Of a stretch of 64,000 bases of DNA, positions 1 to 64,000 are shown one piece after another (position 1 is the first letter of the stretch; each line of letters opens with the position of its first letter). The notes beneath the pieces were generated by a model. That model was given only the letters and a program-made list of their open reading frames with translations, was not told the DNA's origin and searched no databases. Position numbers and translations under genes: made by a program. The stretch comes from a virus. The stretch covers positions 117,361-181,360 of IMG/VR virus record IMGVR_UViG_3300037560_000207, one strand, 5' to 3'.

Positions 1-1
1 T

Positions 2-64
2 TGGTCTATGGAAAAAGCATTAATTACTTCGGTCAAACAATATAAAAAAGGAGAATTATTATGA
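2..64 (+). CDS. 3' end of an AP2/HNH-type homing endonuclease (partial)
   Basis: A reading frame open at the window edge encodes about 20 residues and stops at 62-64. The stop overlaps the next start codon as ATGA. Its ending (WSMEKAL...KKGELL) closely matches the C-terminus of the homing endonuclease at 13589-14230 (WSIEKAL...KKELL), so it is most likely the tail of another copy. The codons for the Lys-Lys-Gly-Glu end also form the ribosome site of the reductase gene. Only the tail is visible, so whether the gene is intact is unknown. Confidence 0.6.
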   Translation, partial: WSMEKALITSVKQYKKGELL

Positions 65-2988
65 CAATGCCTTTATACGAACCAACCAGTTTTGCTTTAC
101 AAATATTCAAAGATAGATATGCAATTCATCAGGAAGAATCATTTGCACAAGCATGTGAACGAGTTTCTAGGGTAATTGCTGATGCCGAAACAGGTACTAA
201 AAGAGATGAATATTTTCAACGATTTTTGGATATTTTAGTAACCAATCGATTTTCTCCAGGTGGTAGAATTTGGCGTGGAGCAGGTCGTCCACGAGGACAA
301 TTACTTAATTGTTTTTGTATTCCAGCAGAGGATAGTAGAGAAGGGTGGGGAGATGTACTTAGATCAGTTACTATTATATCCGGTACTGGAGGTGGGGTCG
401 GAATCAATTTTTCTAAAATCCGTCCAAGAGGTACTTCTATCCGTGGTACGGGAGGTGAGGCTACCGGCGCGGTTAGTCTTATGCGAGCAGTCAACGCTGT
501 CTGTAATGAATTACGTGAAGGTGGTGGAAGGCGATCAGCTTTGATGTTCTGTTTAAAATATGATCATCCAGATTTAATAGAATTCTTGGAAGCCAAATTG
601 GATGATAAAGAACTTAATAACGCTAATATCTCTGTCCTTATTGATAATGATTTCTTAAAATTATTGGATGAGGATGGAGAAATTATTTTTAAATGGCAAG
701 GAGAAAAACGTGGAAGAATTGCAATTAAAAGGGTTTGGGATAAGATTATTCAAAATGCATGGAGAAATGGTGATCCAGGATTTTTGAACATTGGTTTAAT
801 GAATGAACAGAATACTATATCATATACAAAAGACGGCGAGATATCATCAACAAATCCGTGTTTTACAAAAGAAATGAGACTTCATACAAGTCGTGGTATA
901 TTATCTTTACAAGAATTATTTGAGTCTGGTTGTTTTAATCGAGTAGTAACTGACAATAGATGTATAAATACAATATTGGATGGGGTAAAGATTCGTAATG
1001 CAAGCTCTGTCAAATTAACAGGATATCAACAACAAATTTACAGAGTTATTACTTCTCATGGGAGTATAATAAGATGCACGAAATATCATGAGTTTATAAC
1101 TCCAAGGGGTCGTAGACCATTATTTGCACTTAATCCTGGTGATTGGATAAATACACAACAAAAAGAAGGTTGTTGGGGAAATATTGGCGATTATGATGAT
1201 GGATTAATTATTGGGTCTTTCGTCGGTGACGGTACCTTATCATATGGAACAACCGATTTACCAAGTATGTGTCTTGATTATTGGAACGAAGAAGACTTAT
1301 GTAATCATATGTTAAGATTAGTTAATAAAAAAGTAGCAATTTATGAAAATAATAATGATTGTAGGAAATATGGTCCTTTATCTATTATAAAATGCCTCAA
1401 ATATGCAAAATTACGGATTTCCTCGGCTAGATTAACGAAATATTTTGAGCAGAAATTTCAAATACATGTTGAAACCCTTAAAACCAAATTACCAGAAGCT
1501 GTCTGGAAGGGATCAAGAGATATGGTTAGAGGATATCTAGCTGGTATATTTCAGGCTGATGGTTCTGTTCAGTTAAAGGATCGTGGGACAAAGGGTTCTC
1601 TTTGTGTTCGTTTATCTCAAAGTAATGAACAATTACTCAGAGAAATTCAAATATTATTGAGCAATTTTGGGATTATGTCATCTATACACAAAAGACGAAA
1701 TGCTGATTATAGAAATTTACCAGATGGACAAGGTGGATTAAAACCATATTGGTGTAAAACTCAATATGAATTAATAATAAATAGACCAAATGCAGTTGTT
1801 TTTGAAAATTTAATAGGTTTTTCTGGTAACAAACAAAAACAATTATCTGATGCTTTGGACAAGAGGGGCAGAGAATGTCAAAAGAAGGAAAGATTTATTG
1901 TACAAATTAAATCTATTAATCAAGACGGGATAGAAAATGTCTATTGTTTGAACGAACCAGAAACTCATTCATTGATAGTCAATGGATTGGTTGTAGGAAA
2001 TTGTGGAGAAATCCCGCTTGAGGATTATGGATGTTGTTGTTTAGGTGCAATTAATTTATATACTCATGTTTCAAACGGTGAAATTGATTGGGATTTGCTC
2101 GAAGAAACGGTTTCTATAGGTGTTAGATTTTTGGATAATGTATTAGATCAAAACAATTATCCACTTCCTATTATCCAAGAAACGTCTCAAAAACACCGTC
2201 GTATTGGTTTAGGAGTCATGGGACTTCATGATATGCTACTTGAGCTTGATCTTAAATACTCCAGTAAAGAAGCTAGAGATTTTGTTAACAAGGTGATGAA
2301 TTGCATAAAGAAACAAGCTTATCATTCTAGTATAAGAATTGCGATAGAAAAAGGGTCGTTCCACGCTTTTGATGTAAATCAGCATACTAAGACTGGTTTT
2401 GTTAAAAAGTGTTTGACACGAAATCATCATCGTCTAATTAAAGAACATGGTCTTCGTAATTGTGCCATACTTTGTATCGCCCCGACTGGGACTACATCTA
2501 TTGTAGCTGGTTGTTCATCTGGTATTGAGCCATTGTTTCAACCTGTCTACGAAAGACGTTTTAATAAACATAAAGATATGCATGATGATGAAAAAAGAGA
2601 TAAAGCTACAGAAATAATAGTTCATCCATTATTAAAGAAATTTTTAGAAGATCGTCGATCTACAAAACATTTTCAGGGTGCTCATGATATCTCACCAGAA
2701 GATCATTTAGCTATGCAAGCGGTTTGTCAAAGACACATAGACAATTCTATTTCAAAGACAGTTAATTGCCCTGTTGATTATCCTGTAGAAGAATTATCTG
2801 AAATAATAAAAAAATATATCAGTGAACTCAAAGGGATTACTATTTACAGAGATACTAGTAAAGGAAAATCACCACTTGTTCCGCTTCCCTTATCAGAAGC
2901 AAAAAAGTATTTGGATCAAATGAAAGAGGAAGCTGCTGTGGATGATTGTCCAAGTGGTGTATGTGATATTTCGAAAGGTGGTAATTAA
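61..2988 (+). CDS. nrdJ: Class II (B12-dependent) ribonucleotide reductase with intein
   Basis: Reduces ribonucleotides to deoxyribonucleotides for phage DNA synthesis. Without the intein (residues 267-647) the enzyme is about 594 residues, short and without an N-terminal ATP cone, as in class II enzymes. Visible motifs are Cys84/Cys86 (NCFC), the spliced active-site motif TNPCGE (264-266 plus 648-650), the YGCCCLGAINL block, APTGTTS (807-813) and a C-terminal Cys pair (963, 968) for re-reduction. No small-subunit (nrdB) gene is nearby, which supports class II. The start follows AAAAAAGGAG. The next gene overlaps the stop by one base. The call is firm; the class assignment is an inference from length and context. 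Confidence 0.92.
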   Translation: MTMPLYEPTSFALQIFKDRYAIHQEESFAQACERVSRVIADAETGTKRDEYFQRFLDILVTNRFSPGGRIWRGAGRPRGQLLNCFCIPAEDSREGWGDVLRSVTIISGTGGGVGINFSKIRPRGTSIRGTGGEATGAVSLMRAVNAVCNELREGGGRRSALMFCLKYDHPDLIEFLEAKLDDKELNNANISVLIDNDFLKLLDEDGEIIFKWQGEKRGRIAIKRVWDKIIQNAWRNGDPGFLNIGLMNEQNTISYTKDGEISSTNPCFTKEMRLHTSRGILSLQELFESGCFNRVVTDNRCINTILDGVKIRNASSVKLTGYQQQIYRVITSHGSIIRCTKYHEFITPRGRRPLFALNPGDWINTQQKEGCWGNIGDYDDGLIIGSFVGDGTLSYGTTDLPSMCLDYWNEEDLCNHMLRLVNKKVAIYENNNDCRKYGPLSIIKCLKYAKLRISSARLTKYFEQKFQIHVETLKTKLPEAVWKGSRDMVRGYLAGIFQADGSVQLKDRGTKGSLCVRLSQSNEQLLREIQILLSNFGIMSSIHKRRNADYRNLPDGQGGLKPYWCKTQYELIINRPNAVVFENLIGFSGNKQKQLSDALDKRGRECQKKERFIVQIKSINQDGIENVYCLNEPETHSLIVNGLVVGNCGEIPLEDYGCCCLGAINLYTHVSNGEIDWDLLEETVSIGVRFLDNVLDQNNYPLPIIQETSQKHRRIGLGVMGLHDMLLELDLKYSSKEARDFVNKVMNCIKKQAYHSSIRIAIEKGSFHAFDVNQHTKTGFVKKCLTRNHHRLIKEHGLRNCAILCIAPTGTTSIVAGCSSGIEPLFQPVYERRFNKHKDMHDDEKRDKATEIIVHPLLKKFLEDRRSTKHFQGAHDISPEDHLAMQAVCQRHIDNSISKTVNCPVDYPVEELSEIIKKYISELKGITIYRDTSKGKSPLVPLPLSEAKKYLDQMKEEAAVDDCPSGVCDISKGGN
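859..2001 (+). mobile_element. Intein with LAGLIDADG endonuclease in the reductase gene
   Basis: A 381-residue in-frame insertion. It starts with Cys (residue 267, CFTKEM), ends VVGN (residue 647) and is followed by Cys as the +1 residue, the standard splicing junctions. Two LAGLIDADG-type helices are visible: IIGSFVGDG (383-391) and LAGIFQADG (493-501), so the homing nuclease looks complete. Removing it restores the contiguous TNPCGE motif. It therefore sits immediately before the cysteine expected to carry the catalytic thiyl radical, so the enzyme should be inactive until spliced. Confidence 0.93.
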
Positions 2989-4181
2989 TGGCAAAAGAAA
3001 AATCGCAATTAGATGAGCAAATGCAAGAAGTCATTAGAATGATTAGAGTACATAATCGAAACGGAGGCACCGGCGTACTTAGGGAAGAAGTGGCAGAAGG
3101 ATTAGATGTAACTGTCTGGAAGGCAAGAAAACTTATTACTCAAGCTGAAACTATTTTAGCAGGTGCGCCAAAAGTCGGAATTGATCCAAGTGACCCACTT
3201 TTCCGATCAGAAGTCGCTAGACATATAAAGCAAGCAACTACAGCGGTAAAAGTTGCGGAAAAAATGCATTCAACAGAAGAAGATGTATTTGCTGTTATTG
3301 ATGATATGGAAGAGCGCGGGTATATCATTAATCGCAGAGGTCATACTATCCAACTTGATAAAATATCTTTTAAGGAAAGTAATACGATATGTTTTCCTCA
3401 TCATTTTTATGATAAACCAATGCAATTCGGTATTGTATCCGATATGCATATGTGTAATAAACATTCACGTTTAGATGTTCTAGAAATGGCATATGATGAA
3501 TTTGCCAGACGTAAAATTAAAACAGTTTTATGTCCAGGAAATTATACTGATGGTGAATTCAAATTTAATAAACATGAACTTTTAGCTCATGGAATTGCGG
3601 ATCAAGCCTTATATTGTATTGATCATTGGCCACAAAGGAAAGGAATTGTAACATATTATATTGATGGTTGTTGTCACGAAGGCTGGTGGCAAATGAGAGA
3701 AGGAATTGAGTTTGGTCGTTACCTTATGCTTGAAGCTCAAAGTCATGGAAGAAATGATCTTCAATATCTTGGGCATTTAGAAGCAGATATTTTATTAAAA
3801 GCATCCACCGGTGATTGTACTCTTAAATTAATGCATCCTGGTGGGGGCAGCCCCTATGCAATTTCTTACCCGTCTCAGAAAATAGTAGAGAGTTTGCAAG
3901 GGGGAATGAAGCCGGCAATTTTACTTTGCGGACATCACCATAAAATGGATTATTGTTATCCTCGCAATACCCATGTATTACAATGTGCAACTACTTGCGA
4001 TCAAACTTCTTTTATGCGGAAAAATAAATTAGAAGCCCATCTCGGGTTTTTGATTTGCACTTTTCAACAAGATATCAATGGTGGAATTACACGCTTTGTT
4101 CCTGAATGGTTTCCATTTTTTGATAAAAAATATTATGAAACGCGGGATGATATTCAAGAACAAATGGTAATTAATGACTGA
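2988..4181 (+). CDS. Calcineurin-like metallophosphoesterase with N-terminal winged helix
   Basis: Residues about 1-125 look like one or two winged-helix DNA-binding segments. The rest is a metallophosphoesterase: SDMH (D152, H154), CPGNYTDG, a HEG triplet, HPGGG and GHHH (315-318) supply the two-metal site. The normal GD/GNH(E/D) motif is GNYTD here, so the third motif is slightly divergent. It could be a nuclease or phosphatase acting on DNA or nucleotides. It overlaps the reductase stop by one base and sits with DNA-repair genes. The substrate cannot be told from sequence. Confidence 0.85.
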   Translation: MAKEKSQLDEQMQEVIRMIRVHNRNGGTGVLREEVAEGLDVTVWKARKLITQAETILAGAPKVGIDPSDPLFRSEVARHIKQATTAVKVAEKMHSTEEDVFAVIDDMEERGYIINRRGHTIQLDKISFKESNTICFPHHFYDKPMQFGIVSDMHMCNKHSRLDVLEMAYDEFARRKIKTVLCPGNYTDGEFKFNKHELLAHGIADQALYCIDHWPQRKGIVTYYIDGCCHEGWWQMREGIEFGRYLMLEAQSHGRNDLQYLGHLEADILLKASTGDCTLKLMHPGGGSPYAISYPSQKIVESLQGGMKPAILLCGHHHKMDYCYPRNTHVLQCATTCDQTSFMRKNKLEAHLGFLICTFQQDINGGITRFVPEWFPFFDKKYYETRDDIQEQMVIND

Positions 4182-4191
4182 AAGGATTAAA

Positions 4192-4572
4192 ATGATTGGT
4201 AAATCTGTTTGTGTAGATTTGGATGGAGTATTATTATATTATAATAATTGGAAAGGAATGGACGGTCGGCTTGGTAAGCCCAGACCTGGTGCCAAACAAT
4301 TCCTAACAAAAATAAGAAAATTTGCCAGAGTTATAATTTTTACTGCTAGATTAGCAGAAGAACATCAATCTCTTGGTGATAGAACTTTTTATCGAATTAA
4401 ATCATGGTTAGAATATAATGACCTTCCCTATGATGAAATTTATATAGGTCGAGGCAAACCAATTGCTGAAGCTTTTGTGGATGATAGGGCTATATCTATT
4501 CCTAAGAATCCAGTAGAATCAGATTTTGATGAAGCTTTGATTAAAGTGAAACGATTTGTTGAAAATGTTTAG
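4192..4572 (+). CDS. HAD-family phosphatase (possible DNA 3'-phosphatase)
   Basis: The haloacid dehalogenase core begins almost at the N-terminus with CVDLDGVL (nucleophile and acid D9, D11), then IIFTAR (motif II) and FVDDRAI (acidic motif). About 126 residues with no large cap, like the phosphatase half of phage polynucleotide kinases. ATG 4192 has AAAGGAT upstream. ATG 4174 overlaps the previous gene but has no ribosome site. The next gene is a P-loop kinase, so the pair may act as a two-gene version of T4 Pnk; this is an inference. Confidence 0.8.
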   Translation: MIGKSVCVDLDGVLLYYNNWKGMDGRLGKPRPGAKQFLTKIRKFARVIIFTARLAEEHQSLGDRTFYRIKSWLEYNDLPYDEIYIGRGKPIAEAFVDDRAISIPKNPVESDFDEALIKVKRFVENV

Positions 4573-4583
4573 GGGAATATAAA

Positions 4584-5039
4584 ATGTTAACTCTTATGTG
4601 CGGACTCCCTGGGTCTGGTAAATCTACTTATTTAAAAAATAGAATCTTACCTAGAGAAACAATAATTTTATGTTCCGATGACTTTCGATTAGTTCTCACC
4701 GGAAGATCATTTCATGAACCAGCGGAAGATTCTGTATGGTCACATGTAAAAATTGCAGCTAGAGTTTTATTAAAACAGAATTATCATGTAATTATTGATT
4801 GCACAAATTTAACTGTAGAAAGAAGGAAAAATTGGATAAACCTTGCTGATGAAATCGGGGTTCATACATGTTGTTTGTGGCAGAATGTTCCCATATCGAT
4901 TGCTATAGAAAGAAATAAAAATCGTTCAGAAGAAAAGGTAGTCCCTTCTGAAGCGATGAAACGAATGATAGATAATTTTGTTCCACCAATGAAAGAAGAA
5001 GGTTTCCTTTATATTAGAGAAAGAAAAATAAATGAGTAA
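4584..5039 (+). CDS. P-loop kinase (polynucleotide 5'-kinase-like)
   Basis: The Walker A motif GLPGSGKST is at residues 7-15, followed by CSDDF and a typical AAA_33 / Pnk-kinase pattern (DCTNL at mid-protein, then a basic lid region). 151 residues match the kinase domain alone of T4 polynucleotide kinase. AGGGGAAT precedes the start. It follows the HAD phosphatase with an 11-base gap and overlaps the next gene by 8 bases. A role in 5'-end phosphorylation of nucleic acid is inferred from family and neighbour; other small-molecule kinases share this fold. Confidence 0.82.
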   Translation: MLTLMCGLPGSGKSTYLKNRILPRETIILCSDDFRLVLTGRSFHEPAEDSVWSHVKIAARVLLKQNYHVIIDCTNLTVERRKNWINLADEIGVHTCCLWQNVPISIAIERNKNRSEEKVVPSEAMKRMIDNFVPPMKEEGFLYIRERKINE

Positions 5040-5985
5040 AATTATTCAATCACATGCCTGGAGTGAATCAAGGGTCAAGACTCTCCGCGAATGTATGTGG
5101 AAATATCATCTTCAATATAATGTCGCTTGGGAAGGTTGGTTAGGTAGTGCTCCTCAAGAAAAGAGGAGGGCATATATGTTGAAGAACATGACTAATCTTC
5201 CTATGTGGATAGGCAATATTGTTCATAATATAATTGAAGAAATAATTACTGTTGGTCGCAATACTGGAGAATGGGCAACTTTAGAAGAGTCTCAGCACAA
5301 TGCTATTCAAGCATTAAGAAAAGGTTGGAAACAATCTGTCGATAAAAGATGGCAGATTAGCCCTAAACAAAATATCAATCTTGCGGAACATTTTTATCAA
5401 GAAGAGATTGAACCAGATCGTTTAGCATCTTATAAACAAAAGGTTCTTAAATCACTCAAAGCATTCTATGAAATGCCTCTATTTAAGGTTTTACAGAATC
5501 TCAAAAAAGATGCATGGCTTACTCTTGAAGATTTTCAGAAGTTCCAATTAAATACAGGAGAAGAAGTTGCACTCAAAATCGACGTAGGATTTCGGTATAA
5601 TAATAAAGTTTATCTTCTGGATTGGAAAACAGGTCAAGTAAGCGATAGCGTAATCGATCAACTAATAACATATAGTATGTATGCCCTGAAACAAGGATGG
5701 ATAAAAAAGCCTGATGAAATAATCATCATACCAGTATATTTAGCGGCATATGCAGAGCTTGGGGAACAAGCAACACCACATCTTGAAGTTACAATGCACC
5801 ATATAAATCGGCAAGCTGGAATTATAAAAAATGAATATCCGTTGTTAATTCAAGCTTTTCAACACAAAGATGATCCTTCATACTTTGAACATACCGATAA
5901 CGAAAATGCTTGTAAAAGATGTTTCTTCAGAAATATGTGTAAAGGTGCAAAGACGGAAATAGAAAAAGGGGAAACACCATTTTAG
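5032..5985 (+). CDS. PD-(D/E)XK nuclease, Cas4/RecB-like, with Fe-S cysteines
   Basis: The nuclease core is visible as D184 followed by DWKTG (197-201) in a YLLDWKTG context. Cys21 near the N-terminus and Cys294, Cys297 and Cys303 at the C-terminus (CKRC...MC) form the four-cysteine pattern that binds a 4Fe-4S cluster in Cas4 and AddB. A likely role is exonucleolytic DNA processing in recombination or replication. A second protein of the same type lies at 15838-16776. No CRISPR genes are near, so a CRISPR role is not suggested. Confidence 0.85.
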   Translation: MSKIIQSHAWSESRVKTLRECMWKYHLQYNVAWEGWLGSAPQEKRRAYMLKNMTNLPMWIGNIVHNIIEEIITVGRNTGEWATLEESQHNAIQALRKGWKQSVDKRWQISPKQNINLAEHFYQEEIEPDRLASYKQKVLKSLKAFYEMPLFKVLQNLKKDAWLTLEDFQKFQLNTGEEVALKIDVGFRYNNKVYLLDWKTGQVSDSVIDQLITYSMYALKQGWIKKPDEIIIIPVYLAAYAELGEQATPHLEVTMHHINRQAGIIKNEYPLLIQAFQHKDDPSYFEHTDNENACKRCFFRNMCKGAKTEIEKGETPF

Positions 5986-5993
5986 AAGCAACT

Positions 5994-6416
5994 TTGTATT
6001 TCGATGGAGGAATACGTAAAGGCTTAATGGCTTATGGTTGGTTATTGGTAGATTTAGAAGATGAAACAGAAGTAATTGCATCTGGCAATAGAACTTGTGG
6101 AACAGGAACTTCTAATATAGCAGAATATAGAGCCCTTATTGCTGGACTCAGAGGAAGTATAAAAGCTGGAATTGATATCATTCATATTATTGGAGATAGT
6201 CAATTGATTATCAAACAAGTAACCAGAGTATTTAAGGTAAAAAAACCAGAACTCAAAAAGCATCGAGATCGTGTACTTGAATTACTACAGCAATTTGAAA
6301 TTTTTTCAATCAAATGGGTTCCAAGGCGAGAAAATAAACGAGCCGATGCTCTTGTTAATGAAGTATTTGAAAGGAAGAATAAAAAATGTTCCGAGCAGCA
6401 AAAGCAGCAATCGTAA
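5994..6416 (+). CDS. Ribonuclease HI
   Basis: Removes RNA from RNA-DNA hybrids, such as replication primers. All four acidic residues of the RNase H site are visible, in YFDGG, AEYRAL, GDSQLI and RADAL; the conserved His region is less clear. The TTG at 5994 gives a protein that starts right at the first beta strand and has no good ribosome site. An in-frame ATT at 5979 has GGGG eight bases upstream and would add ILEAT, completing the strand. The real start is probably ATT or TTG. It overlaps the lipoprotein gene downstream. Confidence 0.85.
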   Translation: MYFDGGIRKGLMAYGWLLVDLEDETEVIASGNRTCGTGTSNIAEYRALIAGLRGSIKAGIDIIHIIGDSQLIIKQVTRVFKVKKPELKKHRDRVLELLQQFEIFSIKWVPRRENKRADALVNEVFERKNKKCSEQQKQQS

Positions 6417-6928
6417 CCATATTCTTTTGTGTCGTGCTACAAGGTTGTGTAGCACCTGGAGCAATTAAAGCTGAGATTCAAGGCGTTCGCAATGATATGG
6501 GTCAACTTGAAAAAATAGTGGATCAAAAAGCTGATAATTCCGTAGTTGCTGAAAAGATAGATGAAGTTAATAATAATATCGAACAGGTTGCCCAGATTGC
6601 CGAAGAATTATCTCTCTGGCGTACAAACGTGAAAGCGAAAACAATTAATTACGGGGGTGGAGGATGGATTGTACTTGGCACTGGTATTATAGTTTTAATT
6701 TTTGTGGGAGCTGGTTTTTTGTTCATTAGAGCGTTTATTAAACGTGGTAATTCTCTAAGTCTTTTAACTTGTGCCATTCAAAAAGTTGGAAAATATTCAC
6801 CAGCATCCGTAACTAATATAAAAGCACAATTAAAGAAAGAAATACAAGAGGGACAATTTAAAGAAAAAGACAGGCAAAATTTGGGAAAATTTGCTAAAAA
6901 AATTGGAACTTTTACGGAACAAAAATAA
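6386..6928 (+). CDS. Lipoprotein with coiled coil and internal membrane segment
   Basis: The N-terminus is a basic stretch, a hydrophobic run and LQGC, a good lipobox, so Cys about 22 would be lipidated. A heptad-like segment (about 25-75) suggests a coiled coil. A second hydrophobic stretch (about 92-115, after GGGG) looks like a membrane helix, followed by a basic C-terminal region. AAAGGAAG precedes the ATG. Function unknown. A cell-envelope role such as lysis or superinfection exclusion is possible but not shown. Confidence 0.65.
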   Translation: MFRAAKAAIVTIFFCVVLQGCVAPGAIKAEIQGVRNDMGQLEKIVDQKADNSVVAEKIDEVNNNIEQVAQIAEELSLWRTNVKAKTINYGGGGWIVLGTGIIVLIFVGAGFLFIRAFIKRGNSLSLLTCAIQKVGKYSPASVTNIKAQLKKEIQEGQFKEKDRQNLGKFAKKIGTFTEQK

Positions 6929-6936
6929 GCTTTGAA

Positions 6937-6947
6937 GGTATAATAGG
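6937..6947 (+). promoter_or_regulatory. Possible promoter -10 element GGTATAATAGG
   Basis: This lies in the 95-base gap before the FmdB-like gene. TATAAT is at 6939-6944 with no TTGACA-like element 17 bases upstream. The same 11 bases recur at 24531-24541, preceded by nearly the same TTTGRA. It may be a middle or early phage promoter. No transcript data are available. Confidence 0.4.
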
Positions 6948-6961
6948 TAGGAGATACAGTT

Positions 6962-7006
6962 ATGTTTGAAAAACTATTGTGTATCTATCTAGAAAGAGAC
7001 AAATAG
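6962..7006 (+). CDS. Possible 14-residue peptide
   Basis: A very short frame (MFEKLLCIYLERDK) follows a GTAGGAG ribosome-site match and sits right after the possible promoter at 6937. It could be a leader peptide or chance. There is no similarity I recognise, so it is listed with low confidence. Confidence 0.2.
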   Translation: MFEKLLCIYLERDK

Positions 7007-7023
7007 CTTTCAAGGAGATTTAA

Positions 7024-7329
7024 ATGCCCCATTATGATTACCTGTGCAAAGCTTGTGGTTACGAATTCGAAGCATTCCATGCAATGTCAGCGGAATCATT
7101 TATAGATTGTCCAAAATGCCATGAACCAAAACTTATTAAGTTAATTGGCATGGGATTAACACCTATTATTCGTAATACCAAAACTCCGTGTCATGGGGGT
7201 AGACAACTTGGAGATCGGTTAGGTAGGGGTAAAAATAAAAGTGAAAAACCATTTTGGAGAAATGGTTTAATTGATAAAAAAATACTGAAAAATCCAGATA
7301 AATATATCAAAAAAGGAAGGGTAGATTGA
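7024..7329 (+). CDS. FmdB-family zinc-ribbon protein
   Basis: The N-terminus MPHYDYLCKACGYEFE followed by a second CPKC pair about 20 residues later is the FmdB putative regulatory zinc ribbon. The remaining residues are basic. The ribosome site CAAGGAG is clear. It is the first gene after a 95-base gap that may hold a promoter, and its stop overlaps the next ATG. In phages such proteins are usually unassigned small regulators or nucleic-acid binders. Confidence 0.75.
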   Translation: MPHYDYLCKACGYEFEAFHAMSAESFIDCPKCHEPKLIKLIGMGLTPIIRNTKTPCHGGRQLGDRLGRGKNKSEKPFWRNGLIDKKILKNPDKYIKKGRVD

Positions 7330-7667
7330 TGGATAAAACAGAATTACGAGTGAATCGAATAGACAGCGATGACAAATCGCTCAAAGGTTTACAAAACAAT
7401 GGTCTTGTGAATTTTGAGTGTGCTGATTGTGGTAAACTTTTATTAGTATTACAATTAGTAGCTACGGTCGTAAAAGAATTTAACAAATCTGAAGTTCTAA
7501 CACGAGTAGCGGTCAAATGTGGTTTATGCGGGGGTCGCTCCTACGTACAACAAATCCCAGGACAATTTTTTCCAGGGGCACCTAATGATCAAATGGTATT
7601 TGATATTTCAGATGATGATATTAATACTCCAGAAGTCGATGTTCTATTCAAGGCGTGGAGCAAATGA
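7329..7667 (+). CDS. Zinc-ribbon protein of unknown function
   Basis: About 112 residues with two CxxC pairs (CADC and CGLC), roughly 40 residues apart, that could bind zinc. The C-terminus is acidic. ATG 7329 overlaps the TGA of the previous gene; a TTG three bases earlier is the only alternative. It forms part of an overlapping series of small genes (7024-9236) likely translated together. No family is recognised. Confidence 0.65.
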   Translation: MDKTELRVNRIDSDDKSLKGLQNNGLVNFECADCGKLLLVLQLVATVVKEFNKSEVLTRVAVKCGLCGGRSYVQQIPGQFFPGAPNDQMVFDISDDDINTPEVDVLFKAWSK

Positions 7668-7975
7668 AAATAATTGTTGTTGATATAAATGGAACACCCC
7701 ATGAAATATCCGAGGGAAAAAAATCGAGCTTTGATATTTTAGCAAAATGGTCTGGTAATAGATATCTTGTTCTTACCTCCAATGATGGTGATTTATTTAA
7801 TCCTTTGGTCATGAATGGTGGTATACGTAAACGAGATAGGGAACGTGGTGGAATGTTTTGGAAATTAAGAACATGTAGTCAAGAGTGTTATCAACAATAT
7901 ACCATTTTTCTGCGAAGCAGACATCAAACACCATATCTCTTGGCGCAAAGGAGATTTCGAAATGACTTTCGATAA
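7664..7975 (+). CDS. Hypothetical protein
   Basis: About 103 residues starting MKIIVVDINGTPHE. ATG 7664 overlaps the TGA of the previous gene; a GTG at 7655 is also possible. The N-terminal half looks beta-rich and the C-terminal half basic (many Arg and Gln). No motif is recognised. It overlaps the next gene by 14 bases. Confidence 0.6.
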   Translation: MKIIVVDINGTPHEISEGKKSSFDILAKWSGNRYLVLTSNDGDLFNPLVMNGGIRKRDRERGGMFWKLRTCSQECYQQYTIFLRSRHQTPYLLAQRRFRNDFR

Positions 7976-8339
7976 ATTCAAAAAAGATTTTATTACTTTT
8001 TTAGAAAACTCAACCGTTAATTTGGGACGCAAGACAGCAAAAACACGGAATGAGTTTATTAAAACTGCAATAGCGAAGTTTGATGCTTTTGCATCTAGTC
8101 GTATTAAACCGAGAGAGGTTTTTGTGGTTGATGAAAAGAAAAAAGAAGAAAAGGTAAGTAACCCAATGGATGATCGTGTTGTTCGTATTAAACCGAAGGA
8201 TCGTAATAAAGCATTGGATGTCGGCAAAGGTGTTCATGCTATGAGTGGTAGCGAATCAATGCGAGCAGATGAACAATTAGATCGTAGTCCTTTTGGGGCT
8301 AAAACGGCAAAGAAAGTAGGGGAGCAAAAAGATGAGTGA
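7962..8339 (+). CDS. Hypothetical basic protein
   Basis: 125 residues, helical in the first half (MTFDKFKKDFITFLE), then highly charged and probably disordered, with Lys-rich runs around residues 60-70. AAAGGAG lies upstream of ATG 7962. No known domain. It overlaps the following gene by 8 bases. Confidence 0.6.
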   Translation: MTFDKFKKDFITFLENSTVNLGRKTAKTRNEFIKTAIAKFDAFASSRIKPREVFVVDEKKKEEKVSNPMDDRVVRIKPKDRNKALDVGKGVHAMSGSESMRADEQLDRSPFGAKTAKKVGEQKDE

Positions 8340-8757
8340 AACTGTGAATGATTTAACTTTAGCATTTAATGTTACAGATAAGACACCACCAGTACGGTTT
8401 TTGGCAGCATTATCCGATGGTAGAACCGTTATTCACGATATTCAATCTGGCAAAAGACATACTTGGGCTCGATTGGCCGAATGGTTAAAGAGTAATCCTG
8501 ATGTTTCAATTACTGGTCTACGGCTTCAAGGACCAAAGGGCATTGATATTAAAACGCCTGCGAATCAAAAGGGGTATTTTTTCGGTCAAAAGCAACATGC
8601 CATTTGGGGTGGTCCACAACATAATTATATTGGAATCGGATATTATGATGGACAAAAAATTAATGTGATTTGGCATAAGCAACCGCTATTTGATCATTCA
8701 TTCACCGAAGAAAGAACAGTAGCGAACGCAGGTTTCTTTTTGATTCAAAATACTTAA
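8332..8757 (+). CDS. Hypothetical protein
   Basis: 141 residues with a beta-rich C-terminal half containing several Trp, His and Gly residues (HAIWGGPQHNYIGIGYY). AGGGGAGC lies upstream of the start. No family is recognised. Overlapping stop and start codons on both sides suggest coupling with the small genes around it. Confidence 0.65.
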   Translation: MSETVNDLTLAFNVTDKTPPVRFLAALSDGRTVIHDIQSGKRHTWARLAEWLKSNPDVSITGLRLQGPKGIDIKTPANQKGYFFGQKQHAIWGGPQHNYIGIGYYDGQKINVIWHKQPLFDHSFTEERTVANAGFFLIQNT

Positions 8758-9236
8758 TGGCAAAACATCAATTACAAAGTGAAACATATCCATATGCATC
8801 TCCAACTACTCCGGGGCTATATGTTACATTTCGTGCTTATATTATAGAACTCATTTGCTTGAATATAAACCCAAAGCTTGGTCCTCGTTTTTGGGCAGAC
8901 CCGAAGAAATGGGGACCAAAATTTCGGCAAGAAGTGAAAGGTGTATATAACGTAGCACAACAACTGGACATAACCGATACTTTAATACAAACAGCTTTAG
9001 TCCAAATTATTAAAAATCATAATATCAAATCACTAACCTATAAAACTGTTGCACAAAGAGTAGTTAGAAGTGTTAAAAAAAGAAAAGCTGATTTAGAAGA
9101 ACAGCGAATTAGATTCGGTAGAAAACAACTTCCACAAGCAATCGATGTGAAGAAAAATTCCACTTTTGTTGATGCAGAAGAGAAAAGCGCATTGGGAAAA
9201 ATAAGGGAAGTAGAAAATGGCCAAAAGAAAGTCTAA
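8757..9236 (+). CDS. Hypothetical protein upstream of the recombinase
   Basis: 159 residues. The N-terminal part is aromatic-rich (FWADPKKWGPKF); the C-terminal part is very basic (VVRSVKKRKADLEEQR) and may contact nucleic acid. It overlaps the recombinase gene by 20 bases, so it may work with it, but no family is recognised. Confidence 0.65.
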   Translation: MAKHQLQSETYPYASPTTPGLYVTFRAYIIELICLNINPKLGPRFWADPKKWGPKFRQEVKGVYNVAQQLDITDTLIQTALVQIIKNHNIKSLTYKTVAQRVVRSVKKRKADLEEQRIRFGRKQLPQAIDVKKNSTFVDAEEKSALGKIREVENGQKKV

Positions 9237-10272
9237 AATAGAAAATGAATCCTTTGAAAAATTCCTTGTTCGAATATATGGTGAAGGAATTATTGCTACC
9301 GCCGACAAAGCTCTTGCTCCACGAGAGAGAAACATTCTAAACACACCATTATCTTTAGATATTGCATTGGGGGGAGGAATTCCTTTTGGCACAATATGCC
9401 TTATTACAGGCAAAGCCAAGACTGGGAAGACGACCGTTTGTCTTGAATTACTCAAAAATGCCCAACTATTAGATTGTCCAACCTTTTACATTAACATTGA
9501 GAAAAGATGTACTCATGCTTTATTGACTACTATTCAGGGATTAGATTGCACTAAGCTTCAAGTCATTCCTAATCAAATTGATAAGCCACTTACAGCAGAA
9601 GATTATCTTAATATCATAGAACGTATTGCTAAAACTCAAAAGAGGGCTGTTGTTGTAATAGATAGCATAGCTGCATTATCTACTATAACAGAGCAAGAAA
9701 ATCAGATTGGATCAAATAAGGATATGGCTGGTCCAGCCAAACTTCTAGCAGCATTTTTCCGACGTGCGCAACAGATTGTAGATTCTCAAGATGTAATCTT
9801 AATCTTCATTTCGCAGATGATGACTAGCCGGGAACCGCGTGGACCAAAATATATCGAAAAGGGTGGAGTAGCGATACAATATGCTTGTTCAGTCTGGCTG
9901 AAATGCACTTGGATTCAACAGTGGGACCGAAATCCTGAAACGAATGCACCAGATGGTCACGACATGCACATAACTATCCAATCCTCTGCACTAGGAAGGC
10001 CATTCCTTCCCTGTGTTTTACCTCTTCGATATGGTATCGGAATTGATACAGTAAGAGATGTTGTAACTATAGCAGAAAATTTAGGACTAATTGAAAAAGC
10101 TGGCGCATGGTATAGTATCCCGATGTTTACCAATGAAAATAATCCACCAAAATTTCAAGGGCTTACTAGATTATCTAATTTTCTCAGAGAAAATCCTGAT
10201 AAACTAAAACAATTAGAAGTTGAAATAAGGAACATTGTGTTACCCCAGGAGACAAAAAATGTTGAGAACTAG
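9217..10272 (+). CDS. RecA/UvsX-like recombinase
   Basis: Strand-exchange ATPase for recombination and recombination-dependent replication. It has the Walker A motif GKAKTGKTT (65-73, Lys71), VVVIDSIAAL as Walker B, and a RecA-like order: SLDIALGGGIPFG before the P-loop, then a loop region with IFISQM. At 351 residues it is close to RecA and UvsX. The C-terminal third (NLGLIEKAG...) resembles the phage branch. It overlaps the deaminase gene. Assignment to RecA or UvsX specifically is not decided. Confidence 0.88.
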   Translation: MAKRKSKIENESFEKFLVRIYGEGIIATADKALAPRERNILNTPLSLDIALGGGIPFGTICLITGKAKTGKTTVCLELLKNAQLLDCPTFYINIEKRCTHALLTTIQGLDCTKLQVIPNQIDKPLTAEDYLNIIERIAKTQKRAVVVIDSIAALSTITEQENQIGSNKDMAGPAKLLAAFFRRAQQIVDSQDVILIFISQMMTSREPRGPKYIEKGGVAIQYACSVWLKCTWIQQWDRNPETNAPDGHDMHITIQSSALGRPFLPCVLPLRYGIGIDTVRDVVTIAENLGLIEKAGAWYSIPMFTNENNPPKFQGLTRLSNFLRENPDKLKQLEVEIRNIVLPQETKNVEN

Positions 10273-10780
10273 AATATGTTGGGATGACTATTTTATGATA
10301 CAAGCTCTTTGGGTTAAAGTACGCAGCCCGGATGGTAGTACACAATGTGGTTGTGTCATAGTAGATAAACGCGGTCGTTTAATTGGTCAAGGATATAATG
10401 GATATCCAAGAAACATAGATGATAATAAAATGCCTCAAACACGACCGGAAAAATATCCACCCATATTACATTCTGAGGAAAATGCAATATTGAATTCTAC
10501 TGGAGATTTAGAAGGTGCTACTATATATGTTACAGGACCACCATGTATTCATTGTTGGGCTCATATTATTCAAAAGGGAATAAAACGAGTTGTATACGGA
10601 CCAGTTACGACATCACCAAGCGGATTATATGCAAATGCACAATTGGATAGTCAAAATCGAGTTGTTAAAGATATGTTGGAAAATCAAGATATAGAAGTTG
10701 TTAAATGGACACCTAATAATTATGGATTAATACAAGAAGAACTTCAAGAAATACAAGACTGGGTTATAAAAGCAACATAA
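10259..10780 (+). CDS. dCMP deaminase
   Basis: Converts dCMP to dUMP for thymidylate synthesis. The zinc site is complete: HSE (His71, Glu73) and PCIHC (Cys96, Cys99). Residues 12-45 hold the substrate-side pattern with NGYPR. ATG 10259 has CAGGAG seven bases upstream and is preferred over a TTG at 10235. The gene starts inside the recombinase reading frame. At 173 residues it fits T4 Cd-type enzymes. Confidence 0.9.
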   Translation: MLRTRICWDDYFMIQALWVKVRSPDGSTQCGCVIVDKRGRLIGQGYNGYPRNIDDNKMPQTRPEKYPPILHSEENAILNSTGDLEGATIYVTGPPCIHCWAHIIQKGIKRVVYGPVTTSPSGLYANAQLDSQNRVVKDMLENQDIEVVKWTPNNYGLIQEELQEIQDWVIKAT

Positions 10781-10781
10781 T

Positions 10782-11141
10782 ATGGAAGTAAAATTACTCA
10801 AAGGTGGGACAGCAAAATTGCGTCTTAATAATAAACGGCTTCGAACGAAAGGGGGATCGAAGTCTCAATTTCAATATGAAATAGGACAACAATTAACTGA
10901 AAAGTATCCCCATGATGTAATTTTTGAAGAAGTGATAATACCAGGTGATAATTTTATTCTTGACTTTTTTATTCCATCGCTCGATCTTGTGATTGAAGTC
11001 CATGGTAAACAACATATTGAACATATAAAACATTTCCATAAGACTATAAAAGAATTTCATAAACAACAGGATACTGATCAAAGAAAACGGGATTGGTGCG
11101 AGTTAAATGGGTTTCGTTTGGTAGAGCTTTATGATGAGTGA
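10782..11141 (+). CDS. Small PD-(D/E)XK endonuclease-like protein
   Basis: 119 residues with a core FILDFFIPSLDLVIEVHGKQH in which LDF and IEVHGKQH resemble the D...ExK site of Vsr/DUF559-type and T7 endonuclease I-like nucleases. A QxxRDWCELNGFRLVEL tail is typical of the same fold. It may be a resolvase, repair or homing enzyme. A related-looking protein lies at 38814-39131 on the other strand. Confidence 0.65.
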   Translation: MEVKLLKGGTAKLRLNNKRLRTKGGSKSQFQYEIGQQLTEKYPHDVIFEEVIIPGDNFILDFFIPSLDLVIEVHGKQHIEHIKHFHKTIKEFHKQQDTDQRKRDWCELNGFRLVELYDE

Positions 11142-11550
11142 TTTAACCAATGAAACAATAATATATAAGGATCAACTTGATCAATGGGTTAAGTCTCTTG
11201 GATTGCCACAATTTCAACCATCTAATACCGAGCTTGAAACAATACTTGAATATACACGAGAATCGCTTAGAGAAAAATCATCAGTAGATTTGTCAGAAAG
11301 TGCTATCATATTAGCGCAATATGGATTGTTTTTACAACAAAAAAGCAATGAATGCTGCACCTTCCTGAAATGGTCGGATCAAGTTATTAATCGCCTATTG
11401 GGTGATGACCGCCATAAATTAACTCAGTGGGTAAGACAGGCAGAATTGAGAAAAGAACGCATATCATATCTTGCCCGCAGAATCGAATTAATTGGACAAA
11501 GTATCAGTGGCTTGGTAAGAGCACGATATAATGAAGGGAATAATCGATGA
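11131..11550 (+). CDS. Possible UvsY-like recombination mediator
   Basis: 139 residues, mostly helical. The central part (about 55-80, AIILAQYGLFLQQKSNEC) and a basic helix further on (RKERISYLARRIELIG) are reminiscent of T4 UvsY, which has 137 residues and loads UvsX onto ssDNA. Size and its position between the recombinase and the helicase support this, but similarity is weak by eye. Otherwise it is a hypothetical protein. Confidence 0.4.
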   Translation: MMSDLTNETIIYKDQLDQWVKSLGLPQFQPSNTELETILEYTRESLREKSSVDLSESAIILAQYGLFLQQKSNECCTFLKWSDQVINRLLGDDRHKLTQWVRQAELRKERISYLARRIELIGQSISGLVRARYNEGNNR

Positions 11551-12143
11551 GCCCGTTAGAATTTATCGAAAAGGGTATTCGTGAAGGTAACTGGAAAACA
11601 GTTTGTGAAGGATATAAACGCCTTACTGGGAAAGCTTTATCTATTCCTATGTTATCAGTAAATGATAGTGTTAAAAATGCACTGCGCAAAATCTCAGAAA
11701 TAGCATCCGTTGCCACAGATCAATTAACTGGCACTGTTCAATCTATACCCATTAAGACAAGTCAGTATGAAACTGAAACTAAAACAATATCAAAGAAAAA
11801 AAGTGGCCGACCAAAAGGAAAAGGGAAAAAAACAACAAAGAAGAAATCAACCGAAGAAGATTCTTCTCTTGTCTTAGATGAGAAGAAAAAGACAATTGTT
11901 CAAAGGGAAATTGGAGGAACACAATTAATTACTAATGAACCTGATCCAAAAGAAGTTGAACAGAATATAGTTAAGGCGAAGAAAGCCAATCAAAATAAAA
12001 TTAAACTCGATCGAAAAACTACTACAACCCATGATGTGAAATGCAATGAATGTGAAAATACATTTAAATCAGATCGGCCAAAAGGTGAAATAGGACAAAA
12101 ATGTAATAAATGTTTAATAGAAAAGAAAAGTAGATTTGTTTAA
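11547..12143 (+). CDS. Basic DNA-binding-like protein with C-terminal zinc ribbon
   Basis: 198 residues. After a helical N-terminus come a Lys-rich stretch with GRPKGKGKK (an AT-hook-like motif around residue 88) and a C-terminal CNEC...CNKC pair that could bind zinc. It overlaps the helicase gene start exactly, so helicase or primase support is possible but unproved. No family is recognised. Confidence 0.5.
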   Translation: MSPLEFIEKGIREGNWKTVCEGYKRLTGKALSIPMLSVNDSVKNALRKISEIASVATDQLTGTVQSIPIKTSQYETETKTISKKKSGRPKGKGKKTTKKKSTEEDSSLVLDEKKKTIVQREIGGTQLITNEPDPKEVEQNIVKAKKANQNKIKLDRKTTTTHDVKCNECENTFKSDRPKGEIGQKCNKCLIEKKSRFV

Positions 12144-13585
12144 TGAGTAATAAGTCAAACGCAATACTTCAAGATTCAGGCATGGAACGAGCAGTTCTAG
12201 CAGGAATTACTACACATGGTGCCAATTGCTTTTTCGAAGTAGAAGATATTATTGGTATCCAAGATTTCTATTGGATGTACAATCAAGAACTCTTCAAAAT
12301 TCTTGCTTATCTAGTTCATCAAAAAGATACCAAAACCTTTGATATTCCAAGCATTCAGGCAGTAGCCAAAATTCTAGGATACGGTGATTTTGCAAATGGT
12401 GGTAAACATTTAGAATATCTCGAAGCCATTATCGATGAAGTGGGTTTATCTAGAGAAAATATTAAAACATTGGTTGTAACAATATATAAACTTTCACTAG
12501 CACGACGTGGATATTTAGTAGCAGCCACGATTCAAAAGAGTCTCAAAAAAATCACAGGTGCAGAAGATGTAGATAATATCATCGGTCAAATCGAAGAACC
12601 CGTATTCGAATTTACTGGCCAAATTATGACCCAAGGCGCTGGTGTAGTATCTCTTGGAAAGAAATTCAAGAGTACAATGAAAGTTTTATCAGAAACGCCG
12701 CAAGATATAGTTGGATTACCCACAGGTTTCCCCGCTTGGGATAATGCGATAGGCGGTGGATTCAGACCCGCAACGGTTAATGTTATTGGTGCTAGAGCAA
12801 AACAAGCGAAGAGCTTTTTCTGTATAAATGTAGCTCGTAATATGGCTGAAAATGGAATTCCTGTTTTATATCTTGATACTGAACTTACAAGTGAAACACA
12901 ATTACATCGTCTTGCTTCTCTTATCTCTGGTGTTGAATTAAATCATGTTGAAACTGGTCAATTTATAAATAATCCACATGAATCAGAGGCAATTTGGGAT
13001 TGTCAAGAACATATGGAAAATCTATCTATCGATCATTTTTCTGTTGCTGGTCTTTCACCACAGGCTATTATGTCAATTTGTCGTAGATGGTTATCTAAAA
13101 CGGTTGGATTCACTGATAGTGGTACAGCGAAACCTTGTTTGATTATTTATGATTACATCAAATTAATGAATGATACTGCTTTTAAGCATAGTTTACAAGA
13201 ATATCAATTACTTGGTTTTCTAATTACTGCTTTGCACAATTTTGCTGTTAAATTTAAATTATCCATCTTGGCGACAGTTCAACTTAATAGGGACGGCGTT
13301 GAAAAAGAAGGAGCAGAAGTTATTTCTGGCTCTGATAGGATTGTATGGTTGTGTAGTAATTTTACAATTCTAAAACAGAAGATTCAAACTGAATTGAATG
13401 AAGATTGTCCCACAAATGGTACAAAGAAATTAGTAGTAACCGATACTAGATATGGTCCAGGTATGGAAAGTGGTGAATATATTAATGTGATTGATCATTT
13501 GGAAGTTGGCAAGTTATCAGAAGGGAAACCCTTCTCAATGGTGGCACAATCTATTTTGAAAAATCAGACTAATGCAGTGGTTTAA
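12143..13585 (+). CDS. DnaB-like replicative helicase
   Basis: Unwinds DNA at the phage fork. An N-terminal DnaB-like domain is followed by a RecA fold: GLPTGFPAWDNAIGGGF, then Walker A GARAKQAKS (216-224), YLDTELTSE, LIIYDYIKLM (Walker B) and a Gln-containing motif (TVQLNRDG). At 480 residues it is close to T4 gp41 and DnaB. The glycine normally before the P-loop Lys is Ala. A homing endonuclease and the primase follow. Confidence 0.88.
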   Translation: MSNKSNAILQDSGMERAVLAGITTHGANCFFEVEDIIGIQDFYWMYNQELFKILAYLVHQKDTKTFDIPSIQAVAKILGYGDFANGGKHLEYLEAIIDEVGLSRENIKTLVVTIYKLSLARRGYLVAATIQKSLKKITGAEDVDNIIGQIEEPVFEFTGQIMTQGAGVVSLGKKFKSTMKVLSETPQDIVGLPTGFPAWDNAIGGGFRPATVNVIGARAKQAKSFFCINVARNMAENGIPVLYLDTELTSETQLHRLASLISGVELNHVETGQFINNPHESEAIWDCQEHMENLSIDHFSVAGLSPQAIMSICRRWLSKTVGFTDSGTAKPCLIIYDYIKLMNDTAFKHSLQEYQLLGFLITALHNFAVKFKLSILATVQLNRDGVEKEGAEVISGSDRIVWLCSNFTILKQKIQTELNEDCPTNGTKKLVVTDTRYGPGMESGEYINVIDHLEVGKLSEGKPFSMVAQSILKNQTNAVV

Positions 13586-13588
13586 ATA

Positions 13589-14230
13589 ATGCTTAATTTA
13601 ATTGGACAAAAATTTGGAAGATTAATTGTTATTCAAAGAATGAATAATGATAAACATAAAAAGACACAGTGGTTATGTAAATGTAATTGTGGCAAAGAAA
13701 CAATAATAATTGGTTCCCATTTAAAAAGTGAAAATACTAGAGGTTGTGGGTGTCTTAAAAAAGAAATGATAACACAACGTTCAACAATACATGGTCATGC
13801 AAAAAGCAATAAAAAATCGTATATTTATAAAACATGGATTCATATGATTCAACGATGTACTAATCCTAACGATAAGAAATATCCAATATATGGAAATCGA
13901 GGAATTACTATTTGTAAACGATGGATGAAATTCTTAAATTTTCTTAAAGATATGAGTGAACCCCCAACAAATAAACACTCGATTGATAGGATTAATAATA
14001 ATGGTAATTATTGCAAATCTAATTGTAGATGGGCAACAAGAAAAGAACAAGCTAGAAATACAAGGAAAAATCGTTTAATTTCATTTAATGGTAAAATTCA
14101 ATGTATGTCTGCTTGGGCAGAAGAACTATATATAGATAAAAGTACCCTTTGGTCACGACTCAATAGTGGTTGGTCAATAGAAAAAGCATTAACAACACCA
14201 ATAAAAAAATGCAAAAAGGAATTATTATGA
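13589..14230 (+). CDS. AP2/HNH-type homing endonuclease
   Basis: 213 residues. Starts LIGQKFGRLIV, then a zinc ribbon (CKCNCGK... GCGC), the core YKTWIHMIQRCTNP...YGNRGIT...RW, and DRINNNGNYCKSNCRWAT with HNH-like residues. The C-terminal half has a DNA-binding helix (WSRLNSGWSIEKAL). It sits between helicase and primase, a typical homing-gene spot. Its last codons (AAAAAGGAATTA) form the ribosome site of the primase. Paralogues occur at 27138 and as fragments at 2-64 and 35397. Confidence 0.85.
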   Translation: MLNLIGQKFGRLIVIQRMNNDKHKKTQWLCKCNCGKETIIIGSHLKSENTRGCGCLKKEMITQRSTIHGHAKSNKKSYIYKTWIHMIQRCTNPNDKKYPIYGNRGITICKRWMKFLNFLKDMSEPPTNKHSIDRINNNGNYCKSNCRWATRKEQARNTRKNRLISFNGKIQCMSAWAEELYIDKSTLWSRLNSGWSIEKALTTPIKKCKKELL

Positions 14231-15387
14231 GGCAATTTGGAACCAATGAAATCTCTTTTATTCAAGCTCGTGCTTGTGAACGTATTACAGAAATACTTGA
14301 TGCGATAGGATGTGATTATATAGAACGCCATGATTATCTTCAAAGTGCCTGTCCAGTCCATGAAGGGGATAATCAAAGAGCGATGTTTTGGGCTATTAGG
14401 TCTAACCATTGGCAATGCAAAACAAGAGGATGCCATTGTGATGTTATTAGCGGACCATCATCTAGTGTTTTTGGTCTTGTACGTGGAACCATGACTCATA
14501 AGACAGGTAAAAAATGGAGTTTTCCGCAAACTGTTAATTTTGTAGCTCAAATATTGGGATTAGAGAAGTGCCATATGGATGGAACTACTGTTCAAGATAT
14601 GGAAATAGCTAAAATCATCAGACAACACAAGAAAAAACAATCTGTTACTCAAGGGCGAGGCACATTATTAGCAACAATGATTCCACACTTAAAATCAGAT
14701 CAGGTTTATTACCCAAATCGAGGTATTTCACCTGAGATTATTGCCAGATATCACATATCATTTTGTAATATCAAAGGTAAACCAATGTATAAACGAGCAT
14801 TCTTTCCGGTTCTTGATGTAACTGGACGATATATAGTGGGATGGTCTGGAAGAAGTATTTACGATAAATGTCCCAAATGCAAAATGCATCACCATCCAAA
14901 ACGATTGTCATGTCCTGATCCTGAATATCGTGGTATATATAGTAAATGGAAACATTCTGAAAATTTTCATGTGGAATTGTGTCTTTATAATCTTTGGTAT
15001 GCTAAGCCCTTTATCAATAGAACTGGCACAGCAATTTTGTGTGAAGGGCCTGGAGATATATGGAATTTAGAAACAGCGGGTATTCGAAATAGCGTAGCCG
15101 TATTGGGTTCAAGTATATCTCGTCAACAACGATTAATGTTACAAAATGCCGGGGCCTTGACAGTTGTACTTATCTTTGATAACGACGAAGCAGGGAGGAA
15201 AATAACCGAAAGACTAGAAAAGGATTTGATACATTATTTCAGAATATTCTGTATTACGCCCGATACCGCAAAAGATGTTGGTGATATGCTTACTAATGAT
15301 ATTGTTACAAAAATTGGTCCCATCTTACAACAAGCATCTAGAGCAGAAATGCTTTCAGATGATTATGGAACAAAAAAGGAAACCTAA
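14227..15387 (+). CDS. DnaG-like primase
   Basis: Makes RNA primers for replication. An N-terminal zinc site is seen in CPVHEG...HWQCKTRGCHC. A TOPRIM domain follows: ILCEGPGD (Glu273) and LIFDNDEAG (D318, D320). There is a second Cys cluster (CPKCKMHHHPKRLSC) in the middle. At 386 residues it is a short phage primase without a DnaB-binding tail I can recognise. The ATG at 14227 is preferred over an upstream ATG because AAAAAGGA precedes it. The homing gene stop overlaps the start. Confidence 0.88.
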   Translation: MRQFGTNEISFIQARACERITEILDAIGCDYIERHDYLQSACPVHEGDNQRAMFWAIRSNHWQCKTRGCHCDVISGPSSSVFGLVRGTMTHKTGKKWSFPQTVNFVAQILGLEKCHMDGTTVQDMEIAKIIRQHKKKQSVTQGRGTLLATMIPHLKSDQVYYPNRGISPEIIARYHISFCNIKGKPMYKRAFFPVLDVTGRYIVGWSGRSIYDKCPKCKMHHHPKRLSCPDPEYRGIYSKWKHSENFHVELCLYNLWYAKPFINRTGTAILCEGPGDIWNLETAGIRNSVAVLGSSISRQQRLMLQNAGALTVVLIFDNDEAGRKITERLEKDLIHYFRIFCITPDTAKDVGDMLTNDIVTKIGPILQQASRAEMLSDDYGTKKET

Positions 15388-15821
15388 TGGATAAAAAAGA
15401 TACAAATCCTAAAGATAGAATAGCGACTACTAGATTGGATTTAAGTTTGTTTCCAGCAACAGCCAAAGCATATGGTGCTTTAGCAATGACTGAAGGTGAT
15501 TTGAAATACGGTGGTTATAATTATAGAACTATTGGAGTTAAAGCTTCGATTTACTATGCAGCAGCAAATCGTCATTTAGATAAATGGTTTAATGGTGAAT
15601 GGACTGATCAAAAAACTGGAGTTCCTCATTTAGCAAATGCTTTAGCATGTATTGGTGTACTTATTGATGCAATAGAGTGTGGAAAACTAAATGATGATCG
15701 TCCACCAAAATGTAATGTGGCTGTTTTGTTAGATAATATGGAACATAAAGTAGCTCATCTTCAGAAATTATTTACTGACGGACCAAATCGTCATACAGAA
15801 ATAATTAAGGCACAGAAATAA
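15387..15821 (+). CDS. dATP/dGTP diphosphohydrolase-family protein (PF18909-like)
   Basis: 144 residues. The pattern NPKDRIATTRLDLSLFP, YGALAMTEGDLKYGGYNYR, HLDKWFNGE, GVPHLANALACIGVLIDA and LNDDRPP matches the phage domain PF18909 as I remember it (dATP/dGTP diphosphohydrolase, N-terminal). It would balance or clear purine dNTPs and sits beside the primase and polymerase genes. Some phages with modified purines carry related enzymes, but no other sign of base Z (2-aminoadenine) synthesis is in this window. The family call is from memory. Confidence 0.7.
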   Translation: MDKKDTNPKDRIATTRLDLSLFPATAKAYGALAMTEGDLKYGGYNYRTIGVKASIYYAAANRHLDKWFNGEWTDQKTGVPHLANALACIGVLIDAIECGKLNDDRPPKCNVAVLLDNMEHKVAHLQKLFTDGPNRHTEIIKAQK

Positions 15822-15837
15822 TTAGGAAATAAAGGTT

Positions 15838-16776
15838 ATGCGAATAGTTAAATCTAGTGCAAGCTCAATTAATCTGTATCGCCATTGTCCTTTCAGTTAT
15901 TATTTACAATATATTTTAGGTATGGAATCGAAAGCTGGCAAAGCTGCACTTCAGGGAAATATTGTTCACAAAGTTTTACAATTTATGGCCAGACGAAAGA
16001 AAAGAGGAAAAAGGGATATTGACCCGATGCAGCTTTTGGATTGGGCTTGGGATAAACTTACTATAAAATCTCCAGAAATAGAAATCCGTAAAGTAACGAC
16101 CAGGATAGATAAAGAAACTGATGACTTCAAAGAAGCTGCTGATTTTAAGAAATGTCGTGTTGCACTTGAAACTGTATTAGCTGATGTTTTTTATAACCCA
16201 TACAATCTCAAAGTACTAGATACAGAAGAATGGTTTGCCTTGGAAATGCCAGGAAATGAATGGAAAAGTTTAAATCAAGATGGAAAAATGCATCAATTCG
16301 CTATACGCGGTTATATTGATCTTGTACATGAAATTGATGAAGAAACTATAGAAATTGTTGATTGGAAAACTGGGAAAAGAACGAGCTTTTATACACAAAA
16401 ACCAATCGATGAAGAAGTATTGATGAGAGAAATCCAACCACGACTTTATCATTTAGCAGCATATTTTCTATATCCAAAATATAAGAATATCTTGATTACT
16501 TTCTACTATACGAATGATTCTGGCCCAATCACCATAGCCCTATCTCAAGATGACTTGATAATAACTATTACAGCTCTCCATCGTTTTTTTACCACAGTTA
16601 AGAAAGATACATTGATACGCAGAAATAGAAGTTGGCAATGTAAAATGTGCTCATTTGAACGTAGCGGTATGTGTCATCGAGTTTGGTCTGATCTTTGTAC
16701 GATGGGAAGTGAATATATTGAAAATCGTTATGCCCAGCTTGATTATAAAGATCAATTGGCGATAGGGAAACCATGA
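15838..16776 (+). CDS. PD-(D/E)XK nuclease, Cas4/RecB-like (second copy)
   Basis: 312 residues. Cys17 in RHCPFSYYLQY near the N-terminus plus C-terminal Cys268, Cys271 and Cys279 (CKMC...MC) repeat the Fe-S pattern of Cas4/AddB. The catalytic site shows DWKTGK (Asp175, Lys177) within EIVDWKTG. It is a distant paralogue of 5032-5985. Location between the dNTP enzyme and the polymerase suggests exonuclease work in recombination or replication. ATG 15838 follows AAATAAAGG. Confidence 0.83.
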   Translation: MRIVKSSASSINLYRHCPFSYYLQYILGMESKAGKAALQGNIVHKVLQFMARRKKRGKRDIDPMQLLDWAWDKLTIKSPEIEIRKVTTRIDKETDDFKEAADFKKCRVALETVLADVFYNPYNLKVLDTEEWFALEMPGNEWKSLNQDGKMHQFAIRGYIDLVHEIDEETIEIVDWKTGKRTSFYTQKPIDEEVLMREIQPRLYHLAAYFLYPKYKNILITFYYTNDSGPITIALSQDDLIITITALHRFFTTVKKDTLIRRNRSWQCKMCSFERSGMCHRVWSDLCTMGSEYIENRYAQLDYKDQLAIGKP

Positions 16777-17081
16777 AATTAACCTATGGACAACGAAAAG
16801 CTCTGAAATTTCTTCGAGATGATGAAGAATATGGAGATATGGTCCATGAACCGGGAAGTGGTTGGTGGTTAGGAACTCATAAAATAAATGGTAAATTAGC
16901 ATTAAGTTTAATACGATTATGTCTAGTAACCAGAGAACAATGGAGTAATTCCAGTAAATATGAACGATGGGGAATCAACGGAACTGGTCTTAGAGCTTTG
17001 GATGGTAAACCTCCTTACACCAAGGCAGATGGTACATATGTGGACAATTTACACGAAGTTGGAGACATATATAATGAGTAA
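16773..17081 (+). CDS. Hypothetical protein
   Basis: 102 residues starting MKLTYGQRKALKFL, which looks like a small winged-helix segment. It contains WGINGTGLRAL and a Gly-rich turn. Start and stop overlap the flanking genes, so it is probably co-translated with the nuclease and polymerase. No family recognised. Confidence 0.6.
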   Translation: MKLTYGQRKALKFLRDDEEYGDMVHEPGSGWWLGTHKINGKLALSLIRLCLVTREQWSNSSKYERWGINGTGLRALDGKPPYTKADGTYVDNLHEVGDIYNE

Positions 17082-19431
17082 GAAAACTTATATTCCTCTT
17101 CACGTACATTCGTACTACTCATTATTGGACGGACTTTGTTCTCCAAAAGATATCATTGATCGGTGTGTAGAACTAGAATTGCCAGCTTGCGCCGTCACGG
17201 ACCATGGTACCATAGCATCGATGAAAGTATTTTATGATGCTGCTAAGAAAAAGAAGATTAAGCCTATCATCGGATGTGAATTATACATTTGTGAACAAGA
17301 CCCTACTATAAAAAACAATACAAATAACAAACGACATCATTTAATTGTTTTAGCAAAGAATGATCAAGGTATTAAAGATTTAATGTCATTGGTATCGGAG
17401 ACCAATAAACCTGAATATTTTTATCGTAAACCACGAATTCATTTGGAAGGTATTGCTCCATTTGCTAAGCAAGGTAATCTAATCTTTTTAACAGCATGTA
17501 TCGCTGGACAATTACCAATGTCATTATTCACTGATTTTAAAGCAGCTATCATGGCAGGAAGAAATTATAATATTGCTGGGGCAAAAGAATATCTAAAACC
17601 TAATTGGAAAGAAGTTGGTAAGGAGATTATCTATAAACATTTAGCTATTTTTGGAGAAGGTAACTTTTTTCTTGAACTTCAAGATGAAGGTATGGGAATT
17701 CAGGCTGTTGTGGTAGAATGCCTAAGAGAACTCAGCATAGAAACTGGAGTACCAACAGTAGCTACAATTGATGCTCATTATTGTCGAAAAGAAGATGCTG
17801 AAGATCAGAGACTTCTTCTGTTTGCTCAGCTTCACACAACAAAAGAGGCTCAAGACTATAAAATAGCTAGTGGTTTAGATGTTATGGATTTCTTCATCTC
17901 AGACAACTATTATATCCCTTCTAATGAAGAAATGCGACAGAAATTTACTGAGAATGAGCTTAAAACCACCCTTGACATAGCAGATCAAATTGAATATTCG
18001 TCATTGGGACATTCACCTTATTTGCCTATCTTTACTAATGATGAAGCAAAAAAGCTCGGACTTGATTCAAATGATTATCTGAGATATCTTTGTATAGAAG
18101 GTGCTAAAAAGAAATTGACACATCTTGATCCAGCGCAAAAGAAATTATATTGGAAGAGATTACAAAGAGAACTTATCGTAATTCAAGAAGCAGGATTAGC
18201 TGATTATTTTTTGATTGTTTGGGATGTATGTCGATTTGTGGATGAAAAGAATGGACCAAGGGGTAAGGGAAGAGGTTCTGGCGCTGGTTCACTGGTAAAT
18301 TACCTTACTGGAATTACCGGCATTGATCCTATCGAATATGGATTATACTTTGAAAGATTTTATAATTCAGGCCGTAATATTCTACCCCATTTTGATGTCG
18401 GGCAAATGGATTTTATGGCATGGATGTCAGATAATTTTGAATTACTTCATACCCGCGATATAGATAATGAACGCAAGTTTGTGTCCAGACATTTAGCCGG
18501 ACGGATAAAGCAGAATAAGGGGGGATGTTATGAATTTACATTCACAGATATAATGCGAGAAGAAGTTGAATGGATTGATGAAAATAATTCTCGTATGTGG
18601 ATGTACTTATATGATATGATTCAAGAAAAGCCAGCAGCTAATCCTTCAAATTCTCATCTTGCATATGGTCTTGGTATGACATTGGCAGGTCCAGATGAAT
18701 TAGATATAAATCGTAAAGTTAAAACACATAAGGGTCATATTAGTCTTCCCGATATTGATACAGATATAGGAGTGGTTTTTCGTAATGAAGTAATTACTTA
18801 CCTCAAAAAACGATGGGGAGATGAATATGTAGCTCAAATGATCACATTTGGTAGACTTCAAGGTAAAGCGGCTCTTAAAGAAGTATTTCGTGCTCAACCA
18901 GATACCGTAAGACATTTAATGAGAGTCAAGGCTGTCAAAGAAGGAAAAGATGCGGATGATATTCACATGACTCCACATGATCTGTGTAATGATATTACAC
19001 AATATATTCCAGATGAAGCATCAATTGCTGATGAATTGAGGCAAGCGCGATTAGAACAAGGAGATGACTATGGAATTCTACAATGGGCGATTCATCATAC
19101 AGAACAAGTGCGAGATGCATATGAGTGGTATAAGCCATTATTTGATCAAGCCATGAGAATCGAAGGAACTAAAAAATCTCAATCGAAACATGCTGCTGGT
19201 GTGGTAATTGCTGATAGACCAATCGAGGAATTAGTACCATTGGTTTATGATGCAAAGAATAAAGATCGTGTTGTTGGTTTAGAAATGTATAATGCTGAAG
19301 ATATGGGTGCTGTAAAATTTGATTTTCTTGGTGTAGTAGCGCTGGATAAATTATGGATGGCTCAGGATTTGATTAATAATTGTAATAACGAGGAAGTGTT
19401 AAAAGAGGGATTAGTAGAGGTAATAGAATGA
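17074..19431 (+). CDS. dnaE: DNA polymerase III alpha (DnaE), N-terminal half
   Basis: 785 residues. An N-terminal PHP domain is intact (HVHS 10-13, LDG, DHG 43-45, CELY, LTACIAG, DAHYC), so it may bind metals. The palm shows GRGKGRGSGAGSLVNYL, PDIDTDIG (D562, D564) and VKFDFLG (D750), giving all three catalytic aspartates. An insert of about 120 residues (about 435-556) separates the GRGSGAGS block from PDIDTD. The protein stops about 35 residues after D750. The rest of alpha is encoded at 24545-27136. No split-intein sequence is seen at the end. ATG 17074 has GGAG upstream. Confidence 0.88.
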   Translation: MSKKTYIPLHVHSYYSLLDGLCSPKDIIDRCVELELPACAVTDHGTIASMKVFYDAAKKKKIKPIIGCELYICEQDPTIKNNTNNKRHHLIVLAKNDQGIKDLMSLVSETNKPEYFYRKPRIHLEGIAPFAKQGNLIFLTACIAGQLPMSLFTDFKAAIMAGRNYNIAGAKEYLKPNWKEVGKEIIYKHLAIFGEGNFFLELQDEGMGIQAVVVECLRELSIETGVPTVATIDAHYCRKEDAEDQRLLLFAQLHTTKEAQDYKIASGLDVMDFFISDNYYIPSNEEMRQKFTENELKTTLDIADQIEYSSLGHSPYLPIFTNDEAKKLGLDSNDYLRYLCIEGAKKKLTHLDPAQKKLYWKRLQRELIVIQEAGLADYFLIVWDVCRFVDEKNGPRGKGRGSGAGSLVNYLTGITGIDPIEYGLYFERFYNSGRNILPHFDVGQMDFMAWMSDNFELLHTRDIDNERKFVSRHLAGRIKQNKGGCYEFTFTDIMREEVEWIDENNSRMWMYLYDMIQEKPAANPSNSHLAYGLGMTLAGPDELDINRKVKTHKGHISLPDIDTDIGVVFRNEVITYLKKRWGDEYVAQMITFGRLQGKAALKEVFRAQPDTVRHLMRVKAVKEGKDADDIHMTPHDLCNDITQYIPDEASIADELRQARLEQGDDYGILQWAIHHTEQVRDAYEWYKPLFDQAMRIEGTKKSQSKHAAGVVIADRPIEELVPLVYDAKNKDRVVGLEMYNAEDMGAVKFDFLGVVALDKLWMAQDLINNCNNEEVLKEGLVEVIE

Positions 19432-20003
19432 ATCGTATTTTTCTAGATGTTGGTTCCCATCATGGACAAACAATAGAATTCATGTTACAACCACGATTCA
19501 AGATAGATTGCATTTTCGGATTTGATCCATCACCATTGTGCCATGATATTCTGGAACGAAAATTCAGAGCTAATCCGAAAGTTACTATAGTTAAAGCTGG
19601 ACTGTGGTCTAAGACATGTGAAATGGACCTACATAACGAAGGTAGTCAAGGGGGTAGTGTCTACGAAGACTATCAGACAACATGTAATCCAGAACCTCGT
19701 ATCACCCACTGCAAATTCATTAAGGCTTCGGACTGGTTTATTGAGTATGTGTCTTCAGATGATGAAGTATTTTTGAAAATTAATGCAGAAGGAAGTGAAT
19801 GTGAGATCGTTTTAGATTTATTAGATTCTGGTGAATATAATAAAGTTAAAGCACTGCTGATAGATTTCGATATCCGTAAGAGTCCATCTCAGAAACACAA
19901 AGAAGATGAATTAAGAGAACGAATGAAGGCGATGGGTATCAATAATCTTCATATCTATATGGGTGATAATCGACATATTATTCTATTCTCTGTTGTGCGA
20001 TAA
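19428..20003 (+). CDS. FkbM-family methyltransferase
   Basis: 191 residues: FLDVGSHHGQT (SAM-binding), FGFDPSP, VKAGLWSK, and EVFLKINAEGSECEIV, the FkbM signature. It probably methylates sugars or a small molecule. It overlaps the end of the DnaE half (ATGA) and is the first of the inserted glycan gene block. A similar gene is at 23251. Confidence 0.8.
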   Translation: MNRIFLDVGSHHGQTIEFMLQPRFKIDCIFGFDPSPLCHDILERKFRANPKVTIVKAGLWSKTCEMDLHNEGSQGGSVYEDYQTTCNPEPRITHCKFIKASDWFIEYVSSDDEVFLKINAEGSECEIVLDLLDSGEYNKVKALLIDFDIRKSPSQKHKEDELRERMKAMGINNLHIYMGDNRHIILFSVVR

Positions 20004-20012
20004 AGGAAAATA

Positions 20013-20762
20013 ATGACAAAACCTAAGATATGGATTTACTGGGATCATCCATTGGGACAAACAGAAACACCGGCTTACATACAATTATGTTGGGAGACTA
20101 TCAAAAAGTATTGTGGCACAGACTTTGATATTCATTTAGTAACTACTGAAAATGTGAGACAATTTTTGCCTAATATATCTGAGAGTTTTTTCCACATTGC
20201 ACAGATCAATAATAAATCAAATTTTTTACGATATACATTATTGAAAGAACATGGCGGCATCTGGCTAGATAGTGACTTGATTTTGTTTCAAAGCCTAAAA
20301 CCAATGCTTGACTTATTAGAAGATGACATTGATCTGGTGGCAACTGCTTCTCCAACACTTAAGTACGGAGAACCTGAATGTGGATTTTTACTATCAACAA
20401 AAGGTGGAACAGTAATAACCAAAGCTGTTTCTATCATTGAGTATGCTTTGAGCCTTCAAAAACCAGGACATATTTTTAAATGGGGATCATTGGGGCCAAG
20501 AACGATTCGCCAAGCCGTAAAAGGTCGTAGATATCATCATCTCGATTATCGTTTATTAATGCCTATTCCATCATGGGAAGCTTATCGATTCGGTGGCAAA
20601 GAATCAATGGGAAAATGCTGTATTGAAGGATCATATGGTTGTATGCTTTTCCATGAAATGTTTAAACAATATAACCATCCAATTCTACGAATGAATCGTC
20701 AACAATTACTTGAATCACCAATCCTCTTAGGGAAGATGTTCAGAAAGGCAGTTACAAGCTGA
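20013..20762 (+). CDS. Glycosyltransferase, GT-A with DxD motif
   Basis: 249 residues, starting KIWIYWDHPLGQ. A sugar-transferase fold is indicated by NNKSNFLRYTLLKEHGG followed by IWLDSDLILF (the DxD metal site), as in GT32/capsule glycosyltransferases. It transfers a sugar from a nucleotide donor. The ribosome site AAAGGAA precedes ATG 20013. It is part of the first glycan block. Confidence 0.78.
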   Translation: MTKPKIWIYWDHPLGQTETPAYIQLCWETIKKYCGTDFDIHLVTTENVRQFLPNISESFFHIAQINNKSNFLRYTLLKEHGGIWLDSDLILFQSLKPMLDLLEDDIDLVATASPTLKYGEPECGFLLSTKGGTVITKAVSIIEYALSLQKPGHIFKWGSLGPRTIRQAVKGRRYHHLDYRLLMPIPSWEAYRFGGKESMGKCCIEGSYGCMLFHEMFKQYNHPILRMNRQQLLESPILLGKMFRKAVTS

Positions 20763-21712
20763 TGAAGATTAGAGCGACAATAGTACATATATCTACTCCG
20801 CTGAGAATGCGACCAATTGTTGCAACACTAATAAGGCATGGGCATGTATTCACTGACCAAAAGATTCCAGATGCCGATTTGTGGCTGGTTGATTGTATGC
20901 ATCCTCACAAGATAGATGATGCCACTATTGAAGAATTGATTCAATTTCGTGGACAAATCATGCTTGTATCTCTCGGTGATTGGAGTTCATTCAACACGCA
21001 AATGGAGGGTAAAGGTCTTCCTGATGAAGTAATCGATAAAGTGGTAGCATTTGCAAAAATTCAATGGACTCTTGAGATTACCGATTATGATCCTCGCATT
21101 ATAGGCAAACAGATTATAATGCAACCATTTTTAATTAGTGGTCTCCCAGAACCGATGACCAGCAAAAAGCCTATAGCATCATTCTATGGATTACCAACTG
21201 GTGATCTAGAAACAGAAAAAAATCTACGCATTAGGGCTTGTCGAATACTGAAAAATAAATCATGGTTCCAAGGTGGTATTGTAGGACAGGAACCTGGTGC
21301 GCAACGAAACATATCAGGGGTTGAAATTGGACATAGACCTCGCCCATTCTATCTTAATTCTATTAACCAATCACTTGTGTCATTATGTATGCCTGGAAAC
21401 AGTATCTTGACTTATCGTCATTTCGAAAGTATGGGGATGAAATCATGCGTTGTTTCCTGTTGTCTAAATCAATTCAGATGGTTAAATCGCATGGTTCCAG
21501 GACAGCACTATTTGGATATTTTACCAGATTTATCTAATCTGCTAGATGTTTGTGAACAGGCTATTTCTGACAAAAAGACCACGTTGCAAATCGCACAGAA
21601 GGGATATGATTTGTATCAAGCGTACTATCGTCTATTACCAGACGGTAGTATGACAGATGCAATGTGGGCTGACATTACACAACAGTGGAAACAAATGGGG
21701 ATACAGATATAA
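20762..21712 (+). CDS. Putative glycosyltransferase-like protein
   Basis: 316 residues without a DxD that I can place. The C-terminal half (CMPGNSILTYRHFESMGMKSCVV and LPDLSNLLDVCEQAI) has the feel of a GT-B donor site or exostosin-like domain, so glycan work is likely from context. Its stop overlaps the start of the next gene (TAATG). Confidence 0.5.
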   Translation: MKIRATIVHISTPLRMRPIVATLIRHGHVFTDQKIPDADLWLVDCMHPHKIDDATIEELIQFRGQIMLVSLGDWSSFNTQMEGKGLPDEVIDKVVAFAKIQWTLEITDYDPRIIGKQIIMQPFLISGLPEPMTSKKPIASFYGLPTGDLETEKNLRIRACRILKNKSWFQGGIVGQEPGAQRNISGVEIGHRPRPFYLNSINQSLVSLCMPGNSILTYRHFESMGMKSCVVSCCLNQFRWLNRMVPGQHYLDILPDLSNLLDVCEQAISDKKTTLQIAQKGYDLYQAYYRLLPDGSMTDAMWADITQQWKQMGIQI

Positions 21713-22544
21713 TGTATGATGAAAGTAAAATGTGCTTTATGACAGTAGCCAATGAATTATACCAGGAATATATACCGTGGTTTCTATATTTTTTAGATAT
21801 GGCATATCCCAAAGCACACAAACTCATACTATTAGATGGCATAATTACAGATGATGTAAAACAGGTATTATCATCAATATCTGGTAATTTTAAAATTAAA
21901 GAGCAGGCATTTCCCGAATATACAAAAACTGATGCTAAAACCATTAAGTGTTTAAGATGGCTAGTATATGAGCCTGAGTTTAATCAATACGATTGCCTAT
22001 CAATTGGCGACATTGATATGGCAATTTGAAAGAATCCCCATCTTATATGCAACAACATTTGACACATTGTGATTTACTCAATATACCTTACAGTAATTGC
22101 ATTCGCGCAGATTCTAAACCTAAACGAATGTGCGGAATACATATTGTTAAACCACGGGAATGGTTTAAGGCAATGAGACCAATTATTGATAAATATCGTC
22201 CAATGCTCAAAGCCGGTGAAATAAAATTATCATCAATAGGATTCAACGAAATATTATTATTGCGTATGATAATAGAATCAAATCTTGGTGAACCACCACC
22301 CAACTTATCTCCAACTTATTGGTCTTCTATGGTTACATCACATCATCATGGAATTCATCTTCAATTGGCTCAACACTCAATTGATAAATTTAAAAAATCC
22401 AAAGGATATACCAAACGAAAATCAGAATTTCTTGCTGCTTGTCGAACTGACTTATTCAATGAATTACGAATACAATCACCTAAAATTGGTTCAGTGCTAA
22501 ATTCGATCGCTAAATCTTACGACCCTAAAGGAGCTATCAAATGA
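21712..22544 (+). pseudogene. Frameshifted glycosyltransferase
   Basis: Two abutting frames read as one glycosyltransferase. The first (21712-22029) ends CLSIGDIDMAI with stop TGA, where GDID is the metal motif. The second (22026-22544) resumes KESPSYMQQHL and carries the acceptor half (RMCGIHIVKPREW). A one-base loss near GCAATTTGA explains this. No canonical slippery heptamer is seen, so it is a real break, an assembly error, or unusual recoding. The joined protein would be about 277 residues. RNA and reads would settle it. Confidence 0.7.
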
Positions 22545-23254
22545 ATGGAATATTTTATGTTGCTTTTGGTAAACAATATGACTATCAATGCACTCATTCA
22601 GTTATTTTGGTAAGAAAGTATAGTGATATTCCAGTTAGGGTAATAACCGACCTTGCTGTTGACCAAAGGTGTAAAAAATGGGATAATGTATCGAACGTAT
22701 CTTTTGAAAAAGTGAATGCTGAACGAAATAAAAATAGATATTACAAAATTCGACCAGATTTATTCTCGCCGTTTGATATCACACTGTTCTGCGATACTGA
22801 CACCGCTGTTCAGTCAGCAGAATTTTTAGATGGATTTGCCATAGCACAAAATCATGATGTAATGTTTTCTGTCTATCAACGAATTGGGAAGGGTGGGCAT
22901 GGTCTGCCTATGGTGTGGTTATATGGGAAGTTTATGAAACCAGAAAACTATCCGGCAACTATCTATAAGGAAGGCGTTTTCTTTTTCCGTAAAACCGAGA
23001 ATACTAGAAAATTGTTTGAGGCATGGGAGAATTACTGGAGATTACTTGGTTGTGGGCGAGATATGCCGGCATTGTTTCCTGCGACAACAAAAGCAACAAA
23101 TTTGAATCTTGGCATTTTACCCCCAGGTTGGGACAATAGAGATGGACATATTATAGTTCATGCGTTTGGTAACTATAAAACGAAAGGTCTGCCGATCATT
23201 ACCAAATATAAACCTGATGACAAGAACCAAAATAAATGGAGGGATATAAAATGA
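22541..23254 (+). CDS. Glycosyltransferase with DTD motif
   Basis: 237 residues. FDITLFCDTDTAVQS is a DxD metal site of GT-A type, and the C-terminal LGILPPGWDNR and IIVHAFGNYK resemble GT8-like or nucleotide-diphospho-sugar transferases. The start follows AAAGGAGC. It follows the broken glycosyltransferase and overlaps the next FkbM gene by 4 bases. Confidence 0.75.
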   Translation: MNGIFYVAFGKQYDYQCTHSVILVRKYSDIPVRVITDLAVDQRCKKWDNVSNVSFEKVNAERNKNRYYKIRPDLFSPFDITLFCDTDTAVQSAEFLDGFAIAQNHDVMFSVYQRIGKGGHGLPMVWLYGKFMKPENYPATIYKEGVFFFRKTENTRKLFEAWENYWRLLGCGRDMPALFPATTKATNLNLGILPPGWDNRDGHIIVHAFGNYKTKGLPIITKYKPDDKNQNKWRDIK

Positions 23255-23880
23255 ATCAACTTCATCTCAGTAGGTGTAACCGTTATTTGTTTTTTGCAGA
23301 GAATGTTCTTCCGAAGAAACCAATCTTTATTGATGTTGGATCAAGAACTGGTATTCATGCCATTGCTCTTCTAGAAAAATTCAAAAGTTTAATTATTGTT
23401 TATGAGGCATGTGCGAAAAACTATCATACTTTGTGTCAAGCTGTATCTGGATCAACAATTGTTACTCATCAATCAGCCGTGACCGGAAAAGATGGTGAAA
23501 TTGATTTCTTTAGATTTGCTAGTGCATCTTCCAACAGTATTTATCCAAGACATCAGAAAGAAGTAGGCATGAAATTACAACAGCAGACTAAAGTTAAATC
23601 GGTTAGTATAGAATCTATATTGACAGCAAACGATCTTTCTCACATAGATATTCTATTTTGTAATTGTGAAGGTGCAGAACTTGGAATAATAAACGAAATT
23701 TTGAGCAAACCCCATTTACGAAATCGATTGGGGCAACTTTGTATTTCTTTTCACGGTGAAAGAATTTATCCACAAGCACAAACAGTTAATGCTATTGAAA
23801 AAATGTCTGTATATTTTTTGGTAATTACAGAGAACAACGATTATCCATGTCATCTATTCGTCAATAAAAATCTTGTGTAA
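23251..23880 (+). CDS. FkbM-family methyltransferase
   Basis: 209 residues from ATG 23251 (GGAGGGAT upstream); an in-frame ATG at 23236 has no ribosome site. FIDVGSRTGIHAI (SAM site) and ILFCNCEGAELGII (the FkbM motif) are clear. A sugar or polyketide-type O-methyl transfer is typical. It overlaps the previous gene's stop. Confidence 0.8.
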   Translation: MNQLHLSRCNRYLFFAENVLPKKPIFIDVGSRTGIHAIALLEKFKSLIIVYEACAKNYHTLCQAVSGSTIVTHQSAVTGKDGEIDFFRFASASSNSIYPRHQKEVGMKLQQQTKVKSVSIESILTANDLSHIDILFCNCEGAELGIINEILSKPHLRNRLGQLCISFHGERIYPQAQTVNAIEKMSVYFLVITENNDYPCHLFVNKNLV

Positions 23881-23910
23881 GTAATAGATTATTCTAAAAA
23901 GGAATGGAAA

Positions 23911-24507
23911 ATGGTTAAGTCTCGTTATATTGTACGAAATGATCCGACAGTAAATTCTGTTGGACGGCATAGTCTTCCTATAAAATCAAGATGGAGTCGT
24001 CCATATGAATATAAATTTGCCATGATATGGGCAAAGCCTGGACTTCGGATGGTAGATGCCGCATCTGGTGGTGGAACACATCCATTCTGCCATTACTTAG
24101 CAGATATTGCACCAGGATTAGTTATTGCCGTAGATCAAACTATATGGTCTGTTGAAGAAAATTCAGGTCTTGTATATCATCAAACTTCAATGACGAATAT
24201 ACCACTAGATCAAAACTCGGTGGATATAGTGTTTAGTATTTCGGTTATAGAACATTGTACGAACGAAGTAATCAAGAATTTCTTTGCCGAAACTACAAGA
24301 ATTCTGAAAACTGGAGGGCTGTTCATTATTACACAAAATACGGGTTCTGTATATCCAGGCAGAACACCATCATGGTCAGCACAAGAACTTAGCAAAGCTG
24401 GATTCTTTTATGAACAACTTACAAAAAGTAATAATATACCAGATGATGCAATTACAAAATATCAGCCGCCAAGATGGTGTTATCGTTGGGCATGTAAAAA
24501 ACTCTAG
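23911..24507 (+). CDS. SAM-dependent methyltransferase (type 11)
   Basis: 198 residues: LRMVDAASGGGTHPF (SAM-binding motif I), VIAVDQT, FSISVIEHCTNE and ILKTGGLFIIT fit a class I methyltransferase. AAAGGAATGG precedes the ATG. It is the last gene before the C-terminal polymerase half. Its target is unknown. Confidence 0.8.
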   Translation: MVKSRYIVRNDPTVNSVGRHSLPIKSRWSRPYEYKFAMIWAKPGLRMVDAASGGGTHPFCHYLADIAPGLVIAVDQTIWSVEENSGLVYHQTSMTNIPLDQNSVDIVFSISVIEHCTNEVIKNFFAETTRILKTGGLFIITQNTGSVYPGRTPSWSAQELSKAGFFYEQLTKSNNIPDDAITKYQPPRWCYRWACKKL

Positions 24508-24530
24508 TAAAACAATATGATTGATTTGGA

Positions 24531-24541
24531 GGTATAATAGG
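24531..24541 (+). promoter_or_regulatory. Possible promoter -10 element GGTATAATAGG
   Basis: TATAAT is at 24533-24538, immediately before the C-terminal polymerase gene, with TTTGGA just ahead. Same 11 bases as at 6937-6947. GGAGG at 24528-24532 could also act as a ribosome site, so promoter and leader overlap. No -35 element is recognisable. Confidence 0.4.
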
Positions 24542-24544
24542 ATA

Positions 24545-27136
24545 ATGATCGAGTTCGTGAATTGTGAATGTAAAGTCGAAAAGGGTGAATTCAATATCAA
24601 CAATATCCCTCTTAATTGTCCTGCTGTATGGCGACTTATCGGGGGTGGTCATACAGTTGGAATTTTTCAACTTGAGACAAAATTAGGTCAAGATTGGGCT
24701 GCAAAGGTACGACCTGATAGTATTGAGGAATTAGCTGCCTTAGTGAGTCTTCTTCGACCCGGACCATTAGAATGTCTCAGTGGTGATACACATATTACAA
24801 AAGGAAGATTTTTTGATAAAAGGGTAAATAAATATAAATTTTCCTATGTAATCATGAAAGATTTATATGAAAAATTTTTATTTTGGGAAAAATCAAAACA
24901 TAAAGGAAAAGCACAAAAAGGATTATCAATATTATCGGTAAATGAAGATACTAGGAAAATATTCAAAAATACCATTAAAAAAGTGATAAAAACCGGTACG
25001 CAAAAGGTTTATAAATTAAAACTAAAACTTACATTGTCACGATATAATTATAATAGAAAACGATTTTATACAATAAAAGCCACAGACGGACATAGATTTT
25101 TAACACAAAACGGCTGGAAAGAACTCTGGGAATTATGTTCCGGTGATTACATAGCTGTTATCAACCAAAATTTTGGACGCATTGATAGAAAAGATAGAAT
25201 GGCAATTGAGGGATTAAAGATTTTTAGAGATATTTGTTTATTCAATTATCAATATAAATGCCTTTTCTGTAATTGGAATTTGGGAACATTAGATGTAAAT
25301 CATATAAATGGAAATAGATATACTGACAATAGCCCAGATAATCTATGTTTTTTATGCCCAAATCACCATAGAATGTATACAGAAGGAATGATAACACAGG
25401 ATGACATATTACAAAAATTACCTGATGTAACGTTGCCCAACAAAAATGACATAAGATGGGTTTTATATGAAGGGAAAGAAGATTGTGGTGAAGAAGAAAC
25501 ATATGATATTGCTGTCGATGGTCCATTCCAGAATTATATAGCGTCAAGTGTTATCGTACATAATTCAGGTATGTCACAAGATTATGCTGATATTAAATTT
25601 GGTCGCAAAAAACATTCCTATTTACATTCATCTTTAAAGTCAATTTTAGAATCAACTTATGGCTGTATGGTATTTCAAGAACAAGCGCTGCGCATTGCTA
25701 CTGATGTGGCTGGATTTAATCCTATAGAGGCAGATACACTTCGAGCCGCAATCGGAAAGAAAAAGGCTGAACTTATGGCCAAATTAAAACCAAAATTTAT
25801 TAAAGGATGTCAAAATCATAGTAAAATTGGTAGAGGTATAGCTGAAGAAATTTTTGGCTGGATTGAAAAATGTCAGCGCTACTCGTTTAATAAAAGTCAC
25901 GCTTTAAGTTATGGGATGATTGCTTATCAAACCGCTTGGCTAAAATGTCATTTTCCACATGAATTTTTCACTAGTTATCTGACCTACTCTCAATATAAAG
26001 GTGACCCAAAAGAAGAAATTTATAAATTGGTACAGGATGCCAGATTATTTGGTGTTGATATTTTTCCCCCAGATATTCGGCGTGGTAATATTCACTTTCA
26101 AATGATTGAAGAACCTCAAAAAGGCGTAGCATTCGGTCTGGCGCATGTTAGGGGTGTCGGGGCTTCAGCAATCCAAAAGATCGTCTCAGCAGTCACGGAA
26201 ACGTCAGAAATAAGCTCTCTGGAGACTTGGGGTAACTTTCTTTCAGCGGTTCCCGATTTTCATAGAGATGTAGGTATTGCTTTAATTAAATCCGGTGCTT
26301 GTGATTGTTATAATATGCAACGTAGTGAAATGGTGCGCGAACTTGAAGTAGTATTAGGAACTACTGTCCATGATGAGACCGGAAAAAGAGTTGAAGCTAA
26401 AGGGTTGACAAATAAAGAGAAGCTTTACTTTTTCGAACAACTCCGAAAGGACGAAATGACCACTAGAGACATTTTGTTACAAATGGCCCAACCTCCAGGA
26501 AACAAAACAAAGACTATAAGCCAAATGAATAAACAAGAATTGGTAATAGCAGCCGTCGAATATCTTGATCAAGTTGCCGTTGCTTTTGATGGGGTGGTAT
26601 ATACTCCTGATGATTTAAAAAGCCAGACCAAAAAAGAAATTGAGGAATTGATGCTACAAAATGGTTATAAGAATGTAGTAATCAAACCCCCATGTTCAAG
26701 TGATACCAGACGCAAAAAAGTAGCATCCAAAGCGGAAATGTTAGAAAATCCATTAGAAGATACTAATAGAGTAAGTTCTGTGGCAGAAAAGCATTTCTTA
26801 GGTATTGCTTTATCGTGTTCCCCGGCTGATGATGCAGATGATAGTTTTGCAACCCATACTTGTTTAGAAATTGCCAAAGCATCAAACAATGAAGCTATTG
26901 CTGTTTGCGCAATTATTGATAATGTTAAATATACAAAAACCAAGCGTGGACGTAATCCAGGTCAATCAATGTGCTTTTTAACGATGTCGGATTCTACTTA
27001 CTCAATTGACGCTGTAGTATTTCCTGATGCATTTGAACGATTAAAGGCATTTTGCAAAAATGATTTAATTTGTTTGATATATGGGGATAAGAAAAAAGGC
27101 AGTTTTATAATACGTGATATTCAAAAGTTAATTTAA
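24545..27136 (+). CDS. dnaE: DNA polymerase III alpha (DnaE), C-terminal half, with intein
   Basis: 863 residues including a 264-residue intein (77-340). The N-terminal extein starts at the alpha segment after VKFDFLG: IPLNCPAVWRLI, GHTVGIFQLE and LLRPGPLE; after the intein follow SGMSQDYADIKFGRKKHSYLH, GCMVFQEQALRIA, FNKSHALSYGMIAYQTAWLK, later HhH-like (GVGASAIQKI) and OB-fold-like regions near the C-terminus. Residues needed for catalysis are in the other half, so both must associate. ATG 24545 is chosen; a TTG at 24521 is possible. A homing endonuclease follows. Confidence 0.87.
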   Translation: MIEFVNCECKVEKGEFNINNIPLNCPAVWRLIGGGHTVGIFQLETKLGQDWAAKVRPDSIEELAALVSLLRPGPLECLSGDTHITKGRFFDKRVNKYKFSYVIMKDLYEKFLFWEKSKHKGKAQKGLSILSVNEDTRKIFKNTIKKVIKTGTQKVYKLKLKLTLSRYNYNRKRFYTIKATDGHRFLTQNGWKELWELCSGDYIAVINQNFGRIDRKDRMAIEGLKIFRDICLFNYQYKCLFCNWNLGTLDVNHINGNRYTDNSPDNLCFLCPNHHRMYTEGMITQDDILQKLPDVTLPNKNDIRWVLYEGKEDCGEEETYDIAVDGPFQNYIASSVIVHNSGMSQDYADIKFGRKKHSYLHSSLKSILESTYGCMVFQEQALRIATDVAGFNPIEADTLRAAIGKKKAELMAKLKPKFIKGCQNHSKIGRGIAEEIFGWIEKCQRYSFNKSHALSYGMIAYQTAWLKCHFPHEFFTSYLTYSQYKGDPKEEIYKLVQDARLFGVDIFPPDIRRGNIHFQMIEEPQKGVAFGLAHVRGVGASAIQKIVSAVTETSEISSLETWGNFLSAVPDFHRDVGIALIKSGACDCYNMQRSEMVRELEVVLGTTVHDETGKRVEAKGLTNKEKLYFFEQLRKDEMTTRDILLQMAQPPGNKTKTISQMNKQELVIAAVEYLDQVAVAFDGVVYTPDDLKSQTKKEIEELMLQNGYKNVVIKPPCSSDTRRKKVASKAEMLENPLEDTNRVSSVAEKHFLGIALSCSPADDADDSFATHTCLEIAKASNNEAIAVCAIIDNVKYTKTKRGRNPGQSMCFLTMSDSTYSIDAVVFPDAFERLKAFCKNDLICLIYGDKKKGSFIIRDIQKLI
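24773..25564 (+). mobile_element. Intein with HNH endonuclease in the polymerase C-half
   Basis: 264 residues, starting CLSGDTHI (Cys1) after RPGPLE and ending VHN before Ser (SGMSQ). DGHRFLTQNGWKEL is a Hint-type block. An HNH motif replaces LAGLIDADG: CLFCNW, DVNHINGN and PDNLCFLCPNHH (about residues 239-280 of the protein). Removing it restores the continuous alpha sequence RPGPLESGM. HNH inteins are less common than LAGLIDADG ones. Confidence 0.9.
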
Positions 27137-27137
27137 A

Positions 27138-27773
27138 ATGCCAAAATTAATTGATTTGATTGGGAAAAAATTTGGAAGACTCGTTGTCTTGGAACGGGTT
27201 GAAAATAGCAAAAATAAACAAACTAGATGGTTATGCCAATGCAATTGTAAGGATGAAAATGAGATAATTGTTCAAGGTGGTAATCTCAAAAATAGTAATA
27301 CCCAAAGTTGTGGATGTCTATCGAAAAATAATGCTTTGAAACATGGCCATCGTAATGATGAAATTTATACGATATGGTCAGCAATGATTCAACGTTGTAC
27401 TAATCCTAATAATAAAGATTACAAAAATTATGGCGGACGAGGAATTACGGTTTACGAACGATGGATGGAACCCGAAAATTTTATTAAAGATATGATAAAG
27501 AAAAGGGAGCCTGGGCTTACACTCGAACGAATAGATAATAAACTAGGATATTCTAAAGATAATTGTGAATGGACCATCTATGAAAAACAAAATAGAAATA
27601 AACGAAATAATCGTTACGAAACATATAAAGGAAAACGATGGCTTTTTATAGAATTATGTAAAGAATATAATGCGCCTTATCACATTGTCTATAATAGGTA
27701 TTATAGACTCGACTGGACTTTAGAAGAAGCCCTTATGATACCAGTAAAAAAATATAAAAAAAAAGAAAAATAA
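27138..27773 (+). CDS. AP2/HNH-type homing endonuclease
   Basis: 211 residues, same plan as 13589-14230: LIGKKFGRLVV, zinc ribbon (CQCNCKD...CGC), YTIWSAMIQRCTNPNNKDYKNY, GGRGIT, ERIDNKLGYSKDNCEW and a C-terminal WTLEEAL helix, then a Lys-rich tail. It starts one base after the polymerase stop, a typical insertion next to a core gene. The following gap (27774-27855) holds a palindrome. Confidence 0.85.
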   Translation: MPKLIDLIGKKFGRLVVLERVENSKNKQTRWLCQCNCKDENEIIVQGGNLKNSNTQSCGCLSKNNALKHGHRNDEIYTIWSAMIQRCTNPNNKDYKNYGGRGITVYERWMEPENFIKDMIKKREPGLTLERIDNKLGYSKDNCEWTIYEKQNRNKRNNRYETYKGKRWLFIELCKEYNAPYHIVYNRYYRLDWTLEEALMIPVKKYKKKEK

Positions 27774-27821
27774 TCGACATTTAGCGGAACAAATATATAG
27801 GTTGGGCGTACAATAAGATAA

Positions 27822-27834
27822 CCACATTATGTGG
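27822..27834. promoter_or_regulatory. 13-base palindrome CCACATTATGTGG
   Basis: A perfect inverted repeat in the 82-base gap before the gene at 27856, eight bases after a weak TACAAT. It could be an operator or just a short hairpin. No other copy was noticed in the window. Confidence 0.3.
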
Positions 27835-27855
27835 CTCTCAAAAAGGAACAGTAAA

Positions 27856-28248
27856 ATGATTGATATAATTACGAAAAAACAAGTATGTGTAGAACATAAT
27901 AATATAAATCTTTCTGTACAGCAAGTTAGTGTTGTTTGTTCCTTATTAGATAAAAATAATATATCATATCATTTAGAGGATGATGCCATTTCAATAGATA
28001 GGGGACCAGAAATGACTAACATTACTATCCATAATAATAAAGATTCGATTTTTGTTCAAAAACTTTTGAATGAACAAAAAGAAGACAAAAATAAATTACC
28101 ACAAATAATAATACAAGGCAAACAAATTGGTTTTGGTCGTAGGGCAATAATTGATAGAGCTATTGATATAATATTAACTGATTCTAAAGATATTGATTGG
28201 CAAAAACATGATTTATCAATTCAGATTATTATTAAGATGGAGAAATAA
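27856..28248 (+). CDS. Hypothetical protein
   Basis: 130 residues. ATG 27856 has AAAAGGAAC upstream; an ATG at 27829 overlaps the palindrome and has no ribosome site. Mixed alpha/beta, charged, with no motif recognised. First gene of the SSB group. Confidence 0.6.
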   Translation: MIDIITKKQVCVEHNNINLSVQQVSVVCSLLDKNNISYHLEDDAISIDRGPEMTNITIHNNKDSIFVQKLLNEQKEDKNKLPQIIIQGKQIGFGRRAIIDRAIDIILTDSKDIDWQKHDLSIQIIIKMEK

Positions 28249-28590
28249 ATGGATAGTATATTTTGTAATGCAAAACCAGGTGATATAGTATATGATATTC
28301 CACAACCACCAATGTTACGGATACCAGAAAAGTTTTTTTTGAAACTTAATTCTAAAAGACAAGTGATAGCAATCAATGCAGCAGATAAGGAAATTGATTT
28401 TAATCCTGAAAAATTCTGCGAAACCCTAGAAAGGGCTAGAATCACTGCCGAACAACTATGGTGGAAATGGTTGTCGCAGAATAACAAAATAGCCTTTCTC
28501 GCTATTCAATGTCACCAATCTGGAAAATATCCAGAATTAAAACCTATGCAACAAACAGAACAATCTGAAGTAGTAAAATGTAAAGAATAA
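28249..28590 (+). CDS. Hypothetical protein
   Basis: 113 residues starting MDSIFCNAKPGDIVYDI. ATGGAGAAATAA precedes the start. It ends in a charged tail (CKE). No family recognised. It is adjacent to the SSB gene with a 32-base gap. Confidence 0.6.
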   Translation: MDSIFCNAKPGDIVYDIPQPPMLRIPEKFFLKLNSKRQVIAINAADKEIDFNPEKFCETLERARITAEQLWWKWLSQNNKIAFLAIQCHQSGKYPELKPMQQTEQSEVVKCKE

Positions 28591-28622
28591 TAAAAGTTTT
28601 TGAATTTGAAAGGCGAACAAAA

Positions 28623-29042
28623 ATGGCAGAATTAAGTGTATTTGGTGTTGGCGTAGCAACAGCAGACCCTGAATTGAGGTATGTTGGACAGAACAAAACA
28701 GCATTATGTACTGTCAACCTAGCTTTCAATCGGAGTTTCCGTGACAAGGAACAAAATTGGCAGACAGAAGCTTGTTTTTTAAGGGCTCAGGTCTGGGGTA
28801 ATCGGGCCGAGAAAATGGCCGAACTCGTCAAAAAGGGTCAGCCAATTTATGTTAGTGGTTATATGAAACAGGATTCGTGGGAAAATGACGATGGCCAGAA
28901 AAGAGTCTCGTATTCATTAAGTGTCCGAGACTTCCAACTGTGCGCCAAAAATGGAAAGAATAAGGATGAGGCGAAGAAAACAAATAAGGCTGAAACATCA
29001 GAACCCCCTCCGATGGAAAATGATGAATCGATACCATTCTGA
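28623..29042 (+). CDS. ssb: Single-stranded DNA-binding protein
   Basis: 139 residues with an OB fold: VGVATADPELRYV, FNRSFRDKEQNW, FLRAQVWGNRAEKMAELVKKG and YVSGYMKQDSWEND match the bacterial SSB fold. The acidic tail ends ENDESIPF, the typical partner-binding tip. Coats ssDNA at the fork. AAAGGCG precedes the start. Confidence 0.92.
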   Translation: MAELSVFGVGVATADPELRYVGQNKTALCTVNLAFNRSFRDKEQNWQTEACFLRAQVWGNRAEKMAELVKKGQPIYVSGYMKQDSWENDDGQKRVSYSLSVRDFQLCAKNGKNKDEAKKTNKAETSEPPPMENDESIPF

Positions 29043-29467
29043 TGAAACAGTGCTTTAAATGTAATATAAAGAAAAGCATAGAAGAGTTCTATAAACATTC
29101 AGGAATGATAGATGGACATCTTGGTAAATGTAAACAATGCTGTCGTGTCGAAAATATAACTAACAGAAAGAAAAAAGTCGCTTATTATGCTAACTATGAG
29201 AAACATCGTTTCCATGATCCGAAAAGAAAAAAACAGGTTATGGAAGCCAGTTATCGTATGCGAATCAATCATCCAAATAAATACAAAGCAAGATATACTA
29301 CAAGCAATGCTTTAAGAGATGGAAAATTAATTAAAGGACCATGTGAAGTTTGTAAAACAAAAATAAAAGTACAAAGCCATCACGATGATTATGATAAACC
29401 AATGGAAGTACGATGGCTATGTTTTCAGCATCATAGAGAATTACATGGACAGAAAGTATATTTGTAA
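29042..29467 (+). CDS. HNH-type zinc-binding endonuclease-like protein
   Basis: 141 residues: CFKCNIKK...CKQCC at the N-terminus and CEVCKTKIKVQSHHDDYDKP...CFQHHRELHG at the C-terminus, with the HNH-like pair HHDDY and HHRELHG. A common phage HNH/zinc family, probably a homing gene. It starts one base into the SSB stop. Confidence 0.7.
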   Translation: MKQCFKCNIKKSIEEFYKHSGMIDGHLGKCKQCCRVENITNRKKKVAYYANYEKHRFHDPKRKKQVMEASYRMRINHPNKYKARYTTSNALRDGKLIKGPCEVCKTKIKVQSHHDDYDKPMEVRWLCFQHHRELHGQKVYL

Positions 29468-30061
29468 ATGAACTATGGACAGTCGCTAGATAGATTTATC
29501 ACCTATTTAGCACGGAATATTGCGACTGTTTATCCTAGTAATTGCGCTGGTGAAGAAGACTATATCCAAGTAGGGCATTTAAAATTAGCTGAGATTCACA
29601 GGGATGAACAGGAAAAACATATTAATCATCTTGGGGCATATGCCATTATCGCAATAGCTCGTGCTATGAGGTATGCTGCTATAGAAGCAATGTATGCCGT
29701 ATCTGCTTCACACAGAATTAAAAAACAAGTCCATAGAATTGAAATGCTTTTAATTACTGGCAAGACAGAACAAGAAATATGTCAAGAATTAGAAATTACT
29801 AAAAATAAATTAGCAAGTTTACGATCATTAATTAATACCGAATCCTGGCATAGACTATTTGAAGAACCAACACAAAGTCTAGGGTCATTTTTTGTACCTG
29901 ATGATATTTTATCGTCTGACTATTTGACGGAAGAAGATAAGATTTTTATACAAGCACAATTAGAAGATACTATTGGAGATTTGGGATTGAGTCGAAAACA
30001 ACAATGGTTGCGGACAAAGAGTCTTCGTCCAAAATTGATACGGAGTGGTTATGGAATCTAA
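29468..30061 (+). CDS. Sigma-70-like factor (putative late sigma)
   Basis: 197 residues. GEEDYIQVGHLKLAEI resembles region 2.1/2.2 of sigma-70 (DLIQEG..GLLRA), AYAIIAIARAMRYAAIE resembles 2.3/2.4, and GKTEQEICQELEITKNKL a helix-turn-helix like region 3. No clear region 4 is visible, as in T4 gp55-like late sigma factors. It would recruit host RNA polymerase to phage late promoters. Similarity is by eye; confirm with HMM search. Confidence 0.55.
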   Translation: MNYGQSLDRFITYLARNIATVYPSNCAGEEDYIQVGHLKLAEIHRDEQEKHINHLGAYAIIAIARAMRYAAIEAMYAVSASHRIKKQVHRIEMLLITGKTEQEICQELEITKNKLASLRSLINTESWHRLFEEPTQSLGSFFVPDDILSSDYLTEEDKIFIQAQLEDTIGDLGLSRKQQWLRTKSLRPKLIRSGYGI

Positions 30062-31760
30062 TAGTAAACGTCGTATTTTATTTACAGGAGAGGCTTCTTT
30101 TTTAGCTACTGGGTTTAGTACTTATATAAATGAAGTAATGAAAAGACTACATGCAACTGGCGAGTTCGAACTTGCGGAACAAGGATCATACGCTCATGAT
30201 GATGATCTACGTTGTCAACAAGTACCATGGAAATTCTACCCAGTTGCTCCTGCTCGTAGTAATCAACAAGCTATGCAAAAATACGCTTCTAGACCAACAA
30301 ATCAATTTGGTGAAGATAAATTTACTGATGTATGTTTAGATTTCAAACCAGATATTGTTATATCTATAACAGATTGGTGGATGTCTGAGTATGTTGAAAG
30401 ATCACCATTGAGACCTAATTTTTCCTGGGTTCAAATGCCAACAATTGACGGTGAACCACAAAAGCCAGTCTGGTTAGATACATATAAGCGATCAGATGGA
30501 ATTTTAACATATTCAGATTATGGTATGAATTTACTCAAAAAGACCGGTAGACGTGGTACAAAACTTATTACAAAAGCATCCCCTGGTGTTGATCTTGAAA
30601 CATTTAAGCCGCCAGATGACAAAAGAGCACATAAGACAAGATTAGGAATTGACCCAAATTCTTTGATTGTTGGTATGACTGCTAGAAACCAAAAACGAAA
30701 ATTGTACTATGACTTAATAGAAGCATTTTCGATGTGGCTTCATCAATCTAAAACTAAGGGACATTTAGAATTAGCAAAAAAGACATTTCTTTATCTTCAT
30801 ACTAGTTATCCAGACGTAGGATATGATATCGGTAAAGCAATCCGAGATTTTAAAGTTAGTAACAAAGTTATTATGACATATCTATGTAATAATTGTCAAA
30901 CTGCTTATCCATCATTTTTTGCTGGTGAATTAACAATTTGTCGTAAATGTGGTAAACTTGCAGCCCATCCACCAAATGCTAATCATTCATGTCCGCGCAA
31001 TGTATTAGCAGATATTATGAAAACATTCGATCTTTATGTTCAATATTCCATATGTGAGGGTTCAGGTATGCCTCCAGTTGAAGCAATGTGCTGCGGGGTT
31101 CCAGTAATGGCTGTAGATTATTCTGCTATGCATGATTATTTTGATTGCCCGACAGCCATTCCGATTAGAGTACAACGTTTTTTCTGGGAAGCGATCATAG
31201 AGACGGAACAAAAACGAGCGCTTCCAGACAATATGGATTTTGTTAATAAATTAGATAGATTTTTGAAACAAAACGAATCTAAACGAATTGAAAAATCACA
31301 ACAGACCAGAAATTATGCCGAAGAATTAATTGAAACTTATGGTCAAGACCAAAAGATGCCAAGATATAGCTGGGATAGAACAGCAGCTATCTGGGGACAA
31401 GTTCTTCGTGAAACTAAAATCAAAGATCAACAAACAACTTGGCTTTGTCCAACTTCTCGTGTACATAATCCTATCTTGACTCCACCCAGCAATGATATGA
31501 ATAATAGTGAATTTGTTAACTGGGTAATTGGTAAAATATGGAATCGACCGGATATGCTTCGTACACATTTTGCAGGTGAATGGCTCAAGTCACTGAATAG
31601 TGGTTCTAAAACAGTTGGTGATAAGCGAATACCGTTTGGTCGTAAAGAATTTGTGGATCATTTTATGGGAATGATACAGCAATCAAATGTGATAGAAGAG
31701 AAAAGGTTGGCGATTTTGAATCGTAAAACTTCAGACGCAGTAAAAGTGACGGTGATATAA
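30051..31760 (+). CDS. Large glycosyltransferase (GT-B) with zinc ribbon insert
   Basis: 569 residues from ATG 30051 (CGGAG upstream). RILFTGEASFLATGFSTYINEV is a GT4-like N-terminus; PGVDLETFKPP and GMTARNQKRK lead the donor domain; CEGSGMPPVEAMCCGVPVM is the GT4 loop. A zinc-binding insert CNNC...CRKCG...C lies at about 278-310. Starts inside the sigma-like gene. Part of the second glycan block. Confidence 0.82.
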   Translation: MESNSKRRILFTGEASFLATGFSTYINEVMKRLHATGEFELAEQGSYAHDDDLRCQQVPWKFYPVAPARSNQQAMQKYASRPTNQFGEDKFTDVCLDFKPDIVISITDWWMSEYVERSPLRPNFSWVQMPTIDGEPQKPVWLDTYKRSDGILTYSDYGMNLLKKTGRRGTKLITKASPGVDLETFKPPDDKRAHKTRLGIDPNSLIVGMTARNQKRKLYYDLIEAFSMWLHQSKTKGHLELAKKTFLYLHTSYPDVGYDIGKAIRDFKVSNKVIMTYLCNNCQTAYPSFFAGELTICRKCGKLAAHPPNANHSCPRNVLADIMKTFDLYVQYSICEGSGMPPVEAMCCGVPVMAVDYSAMHDYFDCPTAIPIRVQRFFWEAIIETEQKRALPDNMDFVNKLDRFLKQNESKRIEKSQQTRNYAEELIETYGQDQKMPRYSWDRTAAIWGQVLRETKIKDQQTTWLCPTSRVHNPILTPPSNDMNNSEFVNWVIGKIWNRPDMLRTHFAGEWLKSLNSGSKTVGDKRIPFGRKEFVDHFMGMIQQSNVIEEKRLAILNRKTSDAVKVTVI

Positions 31761-32941
31761 TGAAAATCGTATATATTGCTCCATACTATGATGGAACCGG
31801 GTATAGTAATCAAGCAGTACACAATATGCTTGCAATGAAAGCTGGCGGTATTGATGTTGTTGCCCGTGCAGTAAAATTATCTCAATCTAAAAATAATGAA
31901 TTAGCAGCAAAAGTAAAACATCTTGAAGATAAAAATACTGATAATGTTGATATAGTAATCCAACATGTTTTGCCGAATTTATTTGAATATAAAGATGGTG
32001 TTAAAAATATTGGCATGTTTTGCTGGGAGACAACCCACTTTCGACGATCAAATTGGTCTCATTGTTGCAATCTTATGGATGAAATATGGGTGCCGTCTAT
32101 ACAAAATGCTCAGGCTGTCAAAGATAGTAATGTAATAGTACCAGTCAAAATATTCCCGTGCGCCTGCGATATTACTCGTTTTAATAATCCACCAGTTCCG
32201 TTAAATATACCAATCTTAAAAAATAAATGTGTGTTCTATACAATAAGCGAGATGATTCGTCGTAAAAATATAGTTGCAATATTACGAGCATTTTATAGTA
32301 CCTTTAGTTTGCGTGACGATGTAGTATTAGTAATTAAAACAAGTATTCCTGGCAAATCCTCGGACGAGGCAACAGATATACTTAGAACGACTATCGAAGA
32401 TATCAAAAAATCATTACATACATATGTTAGACATCCGTATTATCCACCAGTTGTATGTATTACAGATTTTTTGCCAGACAATAAATTAGATCAATTGCAT
32501 GTCGCTTGTGATGTTTTTGTTTCTGCAAGTCATGGAGAAGCTTGGGGAATACCAGCACACGACGCAATGGGGTTTGGTAATCCAGTCATATTAAGTAATT
32601 GGGGTGCTTATCCAGAATTGACGTATGAACAAGCACATCTATATTGGAAACCAGCACACCATAAATTTGAATGGCCCGGAGAACAAAAATGTGGATGGCT
32701 CATAAAGGGACAATTAACACCTTGCTTCGGAGCTGTTGAAAGTTTTCCAGATTTATATACAGGCCAAGAGCGCTGGTTTGATCCAGATATTTGTCATTTT
32801 ATTTTTAATATGAAAGAAGCGTATAAAGAATGGCAAAATGGACAATTACATATCAGAGGAGAAGCTGCTAAACAACGCGCTGCCGAATTTTCATATGAAA
32901 AGGTCGGTCAAATAGCTAAGGAACTATTAAAGGAAAAATAA
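31760..32941 (+). CDS. Glycosyltransferase, GT4-like
   Basis: 393 residues. MKIVYIAPYYDGTGYSNQAVH, GMFCWETTHFRRSNW, SEMIRRKNIVAILRAF and SASHGEAWGIPAHDAMGFG (the E-rich GT4 donor motif) are clear. It likely builds a glycan. ATG overlaps the previous stop (ATAATG). Confidence 0.82.
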   Translation: MKIVYIAPYYDGTGYSNQAVHNMLAMKAGGIDVVARAVKLSQSKNNELAAKVKHLEDKNTDNVDIVIQHVLPNLFEYKDGVKNIGMFCWETTHFRRSNWSHCCNLMDEIWVPSIQNAQAVKDSNVIVPVKIFPCACDITRFNNPPVPLNIPILKNKCVFYTISEMIRRKNIVAILRAFYSTFSLRDDVVLVIKTSIPGKSSDEATDILRTTIEDIKKSLHTYVRHPYYPPVVCITDFLPDNKLDQLHVACDVFVSASHGEAWGIPAHDAMGFGNPVILSNWGAYPELTYEQAHLYWKPAHHKFEWPGEQKCGWLIKGQLTPCFGAVESFPDLYTGQERWFDPDICHFIFNMKEAYKEWQNGQLHIRGEAAKQRAAEFSYEKVGQIAKELLKEK

Positions 32942-33961
32942 ATGGCTGCACCACTTTCTGGAATATTAAGAAGTATTAATAGAGACAAAAATCGTCCTCT
33001 AAATATTCTTTTTAGTTTAAACCATGAAGCATATCAAGCAACATTGGCTAAAACGGGACATAATTTCTATATGGTAAATCACCCTCGATTCCATCAATGG
33101 GATAAAACAGAACGAGAAATGCCATCGAATATCATCCCGTTAGGAAATGGAGAAATACCACATCAATTAAAAACTGATATAGCATTTGATTTAGTACTTT
33201 CCCAAAATCGAATAGATCATTACCCTATTATGGTACAATTGGCTAAACAACTTAATTGCCCATTATTGCAAATGGAACATACTTTAAATTGGCCAGACTG
33301 GGATGATAAAACAATAGAACGGATAGGACATCTCCCATGTGATCATGATATTTTTGCTACTGAATTTTCAGTTGAAGCATGGTTTCGTGATCTCAATGAT
33401 CCAAATATTACAGTTATTAGACATGGTATGGATACTGACTTTTGGAATGACTGGGTTGGTGGTGATGGGAAAATAATGACTGCGGTATGGAATTATCCTC
33501 AACGAAATAAAATTTGTGGTTTTGATTTATACAAAGAAGTAACGAAAGGTCTTCCTACTAATGCATGGGGAGATAGTCCAGGCTTTTCAAAGATGGCCAA
33601 AGATACTGATCATCTTAGAGAACTTTATCGTCATGCTTCAGTCTTTTTAAATACAACCCTATGGTCTACAACGCCATTTGGATTATTAGAAGCTATGTCT
33701 GTTGGGTGCCCAATTGTGACAACAGCAACCACTGCAATGCCCGAATTTATTAAGGATGGCGTAAATGGATTCATAACCAATGATCCCAAAATAATGCGTG
33801 AACGACTTGAGGAATTGATTGCTGATCCAGAATTAGGTAAAAAAATAGGTGATGCTGGTAGAGAAACAGTGTTAAAACAATTTGGACAACAACGATTTTT
33901 AGATGAATGGAATAAAGCATTTTGGAAAGTTGCAGAATGTCCTCCTGGTAAATGGCAATAG
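32942..33961 (+). CDS. Glycosyltransferase, GT4-like
   Basis: 339 residues. VIRHGMDTDFW, TAVWNYPQRNKICGFDLYKE and TLWSTTPFGLLEAMSVGCPIV are GT-B donor motifs. ATG 32942 directly follows the previous stop. Third GT-B enzyme in a row. Confidence 0.82.
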   Translation: MAAPLSGILRSINRDKNRPLNILFSLNHEAYQATLAKTGHNFYMVNHPRFHQWDKTEREMPSNIIPLGNGEIPHQLKTDIAFDLVLSQNRIDHYPIMVQLAKQLNCPLLQMEHTLNWPDWDDKTIERIGHLPCDHDIFATEFSVEAWFRDLNDPNITVIRHGMDTDFWNDWVGGDGKIMTAVWNYPQRNKICGFDLYKEVTKGLPTNAWGDSPGFSKMAKDTDHLRELYRHASVFLNTTLWSTTPFGLLEAMSVGCPIVTTATTAMPEFIKDGVNGFITNDPKIMRERLEELIADPELGKKIGDAGRETVLKQFGQQRFLDEWNKAFWKVAECPPGKWQ

Positions 33962-33969
33962 GGAAAAAT

Positions 33970-34176
33970 ATGAAAAACAAAAAAGAAGAAGAATTATTTT
34001 GGACAGGGCCTGGGTATCGAGGTGAATATCAATGTCCTCATGGCGTGGGACATGGTAATCATATTCATGGTTGTGATGGATGTTGTGAACGGGATGATTT
34101 TCCCTTGAATGCTGTCAATATCAAAACTACGCGCAAACATGAAAAGAAATTAGATAGGAAAAAAAATGAAAATTAA
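33970..34176 (+). CDS. Small Cys/His-rich protein
   Basis: 68 residues from ATG 33970 (AGGGAAA upstream); an in-frame ATG at 33952 overlaps the previous stop. CPHGVGHGNHIHGCDGCC suggests metal binding. Function unknown. It overlaps the methyltransferase by 11 bases. Confidence 0.5.
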   Translation: MKNKKEEELFWTGPGYRGEYQCPHGVGHGNHIHGCDGCCERDDFPLNAVNIKTTRKHEKKLDRKKNEN

Positions 34177-34636
34177 CCTTGGATGTGGCAATGATGTTCG
34201 ATCTGGATATATCAATATTGATCGTTTACCATCAAATCAAGTACCTCCAGATATATATAGACAGGGAGATATCAGTTCTTTGGATTGGCTAACAGAAGAT
34301 AATACAGTCAATGAAATCATAGCATTGGATTGTCTCGAATATTTACCAACTAATGTTATCAAACAAGCTTTAATTAACTGGGCACAAAAATTATCTGTGG
34401 GTGGTATATTAAAGATTTTAGTACCAGATTGCCATGCAATAGCTAAATCGTTTGCACAGGGACAATTCAGTCTTAAGGAATATTCACAAATGATTTTGGG
34501 TACCCAAGAAGGAAATGATAATCGATTAGCAGTTATTGATGCTGCAACACTACTTAGTATTCTTCAGGAAATTGGATTAACTATCTCTCTTAAGAGATAC
34601 GAAGGTGTAGCAATTTATGTTGAGGCAATAAAATGA
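34166..34636 (+). CDS. SAM-dependent methyltransferase
   Basis: 156 residues. NLGCGNDVRSGYINID is a SAM-binding motif I, with EIIALDCLEYLP and LSVGGILKILVPD following. Short class I fold typical of glycan loci. AGGAAA precedes the ATG. Confidence 0.75.
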   Translation: MKINLGCGNDVRSGYINIDRLPSNQVPPDIYRQGDISSLDWLTEDNTVNEIIALDCLEYLPTNVIKQALINWAQKLSVGGILKILVPDCHAIAKSFAQGQFSLKEYSQMILGTQEGNDNRLAVIDAATLLSILQEIGLTISLKRYEGVAIYVEAIK

Positions 34637-35397
34637 TAACTACTGGTTGTGAAGGTTGTTGTTTTTTAAAGCAAGATGATCAAGGCAAGGGATGTGTTTT
34701 GCATCAATTATGTGCCCTTAAAGATGGACAAATATTTGCCCCTGGATATTGTCGATTTTGCCGTAGCCATAAATGGGCCGCAAAACAAAAAACAACCGAT
34801 TTATCCGAATTATATCGAAAAGTATTAAATGAACGTGCTCTTAAATTTGATATGTTAGTATTTTTTAATGAAGCTGTCAATCGAATTGAAGATTTGGAAC
34901 ATACGCTAAATTCTGATTGGTATATCGGATATGCCAAGAAAATTATTATCATGGATGTTACAGGATTCGGTGATCGACAAAATTTAGCTTTACAATATCT
35001 TAAAAGTCGAGAACATCCAGTTTCTACAGTAGTTGATAGTAGTGTTATTCATGAATCACTTGAACAGCGTGAGATAACAATAAAAAGACTTTCAAAAAAA
35101 GTAACAGCACCATTCTTTTTATCTATTCCCGCTGGTAATACACTTAAAAATTTCGATTTATTTGCTAAAATGATTCAACATGTACCAAGTAGAGTAATCC
35201 ATTGGTCATTTCCTTTTAATATAGGTATGACAACAATTATGCCAAATCAATTATACTATGGATTGTTTATCACTGCACCCTATAGAGCACTTATGAAATC
35301 TCCAGAAGTCGAATCATTTACTCAACAATTAAGAAAAGAAGAAATAGAAACCGTAATGGGACTTTCATGGTTCTGCGAAAAATGTTGGATAACGTAA
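34633..35397 (+). CDS. Cys-rich protein in the glycan block
   Basis: 254 residues. The first 50 residues hold nine cysteines (CEGCC, GCVLHQLC, YCRFC), perhaps a metal site. The rest (about 70-250) looks like a Rossmann/GT2-like domain (IIIMDVTGFGDRQNLALQYL), without a clear DxD. Its stop overlaps the small remnant at 35397. No family is recognised. Confidence 0.5.
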   Translation: MITTGCEGCCFLKQDDQGKGCVLHQLCALKDGQIFAPGYCRFCRSHKWAAKQKTTDLSELYRKVLNERALKFDMLVFFNEAVNRIEDLEHTLNSDWYIGYAKKIIIMDVTGFGDRQNLALQYLKSREHPVSTVVDSSVIHESLEQREITIKRLSKKVTAPFFLSIPAGNTLKNFDLFAKMIQHVPSRVIHWSFPFNIGMTTIMPNQLYYGLFITAPYRALMKSPEVESFTQQLRKEEIETVMGLSWFCEKCWIT

Positions 35398-35486
35398 TGG
35401 GTAAATTTATTGATTTAACTAGACAACGATTCGGGAGACTTATAGAAAAAGCCTTACAATATCAGTCGGAAAGAAAAAAATGCTAG
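35397..35486 (+). pseudogene. Deletion remnant of an AP2/HNH homing endonuclease
   Basis: A 29-residue frame: the first part MGKFIDLTRQRFGRLI matches the N-terminus of the homing endonucleases at 13589 and 27138 (LIGQKFGRL). The second part EKALQYQSERKKC matches their C-terminus (EKAL...KK). About 180 central residues are missing. Its 3' end (CGGAAAGAAAAAA) is the ribosome site of the next gene. Strong sign of a past homing gene, now deleted. Confidence 0.7.
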
Positions 35487-36247
35487 ATAATGAAAAAGTA
35501 AATATTATTATTGCAACTCATAATGATTCGACAACAATTCAAAAAACACTTGAATCAGTTACAAAAGGAATTCGACCTGCTGATCAGGTTACGGTTGGTG
35601 ATAACAATTCTACTGATGGTACATATGATGTCCTTTGTAAACTTCTCGATGCAAAGCAGGTAACTATTGACAATAAAACAGGTTTACCTCCACAATTTAA
35701 AGGGAAATTCAACGAAATACCTGTTACAATTTTCCGAAAGAAATCATCTACAATAGGACATACATTGAATATTGCTATGCAAATGGAATGGAAAAATATT
35801 ACCTTATTTGGCTTTGTTGATAAAGGAAGTTGGTATGCTGGGGATAAAATTGCACAGGCTATTAGAGTTTTTCAACAATATCCTGCTGTTGCGTGTGTAG
35901 TAAGTGATTTCGATAATCATCATTCGGATGGACGTGTGGAGAGAGTTTTCCGTTGTTCTTTTGATATGCAAAGATTACTTACTGATTACCAATATGATAG
36001 AAACTTTCTAGTCAGAACACAAATATTTCCTAAATTAAAATGCGGTTTTAGTGAACAAATGCCGATCAGAGATGATTATGATCTTTTATTAAAAATATCC
36101 GAAATTGGATTAATATATCACATACCAGCACCGCTTCATAATAATATTATTGTTGAAATTGATGAAACCGTTAAACAATTAATAACACAAAATGAAACAA
36201 TAACAAAACAATTAACTGCTCAACGTCGGAATAAACCAAATGGGTAG
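35480..36247 (+). CDS. Glycosyltransferase, GT2-like
   Basis: 255 residues. NIIIATHNDSTTIQKTLES with DNNSTDGTYDV is the GT2 start; VVSDFDNHH and IRDDYDLLLK look like metal and catalytic sites. It begins inside the remnant of the homing gene. Part of the second glycan block. Confidence 0.75.
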   Translation: MLDNEKVNIIIATHNDSTTIQKTLESVTKGIRPADQVTVGDNNSTDGTYDVLCKLLDAKQVTIDNKTGLPPQFKGKFNEIPVTIFRKKSSTIGHTLNIAMQMEWKNITLFGFVDKGSWYAGDKIAQAIRVFQQYPAVACVVSDFDNHHSDGRVERVFRCSFDMQRLLTDYQYDRNFLVRTQIFPKLKCGFSEQMPIRDDYDLLLKISEIGLIYHIPAPLHNNIIVEIDETVKQLITQNETITKQLTAQRRNKPNG

Positions 36248-36818
36248 AAATAAAAAAAGTACTAGACATATAGAAGCTACTAAGCGAAAGGTTAATGCAG
36301 AGGCAGAAATGGCGAAACTAGGTCTCACTCTTAAAGATGATATAGCACTTATTGGATTTGTTTTCAATCACCTTGCCATTTCTCATCTAACATATTTAGG
36401 ACTTTCTTCGATTAATAAACTGTGTAAAACATATGCTGCCATAGATATTTGCATATTCACTCAACATATTATCCAACCGTGCATACAACTTTTATGTCCA
36501 GTTTTTAGTATATCTGATTTGTCTAGGTGGCATCATCATCCATTAATAGCAACCAGCATCGGAACAACAATTGAGGCATTAGCCAGTAATGCTTCCATAG
36601 TTTATCATTATGCTTTTGATCCAGAATTTATTGATAAATCACACCGAGAATCGTCCGATTTACGACCTGCATTTTGTGATCCACGAGTACGAGTCATTGT
36701 GAGACATGAATCTCATAAAGAATTGATTGAAGCGGAATTTGGCATCAGGGTATGTGATGAAATTATACCAGATTGTGATGCTGAAATGTTAGCAAAATTG
36801 GTATTAATGGAGAAATAA
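36240..36818 (+). CDS. Hypothetical protein in the glycan block
   Basis: 192 residues. Basic N-terminus, then IALIGFVFNHLAISHLTYLGLSS, with many His and Cys. The gene overlaps its neighbour. It may be a divergent glycosyltransferase or sugar enzyme; I recognise no family. Confidence 0.45.
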   Translation: MGRNKKSTRHIEATKRKVNAEAEMAKLGLTLKDDIALIGFVFNHLAISHLTYLGLSSINKLCKTYAAIDICIFTQHIIQPCIQLLCPVFSISDLSRWHHHPLIATSIGTTIEALASNASIVYHYAFDPEFIDKSHRESSDLRPAFCDPRVRVIVRHESHKELIEAEFGIRVCDEIIPDCDAEMLAKLVLMEK

Positions 36819-36821
36819 AAA

Positions 36822-37763
36822 ATGACAGAAGCAAAACCACCAACCAGATTAGGCAAACAAGAACTTTATGATGCACTATCTGCTCTAGGTTATACTGAAG
36901 AACAATTATCAGATGATCAAGGTAAGAAACTCAAACGACCTATATTACTCGAAAAACTTCATGCTCATCAGCAGGGAGAGGAGGGGTTGGCTGTTCTTTC
37001 TGATGTAGAAGAAAATGATGATGATGTTGGTGTTGAAGTAAAGCCAGACATAAAAGAGAGTCAGAATAATGATTATGATGATGATGATGCTGAAGCTAAA
37101 TATCCAGACGATTCTGATCCTGAAGAACTTGAAATTCCAAATCAGAATGACCCTAAATGGACCCAATATGTTCTGGGACAATTCATGGAAGATGAAGTTG
37201 ATGGTGTTAATCCAAGAGTTGAAGGGTTACGTCGCGTAGCAAATGAATTAGTAGGGGAACTTGTAGAGGAAGGTTGTGATTTAGTTAGTGCCCCTTCTCA
37301 AGAGAATAATTTTCGTGCATGTGTAAAAGCGTGGGGAATATTTTTAACCGCCAACGGACATACCAAAAGATTCGAAGCCTTGGCAGATGCACATGCTGAT
37401 AATTGTCACGAAGATTATGCTACTTATCTTGTAGCGATGGCAGATACACGCGCGAAAGGAAGAGTTTTCCGTAATGCGTTATATTTACGACGTGTTGTTT
37501 CTGCGGAGGAAGTCAGTAAAACAATGGCCATGACTGCTGATATTCAAAAGGGTGGAGCAATACACACTTCGCAGATCAGTATGATTCGTTTAATCTCAGA
37601 TAGACACAATTTTAATATTACGGAAGTCTTAGATGGCTTAGGTATTAAATATGAACTCAATGATTCTACAGGAGATGTTAATCTAAAATTATTATCATAC
37701 GAAGACGCTTTAGCTGTATCTATTAAGATGAGAGAAATGAAAGAAGAACAGGAAAAGAAATAA
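36822..37763 (+). CDS. Putative single-strand annealing protein
   Basis: 313 residues. An acidic stretch (about 62-105: DDDD and EE runs) precedes a domain with VEGLRRVANELVGE, then ADTRAKGRVFRNALYLRRVVSAEEV, a pattern I associate with Rad52/RecT-type annealing proteins (xTRAxGRAxR). That match is from memory and weak. Otherwise hypothetical. Located with an ssDNA-binding-like gene. Confidence 0.4.
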   Translation: MTEAKPPTRLGKQELYDALSALGYTEEQLSDDQGKKLKRPILLEKLHAHQQGEEGLAVLSDVEENDDDVGVEVKPDIKESQNNDYDDDDAEAKYPDDSDPEELEIPNQNDPKWTQYVLGQFMEDEVDGVNPRVEGLRRVANELVGELVEEGCDLVSAPSQENNFRACVKAWGIFLTANGHTKRFEALADAHADNCHEDYATYLVAMADTRAKGRVFRNALYLRRVVSAEEVSKTMAMTADIQKGGAIHTSQISMIRLISDRHNFNITEVLDGLGIKYELNDSTGDVNLKLLSYEDALAVSIKMREMKEEQEKK

Positions 37764-37984
37764 TGTCAGAATTATACGAATTTCTTAAATCTCTTGATAC
37801 AGAACCTATGGATATAGATACATTTTCTGAATGTGCTCAGAAAGATTTAGATCGTTTTGTCAAAAATATAAAGCATCTTAAAACTCTTAAAAATAAAAGT
37901 ATATCATTATTCCGATGGTATATAATGTTTGGATATTGGAATGAAAGTTTGAATTTTCTCCAGGAGGAAAATAATGGCAAATGA
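37763..37984 (+). CDS. Hypothetical small protein
   Basis: 73 residues, helical (LKSLDTEPMDIDTFSECAQKDLDRF), without recognised motifs. The stop overlaps the next gene. Confidence 0.5.
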   Translation: MSELYEFLKSLDTEPMDIDTFSECAQKDLDRFVKNIKHLKTLKNKSISLFRWYIMFGYWNESLNFLQEENNGK

Positions 37985-38459
37985 ATTTAGTAAAGCTTTA
38001 GTATTTTATAAAGCAAAAAAAGATGGGAATGGGGCAGCAAGCCAATGGTCTCTAAGTTCAGAGAAAAACTCAATATTTTTAGAAATGACAAATCAAAAAG
38101 GCAAAGATGAAAATAACAATGCTAGATTTGACTGGGAAAATAAAATCAGATTCAAACTCGATGAAACTGATATTGGTGAAATTTTAGCTGTTCTAATGAA
38201 TCTTCAGAATGGAATCGGCCCGTTTGACACAGACAAAAAGAAGCATAAGGGACTCTTTCATTCGAACCCAAAAGGAAATGCTATTCTATATTTTGGAAGA
38301 GATGCAACAATGGAGGAACATGGGAGATTTCATGTATATTTAAGCGTTAAAAGAGGGGACGACCAAACTGTAGTACGACACACCATTAGTAAAGGAGAAG
38401 CATGTATTTTGAGCACTCTTCTTCGTCGGGCTATTGAGGTGATGTATCGGTGGGGTTAA
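37974..38459 (+). CDS. Putative PC4/whirly-like ssDNA-binding protein
   Basis: 161 residues. A beta-rich core (RFKLDETDIGEILAVLMN, AILYFGRDA, VYLSVKRG) and a C-terminal helix (SKGEACILSTLLRRAIEVMYRW) resemble PC4-like phage ssDNA-binding proteins. CAGGAGG precedes the ATG. Last gene of the plus arm. Its stop codon overlaps that of the opposite gene. Confidence 0.4.
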   Translation: MANEFSKALVFYKAKKDGNGAASQWSLSSEKNSIFLEMTNQKGKDENNNARFDWENKIRFKLDETDIGEILAVLMNLQNGIGPFDTDKKKHKGLFHSNPKGNAILYFGRDATMEEHGRFHVYLSVKRGDDQTVVRHTISKGEACILSTLLRRAIEVMYRWG

Positions 38460-38812
38460 TTAAGATTTGATCTTTTTTTAAAGTCTTCTTCCATACGTTC
38501 CATAATTGCCTTAAGCACTTGAACATCAGTAGATAAATCGCTAACAGTAGTTGTAAGTTCTCTTATACTTTCTTGCAAATGGGTTATTTGGACTGTTATT
38601 ATATCTACATAACGATCCATCTCTTTTTGTATTGATACTTCATGTTGTATATCATCAGCTTTCATAACTGCAATTGCAGCAGTATGTATATCTAAAGCAC
38701 CTTTAATACGTTGCTGTTCAGCACCCATAGAAAAAGCTGTACCGGCAATTCCACCGGTTGCTCCTAAAATTAAACCAATTACGCAATAAAATGTGCTTTG
38801 TTTTTTTGTCAT
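38456..38812 (-). CDS. Membrane-anchored coiled-coil protein
   Basis: 118 residues. Hydrophobic N-terminus (FYCVIGLILGATGGIAGTAF) followed by a long coiled coil (about 40-110). The layout resembles XhlA-type or i-spanin-like lysis proteins. No enzyme motif. GGAAAATAG precedes the ATG. Its stop overlaps the plus-strand stop. Confidence 0.5.
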   Translation of the reverse strand: MTKKQSTFYCVIGLILGATGGIAGTAFSMGAEQQRIKGALDIHTAAIAVMKADDIQHEVSIQKEMDRYVDIITVQITHLQESIRELTTTVSDLSTDVQVLKAIMERMEEDFKKRSNLN

Positions 38813-38813
38813 T

Positions 38814-39131
38814 CTATTTTCCTAATTCCACACATTCTAGCAAATCTCTTTGCCAATTATCTCGGGTAATAATCAAAAATTTCAACCCATGTTGTTGGTA
38901 AAATTCCTTTTTTCTCTCTAATTTCGTATCCGCACGAACTTCCATCAAGCCGTCATATTCAACCCATAGCTCATATTCGGGTAGATAGAAATCTGATACA
39001 CTGCGACTCGGTTTCGGCAGATGTTTATGTGATTCATATTCAATATCGTTAGCCAGAAGCCAATCAGCTACTTTTGCTTCAGATCGGGAATCATAAATTT
39101 CGCCATCTAATCCTATTGTTTTTTGCCACAT
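38814..39131 (-). CDS. Small endonuclease-like protein (T7 endonuclease I/Vsr fold)
   Basis: 105 residues. SRSEAKVADWL, SVSDFYLPEYELWVEYDGL and EFYQQHGLKFLIITRDNW have the D...ExK pattern of PD-(D/E)XK nucleases used as resolvases or repair enzymes. AGGTGATC precedes the ATG, inside the 3' end of the HNH gene. A similar protein is at 10782-11141. Confidence 0.6.
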   Translation of the reverse strand: MWQKTIGLDGEIYDSRSEAKVADWLLANDIEYESHKHLPKPSRSVSDFYLPEYELWVEYDGLMEVRADTKLERKKEFYQQHGLKFLIITRDNWQRDLLECVELGK

Positions 39132-39847
39132 AGATCACCTAAAAGTAAAGCAACAAAATGATTGACATAACTATCTTCATGACCTATTGTTTTATGATGA
39201 CATTTATTACACAATGTGATTCCATTATTAACATCAAAAACTTTATCAGGATATTTAGCTTTCATATAAATATGATGAGCGGCTATTGGACATTTTGTTT
39301 TATCGCATAATCTACAAGTATTCTTATCTCGTCGAAATACTGATTTTTGCCAATAGAGATATTCTGGTGTTTTATATAATTGTTGATTTTCTGGTGTTAT
39401 AAAACCCTTCCACTGTTTAATAGAGATGCCTTGGAGCATAGCACTTCTATTTTTCTGAAATTCGCCGGTTTTACACATTTCTCTAACTTTAGCATGAGCT
39501 TTCGACACCGTTCCGTGTTGTTTTTCTCGTTGGATTGCCGCTTGTGAATAGCTTTTAGTTTTTCCTCCATTTGCCAGAATCTTAGCTCTGATAGTCATGG
39601 CCGCTACTCCATATTTGTCAGCTAATGAAAATAAAGTATGACCAGATTCGTATTCTTTTATTACTTGATCCATATTGTCTATGGTCTTAAGTCCAACGGC
39701 AGGTCTTGATTGAAAACTCTTTTTAATTCCACAACTTTTACATCTCGGCCTTAATCTTTTCTGCCTAGAATATCTTATCATTCCACATTCTATACAGATG
39801 TTAATTATGCGGCCATCATTAGTACGTAATATTGGTTTTCTTTTCAT
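39113..39847 (-). CDS. HNH endonuclease with helix-turn-helix
   Basis: 244 residues. An N-terminal zinc ribbon (CIECGMIRY...CKSCG) and a helix-turn-helix (SLADKYGVAAMTIRAKIL) are followed by an HNH core: CRLCDKTKCPIAAHHIYMKA...NNGITLCNKCHHK. A homing-type endonuclease. A promoter-like ACGTATAAT is at 39859. Confidence 0.82.
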   Translation of the reverse strand: MKRKPILRTNDGRIINICIECGMIRYSRQKRLRPRCKSCGIKKSFQSRPAVGLKTIDNMDQVIKEYESGHTLFSLADKYGVAAMTIRAKILANGGKTKSYSQAAIQREKQHGTVSKAHAKVREMCKTGEFQKNRSAMLQGISIKQWKGFITPENQQLYKTPEYLYWQKSVFRRDKNTCRLCDKTKCPIAAHHIYMKAKYPDKVFDVNNGITLCNKCHHKTIGHEDSYVNHFVALLLGDLCGKKQ

Positions 39848-39858
39848 TTACTACCTTA

Positions 39859-39867
39859 TTATACGTC
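39859..39867 (-). promoter_or_regulatory. Weak late-promoter-like motif
   Basis: On the minus strand the sequence reads GACGTATAATAAGG, a variant of GTGTATAA with the second G replaced, about 12 bases upstream of ATG 39847. It fits the pattern less well than the others. Confidence 0.35.
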
Positions 39868-39916
39868 AAACTCTTCTATCTGTTCGACAAAAACTTTTTT
39901 AATTTCCCAAAAATAA

Positions 39917-39951
39917 AGGGGGCTATGATCGTCGGTCAATCAACACCCCCT
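39917..39951 (-). terminator. Hairpin terminator after the virion gene
   Basis: Minus strand: AGGGGG and CCCCCT form a 6-bp stem (39917-39922 with 39946-39951), with an inner TGAT/ATCA stem, followed by TTTATTTTT. Just downstream of the stop of 39977-40618. Confidence 0.6.
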
Positions 39952-39976
39952 CGTTTAATCAATAGTGAGATTTCGT

Positions 39977-40618
39977 TTACAAGTATTCCAACTGCACATA
40001 GAGTCCGAAGCTCTCTTTGCTACCAATACTCAATGGAGTTGCCGAAATACAAGTATACCAGTCGTGTCGTGTATCTTCAGTTGATGTACCAGATGGACTT
40101 AGACCACCACTACCTGCACTATACAGTAACGCCACTACAACACCGGAACCAGATGGTGCGACCCATCCAGGATGACTTGCTGGTGCCAATGCAGTACCGC
40201 TAGAACTAACGCCAGAACCACCATTACATACTTGAAGTACTTGAGTTGTAACACCTGTAGCACCATTCGTAATAACTAAACGATCGAAAATACGAAGTTC
40301 ACAATTCTGAGTTTTAACGGCTGGAGTAAACGTAAAACGAATATTCAATGTTCCAGAGTTGATTACTACTGCTGATGGTACAACTACTGCTTCACCATCA
40401 ATGATTACACCAGATGTCCCAGTATCATATTTACAGTTTGTAGCTTGTGGACCCGCTGGAGCACTACCATCACTCGCACTGATGTAGGTACTATCTTGAT
40501 ACTCCCCGACTTGAACCGAAGTTCCAAAAGATGCACCGAAAAAGCCTAATCCTGATGCATTAAGATCAACCCATACACCCGCTCCCTGCCCCGCGTAAAA
40601 ATCAATTGCTGCTGCCAT
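39977..40618 (-). CDS. Virion/tail protein, paralogue 1
   Basis: 213 residues. Shared with 41542-42177: SGLGFFG near the N-terminus, NCKY...SGVI.DG, LNIRFTF, and the ending RHDWY...IGSKESFGL...EYL. Beta-rich, rich in Ser, Gly and Thr, so probably a capsid decoration or tail protein. ATG 40618 has AAAGGGGGTG; a GTG at 40627 is in frame. GTGTATAA is at 40667 and a terminator follows. Confidence 0.75.
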   Translation of the reverse strand: MAAAIDFYAGQGAGVWVDLNASGLGFFGASFGTSVQVGEYQDSTYISASDGSAPAGPQATNCKYDTGTSGVIIDGEAVVVPSAVVINSGTLNIRFTFTPAVKTQNCELRIFDRLVITNGATGVTTQVLQVCNGGSGVSSSGTALAPASHPGWVAPSGSGVVVALLYSAGSGGLSPSGTSTEDTRHDWYTCISATPLSIGSKESFGLYVQLEYL

Positions 40619-40666
40619 ATCTCTCACCCCCTTTCATTTTTTTAAAAACTGACTTTGTCTATTATA

Positions 40667-40674
40667 TTATACAC
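40667..40674 (-). promoter_or_regulatory. Late-promoter motif GTGTATAAT
   Basis: Minus strand ATGGTGTATAATATAATAG, about 50 bases before the virion gene. It overlaps the stop codon (GGT GTA TAA) of the HNH gene at 40667. No -35 element. Confidence 0.6.
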
Positions 40675-41461
40675 CATTTCCCTTATTTTTGTGGGCGCAA
40701 ATACCACCCAACAAATATTTACTCATATTACAATTATGACAGAGTATCTGTAAATCATCTGGAAAATTGTTATTTATTATCCATTGATTAAAATTAGCAC
40801 CTCTTTTTTTGAGTTTTTTACGATGTTTATTGCCACCTCCATTTATATGATCAATAGCTAAGAACGATCTTTCTTGCTCACTACAACAAGCACATTTGCC
40901 GCCATAGTATTGAATTATTTTATCTCTTAATAATGTTTGTTTTTCATTATAGAGTTGACGATAATCGGATGAAACATACCATTTCATATTTTTGTATATA
41001 CAGATAATACATTTAGTTTTATTTTTGGATAATAATCCTTTTCCGCATACTCCACATAATCCATTAGCGATTTTTTGTTTACGCGATAATATGTCTCTAT
41101 CTCCATATCTCTTAGAACATTTATTACAATAATTTTTAGATGTTAAATTAGATCGCCCACAAGCCATACAAAGTCCGAATTTTTTTCTATCTATTGATGG
41201 TATCCATATATCATCCCTTTTATGATTAGGAGCACTTTTCTCTAAACATTTATTACAAATCTTACGATTATTACAAAATTCTTGACCACAAAGAGGACAT
41301 AACCCCTTATTTCTTCGTCTGGCGATTACAGCTTGTTGATTTTTATTAGCCTTTTGCAAATGATATAAACATAATGTTTTATTAAATTGTGTGGCTTTAC
41401 CGCATAATGTACAAAGATTTTTATTTTTTCTCTCTCGGTATAATTCTTTACTTACAGACAT
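40667..41461 (-). CDS. HNH endonuclease with several zinc knuckles
   Basis: 264 residues. Four or more CxxC units (NLCTLCGK, GLCPLCGQE, GLCMACGRSN, GLCGVCGKG) precede an HNH core: KCACCSEQERSFLAIDHINGGG and ILCHNCNMSKYLLGGICAH. Likely a homing endonuclease inserted between two paralogous virion genes. AAAAGGAG precedes the ATG. Confidence 0.85.
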   Translation of the reverse strand: MSVSKELYRERKNKNLCTLCGKATQFNKTLCLYHLQKANKNQQAVIARRRNKGLCPLCGQEFCNNRKICNKCLEKSAPNHKRDDIWIPSIDRKKFGLCMACGRSNLTSKNYCNKCSKRYGDRDILSRKQKIANGLCGVCGKGLLSKNKTKCIICIYKNMKWYVSSDYRQLYNEKQTLLRDKIIQYYGGKCACCSEQERSFLAIDHINGGGNKHRKKLKKRGANFNQWIINNNFPDDLQILCHNCNMSKYLLGGICAHKNKGNGV

Positions 41462-41513
41462 TAAAATCTCCTTTTGGCAATAAACCCTTTAGAATAATGT
41501 TTCTTCTAATAAT

Positions 41514-41521
41514 TTATACAC
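41514..41521 (-). promoter_or_regulatory. Late-promoter motif GTGTATAA
   Basis: Minus strand TTTTGGTGTATAAATTATTAG about 50 bases upstream of the HNH gene. No -35 element. Confidence 0.55.
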
Positions 41522-41541
41522 CAAAAGGAAAAATATTATCC

Positions 41542-42177
41542 CTATAAATATTCGAGTTCGTAGGTCATCCCAAAGCTCTTATCACCAAGCTGGGTTGGAG
41601 TACAGGTCAAAGCAACATACCAATCGTGTCGAGCACTAAGTTCTTCAAAGCCACCTTCTCTTGCACCATTCAATCCCGGAGAATTCACCACAGCAATGTA
41701 ATTAGAACCAGATGCACTTACGTCTGACCAAGATGCATCACTATAAGCACTTTCAACTGTTTGTAAACGACTTCTATGGCGTATTTCAGCAACATAGAAT
41801 GTTAAATTTTCAGCAGGTTTGTTTTTATTGGCTAAAGAACCGGTAAAACTTCCATCAAAAACCCACAATTTAGCAAATTGACAGTATATAGCAGAACCAT
41901 GAGTAAATCGAATATTAATTGTGGCCAATTCATTTGGCAAATTTTTTAAAGCAATACCAGAACTTTCTTGTCCATGAATAACCCCAGATGCTCCATTATA
42001 TTTATTATTATTACATTCGAAACTTTGAATAGTACCACTTGCATTTGTCACAAATGTATGACCATTATAACTGCCAATAGATATAGCAGCACCAAAACCA
42101 TCATCCCCAAAAAAGCCCAAACCAGAGCTTGTAGGAACAAGGGTATCTTCACCAGCATATAGTTCTAACATTGCCAT
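41542..42177 (-). CDS. Virion/tail protein, paralogue 2
   Basis: 211 residues. The same beta-rich protein type as 39977-40618, with matching blocks SGLGFFGDDGFGAAISIG, NNKYNGASGVIHG, TINIRFT and RHDWYVALTC...LGDKSFGMTYELEYL. AAAGGAG precedes the ATG; GTGTATAAT is at 42205. The pair suggests gene duplication, then HNH invasion. Confidence 0.75.
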   Translation of the reverse strand: MAMLELYAGEDTLVPTSSGLGFFGDDGFGAAISIGSYNGHTFVTNASGTIQSFECNNNKYNGASGVIHGQESSGIALKNLPNELATINIRFTHGSAIYCQFAKLWVFDGSFTGSLANKNKPAENLTFYVAEIRHRSRLQTVESAYSDASWSDVSASGSNYIAVVNSPGLNGAREGGFEELSARHDWYVALTCTPTQLGDKSFGMTYELEYL

Positions 42178-42204
42178 CGATTTTTCTCCTTTCGTTTCTT
42201 TATA

Positions 42205-42212
42205 TTATACAC
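42205..42212 (-). promoter_or_regulatory. Late-promoter motif GTGTATAAT
   Basis: Minus strand ATATGTGTATAATATAAAG, about 30 bases before ATG 42177, just after the stop of the preceding gene. No -35 element. Confidence 0.58.
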
Positions 42213-42217
42213 ATATA

Positions 42218-44308
42218 TTATGGTAGTGACCAAATATAACGCCTTAATTCCTCTAATCTTTGTGTCGGTGGATTTTTAATTTCAAAATGATGAGAAATTG
42301 GTTCGATACGATCATCTGATATGGAAACGGTTATATCCGCTTCAAGATCATCAACAAAAACTTTATTATCTGATAATTGCAAAGCATCTCTTTGATTTAA
42401 ATTTTGTACAATAAATCTAGCTCTAACACAATTACAACCTGGTTTTAAATCCAAAACAGAATTTAATTGAAATGTTGTTTTTTCTTCCCAATTTGGGGGT
42501 TGTCCATAATAACCATAAAAACTTACATCTCCTCCATAATCTATAAATGGTCCATCTCTCCAATACCAAAATCCTGTTTTTTCATTAAATAGATTAACTC
42601 TTTCCGTTGTTCTTTTACTGAATGGTGCAGTTGGATTTCCAATTAATATTTCATCTGTCTGTATATCTGCTGTATCATCAAGCAATAAATCATGCCACTT
42701 TCTATCCCAATTATATTTGTTTGTTACTGAAGTCATAAGAGCAGTCTTTCGTGAAATCCAATCATATCCCCATAATTGCAGAGCTTCTGATCTCAATGGA
42801 TGATTATGCGGATCAAGTCTCCCAGCTCTATCTAATGATCCTGTAACAGATATAGTAACGGAAGAGGATTCTAGTACTGTAATATTAATACATATATCAG
42901 TAATAGAATATACAACAGCAAAATTACATGGAGGATAAGTCAATAATTCATATCTTTGATTAGTAGGGGGAACATAATCTATTGGCACACCTTGCCAATT
43001 TCGAACGTAAGTCCATCTATGACCACCATCATGGTGGTTTGCATCTAAATCTAATCTATGACAACGACCAGTATATCTCATACCTATACTCTGAACTGGA
43101 ATTAGATTTATTACTCCATTCAATTCTGTAAAAGATTTATGTTCATAAGTTGATGTTGTAGAGTTAAATAAATGAAGGTCTTCTCCAGTTAATAATTTTA
43201 TAGCATTAGTTTTATTTAAACGAGTATAACGACTACGTATAAGCGCTGGTACTTCTGTAATTGTTCCTCCATTGCGCACATCTTCAGCAGAAAAATGTAA
43301 TGTATCAAAAGATGTTATTGGTGAAATTAATGCTTGTGAATGATCAGTAATCCCACCAGAAGGCCAAACATTATTTCCGAAATTTTGATTTGGTCCATCC
43401 GGTGGAGGTAAAGGAAACGGAGTTGTTTCGGGTATTAAATTTCCAGCTGTTCCTTCAGGACTATAATCACCCCAAGATTCACTACAGTAATTTACTTTTG
43501 AATTACTTCTATTTGTCCATACATTTTGTGAATATAATTCAATATCACCACCATTTAAATTTGTTAAATTACTGGCATAATTATATAATAAATCAATAAT
43601 ATTATGAAATTGCTCTGATAATCCAAAATACGATGATAGCAATACATTACTAAATAAACCATCAAATGTTATTATTTGTGTAGTAGGAATATACAAATCA
43701 TTTTGATCATGATAATACGAATTACCAGTTAATTCAGGTAACATTCTGTTCCAAAAAGCCTGAGCACCAATTCCAGCAGATTCATCATATGATTGTATTA
43801 ATCTTGGATCATGCAATAATCTATCACTGTCTTCTATCATATGCCCAATTATATATTTACTTGGATTTTCTGTTAAATTTAAAGTATTGATGGTTGTTGT
43901 TCCATTAGTAGTATTGAGAATCACATCATGATCAACAGCCCCATTAAATTCAGATTCTATTGAACAATCCCTTATAGCTTGTAAAATTCTTAAACCACAT
44001 GACATCCTAGCATAAGTATCCATTAAACTAAGAAGATGACCAGGATTATTATAATAAGTACCAGGGTTAGCTTTTCCAATTCCAAGATATTTGTCTTCTT
44101 CCGTTTGTGGTGTATACGGTGTGGGAAATGGAGATATATATAATCGTGGATCATATCCTGACATAATTGGTGTCATTGTCGTCGGAGTTGGATATATGAA
44201 ACTTTGATATCCACCGGCAAAAATATTCATATCTGGTGTAAATGGATGATATCCATGAACCGCTAATAATATTACTGGAGAATTAAATAAGCCTGTTAAT
44301 GATGCCAT
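42218..44308 (-). CDS. Large virion/tail protein
   Basis: 696 residues, Pro/Gly/Tyr-rich, with no recognised enzyme motif. Located between the paralogous virion genes and the tail/baseplate proteins, so probably a tail or baseplate component. AGGAG lies 11 bases before the ATG. Confidence 0.6.
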   Translation of the reverse strand: MASLTGLFNSPVILLAVHGYHPFTPDMNIFAGGYQSFIYPTPTTMTPIMSGYDPRLYISPFPTPYTPQTEEDKYLGIGKANPGTYYNNPGHLLSLMDTYARMSCGLRILQAIRDCSIESEFNGAVDHDVILNTTNGTTTINTLNLTENPSKYIIGHMIEDSDRLLHDPRLIQSYDESAGIGAQAFWNRMLPELTGNSYYHDQNDLYIPTTQIITFDGLFSNVLLSSYFGLSEQFHNIIDLLYNYASNLTNLNGGDIELYSQNVWTNRSNSKVNYCSESWGDYSPEGTAGNLIPETTPFPLPPPDGPNQNFGNNVWPSGGITDHSQALISPITSFDTLHFSAEDVRNGGTITEVPALIRSRYTRLNKTNAIKLLTGEDLHLFNSTTSTYEHKSFTELNGVINLIPVQSIGMRYTGRCHRLDLDANHHDGGHRWTYVRNWQGVPIDYVPPTNQRYELLTYPPCNFAVVYSITDICINITVLESSSVTISVTGSLDRAGRLDPHNHPLRSEALQLWGYDWISRKTALMTSVTNKYNWDRKWHDLLLDDTADIQTDEILIGNPTAPFSKRTTERVNLFNEKTGFWYWRDGPFIDYGGDVSFYGYYGQPPNWEEKTTFQLNSVLDLKPGCNCVRARFIVQNLNQRDALQLSDNKVFVDDLEADITVSISDDRIEPISHHFEIKNPPTQRLEELRRYIWSLP

Positions 44309-44322
44309 TAATCTTTTTTCTC

Positions 44323-46818
44323 CTATGGAATTGGTGGTGCAAAAGTAGGTGGTGTTACTTCAATTTTTGGATAATACACACCTTCTTCCCATACAACATT
44401 TACAATAACTTTTAATCCCAAAGACAAATAACCTGGAGAATCAGATGATTCACCAAGATTAGGAACACTTGTATATGATAAACCAGCACCTGCAACATCA
44501 TAATATGGTCCATCAATGGATTTACCCGTTATTTCCACAATAGCACTAAAATTAGGTGGTGTTTGTTCTATATAAGGAATTTGTGGACCCTCTTCTGTTT
44601 CTCTGAAAAAATTTACAGTAACTTTTGTTCCTATTGGTAAATAACCTGGACTATCAACAGGTTCCGCTAAATTCCGTACATGAGACCACTCAGCGTATGT
44701 TGAAGCAACACCAGCGATAAAACTTTGTGGATCAATATCCCCTATATTAGCTCGACGTATAGCATAATATCCTCCAAATGATCCGATAGATGCTGTAAAA
44801 CCCAAACCTCCTGTCGGCCATTCCCAAGTATATGTTATATCTTTTTGAGCAGGACCACTTAATGTTTTGATTTCTTCATTTATGCTAATATCTTTTTTAT
44901 AAGTTTCTTGTGTCTTACGAAGAAGTTTAAAATATTCATTGATCTTTTTTCTTTCTATTTGCTTAAAATTACCAAGTTCATCAGTATATAAATTCATAGA
45001 ATATCTGGTAGTAATTCTGTTGGCATTAAATTGTGTATTTATATTAGTGATATTAGAACCACCAATAATTATTTGTCCTATATTCACTTTAGGAATATCT
45101 GCAACTTCCAATTGTCCTGTATTTATAATCTGTCGTTCAATTCGTCCGGTTTTTATACGACCTTCTGCAATCCAGTTGAGTTCTCTCATTCCTTGTTCAT
45201 GACTAATACCACGGAAACCATGTTTCCAAGGAACAAGATCACTATCAATCTGGATAATTGTCTTCCCTTTTTGACGAAAACGAGATGGGGTTTGTTTATC
45301 ACTACCCCATGGTCCATAAAATTCACGATTATCAACAAAAGGAATCCATCCATTTCTGATATCAAGACTACAATCTATTTTTTTGGGTTTACCTGGTGTA
45401 TTTGTAATGAATTGTGCCGGTACACTAAGGTCCATAACTACATATTTACCTCTTTGGCTTAAATTGCATAATACATATAAATGACCCATATGTCTAACCA
45501 CACTATTTGAACCAAGTACAGAATCATCCCATTTATTAAGAATACGAGGAAGCTTTAAAAAAGATTTCCATCTACCATCATCAGTACTTAATACAAATAA
45601 TGCTGTCGTATCTAATCCATCTGGAGTATCGTTTTCTTCCCACCAACCAGCAGTTGCACTTTTAACCCATGGAATACCATCAGAATCTAAATATCTATTT
45701 GCTAATTGTAAATAGAATGTTTTTCCCCAATGAGAATTCGCATATCCCTTAAGTGCTGCTAGACGAACCTCTCCTAATACGTTATCTAATTCACCATTTA
45801 ACGCTTTTTTCATTTGATCAGTAGTAGTACTTCTCATACGATAAATATTATATCCAGGGTCTTGATAGGCTGGATTATTTAAAGGCACTGTGCCAGATTG
45901 ATTCCATCCCCAAAATGGTTTTATTTGATCAGAAGAAAGTTGATAAAGTTGTCTCCTAACACCACCTTGTAAAACATTCTTAGTAACCTCATTAGTATTT
46001 TCATGACCATCTTTTCGAAAAATTATTTGATTAGGATGTAATTCTGCTAATGCATCTAAACTTAATGATATAGGATTATCATCCTCATTAACTCTAGATA
46101 CAATTTTAACCTCAATAACAATTGTTTGATCTATCACACTTTTACGATGACATTCAACCCACCATTGATATCCAAATTGCTGACAAACTTCACTAATTAC
46201 TTCTGAAATTGATTTCACAGGACCATCAATCCGAACTGGTATTCCTGTACCTACGTCATCATATGGTAAAACCTCAAGAGCATCAATATTAAGTTCAAAA
46301 ATCTCATTACCATAATATAGAGTAGCTTGATCAAGACTTTCTTTCACATTTGCAAATGGCAAACCATAATCAAAATCATGTTCAGTCGGAATAGAAATGG
46401 TAATAATATTTTCTCCATAATCTATCACGGAATCAATTACACCAGATGCAAGCTGATTAACACCAAAATTATTAGTTTGCCAATTAGTCGCAGGGTTAGT
46501 TATAATAACTGCATTATCCAAAATCATACGACAATCTGTCATTTTAACAGTATAAATTCCAGTACCAGCAACATCAATATTTGTATTTTCCCATGCTTGC
46601 ACAATTCCTAATATATCTAATTCACCAAATTGAACATGCTGAACTGATTGAATATCATTTGAATCAAGAGTAAAATTTTGATCACTTTCTTTAATAACCA
46701 CAACTGTAATAACTGTTGATTGATCATCAAAACCCATTTGCATATTAATACTTTTAAGCGAACATCCGAATAATTTTGTACTTTGCGCACCAATTTGTTC
46801 ATCATATATCACAGACAT
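44323..46818 (-). CDS. Large tail/baseplate-hub-like protein
   Basis: 831 residues. The N-terminal part (MGFDDQSTVITVVVI) resembles tail-hub domains. The C-terminus has two related repeats of about 60 residues (DSPGYLPIGTKVTVN and DSPGYLSLGLKVIVN, each ending in a TPP..F motif). GGAGG precedes the ATG. Role inferred from position after the tape measure. Confidence 0.55.
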   Translation of the reverse strand: MSVIYDEQIGAQSTKLFGCSLKSINMQMGFDDQSTVITVVVIKESDQNFTLDSNDIQSVQHVQFGELDILGIVQAWENTNIDVAGTGIYTVKMTDCRMILDNAVIITNPATNWQTNNFGVNQLASGVIDSVIDYGENIITISIPTEHDFDYGLPFANVKESLDQATLYYGNEIFELNIDALEVLPYDDVGTGIPVRIDGPVKSISEVISEVCQQFGYQWWVECHRKSVIDQTIVIEVKIVSRVNEDDNPISLSLDALAELHPNQIIFRKDGHENTNEVTKNVLQGGVRRQLYQLSSDQIKPFWGWNQSGTVPLNNPAYQDPGYNIYRMRSTTTDQMKKALNGELDNVLGEVRLAALKGYANSHWGKTFYLQLANRYLDSDGIPWVKSATAGWWEENDTPDGLDTTALFVLSTDDGRWKSFLKLPRILNKWDDSVLGSNSVVRHMGHLYVLCNLSQRGKYVVMDLSVPAQFITNTPGKPKKIDCSLDIRNGWIPFVDNREFYGPWGSDKQTPSRFRQKGKTIIQIDSDLVPWKHGFRGISHEQGMRELNWIAEGRIKTGRIERQIINTGQLEVADIPKVNIGQIIIGGSNITNINTQFNANRITTRYSMNLYTDELGNFKQIERKKINEYFKLLRKTQETYKKDISINEEIKTLSGPAQKDITYTWEWPTGGLGFTASIGSFGGYYAIRRANIGDIDPQSFIAGVASTYAEWSHVRNLAEPVDSPGYLPIGTKVTVNFFRETEEGPQIPYIEQTPPNFSAIVEITGKSIDGPYYDVAGAGLSYTSVPNLGESSDSPGYLSLGLKVIVNVVWEEGVYYPKIEVTPPTFAPPIP

Positions 46819-46820
46819 AT

Positions 46821-48548
46821 CTAATCCTCCGTAACAGTATGAATTCTAACACGGGAATATTTACCAGTAATTGAATTCCAAATTTCACGGTCATTCTCCA
46901 AAATATATGATCCAGGCAGCCATGGACTAATAGAAGGAATACCCCCAGCGGTATCCATTATATTAGCAATAGTATTTGTATCTGGCTTCGAATCATGACC
47001 CTCAGAATTATAATTAACAGTAATTTGTTTAGCAGTAGCAGTATTGATTCTTTGAATAATAGGACCAGCAGTACGACCAGGAATAGAAATTTTAGCAGAG
47101 ATAATTTGTGGATAAGCAATCTCGACCATAATATCAACATTATTTTCATCTTTATCAGTCCAAGTCCATGATATTCGAGATGTTCCCTGCGTCTCATTCA
47201 AAGCACTTGATTTGGCGGTATGACTACTTGCAAAAGTAACACCAACAGGTTTTTGTGAACCAATAAGAGTATTTGCCAATATAAGTGCATTTATATCTGA
47301 TGGAATATTACTTCGAGCATTATTGAGTCGTTCTGTCTTAGTATCACCTTTACCTTCTATATCTACATTAAGAATTAGAACGTACACACCATCAGTAGAA
47401 TTATAAGAAAGAGTAGCTTCATTACTTTGAATATAATCAGCATCTTCGCTAGCAGACCAATCAAAAGCAAAAGTAACAATCGCATCCTTTTCATTAATAG
47501 TAATACTTTTCTGTGTCGGAGATGTTGGTATCTCATAATCATCAAGCAATGTACCCAATGCTATTTCTGTCGCAGTTTTGGCTTCATTATTTGTTGGAAT
47601 TGCAGCTTTGGCATTAGAGATGGCAGATGAACCACCAGTTCGTTCTTGATCTTGAAGACCATAAATAACCCCATTATAACTTATATCAATAGCATCATCT
47701 TCAGCCCGGTAAATTATATTAAATGATTTCTCGATATATGTTGCTGCTGTTTCTCCAGGACCAGCTTCTCGAATTGTCCAAATTTCAGTAACAGCATAAC
47801 TACCATTTCGTTCTGCAATATGGATATTCTTTATATAACCACCATTAACCCAATTTGTAAAACCAGTAGTATATGTTACAAAATTACTATCTGGTGTACC
47901 AACAATTCGAGCATCACACCAATTTTTAGCATTTGACCAAGCCTGAGTTTCATTACCTGTTACTTCCTCAAAAGTAAGTATCCCCTTAGCACTAACAATG
48001 TGACTAATTTCATATACTTTACCGTCGTGCCCAGTAATTTCATTAAACTGCCATTCTTCGGATACATCCTGAAGACCAGAAGCATCAAAGATATCCTCGT
48101 CAATAATGCCAGTCAAATATTCAGCTTCAAGTTCAATATGATATTCACAACGATCAGCCCATTGCCCTTCTGGGAAATCAATTGATCGAATTTTTGGGCG
48201 ACATTTAACTGGTGAAGCTGCCCCACCATACCATTCAAGCACTTTACCATCTTCTCTAAATAACCAACGCAAAGCTTCCTGTTTACGTTCTAAACGAACA
48301 AATGGCGTATCTCCACCAACATAAGTTTCATCTGGTGGATAACCACCAATTGTCCAGAAAGCATTGGATGGATCACCTAAAGTATAGCCACCACTTGGAG
48401 AACCCCGAAATGGCAAAAGTGTTCCAGCTAATGAAATATCATATGCCACACCGTGTCTTTTCCCATCATTCGCAGCACGATAAACTTTGGTTATTGTGAT
48501 TAACGGCGCTGGAATAATCGCTTTATTATCATATACAACAGAAGCCAT
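46821..48548 (-). CDS. Tail structural protein
   Basis: 575 residues, beta-rich. The second half seems to hold about three diverged repeats near 130 residues (helices such as SNAKAAIPTN, NNARSNIPSD and INTATAKQI). AAGGGAG lies upstream, and GTGTATAAT is at 48595. No enzyme motif. Tail assignment rests on context. Confidence 0.6.
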   Translation of the reverse strand: MASVVYDNKAIIPAPLITITKVYRAANDGKRHGVAYDISLAGTLLPFRGSPSGGYTLGDPSNAFWTIGGYPPDETYVGGDTPFVRLERKQEALRWLFREDGKVLEWYGGAASPVKCRPKIRSIDFPEGQWADRCEYHIELEAEYLTGIIDEDIFDASGLQDVSEEWQFNEITGHDGKVYEISHIVSAKGILTFEEVTGNETQAWSNAKNWCDARIVGTPDSNFVTYTTGFTNWVNGGYIKNIHIAERNGSYAVTEIWTIREAGPGETAATYIEKSFNIIYRAEDDAIDISYNGVIYGLQDQERTGGSSAISNAKAAIPTNNEAKTATEIALGTLLDDYEIPTSPTQKSITINEKDAIVTFAFDWSASEDADYIQSNEATLSYNSTDGVYVLILNVDIEGKGDTKTERLNNARSNIPSDINALILANTLIGSQKPVGVTFASSHTAKSSALNETQGTSRISWTWTDKDENNVDIMVEIAYPQIISAKISIPGRTAGPIIQRINTATAKQITVNYNSEGHDSKPDTNTIANIMDTAGGIPSISPWLPGSYILENDREIWNSITGKYSRVRIHTVTED

Positions 48549-48560
48549 TTTTTTTCTCCC

Positions 48561-51062
48561 TTAATACCCATGTGTATATAGGTTCCCGCTAGTATTATAC
48601 ACAAGAATATCAGCGTTTAAAAATAAATGAAGTCCACTTGGTCCGTTATTAATCATGCCAGATATACCCATCAAATAAAGTGATACTGTATTCGTTTCCT
48701 GTTCAAAAAGTCCTTCTATAAAAAGATTGCCAGACGAAGAATAATTAATTGGGGCAACACCAGACATGTATAAGTTAACCGTATCGAAATGACCAGGCTC
48801 ACATTTCAAGAATAGTGTCCATGGATCAGTATCGGAATTAAATGGTGTGTATCCGATTCTGGTTAAATCATCTGGATTAACACTACAAATGAAATTCACA
48901 GAACCGCTTATTTCAACGCCATGCGGAGCTTCACCAGAAGCATGACCATAAGTGTATAAATTGCATGTAGCTGGTATAGTAAAATCAGCCTTTAAGAACA
49001 TTGTCCATACATCGTCGCTGATCAGATTACCTGACTGGACCTTTAAAAACATAGTCCAAGCTTCGGTCCCACCAGCAGTATATGGATAATCTGCGTCGGC
49101 AGCTTCTAAATACAGTTGCGCATTATTAAAGGTCTGATTGACACCTGATTCACCAGAGAACCCATGTATGAACAGATTTACCGTATCATTGATATCATTA
49201 TCTTCAGTCTTTAGATAAAATGTCCAGTTACCCCAATCTCTTAGGGGGCCAATATATAATGGACATATTCCGCTTATAGGTTCATGGGCTTGTATATATA
49301 AAGTCGGACTTGGATCACCATATGGATATATAAAATCTTCGATATCATATGGATATGAAAAACTACCACTTGAGCAAATAAATTCTGGTCCTTTGATAAA
49401 TTCACTTATAACACCGGAATAATCGGTATGTCCCTGGATAAATAAATCTAATGGTGGTTCAAAACATCCAGCCCTTATATACATATACATATTGCCTGAA
49501 TATGATATAGGACCAGTAATAAACAAATTACCAGATGCTTCTATATTATTTTGTCCATGAATAAATAAATCATCAGAAATCTGAATTACATCATATCCAT
49601 AAAGAAATAAATTACCAGATTCAACAATATTTTCATAAGCACTTATGAATAAATTGCCTGATGCCTGATATTCATCAATACCATTTATAATTAAATTGAA
49701 TTGATCATTTTCCGGGATAATACCGCTGCCTTGTGTATAACATGATAACCCAGTAGTAGAGATATTAGCACCAAAAATATAGAGATCACCAGAAATTTCA
49801 AGATGATCTTTACTATAAATATACAAATCAAAATTTGCAAGTTGGATACCATATATACAGAGTGTAACACCAGATGGATATTGGCCACTTGAATCTATAA
49901 AATCTCGTCCATGAATAAACAATGTTGATTCATCTAAAATAAATTCATGAGCCGTAGTATATAACACACCACTTCCAGTAGCAATTTCTGGCATACCTTC
50001 AATGAGTAAATCTACATTATCGTTTTTGGAAAATGTAGCACTAGCAAAATTATCCCAATAACCAATCATTTCATAGAGTGGTTCATCAGATATATCATTA
50101 CAGTAATATTCTAATTTACCATCATCATCAATATTACTATGAATGCTACCCCAACTTGGAGATGTTGAACCTCCCTTATCAAGGTCTAATCTCCGATTAC
50201 TAATATTGCTATTAGTTTCCCGTATACCAACAGTAATATCATCAGCAAATTCTTGTTGAATACCAAATTGAGCCACAATATTAGATGGTATACCAGATGC
50301 ACCAACATCAAGTTCAACCCAAGAACTTTGACTTCCAGGTTTATGAAAAGCTATATATGTTTCATTGTATTTTGCTGGTGGTACAGAAAAATAACCCACC
50401 AAACGAAATGAACAATTAGTAGTATCTGAAGACCAAATATCTATACCAGCAGTAACACCACTAGACGGTACAAGAACACCAAGGCATATTTCGCCACCAC
50501 CCTCAGCTTGCTTAATTCCAAAGCGTCTATCTATTGCTGAACCACTAGATCGAACACCTAATGTATGATCGGTATCAACAGCAGTATTGCTCATAACAAT
50601 TTCGGCTATTTGACCACTACCAACACCATATTGATCTAATGCATAATTTTCCCAGCCGGACGGAGCAGAGGGGTCAAATTCATCAAAAGCATCTGTATAC
50701 TCACATCCCAACCAATATCCTAGTATAGTAAAATTAATATCAAGATAATCTTCTACAAAATACTGTAAATATCCACTAGAATCAAGTTGGACATGGATAG
50801 TAAGATTTGTATCACCAAGATCATCTATACTTTCAGCTAATTCAATACGACGAAAACCATCTGCCTGACCACTACTAGCGGTGCTTCTGAGACCAATATT
50901 TCTTTTTTCATCCCAAAAATCACCTTTATTAATACAAAGAACTTCTAGTACAGCACTTGGTGGAATACTGTGATTTTCTGTTACATTATAGGTCTGCCAT
51001 TGATTATCAGCAGAAATACCTATCCATCCCTCAAAACATTCTGTGTAAGACATTAATGCCAT
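48561..51062 (-). CDS. Repeat-rich tail fibre-like protein
   Basis: 833 residues. Residues about 35-345 hold three diverged repeats near 100 residues each (ending ILGYWLG, LVGYFS, MIGYWD). From about residue 355 many short units of about 18-20 residues follow the pattern SGNLFI.G, suggesting a beta-solenoid shaft. AGGTGAT precedes the ATG. Receptor-binding is an inference. Confidence 0.65.
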   Translation of the reverse strand: MALMSYTECFEGWIGISADNQWQTYNVTENHSIPPSAVLEVLCINKGDFWDEKRNIGLRSTASSGQADGFRRIELAESIDDLGDTNLTIHVQLDSSGYLQYFVEDYLDINFTILGYWLGCEYTDAFDEFDPSAPSGWENYALDQYGVGSGQIAEIVMSNTAVDTDHTLGVRSSGSAIDRRFGIKQAEGGGEICLGVLVPSSGVTAGIDIWSSDTTNCSFRLVGYFSVPPAKYNETYIAFHKPGSQSSWVELDVGASGIPSNIVAQFGIQQEFADDITVGIRETNSNISNRRLDLDKGGSTSPSWGSIHSNIDDDGKLEYYCNDISDEPLYEMIGYWDNFASATFSKNDNVDLLIEGMPEIATGSGVLYTTAHEFILDESTLFIHGRDFIDSSGQYPSGVTLCIYGIQLANFDLYIYSKDHLEISGDLYIFGANISTTGLSCYTQGSGIIPENDQFNLIINGIDEYQASGNLFISAYENIVESGNLFLYGYDVIQISDDLFIHGQNNIEASGNLFITGPISYSGNMYMYIRAGCFEPPLDLFIQGHTDYSGVISEFIKGPEFICSSGSFSYPYDIEDFIYPYGDPSPTLYIQAHEPISGICPLYIGPLRDWGNWTFYLKTEDNDINDTVNLFIHGFSGESGVNQTFNNAQLYLEAADADYPYTAGGTEAWTMFLKVQSGNLISDDVWTMFLKADFTIPATCNLYTYGHASGEAPHGVEISGSVNFICSVNPDDLTRIGYTPFNSDTDPWTLFLKCEPGHFDTVNLYMSGVAPINYSSSGNLFIEGLFEQETNTVSLYLMGISGMINNGPSGLHLFLNADILVYNTSGNLYTHGY
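48595..48602 (-). promoter_or_regulatory. Late-promoter motif GTGTATAAT
   Basis: Minus strand CTTGTGTATAATACTAG inside the last codons of the preceding tail gene, about 45 bases upstream of ATG 48548. No -35 element. Confidence 0.5.
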
Positions 51063-51072
51063 TATTTATCAC

Positions 51073-54000
51073 CTATTGTATTGCGCTCTCAAAAGTAGCT
51101 GATGCTTCCGAACTACCAGCCGAACGAGCTAATTGTTGCAATATTTTATTAATCTCTGCCTTAGCGACCTTAATAGCTACAGCCTCAAATTCTGCTGTAA
51201 ATTCTTTCGCTGCCATAGCAACACCTTGGACATCTATCTTAACTTCACTCATAGTTTCGATATCAACCCCAACACCTTCTTCTATTGCTCCTGCTATCTT
51301 ATTCATACCATCATTTAAATCGTCCATACTTTCTTGTGTCTTGCTAACAGTTTCATTATTTGTAGAAATAGCTTCAGTGTTTTCATCTAATCCTTCAATT
51401 TCTAAAGGCTTGTCTTCTTTAGCGGTAGCTAATTCTGCCTGTTGTTGTGTTTGTGTCTCTACAGCTAAAGCCACAGCATCCATTCTATCTCCAAGAGCAT
51501 TTACAGCATCTGTAGTTCCAACAATAGCTTCTTTAGCACCTTCTCCCTCAATATCACCAACAACAACTTTTTGTTGTCCAATTAATGCTTCCCGTTGTAT
51601 ATCAGATACAACCTGCATTTGATGTGCTGCTTCGATTATTCCATGACTGGCTGTCAAAATATCAGTTCCACCTGTCTTTATATCTATAGCCGCGATTTTC
51701 ATCTCTTCGATTGATCGTGCTGTTATATCAGCCGCCATTCGTGTTTCTGCCGCAGCTTGTTGTATATCTACTGCTGAAGCAGAAATATCTTCAAAGACAC
51801 GGGGGGTAGCTTCGGCTTCTGGTACTCGTCCAATAGGTTGTACTAGACTTTCTAAATAATCTTGTATAGCTGGAGTTAATTGAGGTATTAATTCTTCTGG
51901 TTCACGAGCTACTTCTGGACGTTCAATTAATGTTTTCAAACTATCAGTCAAATCTGATAAGGTACGTCTTAAAGCTCCAATATATTCAACTTCTCTAGCC
52001 CCAGGCATTTCGGCTTGTTCTCTTAATGCTTTAGCAGCAGTACGAGCTACTTCTTCTGGGTCCAAACCACTTTCACTAATCATCTTTGGAATATCATAAA
52101 TGAATCCTTTGAAATCACGAAAACTCTTTGCTAATTCCTTATTAACAGTAGCTTCCTCTTGACGACCTCGTAAAAGCTGACCTAAAATTTTACTTTCAGC
52201 CGTCTCAGCAGCAGCTTGGAGTAATGTTTCCATAACTCTACCCATATCACCACCGAATAATGCTGCTTGTAATTGTTTTGTTTCAATTATCTTTTCTTTT
52301 TCAGTTACCTGTGCTTCTGGAACAGGTCTACGTTCAGTATAAACACGGCCTTCTGGTGTAACTCTAGCACCTAGTGCTCCGGCCCCACGTTGTAAATCTC
52401 GTGTTGTTAATGCAGATGTAAATGCTCGAACAGCAGCAGCACTATCTATTAATGCTCTAGCAAAAATATCAGCAGGTTCTTCAAAAACTTGAGCTATATC
52501 AATAGCAGCTTGAGCTTCAATAAATTGGCGTTGACGATTAATCAATTCACTCATTACCTCACTACTTTTTTCTATCCGCTCCATAGCTCTAGCTGCTGCC
52601 GCTTCACTTCCTGGTTTACCACCAACAACCCTAACACCTTGAACTTCTTTAACAGTATAACCCAACTTACGTTGCATTTCTTGTTGTTTAGCCAAAGCTT
52701 GAGGTGCTTGTTGTGCAATCTTAGCTAATTGACTTAAAGCTATTTGTAAATTTAATACTTCAACAGCAGCATCATTTGAAGCTTTTAATAATTCAAGACT
52801 AGCACCTACTCCTGTTTTTTGAGCTTCAGCTACTTTTCGATTAAGTTCGGCATGTTTATTATAACTGTCTGAATATTTCTCTAAAACTTGCCCAACAACA
52901 TCTCCATTTTGAGCTAAATCAACCATAATACTATTGATATCCGTAAATGGGAATTTGAGGTCCATTCCTACATTTTTAAGAGCATTTTGTAAACTTGCTA
53001 CAATCGTCTTACCCATATCGGCAGTACCAACATCAACACCAGCCAGAAGTTCTTCACCAGATATAGCTAGATTAATTTGTTGAGCCTGTGCATCCATCCA
53101 AGTCTTAAAAACATCAATAGCAGCTTCATAGAAGGGTCGTTGTTTACCAAGAACACTCTTAAGTGCCTTTTGAACTTCTTCAGTACTTGGCAAAACACCA
53201 CCTTCATCAATTAACATATCTTTTAATTGTTGACCTAGTTGAGATGCAGCGGCCTTAAATGCAGCTTCGGCTTCAGGAGGAATCTTTTCAGGATATTCAT
53301 CCATAAATTTATCAATATAATCATCAAGAATGTCAAACGGATCGACTTTTGGATCACCCAATAATGCCCGAAGTGAATCAGCATTTGCTTTGCTTTTAAT
53401 TATTGATTTCATAAATTTTTCTAACGCAGTACCAACCCGAGCCATATCAGTTGTAAATCCTTCTAATTTTTCAAATTGACTAAGATCAATAAATTCGCCC
53501 ATTTTTCCAGCACCAGCAATCTTTTCGATGGCTTCTCTTGACCATTCAACGCCTGGTTTAGCTACACCCACTTGTTGACCAACTAATTGACTTAATTTAT
53601 CAAACATAGTAACATTCATTTCAATAGCTCTAGCAGCCTTTCCTACAGCGTCACTCAATGATGAGAGTTCATGACTCAGTTGAACTGGTACATATAGACT
53701 TTCAAAATCACTGGAAGCTTTTTCAATAGCAGTTGCTAGTTTACTAATTTTGACATCCATTTTTATTTGATCAATACTACTTGCAATTTTCTCAAGACCA
53801 CCAAGTTGTTTAATCATAGCCTGACGAAAACGGGCAGCAGCTTCAACTTGGCTACCAAACTCTTCAGCTAACATTTGATCTAAACCAGTTTCTAATCCTA
53901 CCACGCCAAATTGTTCAATAGCTGAACGTAAAATTTTGTTGAGTAATTTCGGATTTTCACCAACAATATCCTCAATCATTTTTTGTGCATCGGCATCACT

Positions 54001-56172
54001 AATTGTCATTAAACCTTCACCTTGGAAGAGATTCTTAATGCGTTCATATGCACTAGCAAAGAAACCACTCAATCCTTCTTCATAGCGTTCAGCCGATGCT
54101 TGAATACCATCCACTATTGCTGTAAGACCAAGATCACTAACAGCTTTTTCAAGAGCTTCAGTGTCACCAACTTCAATTGGTTCTACTGGCATTTCGGCTA
54201 CTTTTTTAGCAGCAGCATCTAAAATACTCTGTACATCAAGATCAACTGCTTTGACGGTAGCATATGTAAATGCAGTTATAGCAGCAGTAGCAGCAGCCAT
54301 AGCAACATACCAGGGGCCAAGAACAGTAGTCATTCCACTAATGGCCCCAAGAATACTTTTGCCAGACAACAAAGACATAGCAACTAAAATAACACCAACT
54401 GCTTTCATGAATTCAGCAGCTAATACGCCGGATGATTTTCCAGTTTCCTCAAATGATTCAGATAATTTATCAGCCGCCAAAATAAGACCAGCAGCTATTG
54501 CAAGTTGTCCAAACTTAGAAGCAGCAAGAGCCCCTGCGCCTCCAGCAATCCTAGCACCTGCACCACCAGCTACAGCAGCACCGCCAGCGCTAACCCCACC
54601 AGCCAAACGTTGTTTAACACGTTCTCTCGCTGTAGCACCAGCCATACCACCAGCACCAGCACCAGTCATCGCACCAAGCACTCCAGGTATACCACCGCCA
54701 ATACCAACAGTACTCATAAAGACCATAGCTTTAGCAGCAGCACGAATAGAAATAGCAAGTAATTTGAATCCAACAGCGAAGCCAATAATAGTAGTGAGAG
54801 CAGGAATAATCGGCTTGACAAAATCGAAAAATGTAACGAGTGCTTTACCGGCTGTAGTTATACCACGAATAATAGGAACGAACAATGGTTGAGCAAGTGT
54901 TTGAACGAGTTTATTAAATTCTTGTCCTAAAATATTAAGTTGGGCTTGTAAACCCTTTAAACCTTCTTCAGCAATTTTAGTGAAAGTACCAGCCGAATTT
55001 GTTGCAATACCCAAAGCCCTATCTACTTTTTCCATATTATTCATTAAAGCCAAGAAACGACTTATTTGTCTACGACCAGCGAGCTTTGTCCCAATCTCCA
55101 TTTTTTCCTGAATACTAGTAACATTCTGTAAAGCTGTGGCGATTCTCTTGATAGCAGCAACTGGATCACCAGATTCAATTGCTTCAGATATTCTTATACC
55201 TCTACCTTCAAGAAAATTTACAATTCTTGGATCAGCCAAACGACTTGCAAAAGTTTTGAAAAATGTACCGATAGTTGAAGAACTTTCTCTTGTAACATCT
55301 CTAACTACGGTCATAAGAGAAGCAAATTCTTTAAATGTACCACCAATAGCTTGAAAAGCAGAACCACCCTTGGTAATACCGAGAGCAAGATCTTCAGCAG
55401 AAGCAGCAAACTCCCTTTCTAAAGCAGAAAGAGTATCTAAAATATCTTCCGTTTTTAGTCCTTCTTTGTTGAATTGATTTAATGCAGCAATAGTACCTTC
55501 AACAGCACTATCTATATTTTTGAAAGATGGTGTTAGTGGTACTTTTGATAAAGCTGTTAAAGCTTCTGTTAATTGATCGCCACGAAAACCAGCTTGTGCC
55601 ATAACTTTACCAACACGAGCAATTTCACTAGCAGATGTACCACTAGTTGTAGCCAAATCAAGAATAATACTACGCATCCCAGCTATTTGCTGTTCCGTCT
55701 GGCCGGTAATTTGTCGCATTCTTAATACGGCAGTATCAAATTCTATTACCGCTGCGGTCGCTTTACCAAGACCACCTATTACAGCGAATGGAATTATAGT
55801 AGCTGTCAAGAATGCACCATATCGTTTACCCGCTATTACTACGGACCTACCAAAACTATCAGCACTTTTAGCAGCAGTTTTCAGACCACCAGCAGCTTTC
55901 CGTGTAGCATGTGTTGCTTTAGTTTGAGATGCTGTTAATTTATTATTAGCAACTGTAGCCTTATTAGTAGCAGCAGCGCTTGCAAGAACAGCAGTGGCTT
56001 GAGCCTTAGAAGCAGCAGTCATTCCGCCAGCAGCACCACCAACAACAGCAGCACCACCGACAGCAGCAGCACCAACTGGTGCAGCACCTTTTAATTTTGC
56101 AAGAGCAGCCTCAACTTTTCCTAAGCCAAGAATGTCTTGAATTCTAAGATTAACATCAAGTACAAATGCCAC
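51073..56172 (-). CDS. Tape-measure protein
   Basis: 1699 residues, the longest gene in the window. Ala-rich helical protein with a tape-measure core at about 120-480 (GKAVIEFDTAVLRMRQITGQTEQQ-like and a hydrophobic segment IIPFAVIGGLGKATAAV), membrane-like stretches further on, and long coiled-coil C-terminal half. Length implies a long tail (roughly 0.15 nm per residue, about 250 nm). GTG start; AGGGATG lies upstream. Confidence 0.9.
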   Translation of the reverse strand: MAFVLDVNLRIQDILGLGKVEAALAKLKGAAPVGAAAVGGAAVVGGAAGGMTAASKAQATAVLASAAATNKATVANNKLTASQTKATHATRKAAGGLKTAAKSADSFGRSVVIAGKRYGAFLTATIIPFAVIGGLGKATAAVIEFDTAVLRMRQITGQTEQQIAGMRSIILDLATTSGTSASEIARVGKVMAQAGFRGDQLTEALTALSKVPLTPSFKNIDSAVEGTIAALNQFNKEGLKTEDILDTLSALEREFAASAEDLALGITKGGSAFQAIGGTFKEFASLMTVVRDVTRESSSTIGTFFKTFASRLADPRIVNFLEGRGIRISEAIESGDPVAAIKRIATALQNVTSIQEKMEIGTKLAGRRQISRFLALMNNMEKVDRALGIATNSAGTFTKIAEEGLKGLQAQLNILGQEFNKLVQTLAQPLFVPIIRGITTAGKALVTFFDFVKPIIPALTTIIGFAVGFKLLAISIRAAAKAMVFMSTVGIGGGIPGVLGAMTGAGAGGMAGATARERVKQRLAGGVSAGGAAVAGGAGARIAGGAGALAASKFGQLAIAAGLILAADKLSESFEETGKSSGVLAAEFMKAVGVILVAMSLLSGKSILGAISGMTTVLGPWYVAMAAATAAITAFTYATVKAVDLDVQSILDAAAKKVAEMPVEPIEVGDTEALEKAVSDLGLTAIVDGIQASAERYEEGLSGFFASAYERIKNLFQGEGLMTISDADAQKMIEDIVGENPKLLNKILRSAIEQFGVVGLETGLDQMLAEEFGSQVEAAARFRQAMIKQLGGLEKIASSIDQIKMDVKISKLATAIEKASSDFESLYVPVQLSHELSSLSDAVGKAARAIEMNVTMFDKLSQLVGQQVGVAKPGVEWSREAIEKIAGAGKMGEFIDLSQFEKLEGFTTDMARVGTALEKFMKSIIKSKANADSLRALLGDPKVDPFDILDDYIDKFMDEYPEKIPPEAEAAFKAAASQLGQQLKDMLIDEGGVLPSTEEVQKALKSVLGKQRPFYEAAIDVFKTWMDAQAQQINLAISGEELLAGVDVGTADMGKTIVASLQNALKNVGMDLKFPFTDINSIMVDLAQNGDVVGQVLEKYSDSYNKHAELNRKVAEAQKTGVGASLELLKASNDAAVEVLNLQIALSQLAKIAQQAPQALAKQQEMQRKLGYTVKEVQGVRVVGGKPGSEAAAARAMERIEKSSEVMSELINRQRQFIEAQAAIDIAQVFEEPADIFARALIDSAAAVRAFTSALTTRDLQRGAGALGARVTPEGRVYTERRPVPEAQVTEKEKIIETKQLQAALFGGDMGRVMETLLQAAAETAESKILGQLLRGRQEEATVNKELAKSFRDFKGFIYDIPKMISESGLDPEEVARTAAKALREQAEMPGAREVEYIGALRRTLSDLTDSLKTLIERPEVAREPEELIPQLTPAIQDYLESLVQPIGRVPEAEATPRVFEDISASAVDIQQAAAETRMAADITARSIEEMKIAAIDIKTGGTDILTASHGIIEAAHQMQVVSDIQREALIGQQKVVVGDIEGEGAKEAIVGTTDAVNALGDRMDAVALAVETQTQQQAELATAKEDKPLEIEGLDENTEAISTNNETVSKTQESMDDLNDGMNKIAGAIEEGVGVDIETMSEVKIDVQGVAMAAKEFTAEFEAVAIKVAKAEINKILQQLARSAGSSEASATFESAIQ

Positions 56173-56185
56173 TTATATCACATCC

Positions 56186-57079
56186 CTAATTTTTTTTCTT
56201 TTTTCGAGTAGTCTTTTTTATCTTAATTTTCTCCTTTACTCCAATATTTCCAATTACCACTGCTTTCCCAGTTTCATCATCAATAAATGGTTTTGAGATA
56301 TTTACTAATAGATTCCCATGTTCATCAACTGGACGGCCAAACGTATCTACCATTTGTCCTTCTTTATTAAGATAACGTCCATCTTGATCAACCAAACGAC
56401 CGTCCCTATCGGTAAGAATACCGTCTGGACGAATATACCGTCCATCATCATCAATCATCCCAGCGTCTTTAAGCCATTGCATCTCAAACATATTTTTATG
56501 CATATTAGTTTCCAAACCATAAATTATATTAGCAAGAATTTTAGCACCATTAACTATCGCTGTTTCATCTTGTCGGTTTACATATTCTTCATGATTCTTA
56601 ACAAATTGTAAACCTGTATCAGCAAATACCAAACACTTAACCATTAAATATTCAAAACGGAAATTTTCCGCCTGAGATTCAATTGTAGCAGAATCAAATT
56701 GTTGTCGTTTTGCATATTTTTGCATAATTAATTGTCGCCTTTCTGCCATCTGTAATGCTAATGCTCGACCTTCAGAAATTTTCATACCACCTTTCTTAAG
56801 CATTAGTTCATGAGCACGAATCTCCAATGCTAATCTTTCTACCTCGGTAGCATCCTGAAGAGTCCAAACCCCCATCTTGGCTAAATATTCATCCAATTCA
56901 ATACGAAGCAATAAACGCTGTGAATTATTTTGTGATCCTTTACGGATCAATTCTGCTACTCTTAAATTATAAGCCATATTAGCTTCTTGATTAATTTTAT
57001 TTGTTGGTCGAATAACAGCCAATTGCAATGGTTCATTTTCAACATTTACAGTATCAATAACTATCCTCTTAGTGTCCAT
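56186..57079 (-). CDS. Tail assembly protein with DGR-type repeats
   Basis: 297 residues from ATG 57079 (GGAGG upstream). Helical, charged N-terminal two-thirds, then a run of short Gly repeats (about residues 212-255): DGRYIRPDG, DGRLVDQDG, EGQMVDTFG, GRPVDEHG. Basic Lys-rich end. It sits directly before the tape measure, the place of tail chaperones or tail tube proteins. No family recognised. Confidence 0.55.
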   Translation of the reverse strand: MDTKRIVIDTVNVENEPLQLAVIRPTNKINQEANMAYNLRVAELIRKGSQNNSQRLLLRIELDEYLAKMGVWTLQDATEVERLALEIRAHELMLKKGGMKISEGRALALQMAERRQLIMQKYAKRQQFDSATIESQAENFRFEYLMVKCLVFADTGLQFVKNHEEYVNRQDETAIVNGAKILANIIYGLETNMHKNMFEMQWLKDAGMIDDDGRYIRPDGILTDRDGRLVDQDGRYLNKEGQMVDTFGRPVDEHGNLLVNISKPFIDDETGKAVVIGNIGVKEKIKIKKTTRKKKKN

Positions 57080-57437
57080 TAGTTTTTCCTCCAAAGTCCA
57101 TGTGATATCCTTCGAATTCTACACGATGTAGATCAATTTCCATTCCCAACGCACGTGCTTGAGCATTTCCCTTATCTAAAATATTCTTTCGAATTTGTTC
57201 CCAACGTATTCGATTTGCTTTTTGTTCGGGCGTTAATTTATCTTCTGGCAAATTGTGACCCCAAAGTTCAAAACCAAACGTATTCTCAAATTCAGCTAAA
57301 GCAGAAATAAAACAAGTCCTAAATTTCTTATTAGCAATTCTTTTCAAACGATCTCGTGAATCTTGGATAATTCTTCCACGATACGCTTCTTTTTGCTTTC
57401 GCCGCAATTCTGATAATTCTTCCTCTTTCTGAGACAT
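57069..57437 (-). CDS. Hypothetical tail-assembly protein
   Basis: 122 residues, highly charged and helical (MSQKEEELSELRRKQKEAYRG). ATG 57437 has AAGGAG; the in-frame ATG at 57473 lies in the upstream gene. It overlaps the next gene by 11 bases. A chaperone role is suggested only by position. Confidence 0.5.
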   Translation of the reverse strand: MSQKEEELSELRRKQKEAYRGRIIQDSRDRLKRIANKKFRTCFISALAEFENTFGFELWGHNLPEDKLTPEQKANRIRWEQIRKNILDKGNAQARALGMEIDLHRVEFEGYHMDFGGKTNGH

Positions 57438-57447
57438 TTTTATCTCC

Positions 57448-58521
57448 TTACTTGTGACCAATATCTTTAACATGTTTTCTTTGCATATTTAGCAGTTGTT
57501 GTCTCATTTCTCGTTGACTATCTGGCATATCTTGTTCTCGTATGGAACCTTGTTCATTCAATAATTTTTGACGAGCCTTAATTTTAGCCCGAGAACCAGG
57601 ATCATTCATATTGTAAATACGCTTAGCACCTTCTCTATCTGCCATTATAAATTCTTCATTACGACCAGGCTTAGTTGGTTGTTGAGTCTGTGTTTTTCCT
57701 TCAATTTTTTCTCCCTGACGAATAAACCAGGAATCTAATAAATCATCATCTACAATGATATCTTTTGATGGTCGTTCATAAGCATTGTAAACTGAATCAT
57801 ATATAGTAGACCAATAAGCTAATTCTCGTTGATTCAAAGACCATGATACAACAGAGCCATCAAATAAATCATTGGTATTTTTGGCTGTTTCCCAATATGC
57901 CCGCCATTGTTGTGATCTAGCCAATTTTCGGATTAATGAAATAGATATCCGTGACTTTTGGAAGAATGACTCACAAAGCTGCATAATTAATCCATTATCG
58001 TTACATTCATCAAAATCTTGAGCAGTAGGCCAAAATAATTTACCATCTTCGGTTTCGGTAATTTGACCAATCAAACATTGTTGTTGACAAATTTCTGCAT
58101 GAGATTCTGCGCTATTCTGTAATAGAATATGTTTCTTATTTAATCGTTCGATTAAAGCTTTTTCAGCTCGACGTAAAAGAGAGCGAGCTTTTTCTAATTT
58201 TGTTGTATTAAACAAAAAATCCAATAATCCTCGGCGGATTGTATGGATGTCTTTTTGCAATCCTTCAATTTCTACATCTCTATCTGAATTCCATCGTCCA
58301 AGAAGGATAAGATTTTCAAGTGTTTCTTTTTCAGAAGATAATCCTATAATGAGACCACGCTGTAATTCAATTGAATAAGTTAAAGCAGCTTTTGCTTGTT
58401 CTTTGGGTATAGGAGGATGTAATAGAAGTGGAATAAGCGTACCATCCTGAAGAGCAACAGTAATTGGAATGTATCCCCAGCTAATCTTGGCAATGAGCCG
58501 TTCCTTTGTGGCTATATCCAT
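57448..58521 (-). CDS. Tail/assembly protein, unknown
   Basis: 357 residues from ATG 58521 (GGGAAGG upstream); an ATG at 58569 has no ribosome site. Helical and charged, with no recognised domain. First gene of the tail operon after GTGTATAAT at 58586. Confidence 0.55.
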   Translation of the reverse strand: MDIATKERLIAKISWGYIPITVALQDGTLIPLLLHPPIPKEQAKAALTYSIELQRGLIIGLSSEKETLENLILLGRWNSDRDVEIEGLQKDIHTIRRGLLDFLFNTTKLEKARSLLRRAEKALIERLNKKHILLQNSAESHAEICQQQCLIGQITETEDGKLFWPTAQDFDECNDNGLIMQLCESFFQKSRISISLIRKLARSQQWRAYWETAKNTNDLFDGSVVSWSLNQRELAYWSTIYDSVYNAYERPSKDIIVDDDLLDSWFIRQGEKIEGKTQTQQPTKPGRNEEFIMADREGAKRIYNMNDPGSRAKIKARQKLLNEQGSIREQDMPDSQREMRQQLLNMQRKHVKDIGHK

Positions 58522-58585
58522 TTTATACCTTCCCAGTTCCAAAAAAATACAGTGGTACTGTCTATCCAAATCCTATCCTATACAA

Positions 58586-58593
58586 TTATACAC
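58586..58593 (-). promoter_or_regulatory. Late-promoter motif GTGTATAAT
   Basis: Minus strand ATGATGGTGTATAATTG, about 65 bases before the tail operon start. Shares 14 bases (ATGATGGTGTATAA) with 59312. No -35 element. Confidence 0.6.
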
Positions 58594-58621
58594 CATCATT
58601 AATTTTAGGATAAAAAATAAC

Positions 58622-58653
58622 AAAAAAAGGCCGAGAGCTTTACACCCCCGGCC
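58622..58653 (-). terminator. Rho-independent terminator
   Basis: Minus strand hairpin GGCCG/CGGCC followed by TTTTTTT, 28 bases after the stop of the gene at 58681. It separates that gene from the tail operon. Confidence 0.75.
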
Positions 58654-58680
58654 TCAGAAATGATTTTCAGTTATCTTAAA

Positions 58681-59229
58681 TTAGAAATAACGTCGATCTT
58701 TTAATTCGGTTGGAACACATTCCACGATTGCCAAAAGTTCTACTGGGGTAGAACCAGACACACCAATCGCATCGTTCGCTTGTGCGGATAAAACTGTTCT
58801 CAATGAACCACCCTTGGGAACTGATTGATAAGTTTTATCCAGGCTAGCATTGATAATAGCACCGGAATTAGCAGGTGCAGAAAATAACAGTTTATCAGTA
58901 CTGGCTGTTACACCAGATGCATCTATTGAAACAAGAGTGTTCCAACTAGCTGATCCGGGTGACGCTGGAGATGCGTCAACAACAGCGTCCCTTTGTAGAG
59001 AAACAGTTAGATTAGACCCACTACCATTAAAACCTGCACCGGATACAGATACACAATGTACCTCAAATCCTAGAACATTGACTGCAAAAGGACAGTCCCT
59101 ATTGAAGAAATTTTCTGTATCTGTTACTGCCGAACCACTAACAGCAGTTGCGCTCAGTGTTTTATACATTGTTAAAGTCTTTGGCGTCGGGTTCAGATTC
59201 CCGGCCCAGTTGTCAGTTACCAAACTCAT
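58681..59229 (-). CDS. Structural protein, isolated and probably abundant
   Basis: 182 residues, Ser/Ala/Thr-rich, beta-rich, no enzyme motif. Has its own promoter motif (59312), a strong ribosome site (GGGGAGG) and its own terminator (58622). This isolation suggests high expression, such as a head decoration or tail-tube protein. Confidence 0.7.
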   Translation of the reverse strand: MSLVTDNWAGNLNPTPKTLTMYKTLSATAVSGSAVTDTENFFNRDCPFAVNVLGFEVHCVSVSGAGFNGSGSNLTVSLQRDAVVDASPASPGSASWNTLVSIDASGVTASTDKLLFSAPANSGAIINASLDKTYQSVPKGGSLRTVLSAQANDAIGVSGSTPVELLAIVECVPTELKDRRYF

Positions 59230-59311
59230 AATTCTACCTCCCCTTTAAAGATAAGGTCACAAAAATTCCGAATCAACATAGAAACGAAGGTTCTGTGAAT
59301 TCACCAATTGT

Positions 59312-59319
59312 TTATACAC
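59312..59319 (-). promoter_or_regulatory. Late-promoter motif GTGTATAA
   Basis: Minus strand GATGATGGTGTATAAAC, about 80 bases before the structural gene. It overlaps the stop codon of the HNH remnant. Confidence 0.6.
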
Positions 59320-59380
59320 CATCATCTATATCTTTGTGGGGACAAATTCCACCATTCCGTAGTACCTTCCAATGCGCACA
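59312..59380 (-). pseudogene. Remnant of an HNH endonuclease C-terminus
   Basis: The minus frame reads CAHWKVLRNGGICPHKDIDD then GV and a stop at the promoter. It matches the C-terminus of the HNH gene at 40667 (CHNCNMSKYLLGGICAHKNK, then GNGV). No upstream coding part remains. The DNA just upstream of both promoters is also alike. Confidence 0.55.
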
Positions 59381-59415
59381 AAAAAAAACCGGGCGATCTT
59401 AAAGACCGTCCGGTT
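59380..59415 (-). terminator. Rho-independent terminator
   Basis: Minus strand stem AACCGG/CCGGTT (59387-59392 with 59410-59415) extended inward with a few mismatches, then nine T. It lies after the short frame at 59438 and the C39-like gene. Confidence 0.75.
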
Positions 59416-59437
59416 CTGTGTTTTCATGTATCTGAAT

Positions 59438-59509
59438 TTACACAGCATCACCCAGACGGTCCAAAGACCGTTGACTACTCGATTGGGATGATTGCTGGAA
59501 ATTCTTCAT
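59438..59509 (-). CDS. Possible 23-residue peptide
   Basis: MKNFQQSSQSSSQRSLDRLGDAV, with GAGGAAGAAG upstream and a TATATAA-like box further up, ending 22 bases before a terminator. A stem ACGGTC/GACCGT (59456-59471) lies within it. The rest of 59230-59550 holds a 5' leader, HNH remnant and terminator. May be real or chance. Confidence 0.35.
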   Translation of the reverse strand: MKNFQQSSQSSSQRSLDRLGDAV

Positions 59510-59550
59510 TTCTTCTTCCTCACATTACTTATATACAACTGATGATATTT

Positions 59551-60186
59551 CTATATTTGCAATTGACTCAATTTTTGTTTTATTTCTAATTCAGTTAAAC
59601 CAATTGCTTTTGTAAGTAAAGCTATTCTTTGATCCCTAGATAATGAAGCCGCATCCTTTTCAGTTAATAATAAATCTTGAAGAATATATTCCAGTTTACA
59701 ATATTTTGACAACCGTACTCGTGGGCCAATACCATTAAACCTCCAATATTTTTCTTCGTTACGTTGCTCTATTTCTAATCCTGTTTTTGGTGACAAAATT
59801 TCTATACAATAATAAATATTAAAATCATCAAGATTAGTAATAACACTATCAGGGTCTAGAATTTTTTGTTGTTTAGCATCCCACACAACAGCATGACCAG
59901 ATCGGACTAAATTGATCGGAGCAATTAAAAGTATACAATGATTCTTCATTGGTGGAATAAATTTAACTCCTCTACATCGAATACCAAGATGCGTTTTTAA
60001 AATATCATATTGCTCATCTGCATATAATTGTAAATCTGTATGATCCATAACTTTTTTATGCTGACGTGGAGAAACACGACTTAATTTTTCTCTCATTTCG
60101 AAATAGGAAACACGAGCTATCATAGCTAGACATGCTATTGAACAACTATACTTATCCATTGATTTAACATGTTTAATAGATTTCAT
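59551..60186 (-). CDS. Cysteine peptidase-like protein (C39/papain-like)
   Basis: 211 residues. Cys15 in KYSCSIACLAM, His98 in GHAVVWDA and Asp111 (LDPDS) resemble the C39-type triad. C-terminal part helical. AGGAG precedes the ATG. It may cleave a leader or host protein; not tested. Starts within the overlap with the next gene. Confidence 0.6.
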   Translation of the reverse strand: MKSIKHVKSMDKYSCSIACLAMIARVSYFEMREKLSRVSPRQHKKVMDHTDLQLYADEQYDILKTHLGIRCRGVKFIPPMKNHCILLIAPINLVRSGHAVVWDAKQQKILDPDSVITNLDDFNIYYCIEILSPKTGLEIEQRNEEKYWRFNGIGPRVRLSKYCKLEYILQDLLLTEKDAASLSRDQRIALLTKAIGLTELEIKQKLSQLQI

Positions 60187-60443
60187 ACATTATCTCCTAT
60201 TACCCACATTCCCCGTGACTCATAATATTCACCAAGTGTCTGATGATCTTTATGATCTTCACCATCTTTGCATGATTGACAAATCAAATCTTGACACATA
60301 CAAAAAAGAAGGTCTTTAAGTAACATTTTCTTTTTACAACTATCGCAATCAAATGGATCATTTTCTGTAGTAAGCCCCGCTTTATGTCGTTCTGACATTT
60401 CGTTAATTTTTTCCCAAATTTTACTCCAGTCAATTACTTCCAT
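60183..60443 (-). CDS. Small zinc-finger protein
   Basis: 86 residues with CDSCKKKM and CMCQDLICQSC, six cysteines plus His residues that could form one or two zinc sites. AGGTTA precedes the ATG. Function unknown. Confidence 0.5.
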   Translation of the reverse strand: MEVIDWSKIWEKINEMSERHKAGLTTENDPFDCDSCKKKMLLKDLLFCMCQDLICQSCKDGEDHKDHQTLGEYYESRGMWVIGDNV

Positions 60444-60760
60444 TAACCTACATGCTCCATCAGGAAATCAAAATGCATTTGATCAGTAGGCTCAATACAG
60501 AATGATGGACAATCAAATTTTAGTTTCATTCCACATATGATTGTTCCTAGATGTCTAATACCTTCTTCTAATATTTCTTGTACAAACTTATGCTTGTTAT
60601 TTACTGAAACTATATTATTATAATCAAAATCAGATGCCATAAAAACAGCGAGTTTCACTTCCGCATTTGCATCCAAACAAATAACTTCTCCATGCTTACC
60701 ATATTTATGATAATAACTGCGTTCCATTCGTCTAATTTCATTAATAATATGCCATGTCAT
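60443..60760 (-). CDS. Hypothetical protein
   Basis: 105 residues, no recognised motif. AAAGGAAT precedes the ATG. First gene after the tRNA cluster in the minus direction. Confidence 0.55.
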   Translation of the reverse strand: MTWHIINEIRRMERSYYHKYGKHGEVICLDANAEVKLAVFMASDFDYNNIVSVNNKHKFVQEILEEGIRHLGTIICGMKLKFDCPSFCIEPTDQMHFDFLMEHVG

Positions 60761-60801
60761 ATCTAATTCCTTTCGGTTAAACTAGTTCATTTACACAACA
60801 A

Positions 60802-60875
60802 TGGGCCTAGAGAGATTTGAACTCCCGACACCCGGTTCCGTAGACCGGTGCTCTAATCCATTGAGCTACAAGCCC
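60802..60875 (-). tRNA. tRNA-Arg (anticodon ACG)
   Basis: Complete cloverleaf: acceptor GGGCTTG with TAGGCCC, D-arm TAGCTC..GAGC, anticodon stem CCGGT/ACCGG with loop CTACGGA, T-arm GGGAG TTCAAAT CTCTC, discriminator A. The A34 would need deamination to inosine. Confidence 0.9.
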
Positions 60876-60879
60876 TCAA

Positions 60880-60952
60880 AGTCCCCATTCGGAGTTGCAC
60901 CGAAACTTCCAGCTTGGAAGGCTGGTGTGCTGCTGTTGAACACTACGGAGAC
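60880..60952 (-). tRNA. tRNA-Gly (anticodon TCC), unusual D and T loops
   Basis: Acceptor GTCTCCG with TGGGGAC, anticodon stem CCAGC/GCTGG, loop CTTCCAA, discriminator T. The D-loop (TCAACAGCA) lacks the G18-G19 pair. The T-arm reads TTCGG TGCAACT CCGAA, so the normal TTC is TGC and only U54, C56 remain. Such tRNAs resemble the staphylococcal tRNA-Gly used in cell-wall synthesis. Confidence 0.8.
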
Positions 60953-60956
60953 ATAA

Positions 60957-61028
60957 TAGGCCGAGCAGGAATTGAACCTGCAACTGCATGTTCATAAGAC
61001 ACACTCTCTACCATTGAGTTACCGGCCC
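60957..61028 (-). tRNA. tRNA-Ile (anticodon TAT)
   Basis: Acceptor GGGCCGG with TCGGCCT, anticodon stem TGTGT/ACATG and loop CTTATGA, T-arm GCAGG TTCAATT CCTGC. Reads ATA. One mismatch in the D-stem. Confidence 0.82.
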
Positions 61029-61280
61029 TTAATCAATTACTACAAACAATTGATCTCGCATAGCTAGAGAAATTTGTCCATCTTCTGTTCTTATCACATA
61101 TAATGTGTTTTCACTACTATCAAATGATGAAAATAATAATTTACCTTCAATTTCAACTTCGGGGTCTTTTTCTATACAACAGATATGTGAATTTTGATGA
61201 TAATAAAAACAAATATTACGATCAATTGATTTATTTTCTAATTCTCTTTCATGTGCTCTACGTACTTTGTGTTTTGTCAT
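61029..61280 (-). CDS. Hypothetical protein
   Basis: 83 residues from ATG 61280 (AAGGAG upstream). Starts MTKHKVRRAHEREL. It ends exactly next to tRNA-Ile. No motif recognised. Confidence 0.5.
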   Translation of the reverse strand: MTKHKVRRAHERELENKSIDRNICFYYHQNSHICCIEKDPEVEIEGKLLFSSFDSSENTLYVIRTEDGQISLAMRDQLFVVID

Positions 61281-61291
61281 TTTAAATCTCC

Positions 61292-61522
61292 TTATGGGAA
61301 CCATCCATCTCTGTGATAACTACCTTCACTGTCTCGCCACCAAACGTAAATATACTTCGTTGGATCAAAACAAAAAGAAAAATCATTAACACTTAACCAC
61401 CCATAGCTTCCTACTATTTCGATGCTATGGAACACAGTACCAAGTCTATGGAATTTTTGACCTTGCCCTTCAACTCGATACCAAACCCCTTCAATGCTTG
61501 GTGCGGTTTCATTACACTGCAA
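61292..61522 (-). CDS. Hypothetical protein without clear start
   Basis: 76 residues in frame to TTG 61522. No ATG or GTG lies in frame upstream; an ATA further on gives NWFDFYNFLQ and might be the true N-terminus. Trp/Tyr-rich. No motif recognised. Start undecided. Confidence 0.4.
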   Translation of the reverse strand: MQCNETAPSIEGVWYRVEGQGQKFHRLGTVFHSIEIVGSYGWLSVNDFSFCFDPTKYIYVWWRDSEGSYHRDGWFP

Positions 61523-61554
61523 AAAGTTATAAAAATCAAACCAGTTTATTGTGT

Positions 61555-61743
61555 CTACTCATCATCTACAGCAAACTGTTTAAACCTCAATAAATGCCCA
61601 GTTAATAATTCAAATGTTTCTTTTGTTATTTCTCCTTCAGTGAATTGTAATTCTAGATAAAACCATAAACATCTCCACGAATCCCATAAATAATGTTTTT
61701 CTGGAAAAATCTTTTTATCACAATCTTCATATCTCAAAATCAT
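61555..61743 (-). CDS. Hypothetical small protein
   Basis: 62 residues, AAAGGAG upstream. Aromatic-rich (WDSWRCLWFYLELQF), ends with acidic residues. No family recognised. Confidence 0.5.
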   Translation of the reverse strand: MILRYEDCDKKIFPEKHYLWDSWRCLWFYLELQFTEGEITKETFELLTGHLLRFKQFAVDDE

Positions 61744-61759
61744 TTTAATCTCCTTTCAA

Positions 61760-61843
61760 TACCTATGGTTGGATTCGAACCAACACGTCCTTTCGGACAC
61801 GGACATTTGAAATCCGCACGTCTACCAATTCCGTCACATAGGC
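61760..61843 (-). tRNA. tRNA-Leu (anticodon CAA)
   Basis: Class II, with a long variable arm. Acceptor GCCTATG with CATAGGT, D-arm GACGGAATTGGTAGACG, anticodon loop TTCAAAT, variable arm TGTCCGAAAGGACGT and T-arm GTTGG TTCGAAT CCAAC. Overlaps the stop of the next gene by 10 bases. Confidence 0.9.
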
Positions 61844-62118
61844 TGATGATTGGGTAAATAACATTGAAGGTTTTGTGGATGAATCAACATAGGAGAATAT
61901 CCATCTGTTAAAGCTTTTATCTCTCCATCAGTTAATACAATATCCCAAATCCCTATTTCAGTCACGTTACATTGTCTATATTGATCAATACCAATAAATT
62001 CAAAAGCTTCATTAAGACAATCTATTAAACCATCTGCTGTAGTAAAAACAACAGCTATTTGGTGATGATATTTTTTATTTATATGTCTACGCCAAAAAGA
62101 CATTGTTAAATTATTCAT
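61834..62118 (-). CDS. LamG-like C-terminal fragment
   Basis: 94 residues. EIGIWDIVLTDGEIKALTDG followed by YSPMLIHPQNLQCYLP is the C-terminal part of LamG/concanavalin-type domains in phage proteins. AAGGAG precedes the ATG. Its stop lies inside tRNA-Leu(CAA). It may be a broken piece of a larger fibre or lectin gene. Confidence 0.5.
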   Translation of the reverse strand: MNNLTMSFWRRHINKKYHHQIAVVFTTADGLIDCLNEAFEFIGIDQYRQCNVTEIGIWDIVLTDGEIKALTDGYSPMLIHPQNLQCYLPNHQPM

Positions 62119-62139
62119 TTATTTCTCCTTTTTATATAC

Positions 62140-62214
62140 TACCCCGAGAGAGATTCGAACTCTCACTGTCACAGTCCTAAGCCGTGGGCCTCCTACCAAT
62201 TGGGCTACCGGAGC
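62140..62214 (-). tRNA. tRNA with Leu anticodon TAG but short variable loop
   Basis: Acceptor GCTCCGG with TCGGGGT, Leu-like D-arm (GCC..GGC with AATTGGTAGGA), anticodon stem CACGG/CTGTG with loop CTTAGGA, then only ACAGT before the T-arm GAGAG TTCGAAT CTCTC. Leucine tRNAs normally have a long variable arm, missing here. Confidence 0.75.
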
Positions 62215-62218
62215 TAAT

Positions 62219-62302
62219 TACCCTCGGTGAGATTCGAACTCACACATCCTTACGGATAATGGGTCTTAAACCCATCGCGTATTCCTGTTTCGCCACGAGG
62301 GC
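62219..62302 (-). tRNA. tRNA-Leu (anticodon TAA)
   Basis: Acceptor GCCCTCG with CGAGGGT, anticodon stem ATGGG/CCCAT, loop TTTAAGA, variable arm TATCCGTAAGGATGT, T-arm GTGAG TTCGAAT CTCAC. Ends at the stop of the HNH gene. Confidence 0.9.
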
Positions 62303-62721
62303 TATAAACGATCAAGTTGTTTTGCTCTTCCCCAACTTGCTCCACATGACCTACTACAAAATGGTCCATCACTATTACGTTTCTCTTGGTTGTCTCTAAT
62401 TCTATAATCAGCTCTTTCAAAGTTTTCATGACACCATGGACAAATATATTTTTGTGTTATAATTGGTTTATGATGATCACGAGCATGATCTATAATAAAT
62501 TTAGCTTTCAAATTTTCTAATCGATCATCTGATCTATTACCATTCTTATGATGTATATGCACATTGGATGGCAAACGACCATATTTATATTTGTAGAGAT
62601 ATCGATGCCATGTAATTCCCCGAATGGTTCCATCAGCATATTGAACCATACACATCTTATACCCATGTGTATATGGTCCAGTCGGTCCACTTCTCAAAAT
62701 AGGTCTATCTACTATAACCAT
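62302..62721 (-). CDS. HNH endonuclease in the tRNA cluster
   Basis: 139 residues: VQYADGTIRGITWHRYLYKYK...HIHHKNGNRSDDRLENL plus a C-terminal zinc ribbon CPWCHENF...CSRSC, an HNH homing-type enzyme. The start codon follows a tRNA 5'-half-like stretch (TAGCTCAATAGATGGG). Confidence 0.82.
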   Translation of the reverse strand: MVIVDRPILRSGPTGPYTHGYKMCMVQYADGTIRGITWHRYLYKYKYGRLPSNVHIHHKNGNRSDDRLENLKAKFIIDHARDHHKPIITQKYICPWCHENFERADYRIRDNQEKRNSDGPFCSRSCGASWGRAKQLDRL

Positions 62722-62753
62722 CCCATCTATTGAGCTACCACCCCTTCGCCTAT

Positions 62754-62800
62754 TAACAGGAGCAGGACTCGAACATGCAAAAACCAGTCATGTTCATAAT
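62754..62800 (-). pseudogene. 3' half of a tRNA-Ile-like gene
   Basis: Minus strand ATTATGAACATG (as in the tRNA-Ile anticodon arm), then GCATG TTCGAGT CCTGC and TCCTGTT A. One mismatch in the T-stem and no matching 5' half just upstream, so likely a remnant. 5'-half-like sequences lie at about 62721-62745 and 63152-63172. Confidence 0.45.
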
Positions 62801-62803
62801 TTA

Positions 62804-63154
62804 TTATTCCCATTCATTCGTATCCCAGTTTTTTCTATAAATTGGAATCGCATTTCCACAATTATCACAAACATTAAGATTACGACAAACATGATTTTTT
62901 ATATAATAGTAATTTTTACATAAACATCTTTTATGTTCTGTATATGCACCTTGTATTATAATTTTTGTATTGTCTAATTGTAGAATTAAACCAGCAATTT
63001 GACTAGCATTTTTATCGATTAATTTTATACGATCTTCGTCGGAACAATTTGGTGGTACCAACAAACGGAATTCCAATGGATACATATCATCTATTTCTCT
63101 TTTAAACCACAATATTATTTCAGTCCATCCATCAGGAATTCTTGTCTTATCCAT
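62804..63154 (-). CDS. Hypothetical protein
   Basis: 116 residues. CLCKNYY...CRNLNVCDNCG suggests a zinc site near the C-terminus. The start lies inside a tRNA D-arm-like stretch. No family recognised. Confidence 0.55.
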   Translation of the reverse strand: MDKTRIPDGWTEIILWFKREIDDMYPLEFRLLVPPNCSDEDRIKLIDKNASQIAGLILQLDNTKIIIQGAYTEHKRCLCKNYYYIKNHVCRNLNVCDNCGNAIPIYRKNWDTNEWE

Positions 63155-63168
63155 TAAGTTACACCCTA

Positions 63169-63366
63169 TTATTCGTCCTCTGGTTTAAAAAGATCATTAA
63201 GTAATTCCTCTGCTAATTTAGCTTGGCCATCTTCAAAGCCACCGCTATAAGCATCATCAATATTACCTCCCGCAAAATCATTGATAATAGCCTCTATATC
63301 ATCACACCAACATTCACGAGAAGCCAATTTCTTTAATTTTTCACGTAATTGTTCACTAATTCTCAT
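63169..63366 (-). CDS. Hypothetical small protein
   Basis: 65 residues from ATG 63366 (AAGGAAAAG upstream). MRISEQLREKLKKLASRECW then an acidic end. An ATG at 63435 would overlap the next gene. No motif. Confidence 0.5.
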   Translation of the reverse strand: MRISEQLREKLKKLASRECWCDDIEAIINDFAGGNIDDAYSGGFEDGQAKLAEELLNDLFKPEDE

Positions 63367-63385
63367 ACATCTTTTCCTTATCTTG

Positions 63386-63859
63386 TTAGTATTTCCAAGA
63401 ATATCCAGATTGTTCAAAAATACGTAAATATTCATTCCATTTTTTACGTTTTACTATTTTTTTAGCTGCTGCTAAATATATCCCATTACAATAATGATTA
63501 CCATAGTGTTCTGGACAATCCAATATCCGTAAGATAAACCATACCGATCGACAATGTGATCTGATGAATCCATAATCCAAACATTTACGCAGTCCGAATG
63601 CTATAGCATGAACTTCATTTAGAACATGATTATTTTTGCAACAACAAATACAGTGAGTTGCAGAACAATAATGATGTCCTAATTCATGAAGAAATACTTC
63701 GGCTTTTCGATATAATGGTAATGATGAAGATATAACAATACATGATGTACGGTCGTGGTTTGTTTTATATACTCCCTCCCATTTGACCATATGACGTTCA
63801 TATATTGGAATTGGAGATTGATCATATAAATCTTTAAGTGCTTGTCGAGTTACATTCAT
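63386..63859 (-). CDS. Zinc metallopeptidase-like protein
   Basis: 157 residues. HELGHH (His58, Glu59, His62) is a zincin site. His- and Cys-rich (CICCCKNNH). May be an ImmA/IrrE-like or SprT-like protease. No signal peptide. Overlaps the next gene by 4 bases. Confidence 0.65.
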   Translation of the reverse strand: MNVTRQALKDLYDQSPIPIYERHMVKWEGVYKTNHDRTSCIVISSSLPLYRKAEVFLHELGHHYCSATHCICCCKNNHVLNEVHAIAFGLRKCLDYGFIRSHCRSVWFILRILDCPEHYGNHYCNGIYLAAAKKIVKRKKWNEYLRIFEQSGYSWKY

Positions 63860-64000
63860 GCAATAATTTCAACTTCAATTCCACGTTTTCGCGCTTCAGT
63901 CACCGTATGTTTGGTACCTTTAGAATTATCAATATCATCGTGGAACGCAATAACCAAATGAGGCTTCGTATTAAGCATCTTAATGTTTCTTATTGGTCCT
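63856..64000 (-). CDS. SLOG/DUF2493-like protein (partial)
   Basis: About 47 residues before the window edge: PHLVIAFHDDIDNSKGTKHT and VTEARKRGIEVEII, matching the C-terminal part of YspA-type SLOG domains, which may bind nucleotides. The 5' end is outside the window. Confidence 0.6.
   Translation of the reverse strand, partial: GPIRNIKMLNTKPHLVIAFHDDIDNSKGTKHTVTEARKRGIEVEIIA

What the first reader, a model, noticed from the sequence alone, without database searches (positions are those of the whole stretch)
17074..27136. DNA polymerase III alpha split into two genes by a 5 kb glycan block
17074-19431 carries the PHP domain and all three catalytic aspartates (D562, D564, D750), then stops. 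24545-27136 continues the same protein from IPLNCPAVW onwards. The 5.1 kb between them holds FkbM and type 11 methyltransferases and glycosyltransferases. Unlike cyanobacterial DnaE, no split-intein parts are visible at the break, so the two proteins would have to associate non-covalently. The first inserted gene overlaps the N-half stop (ATGA), so the block is built into the operon. Split phage alpha subunits with cargo between the halves are, to my knowledge, undescribed.
Basis: partly seen in the sequence, partly recalled or inferred. Interest (0 to 1): 0.82.

Follow-up and report, generated by a model that had tools for sequence, protein, structure and literature searches.

The report
Phage DNA polymerase in two genes
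A large, uncultivated group of bacterial viruses carries its main DNA-copying enzyme as two separate genes, and the gap between them has been used as a slot for other genes (a proofreading gene in one branch, 5-17 kb of sugar-making genes in this one); this matters because such an enzyme has to be rebuilt from two pieces in every infection.

Summary
Window 17074-19431 (PHP domain, palm, catalytic Asp triad) and 24545-27136 (fingers, HhH, OB) together cover E. coli alpha residues 5-1054, with a seam at about 577-584 and nothing lost. Eight same-strand ORFs, several for sugar and methyl transfer, lie between them. No intron or split intein was found at the break.

It is not an accident of this genome. 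About 20 related IMG/VR contigs (N-half 53-82% identical) are all split, with 5-17 kb of variable glycan genes between the halves. A second clade (about 42% identical, 32 loci) is split at the same place around a DnaQ-like exonuclease. On the tree the whole group forms one clade (100/100), so the split predates the glycan block, which did not cause it. Both halves are under strong purifying selection. The C half has its own conserved promoter-like element, which would explain how cargo of any size is tolerated.

Most likely this is an obligate, non-covalently assembled two-chain replicase. Assembly was not tested. Split phage alphas were already reported (Iyer 2021; Microbacterium cluster EF), so 'undescribed' is too strong. 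The conserved palm/finger split with exchangeable cargo I did not find described.

The parts
17074..19431 (+). DnaE N half, 785 aa: PHP domain, palm, catalytic D560/D562/D750; tail 771-785 predicted disordered
19428..20003 (+). first cargo gene, 191 aa, FkbM-like by eye (no Pfam hit); overlaps the N-half stop (ATGA)
20013..20762 (+). cargo: glycosyltransferase (Caps_synth / Gly_transf_sug)
20762..21712 (+). cargo: conserved protein, no Pfam hit, present in several relatives
21685..22544 (+). cargo: two ORFs (21685-22029, 22026-22544) that form one ~277-aa gene in relatives
22541..23254 (+). cargo: 237 aa, no Pfam hit
23236..23880 (+). cargo: FkbM methyltransferase (PF05050)
23911..24507 (+). 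cargo: type 11 methyltransferase (PF08241)
24511..24538 (+). promoter-like element AACAA-N15-GGTATAAT, 6 nt before the C-half ATG; conserved in most cargo-clade members
24545..27136 (+). DnaE C half, 863 aa with intein, 599 aa spliced: fingers, HhH, OB; N-terminal CxC extension
24773..25564 (+). complete intein with HNH endonuclease domain inside the C half (not at the break)
6916..6944 (+). second copy of the promoter-like element, upstream of a small FmdB-like gene (7024-7329)
12143..13585 (+). DnaB-like replicative helicase, same transcription direction
15838..16776 (+). RecB/Cas4-like exonuclease (phrog_69), conserved neighbour used to find distant relatives
28623..29042 (+). SSB-like gene downstream of the C half (named from its sequence by eye), conserved neighbour in relatives

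Best explanation
The phage's only detected replicative polymerase is a DnaE-type Pol III alpha made as two polypeptides that are never joined and assemble non-covalently: N half = PHP + palm with the metal-binding aspartates, C half = fingers (template and dNTP contacts) + HhH + OB. The fission falls in the loop just after the helix that follows the last catalytic aspartate, so each half folds as a unit and the active site forms at their interface. The split arose once in an ancestor of this uncultivated lineage, probably with a proofreading DnaQ-like gene between the halves, and in the window's clade the gap became the home of an exchangeable surface-sugar operon of 5-17 kb. Expression of the C half is secured by its own conserved promoter-like element directly before its ATG, so cargo size and content do not affect polymerase output. 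The inteins in the halves excise themselves and do not join the halves. Shown: split, seam, conservation, clade, selection, cargo variation, conserved element. Inferred: assembly, activity, promoter function, order of cargo gain.
For: Complementary domains with no loss or overlap. N half folds alone with pLDDT 89, ending in a disordered tail at 771-785; C half pLDDT 87; both match Pol III alpha structures as best hits. Catalytic residues invariant in 28 N halves across both clades. dN/dS 0.04-0.08 in the pairs where dS is measurable. About 20 records in the cargo clade and 34 loci beyond it are split, none intact. Split clade 100/100. CxC extension of the C half shared by both clades. One N half and one C half per record, no PolB or DnaQ detected in the window's 181-kb record. 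Promoter-like element. Precedent for activity of such pairs: split NrdA of Aeh1 and gp43A/43B of Aeromonas phage 25 (PMC2988022).
Against: No cultured member of this lineage was found. A non-encoded way of joining the chains cannot be excluded. The relation of L091 to the cargo clade, on which the 'DnaQ was first' order leans, has only 82/71 support. The promoter reading rests on conservation and resemblance to a sigma-70 -10 element, not on transcripts.
Confidence: 0.82

Rival explanations
1. The glycan block itself inserted into an intact dnaE and broke it.
For: The block sits exactly at the seam; the first cargo gene overlaps the N-half stop.
Against: A distant clade with no glycan block is split at the same place, in one clade with the window's group (100/100). 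No flanking repeats beyond chance-level matches.
Confidence: 0.05
2. The halves are joined after all: split intein at the break, or trans-spliced RNA from a split intron.
For: Inteins are common in both halves in this clade, one of them (L005) at the cyanobacterial split-intein site.
Against: N-half tails are only ~8-25 variable residues after the last helix with no conserved Cys; C-half starts lack a conserved Asn-Cys/Ser junction (K-C in L002). No Rfam family up to E = 1 in 17000-27300. The inteins found are complete in cis.
Confidence: 0.04
3. The halves no longer form a replicase; the host polymerase copies the phage and the genes are decaying or do something else.
For: No activity data; no DnaQ-like gene detected in the window's record.
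Against: Invariant catalytic residues, dN/dS 0.04-0.08, retention across deep divergence, replication neighbourhood (DnaB, RecB/Cas4-like nuclease, SSB).
Confidence: 0.08
4. Assembly chimera or sequencing error.
For: Metagenomic contig.
Against: Same arrangement in many contigs from different metagenomes, at 5-17 kb distances with different cargo.
Confidence: 0.01

Closest known systems
Split minimal Pol III alpha of group 2.2 jumbo phages (Iyer et al. 2021, PMC7824862)
   Same: Phage Pol III alpha encoded by two separate genes, presumed to reassemble
   Different: There a minimal catalytic core without other Pol III domains, genes distantly located, alongside a family B polymerase; here PHP, HhH and OB are kept, the halves flank one block, and no PolB was found in the record
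Microbacterium cluster EF (Krampusvirus) two-gene DnaE (PMC7302621; JDawG genes 55/56)
   Same: Two genes for one alpha in cultured phages
   Different: By gene lengths (345 + 766 aa) the split lies much earlier, near the end of PHP; genes 10 nt apart, no cargo
Rossellomorea phage phiT1 gp20/gp19/gp18 (PV767480)
   Same: Split at the same palm/finger seam, with a 49-aa ORF between
   Different: Far away on the tree, sister to an intact alpha; a single origin with this lineage is only borderline disfavoured (p-AU 0.055)
Cyanobacterial DnaE split by a split intein
   Same: DnaE in two genes
   Different: Break at EY/CFNKS in the fingers and chains ligated by the intein (from memory; linker residues); here another break and no intein parts at it. 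One relative (L005) has a complete intein at that cyanobacterial site
Genes in pieces: Aeh1 nrdA/mobE, Aeromonas phage 25 gp43A/43B, MIJ3 PolB (PMC2988022, PMC6892783)
   Same: Essential phage enzyme split into two chains that work together (reported for nrdA and gp43)
   Different: There the wedge is a homing endonuclease gene, a split intein or a short sequence; here a DnaQ-like gene or a 5-17 kb sugar operon

Membership tests
DnaE-type Pol III alpha | PHP domain and PF07733 palm with catalytic aspartates | tested here: met
DnaE-type Pol III alpha | finger domain PF17657 and HhH | tested here: met
DnaE-type Pol III alpha | C-terminal OB fold | tested here: inconclusive
   Pfam below cut-off (23.9 vs 27 bits), but the profile aligns to E. 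coli 951-1054
DnaE-type Pol III alpha | single polypeptide | tested here: not met
DnaE-type Pol III alpha | clamp binding and polymerase activity | not testable with these tools
   needs protein
Split-intein DnaE (cyanobacteria) | N-intein at the end of the N half and C-intein at the start of the C half | tested here: not met
Split-intein DnaE (cyanobacteria) | break at the EY/CFNKS site | tested here: not met
   break lies at E. coli ~577-584
Homing-endonuclease genes-in-pieces | homing endonuclease gene as the wedge between the halves | tested here: not met
   no Pfam HNH/GIY hit among the eight block ORFs of the window; HNH-like genes do occur in the cargo of some relatives (L019, L025)
Split minimal Pol III of group 2.2 jumbo phages | lacks other Pol III domains such as PHP; co-occurs with PolB | tested here: not met
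   PHP present; no PF00136 in the record
Intron-split gene | group I/II intron pieces at the break | tested here: not met

The most novel reading that the evidence does not exclude
A permanently two-chain Pol III replicase, inherited over deep divergence in a large phage lineage, whose two conserved halves act as fixed anchors around an exchangeable cargo site: first a proofreading gene, later a sugar operon that recombination can swap while both flanks stay essential.
Probability: 0.4. Interest if true: 0.75.

Novelty: new variant of a known kind. Interest (0 to 1): 0.62.

Why it matters
It would be a replicative polymerase whose active site is built at the interface of two separately encoded chains, kept across tens of phage genomes. 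That offers a natural test of how far a C-family polymerase can be taken apart, and a case of an essential gene pair bracketing a variable sugar locus. It also shows that annotation by best hit can hide a split replicase: the genes look like two truncated polymerases.

Tried and rejected
Close-relative protein search with the C half found nothing in IMG/VR; the alignment-based scans worked. A scan of bacterial and archaeal genomes with the N half gave no relative, so no host or prophage link. Bacteroides phage DAC19 has a similar exonuclease, but its DnaE is intact and elsewhere. Bacillus phage vB_BpsS-140 looked split but has an overlapping frame break before the palm, probably not the same event. 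Repeats at the block borders were only chance-level pairs. Generic promoter and terminator scans were at or below shuffle level; the conserved element emerged only by comparison.

Full report
Observation. The two ORFs are at the stated coordinates. hmmscan finds PHP and DNA_pol3_alpha in the first and the finger domain, HhH and a weak OB fold in the second. Profiles of the two halves align to E. coli alpha 5-576 and 585-902 with 951-1054, and the two proteins match consecutive parts of PHROG_405. The enzyme is therefore complete in two pieces, with the seam in a loop of about eight residues. AlphaFold models of the halves are confident (pLDDT 89 and 87). The N-half model ends after helix 755-767, and its last 15 residues are unstructured. 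Foldseek returns Pol III alpha structures for both. Aligned to E. coli, the catalytic residues are D560, D562 and D750, invariant in 28 N halves.

The C half contains a complete intein with an HNH domain at RPGPLE/C...HN/SGM. It interrupts the C half and is not at the break. Relatives L002, L006, L016 and L017 lack it. Other members carry inteins at four further sites. At the break itself there is nothing like a split intein: the N-half tails are short and variable with no conserved Cys, and the C-half starts show no conserved splice junction. No RNA family, intron included, matches the region.

Relatives. Scans of IMG/VR with the N half, the C half and the neighbouring RecB/Cas4-like exonuclease gave a graded series. 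In the window's clade (N-half identity 53-82%) all records with both halves are split: gaps of 5.0 to 9.1 kb within loci and, from record coordinates, about 7.6 to 13.7 kb in further ones. For two records the distance (about 8.6 and 17.3 kb) assumes a circular map. Near-identical contigs occur (for example L002/L003, L046/L047, L048/L055), so the number of independent genomes is lower than the number of contigs. In a second clade (N-half identity 39-43%) 32 loci have a gap of 0.85-0.92 kb with a ~58-aa ORF and a DnaQ-like exonuclease, whose end overlaps or abuts the C-half start in the loci inspected. L091 and L093 have gaps of 5.1 and 7.3 kb that also contain a DnaQ-like gene, overlapping the C-half ATG in L091. 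The exonucleases of the two groups are related (27-30% identity). No DnaQ-like gene was found in the held cargo-clade sequence or in the window's record. Intact alphas are found only further away: Moorella phage MTATph1, Geobacillus phage GBK1 and others.

History. A maximum-likelihood tree of 36 alphas puts all split members of this lineage in one clade (100/100), with the DnaQ clade and the cargo clade each monophyletic. The cultured Rossellomorea phage phiT1, split at the same seam, falls elsewhere. Holding it together with the others is borderline (p-AU 0.055), so an independent origin is likely but not proven. The C halves of both clades share an N-terminal extension with a nearly invariant CxC, as expected of one old fission. 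The split is therefore older than the glycan block. Among cultured phages the seam is nearly always intact: of 1235 records matching a query across it, 1199 cover at least 80% of it in one place, and in 60 rows spread over the ranking phiT1 alone showed two pieces. That tool merges pieces up to about 600 bases apart, so tightly spaced splits may be undercounted.

Cargo. In 14 cargo-clade loci examined no gene in the gap is on the opposite strand, and coding density is 85-100%. The same holds for strand in three more distant members. Families found are glycosyltransferases, many methyltransferases, capsule-synthesis enzymes, radical SAM/SPASM, sulfotransferase, sugar epimerase and mannose-phosphate isomerase. 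Content differs between members, with a recurrent core.

Expression. Upstream of the C half the cargo clade shares GGAACAA-N14-GGTATAAT-N5-ATG. In about 435 kb of clade sequence 15 such sites were found against 0 in 20 random versions; some are the same site seen in overlapping loci, so the distinct number is nearer 11. The window has the same element with one base more in each spacer; several other members keep GGTATAAT with a less exact upstream box, and L005 lacks it. The only other sites lie upstream of a small FmdB-like gene far upstream, in three members including the window. Synonymous sites are close to saturated between these genomes, so this conservation is selective. I read it as a promoter, with a start at or very near the ATG. 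If so, the N half is the last replication gene of one unit, followed by cargo, and the C half the first gene of the next.

Mechanism. Strong purifying selection on both halves (dN/dS 0.04-0.08 where measurable), one copy of each per record and no PolB in the window's record argue for a working two-chain replicase. Precedents for function after such fission exist in NrdA of Aeh1 and gp43 of Aeromonas phage 25 (PMC2988022). Assembly and activity are not shown here.

Novelty. Split phage Pol III alphas are on record in two other forms (PMC7824862; PMC7302621), and phiT1 is annotated as two alpha genes. I found no description of this lineage, of the palm/finger seam being kept over such divergence, or of a replicase gene pair flanking a variable cargo operon. 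The paper library holds open-licence papers only, so absence there is weak evidence.

Noticed in passing
window 24773-25564; L005/L027, L019, L025/L035: The split polymerase is rich in inteins: five insertion sites in this clade (C half: RPGPLE/SGM, ADELRK/IGKKK, RY/SFNKSH, YSFNK/SHA; N half: IIGC/CEMY). L005 has a complete one at the site of the cyanobacterial DnaE split intein.
   Followed up: partly
window 21685-22544: Two overlapping ORFs that are one ~277-aa gene in L002, L005 and L006: a frame break in the window (mutation, sequencing error or frameshifting).
   Followed up: no
window 13589-14230 and 27138-27773: Two similar-looking genes starting 'LIGxKFGRL', resembling free-standing HNH-type endonucleases by eye; relatives of the second also sit inside the cargo of L019 and L025.
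   Followed up: no
window N half, residues ~447-555: About 110 extra residues just before the catalytic PDIDTD strand, present in most of the cargo clade, absent from the DnaQ clade, from L083 and from intact alphas.
   Followed up: partly
window 6916-6944, L002 276, L006 908: The same promoter-like element precedes an FmdB-like zinc-ribbon gene in three members.
   Followed up: partly
L146 (Microbacterium phage JDawG): DnaE annotated as two adjacent genes of 345 and 766 aa, a different split from the one here.
   Followed up: partly
window ~38000-39000 and 60802-62302: GC skew changes sign at about 38-39 kb, suggesting that gene direction switches there; six tRNA genes at 60802-62302 on the minus strand.
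   Followed up: no
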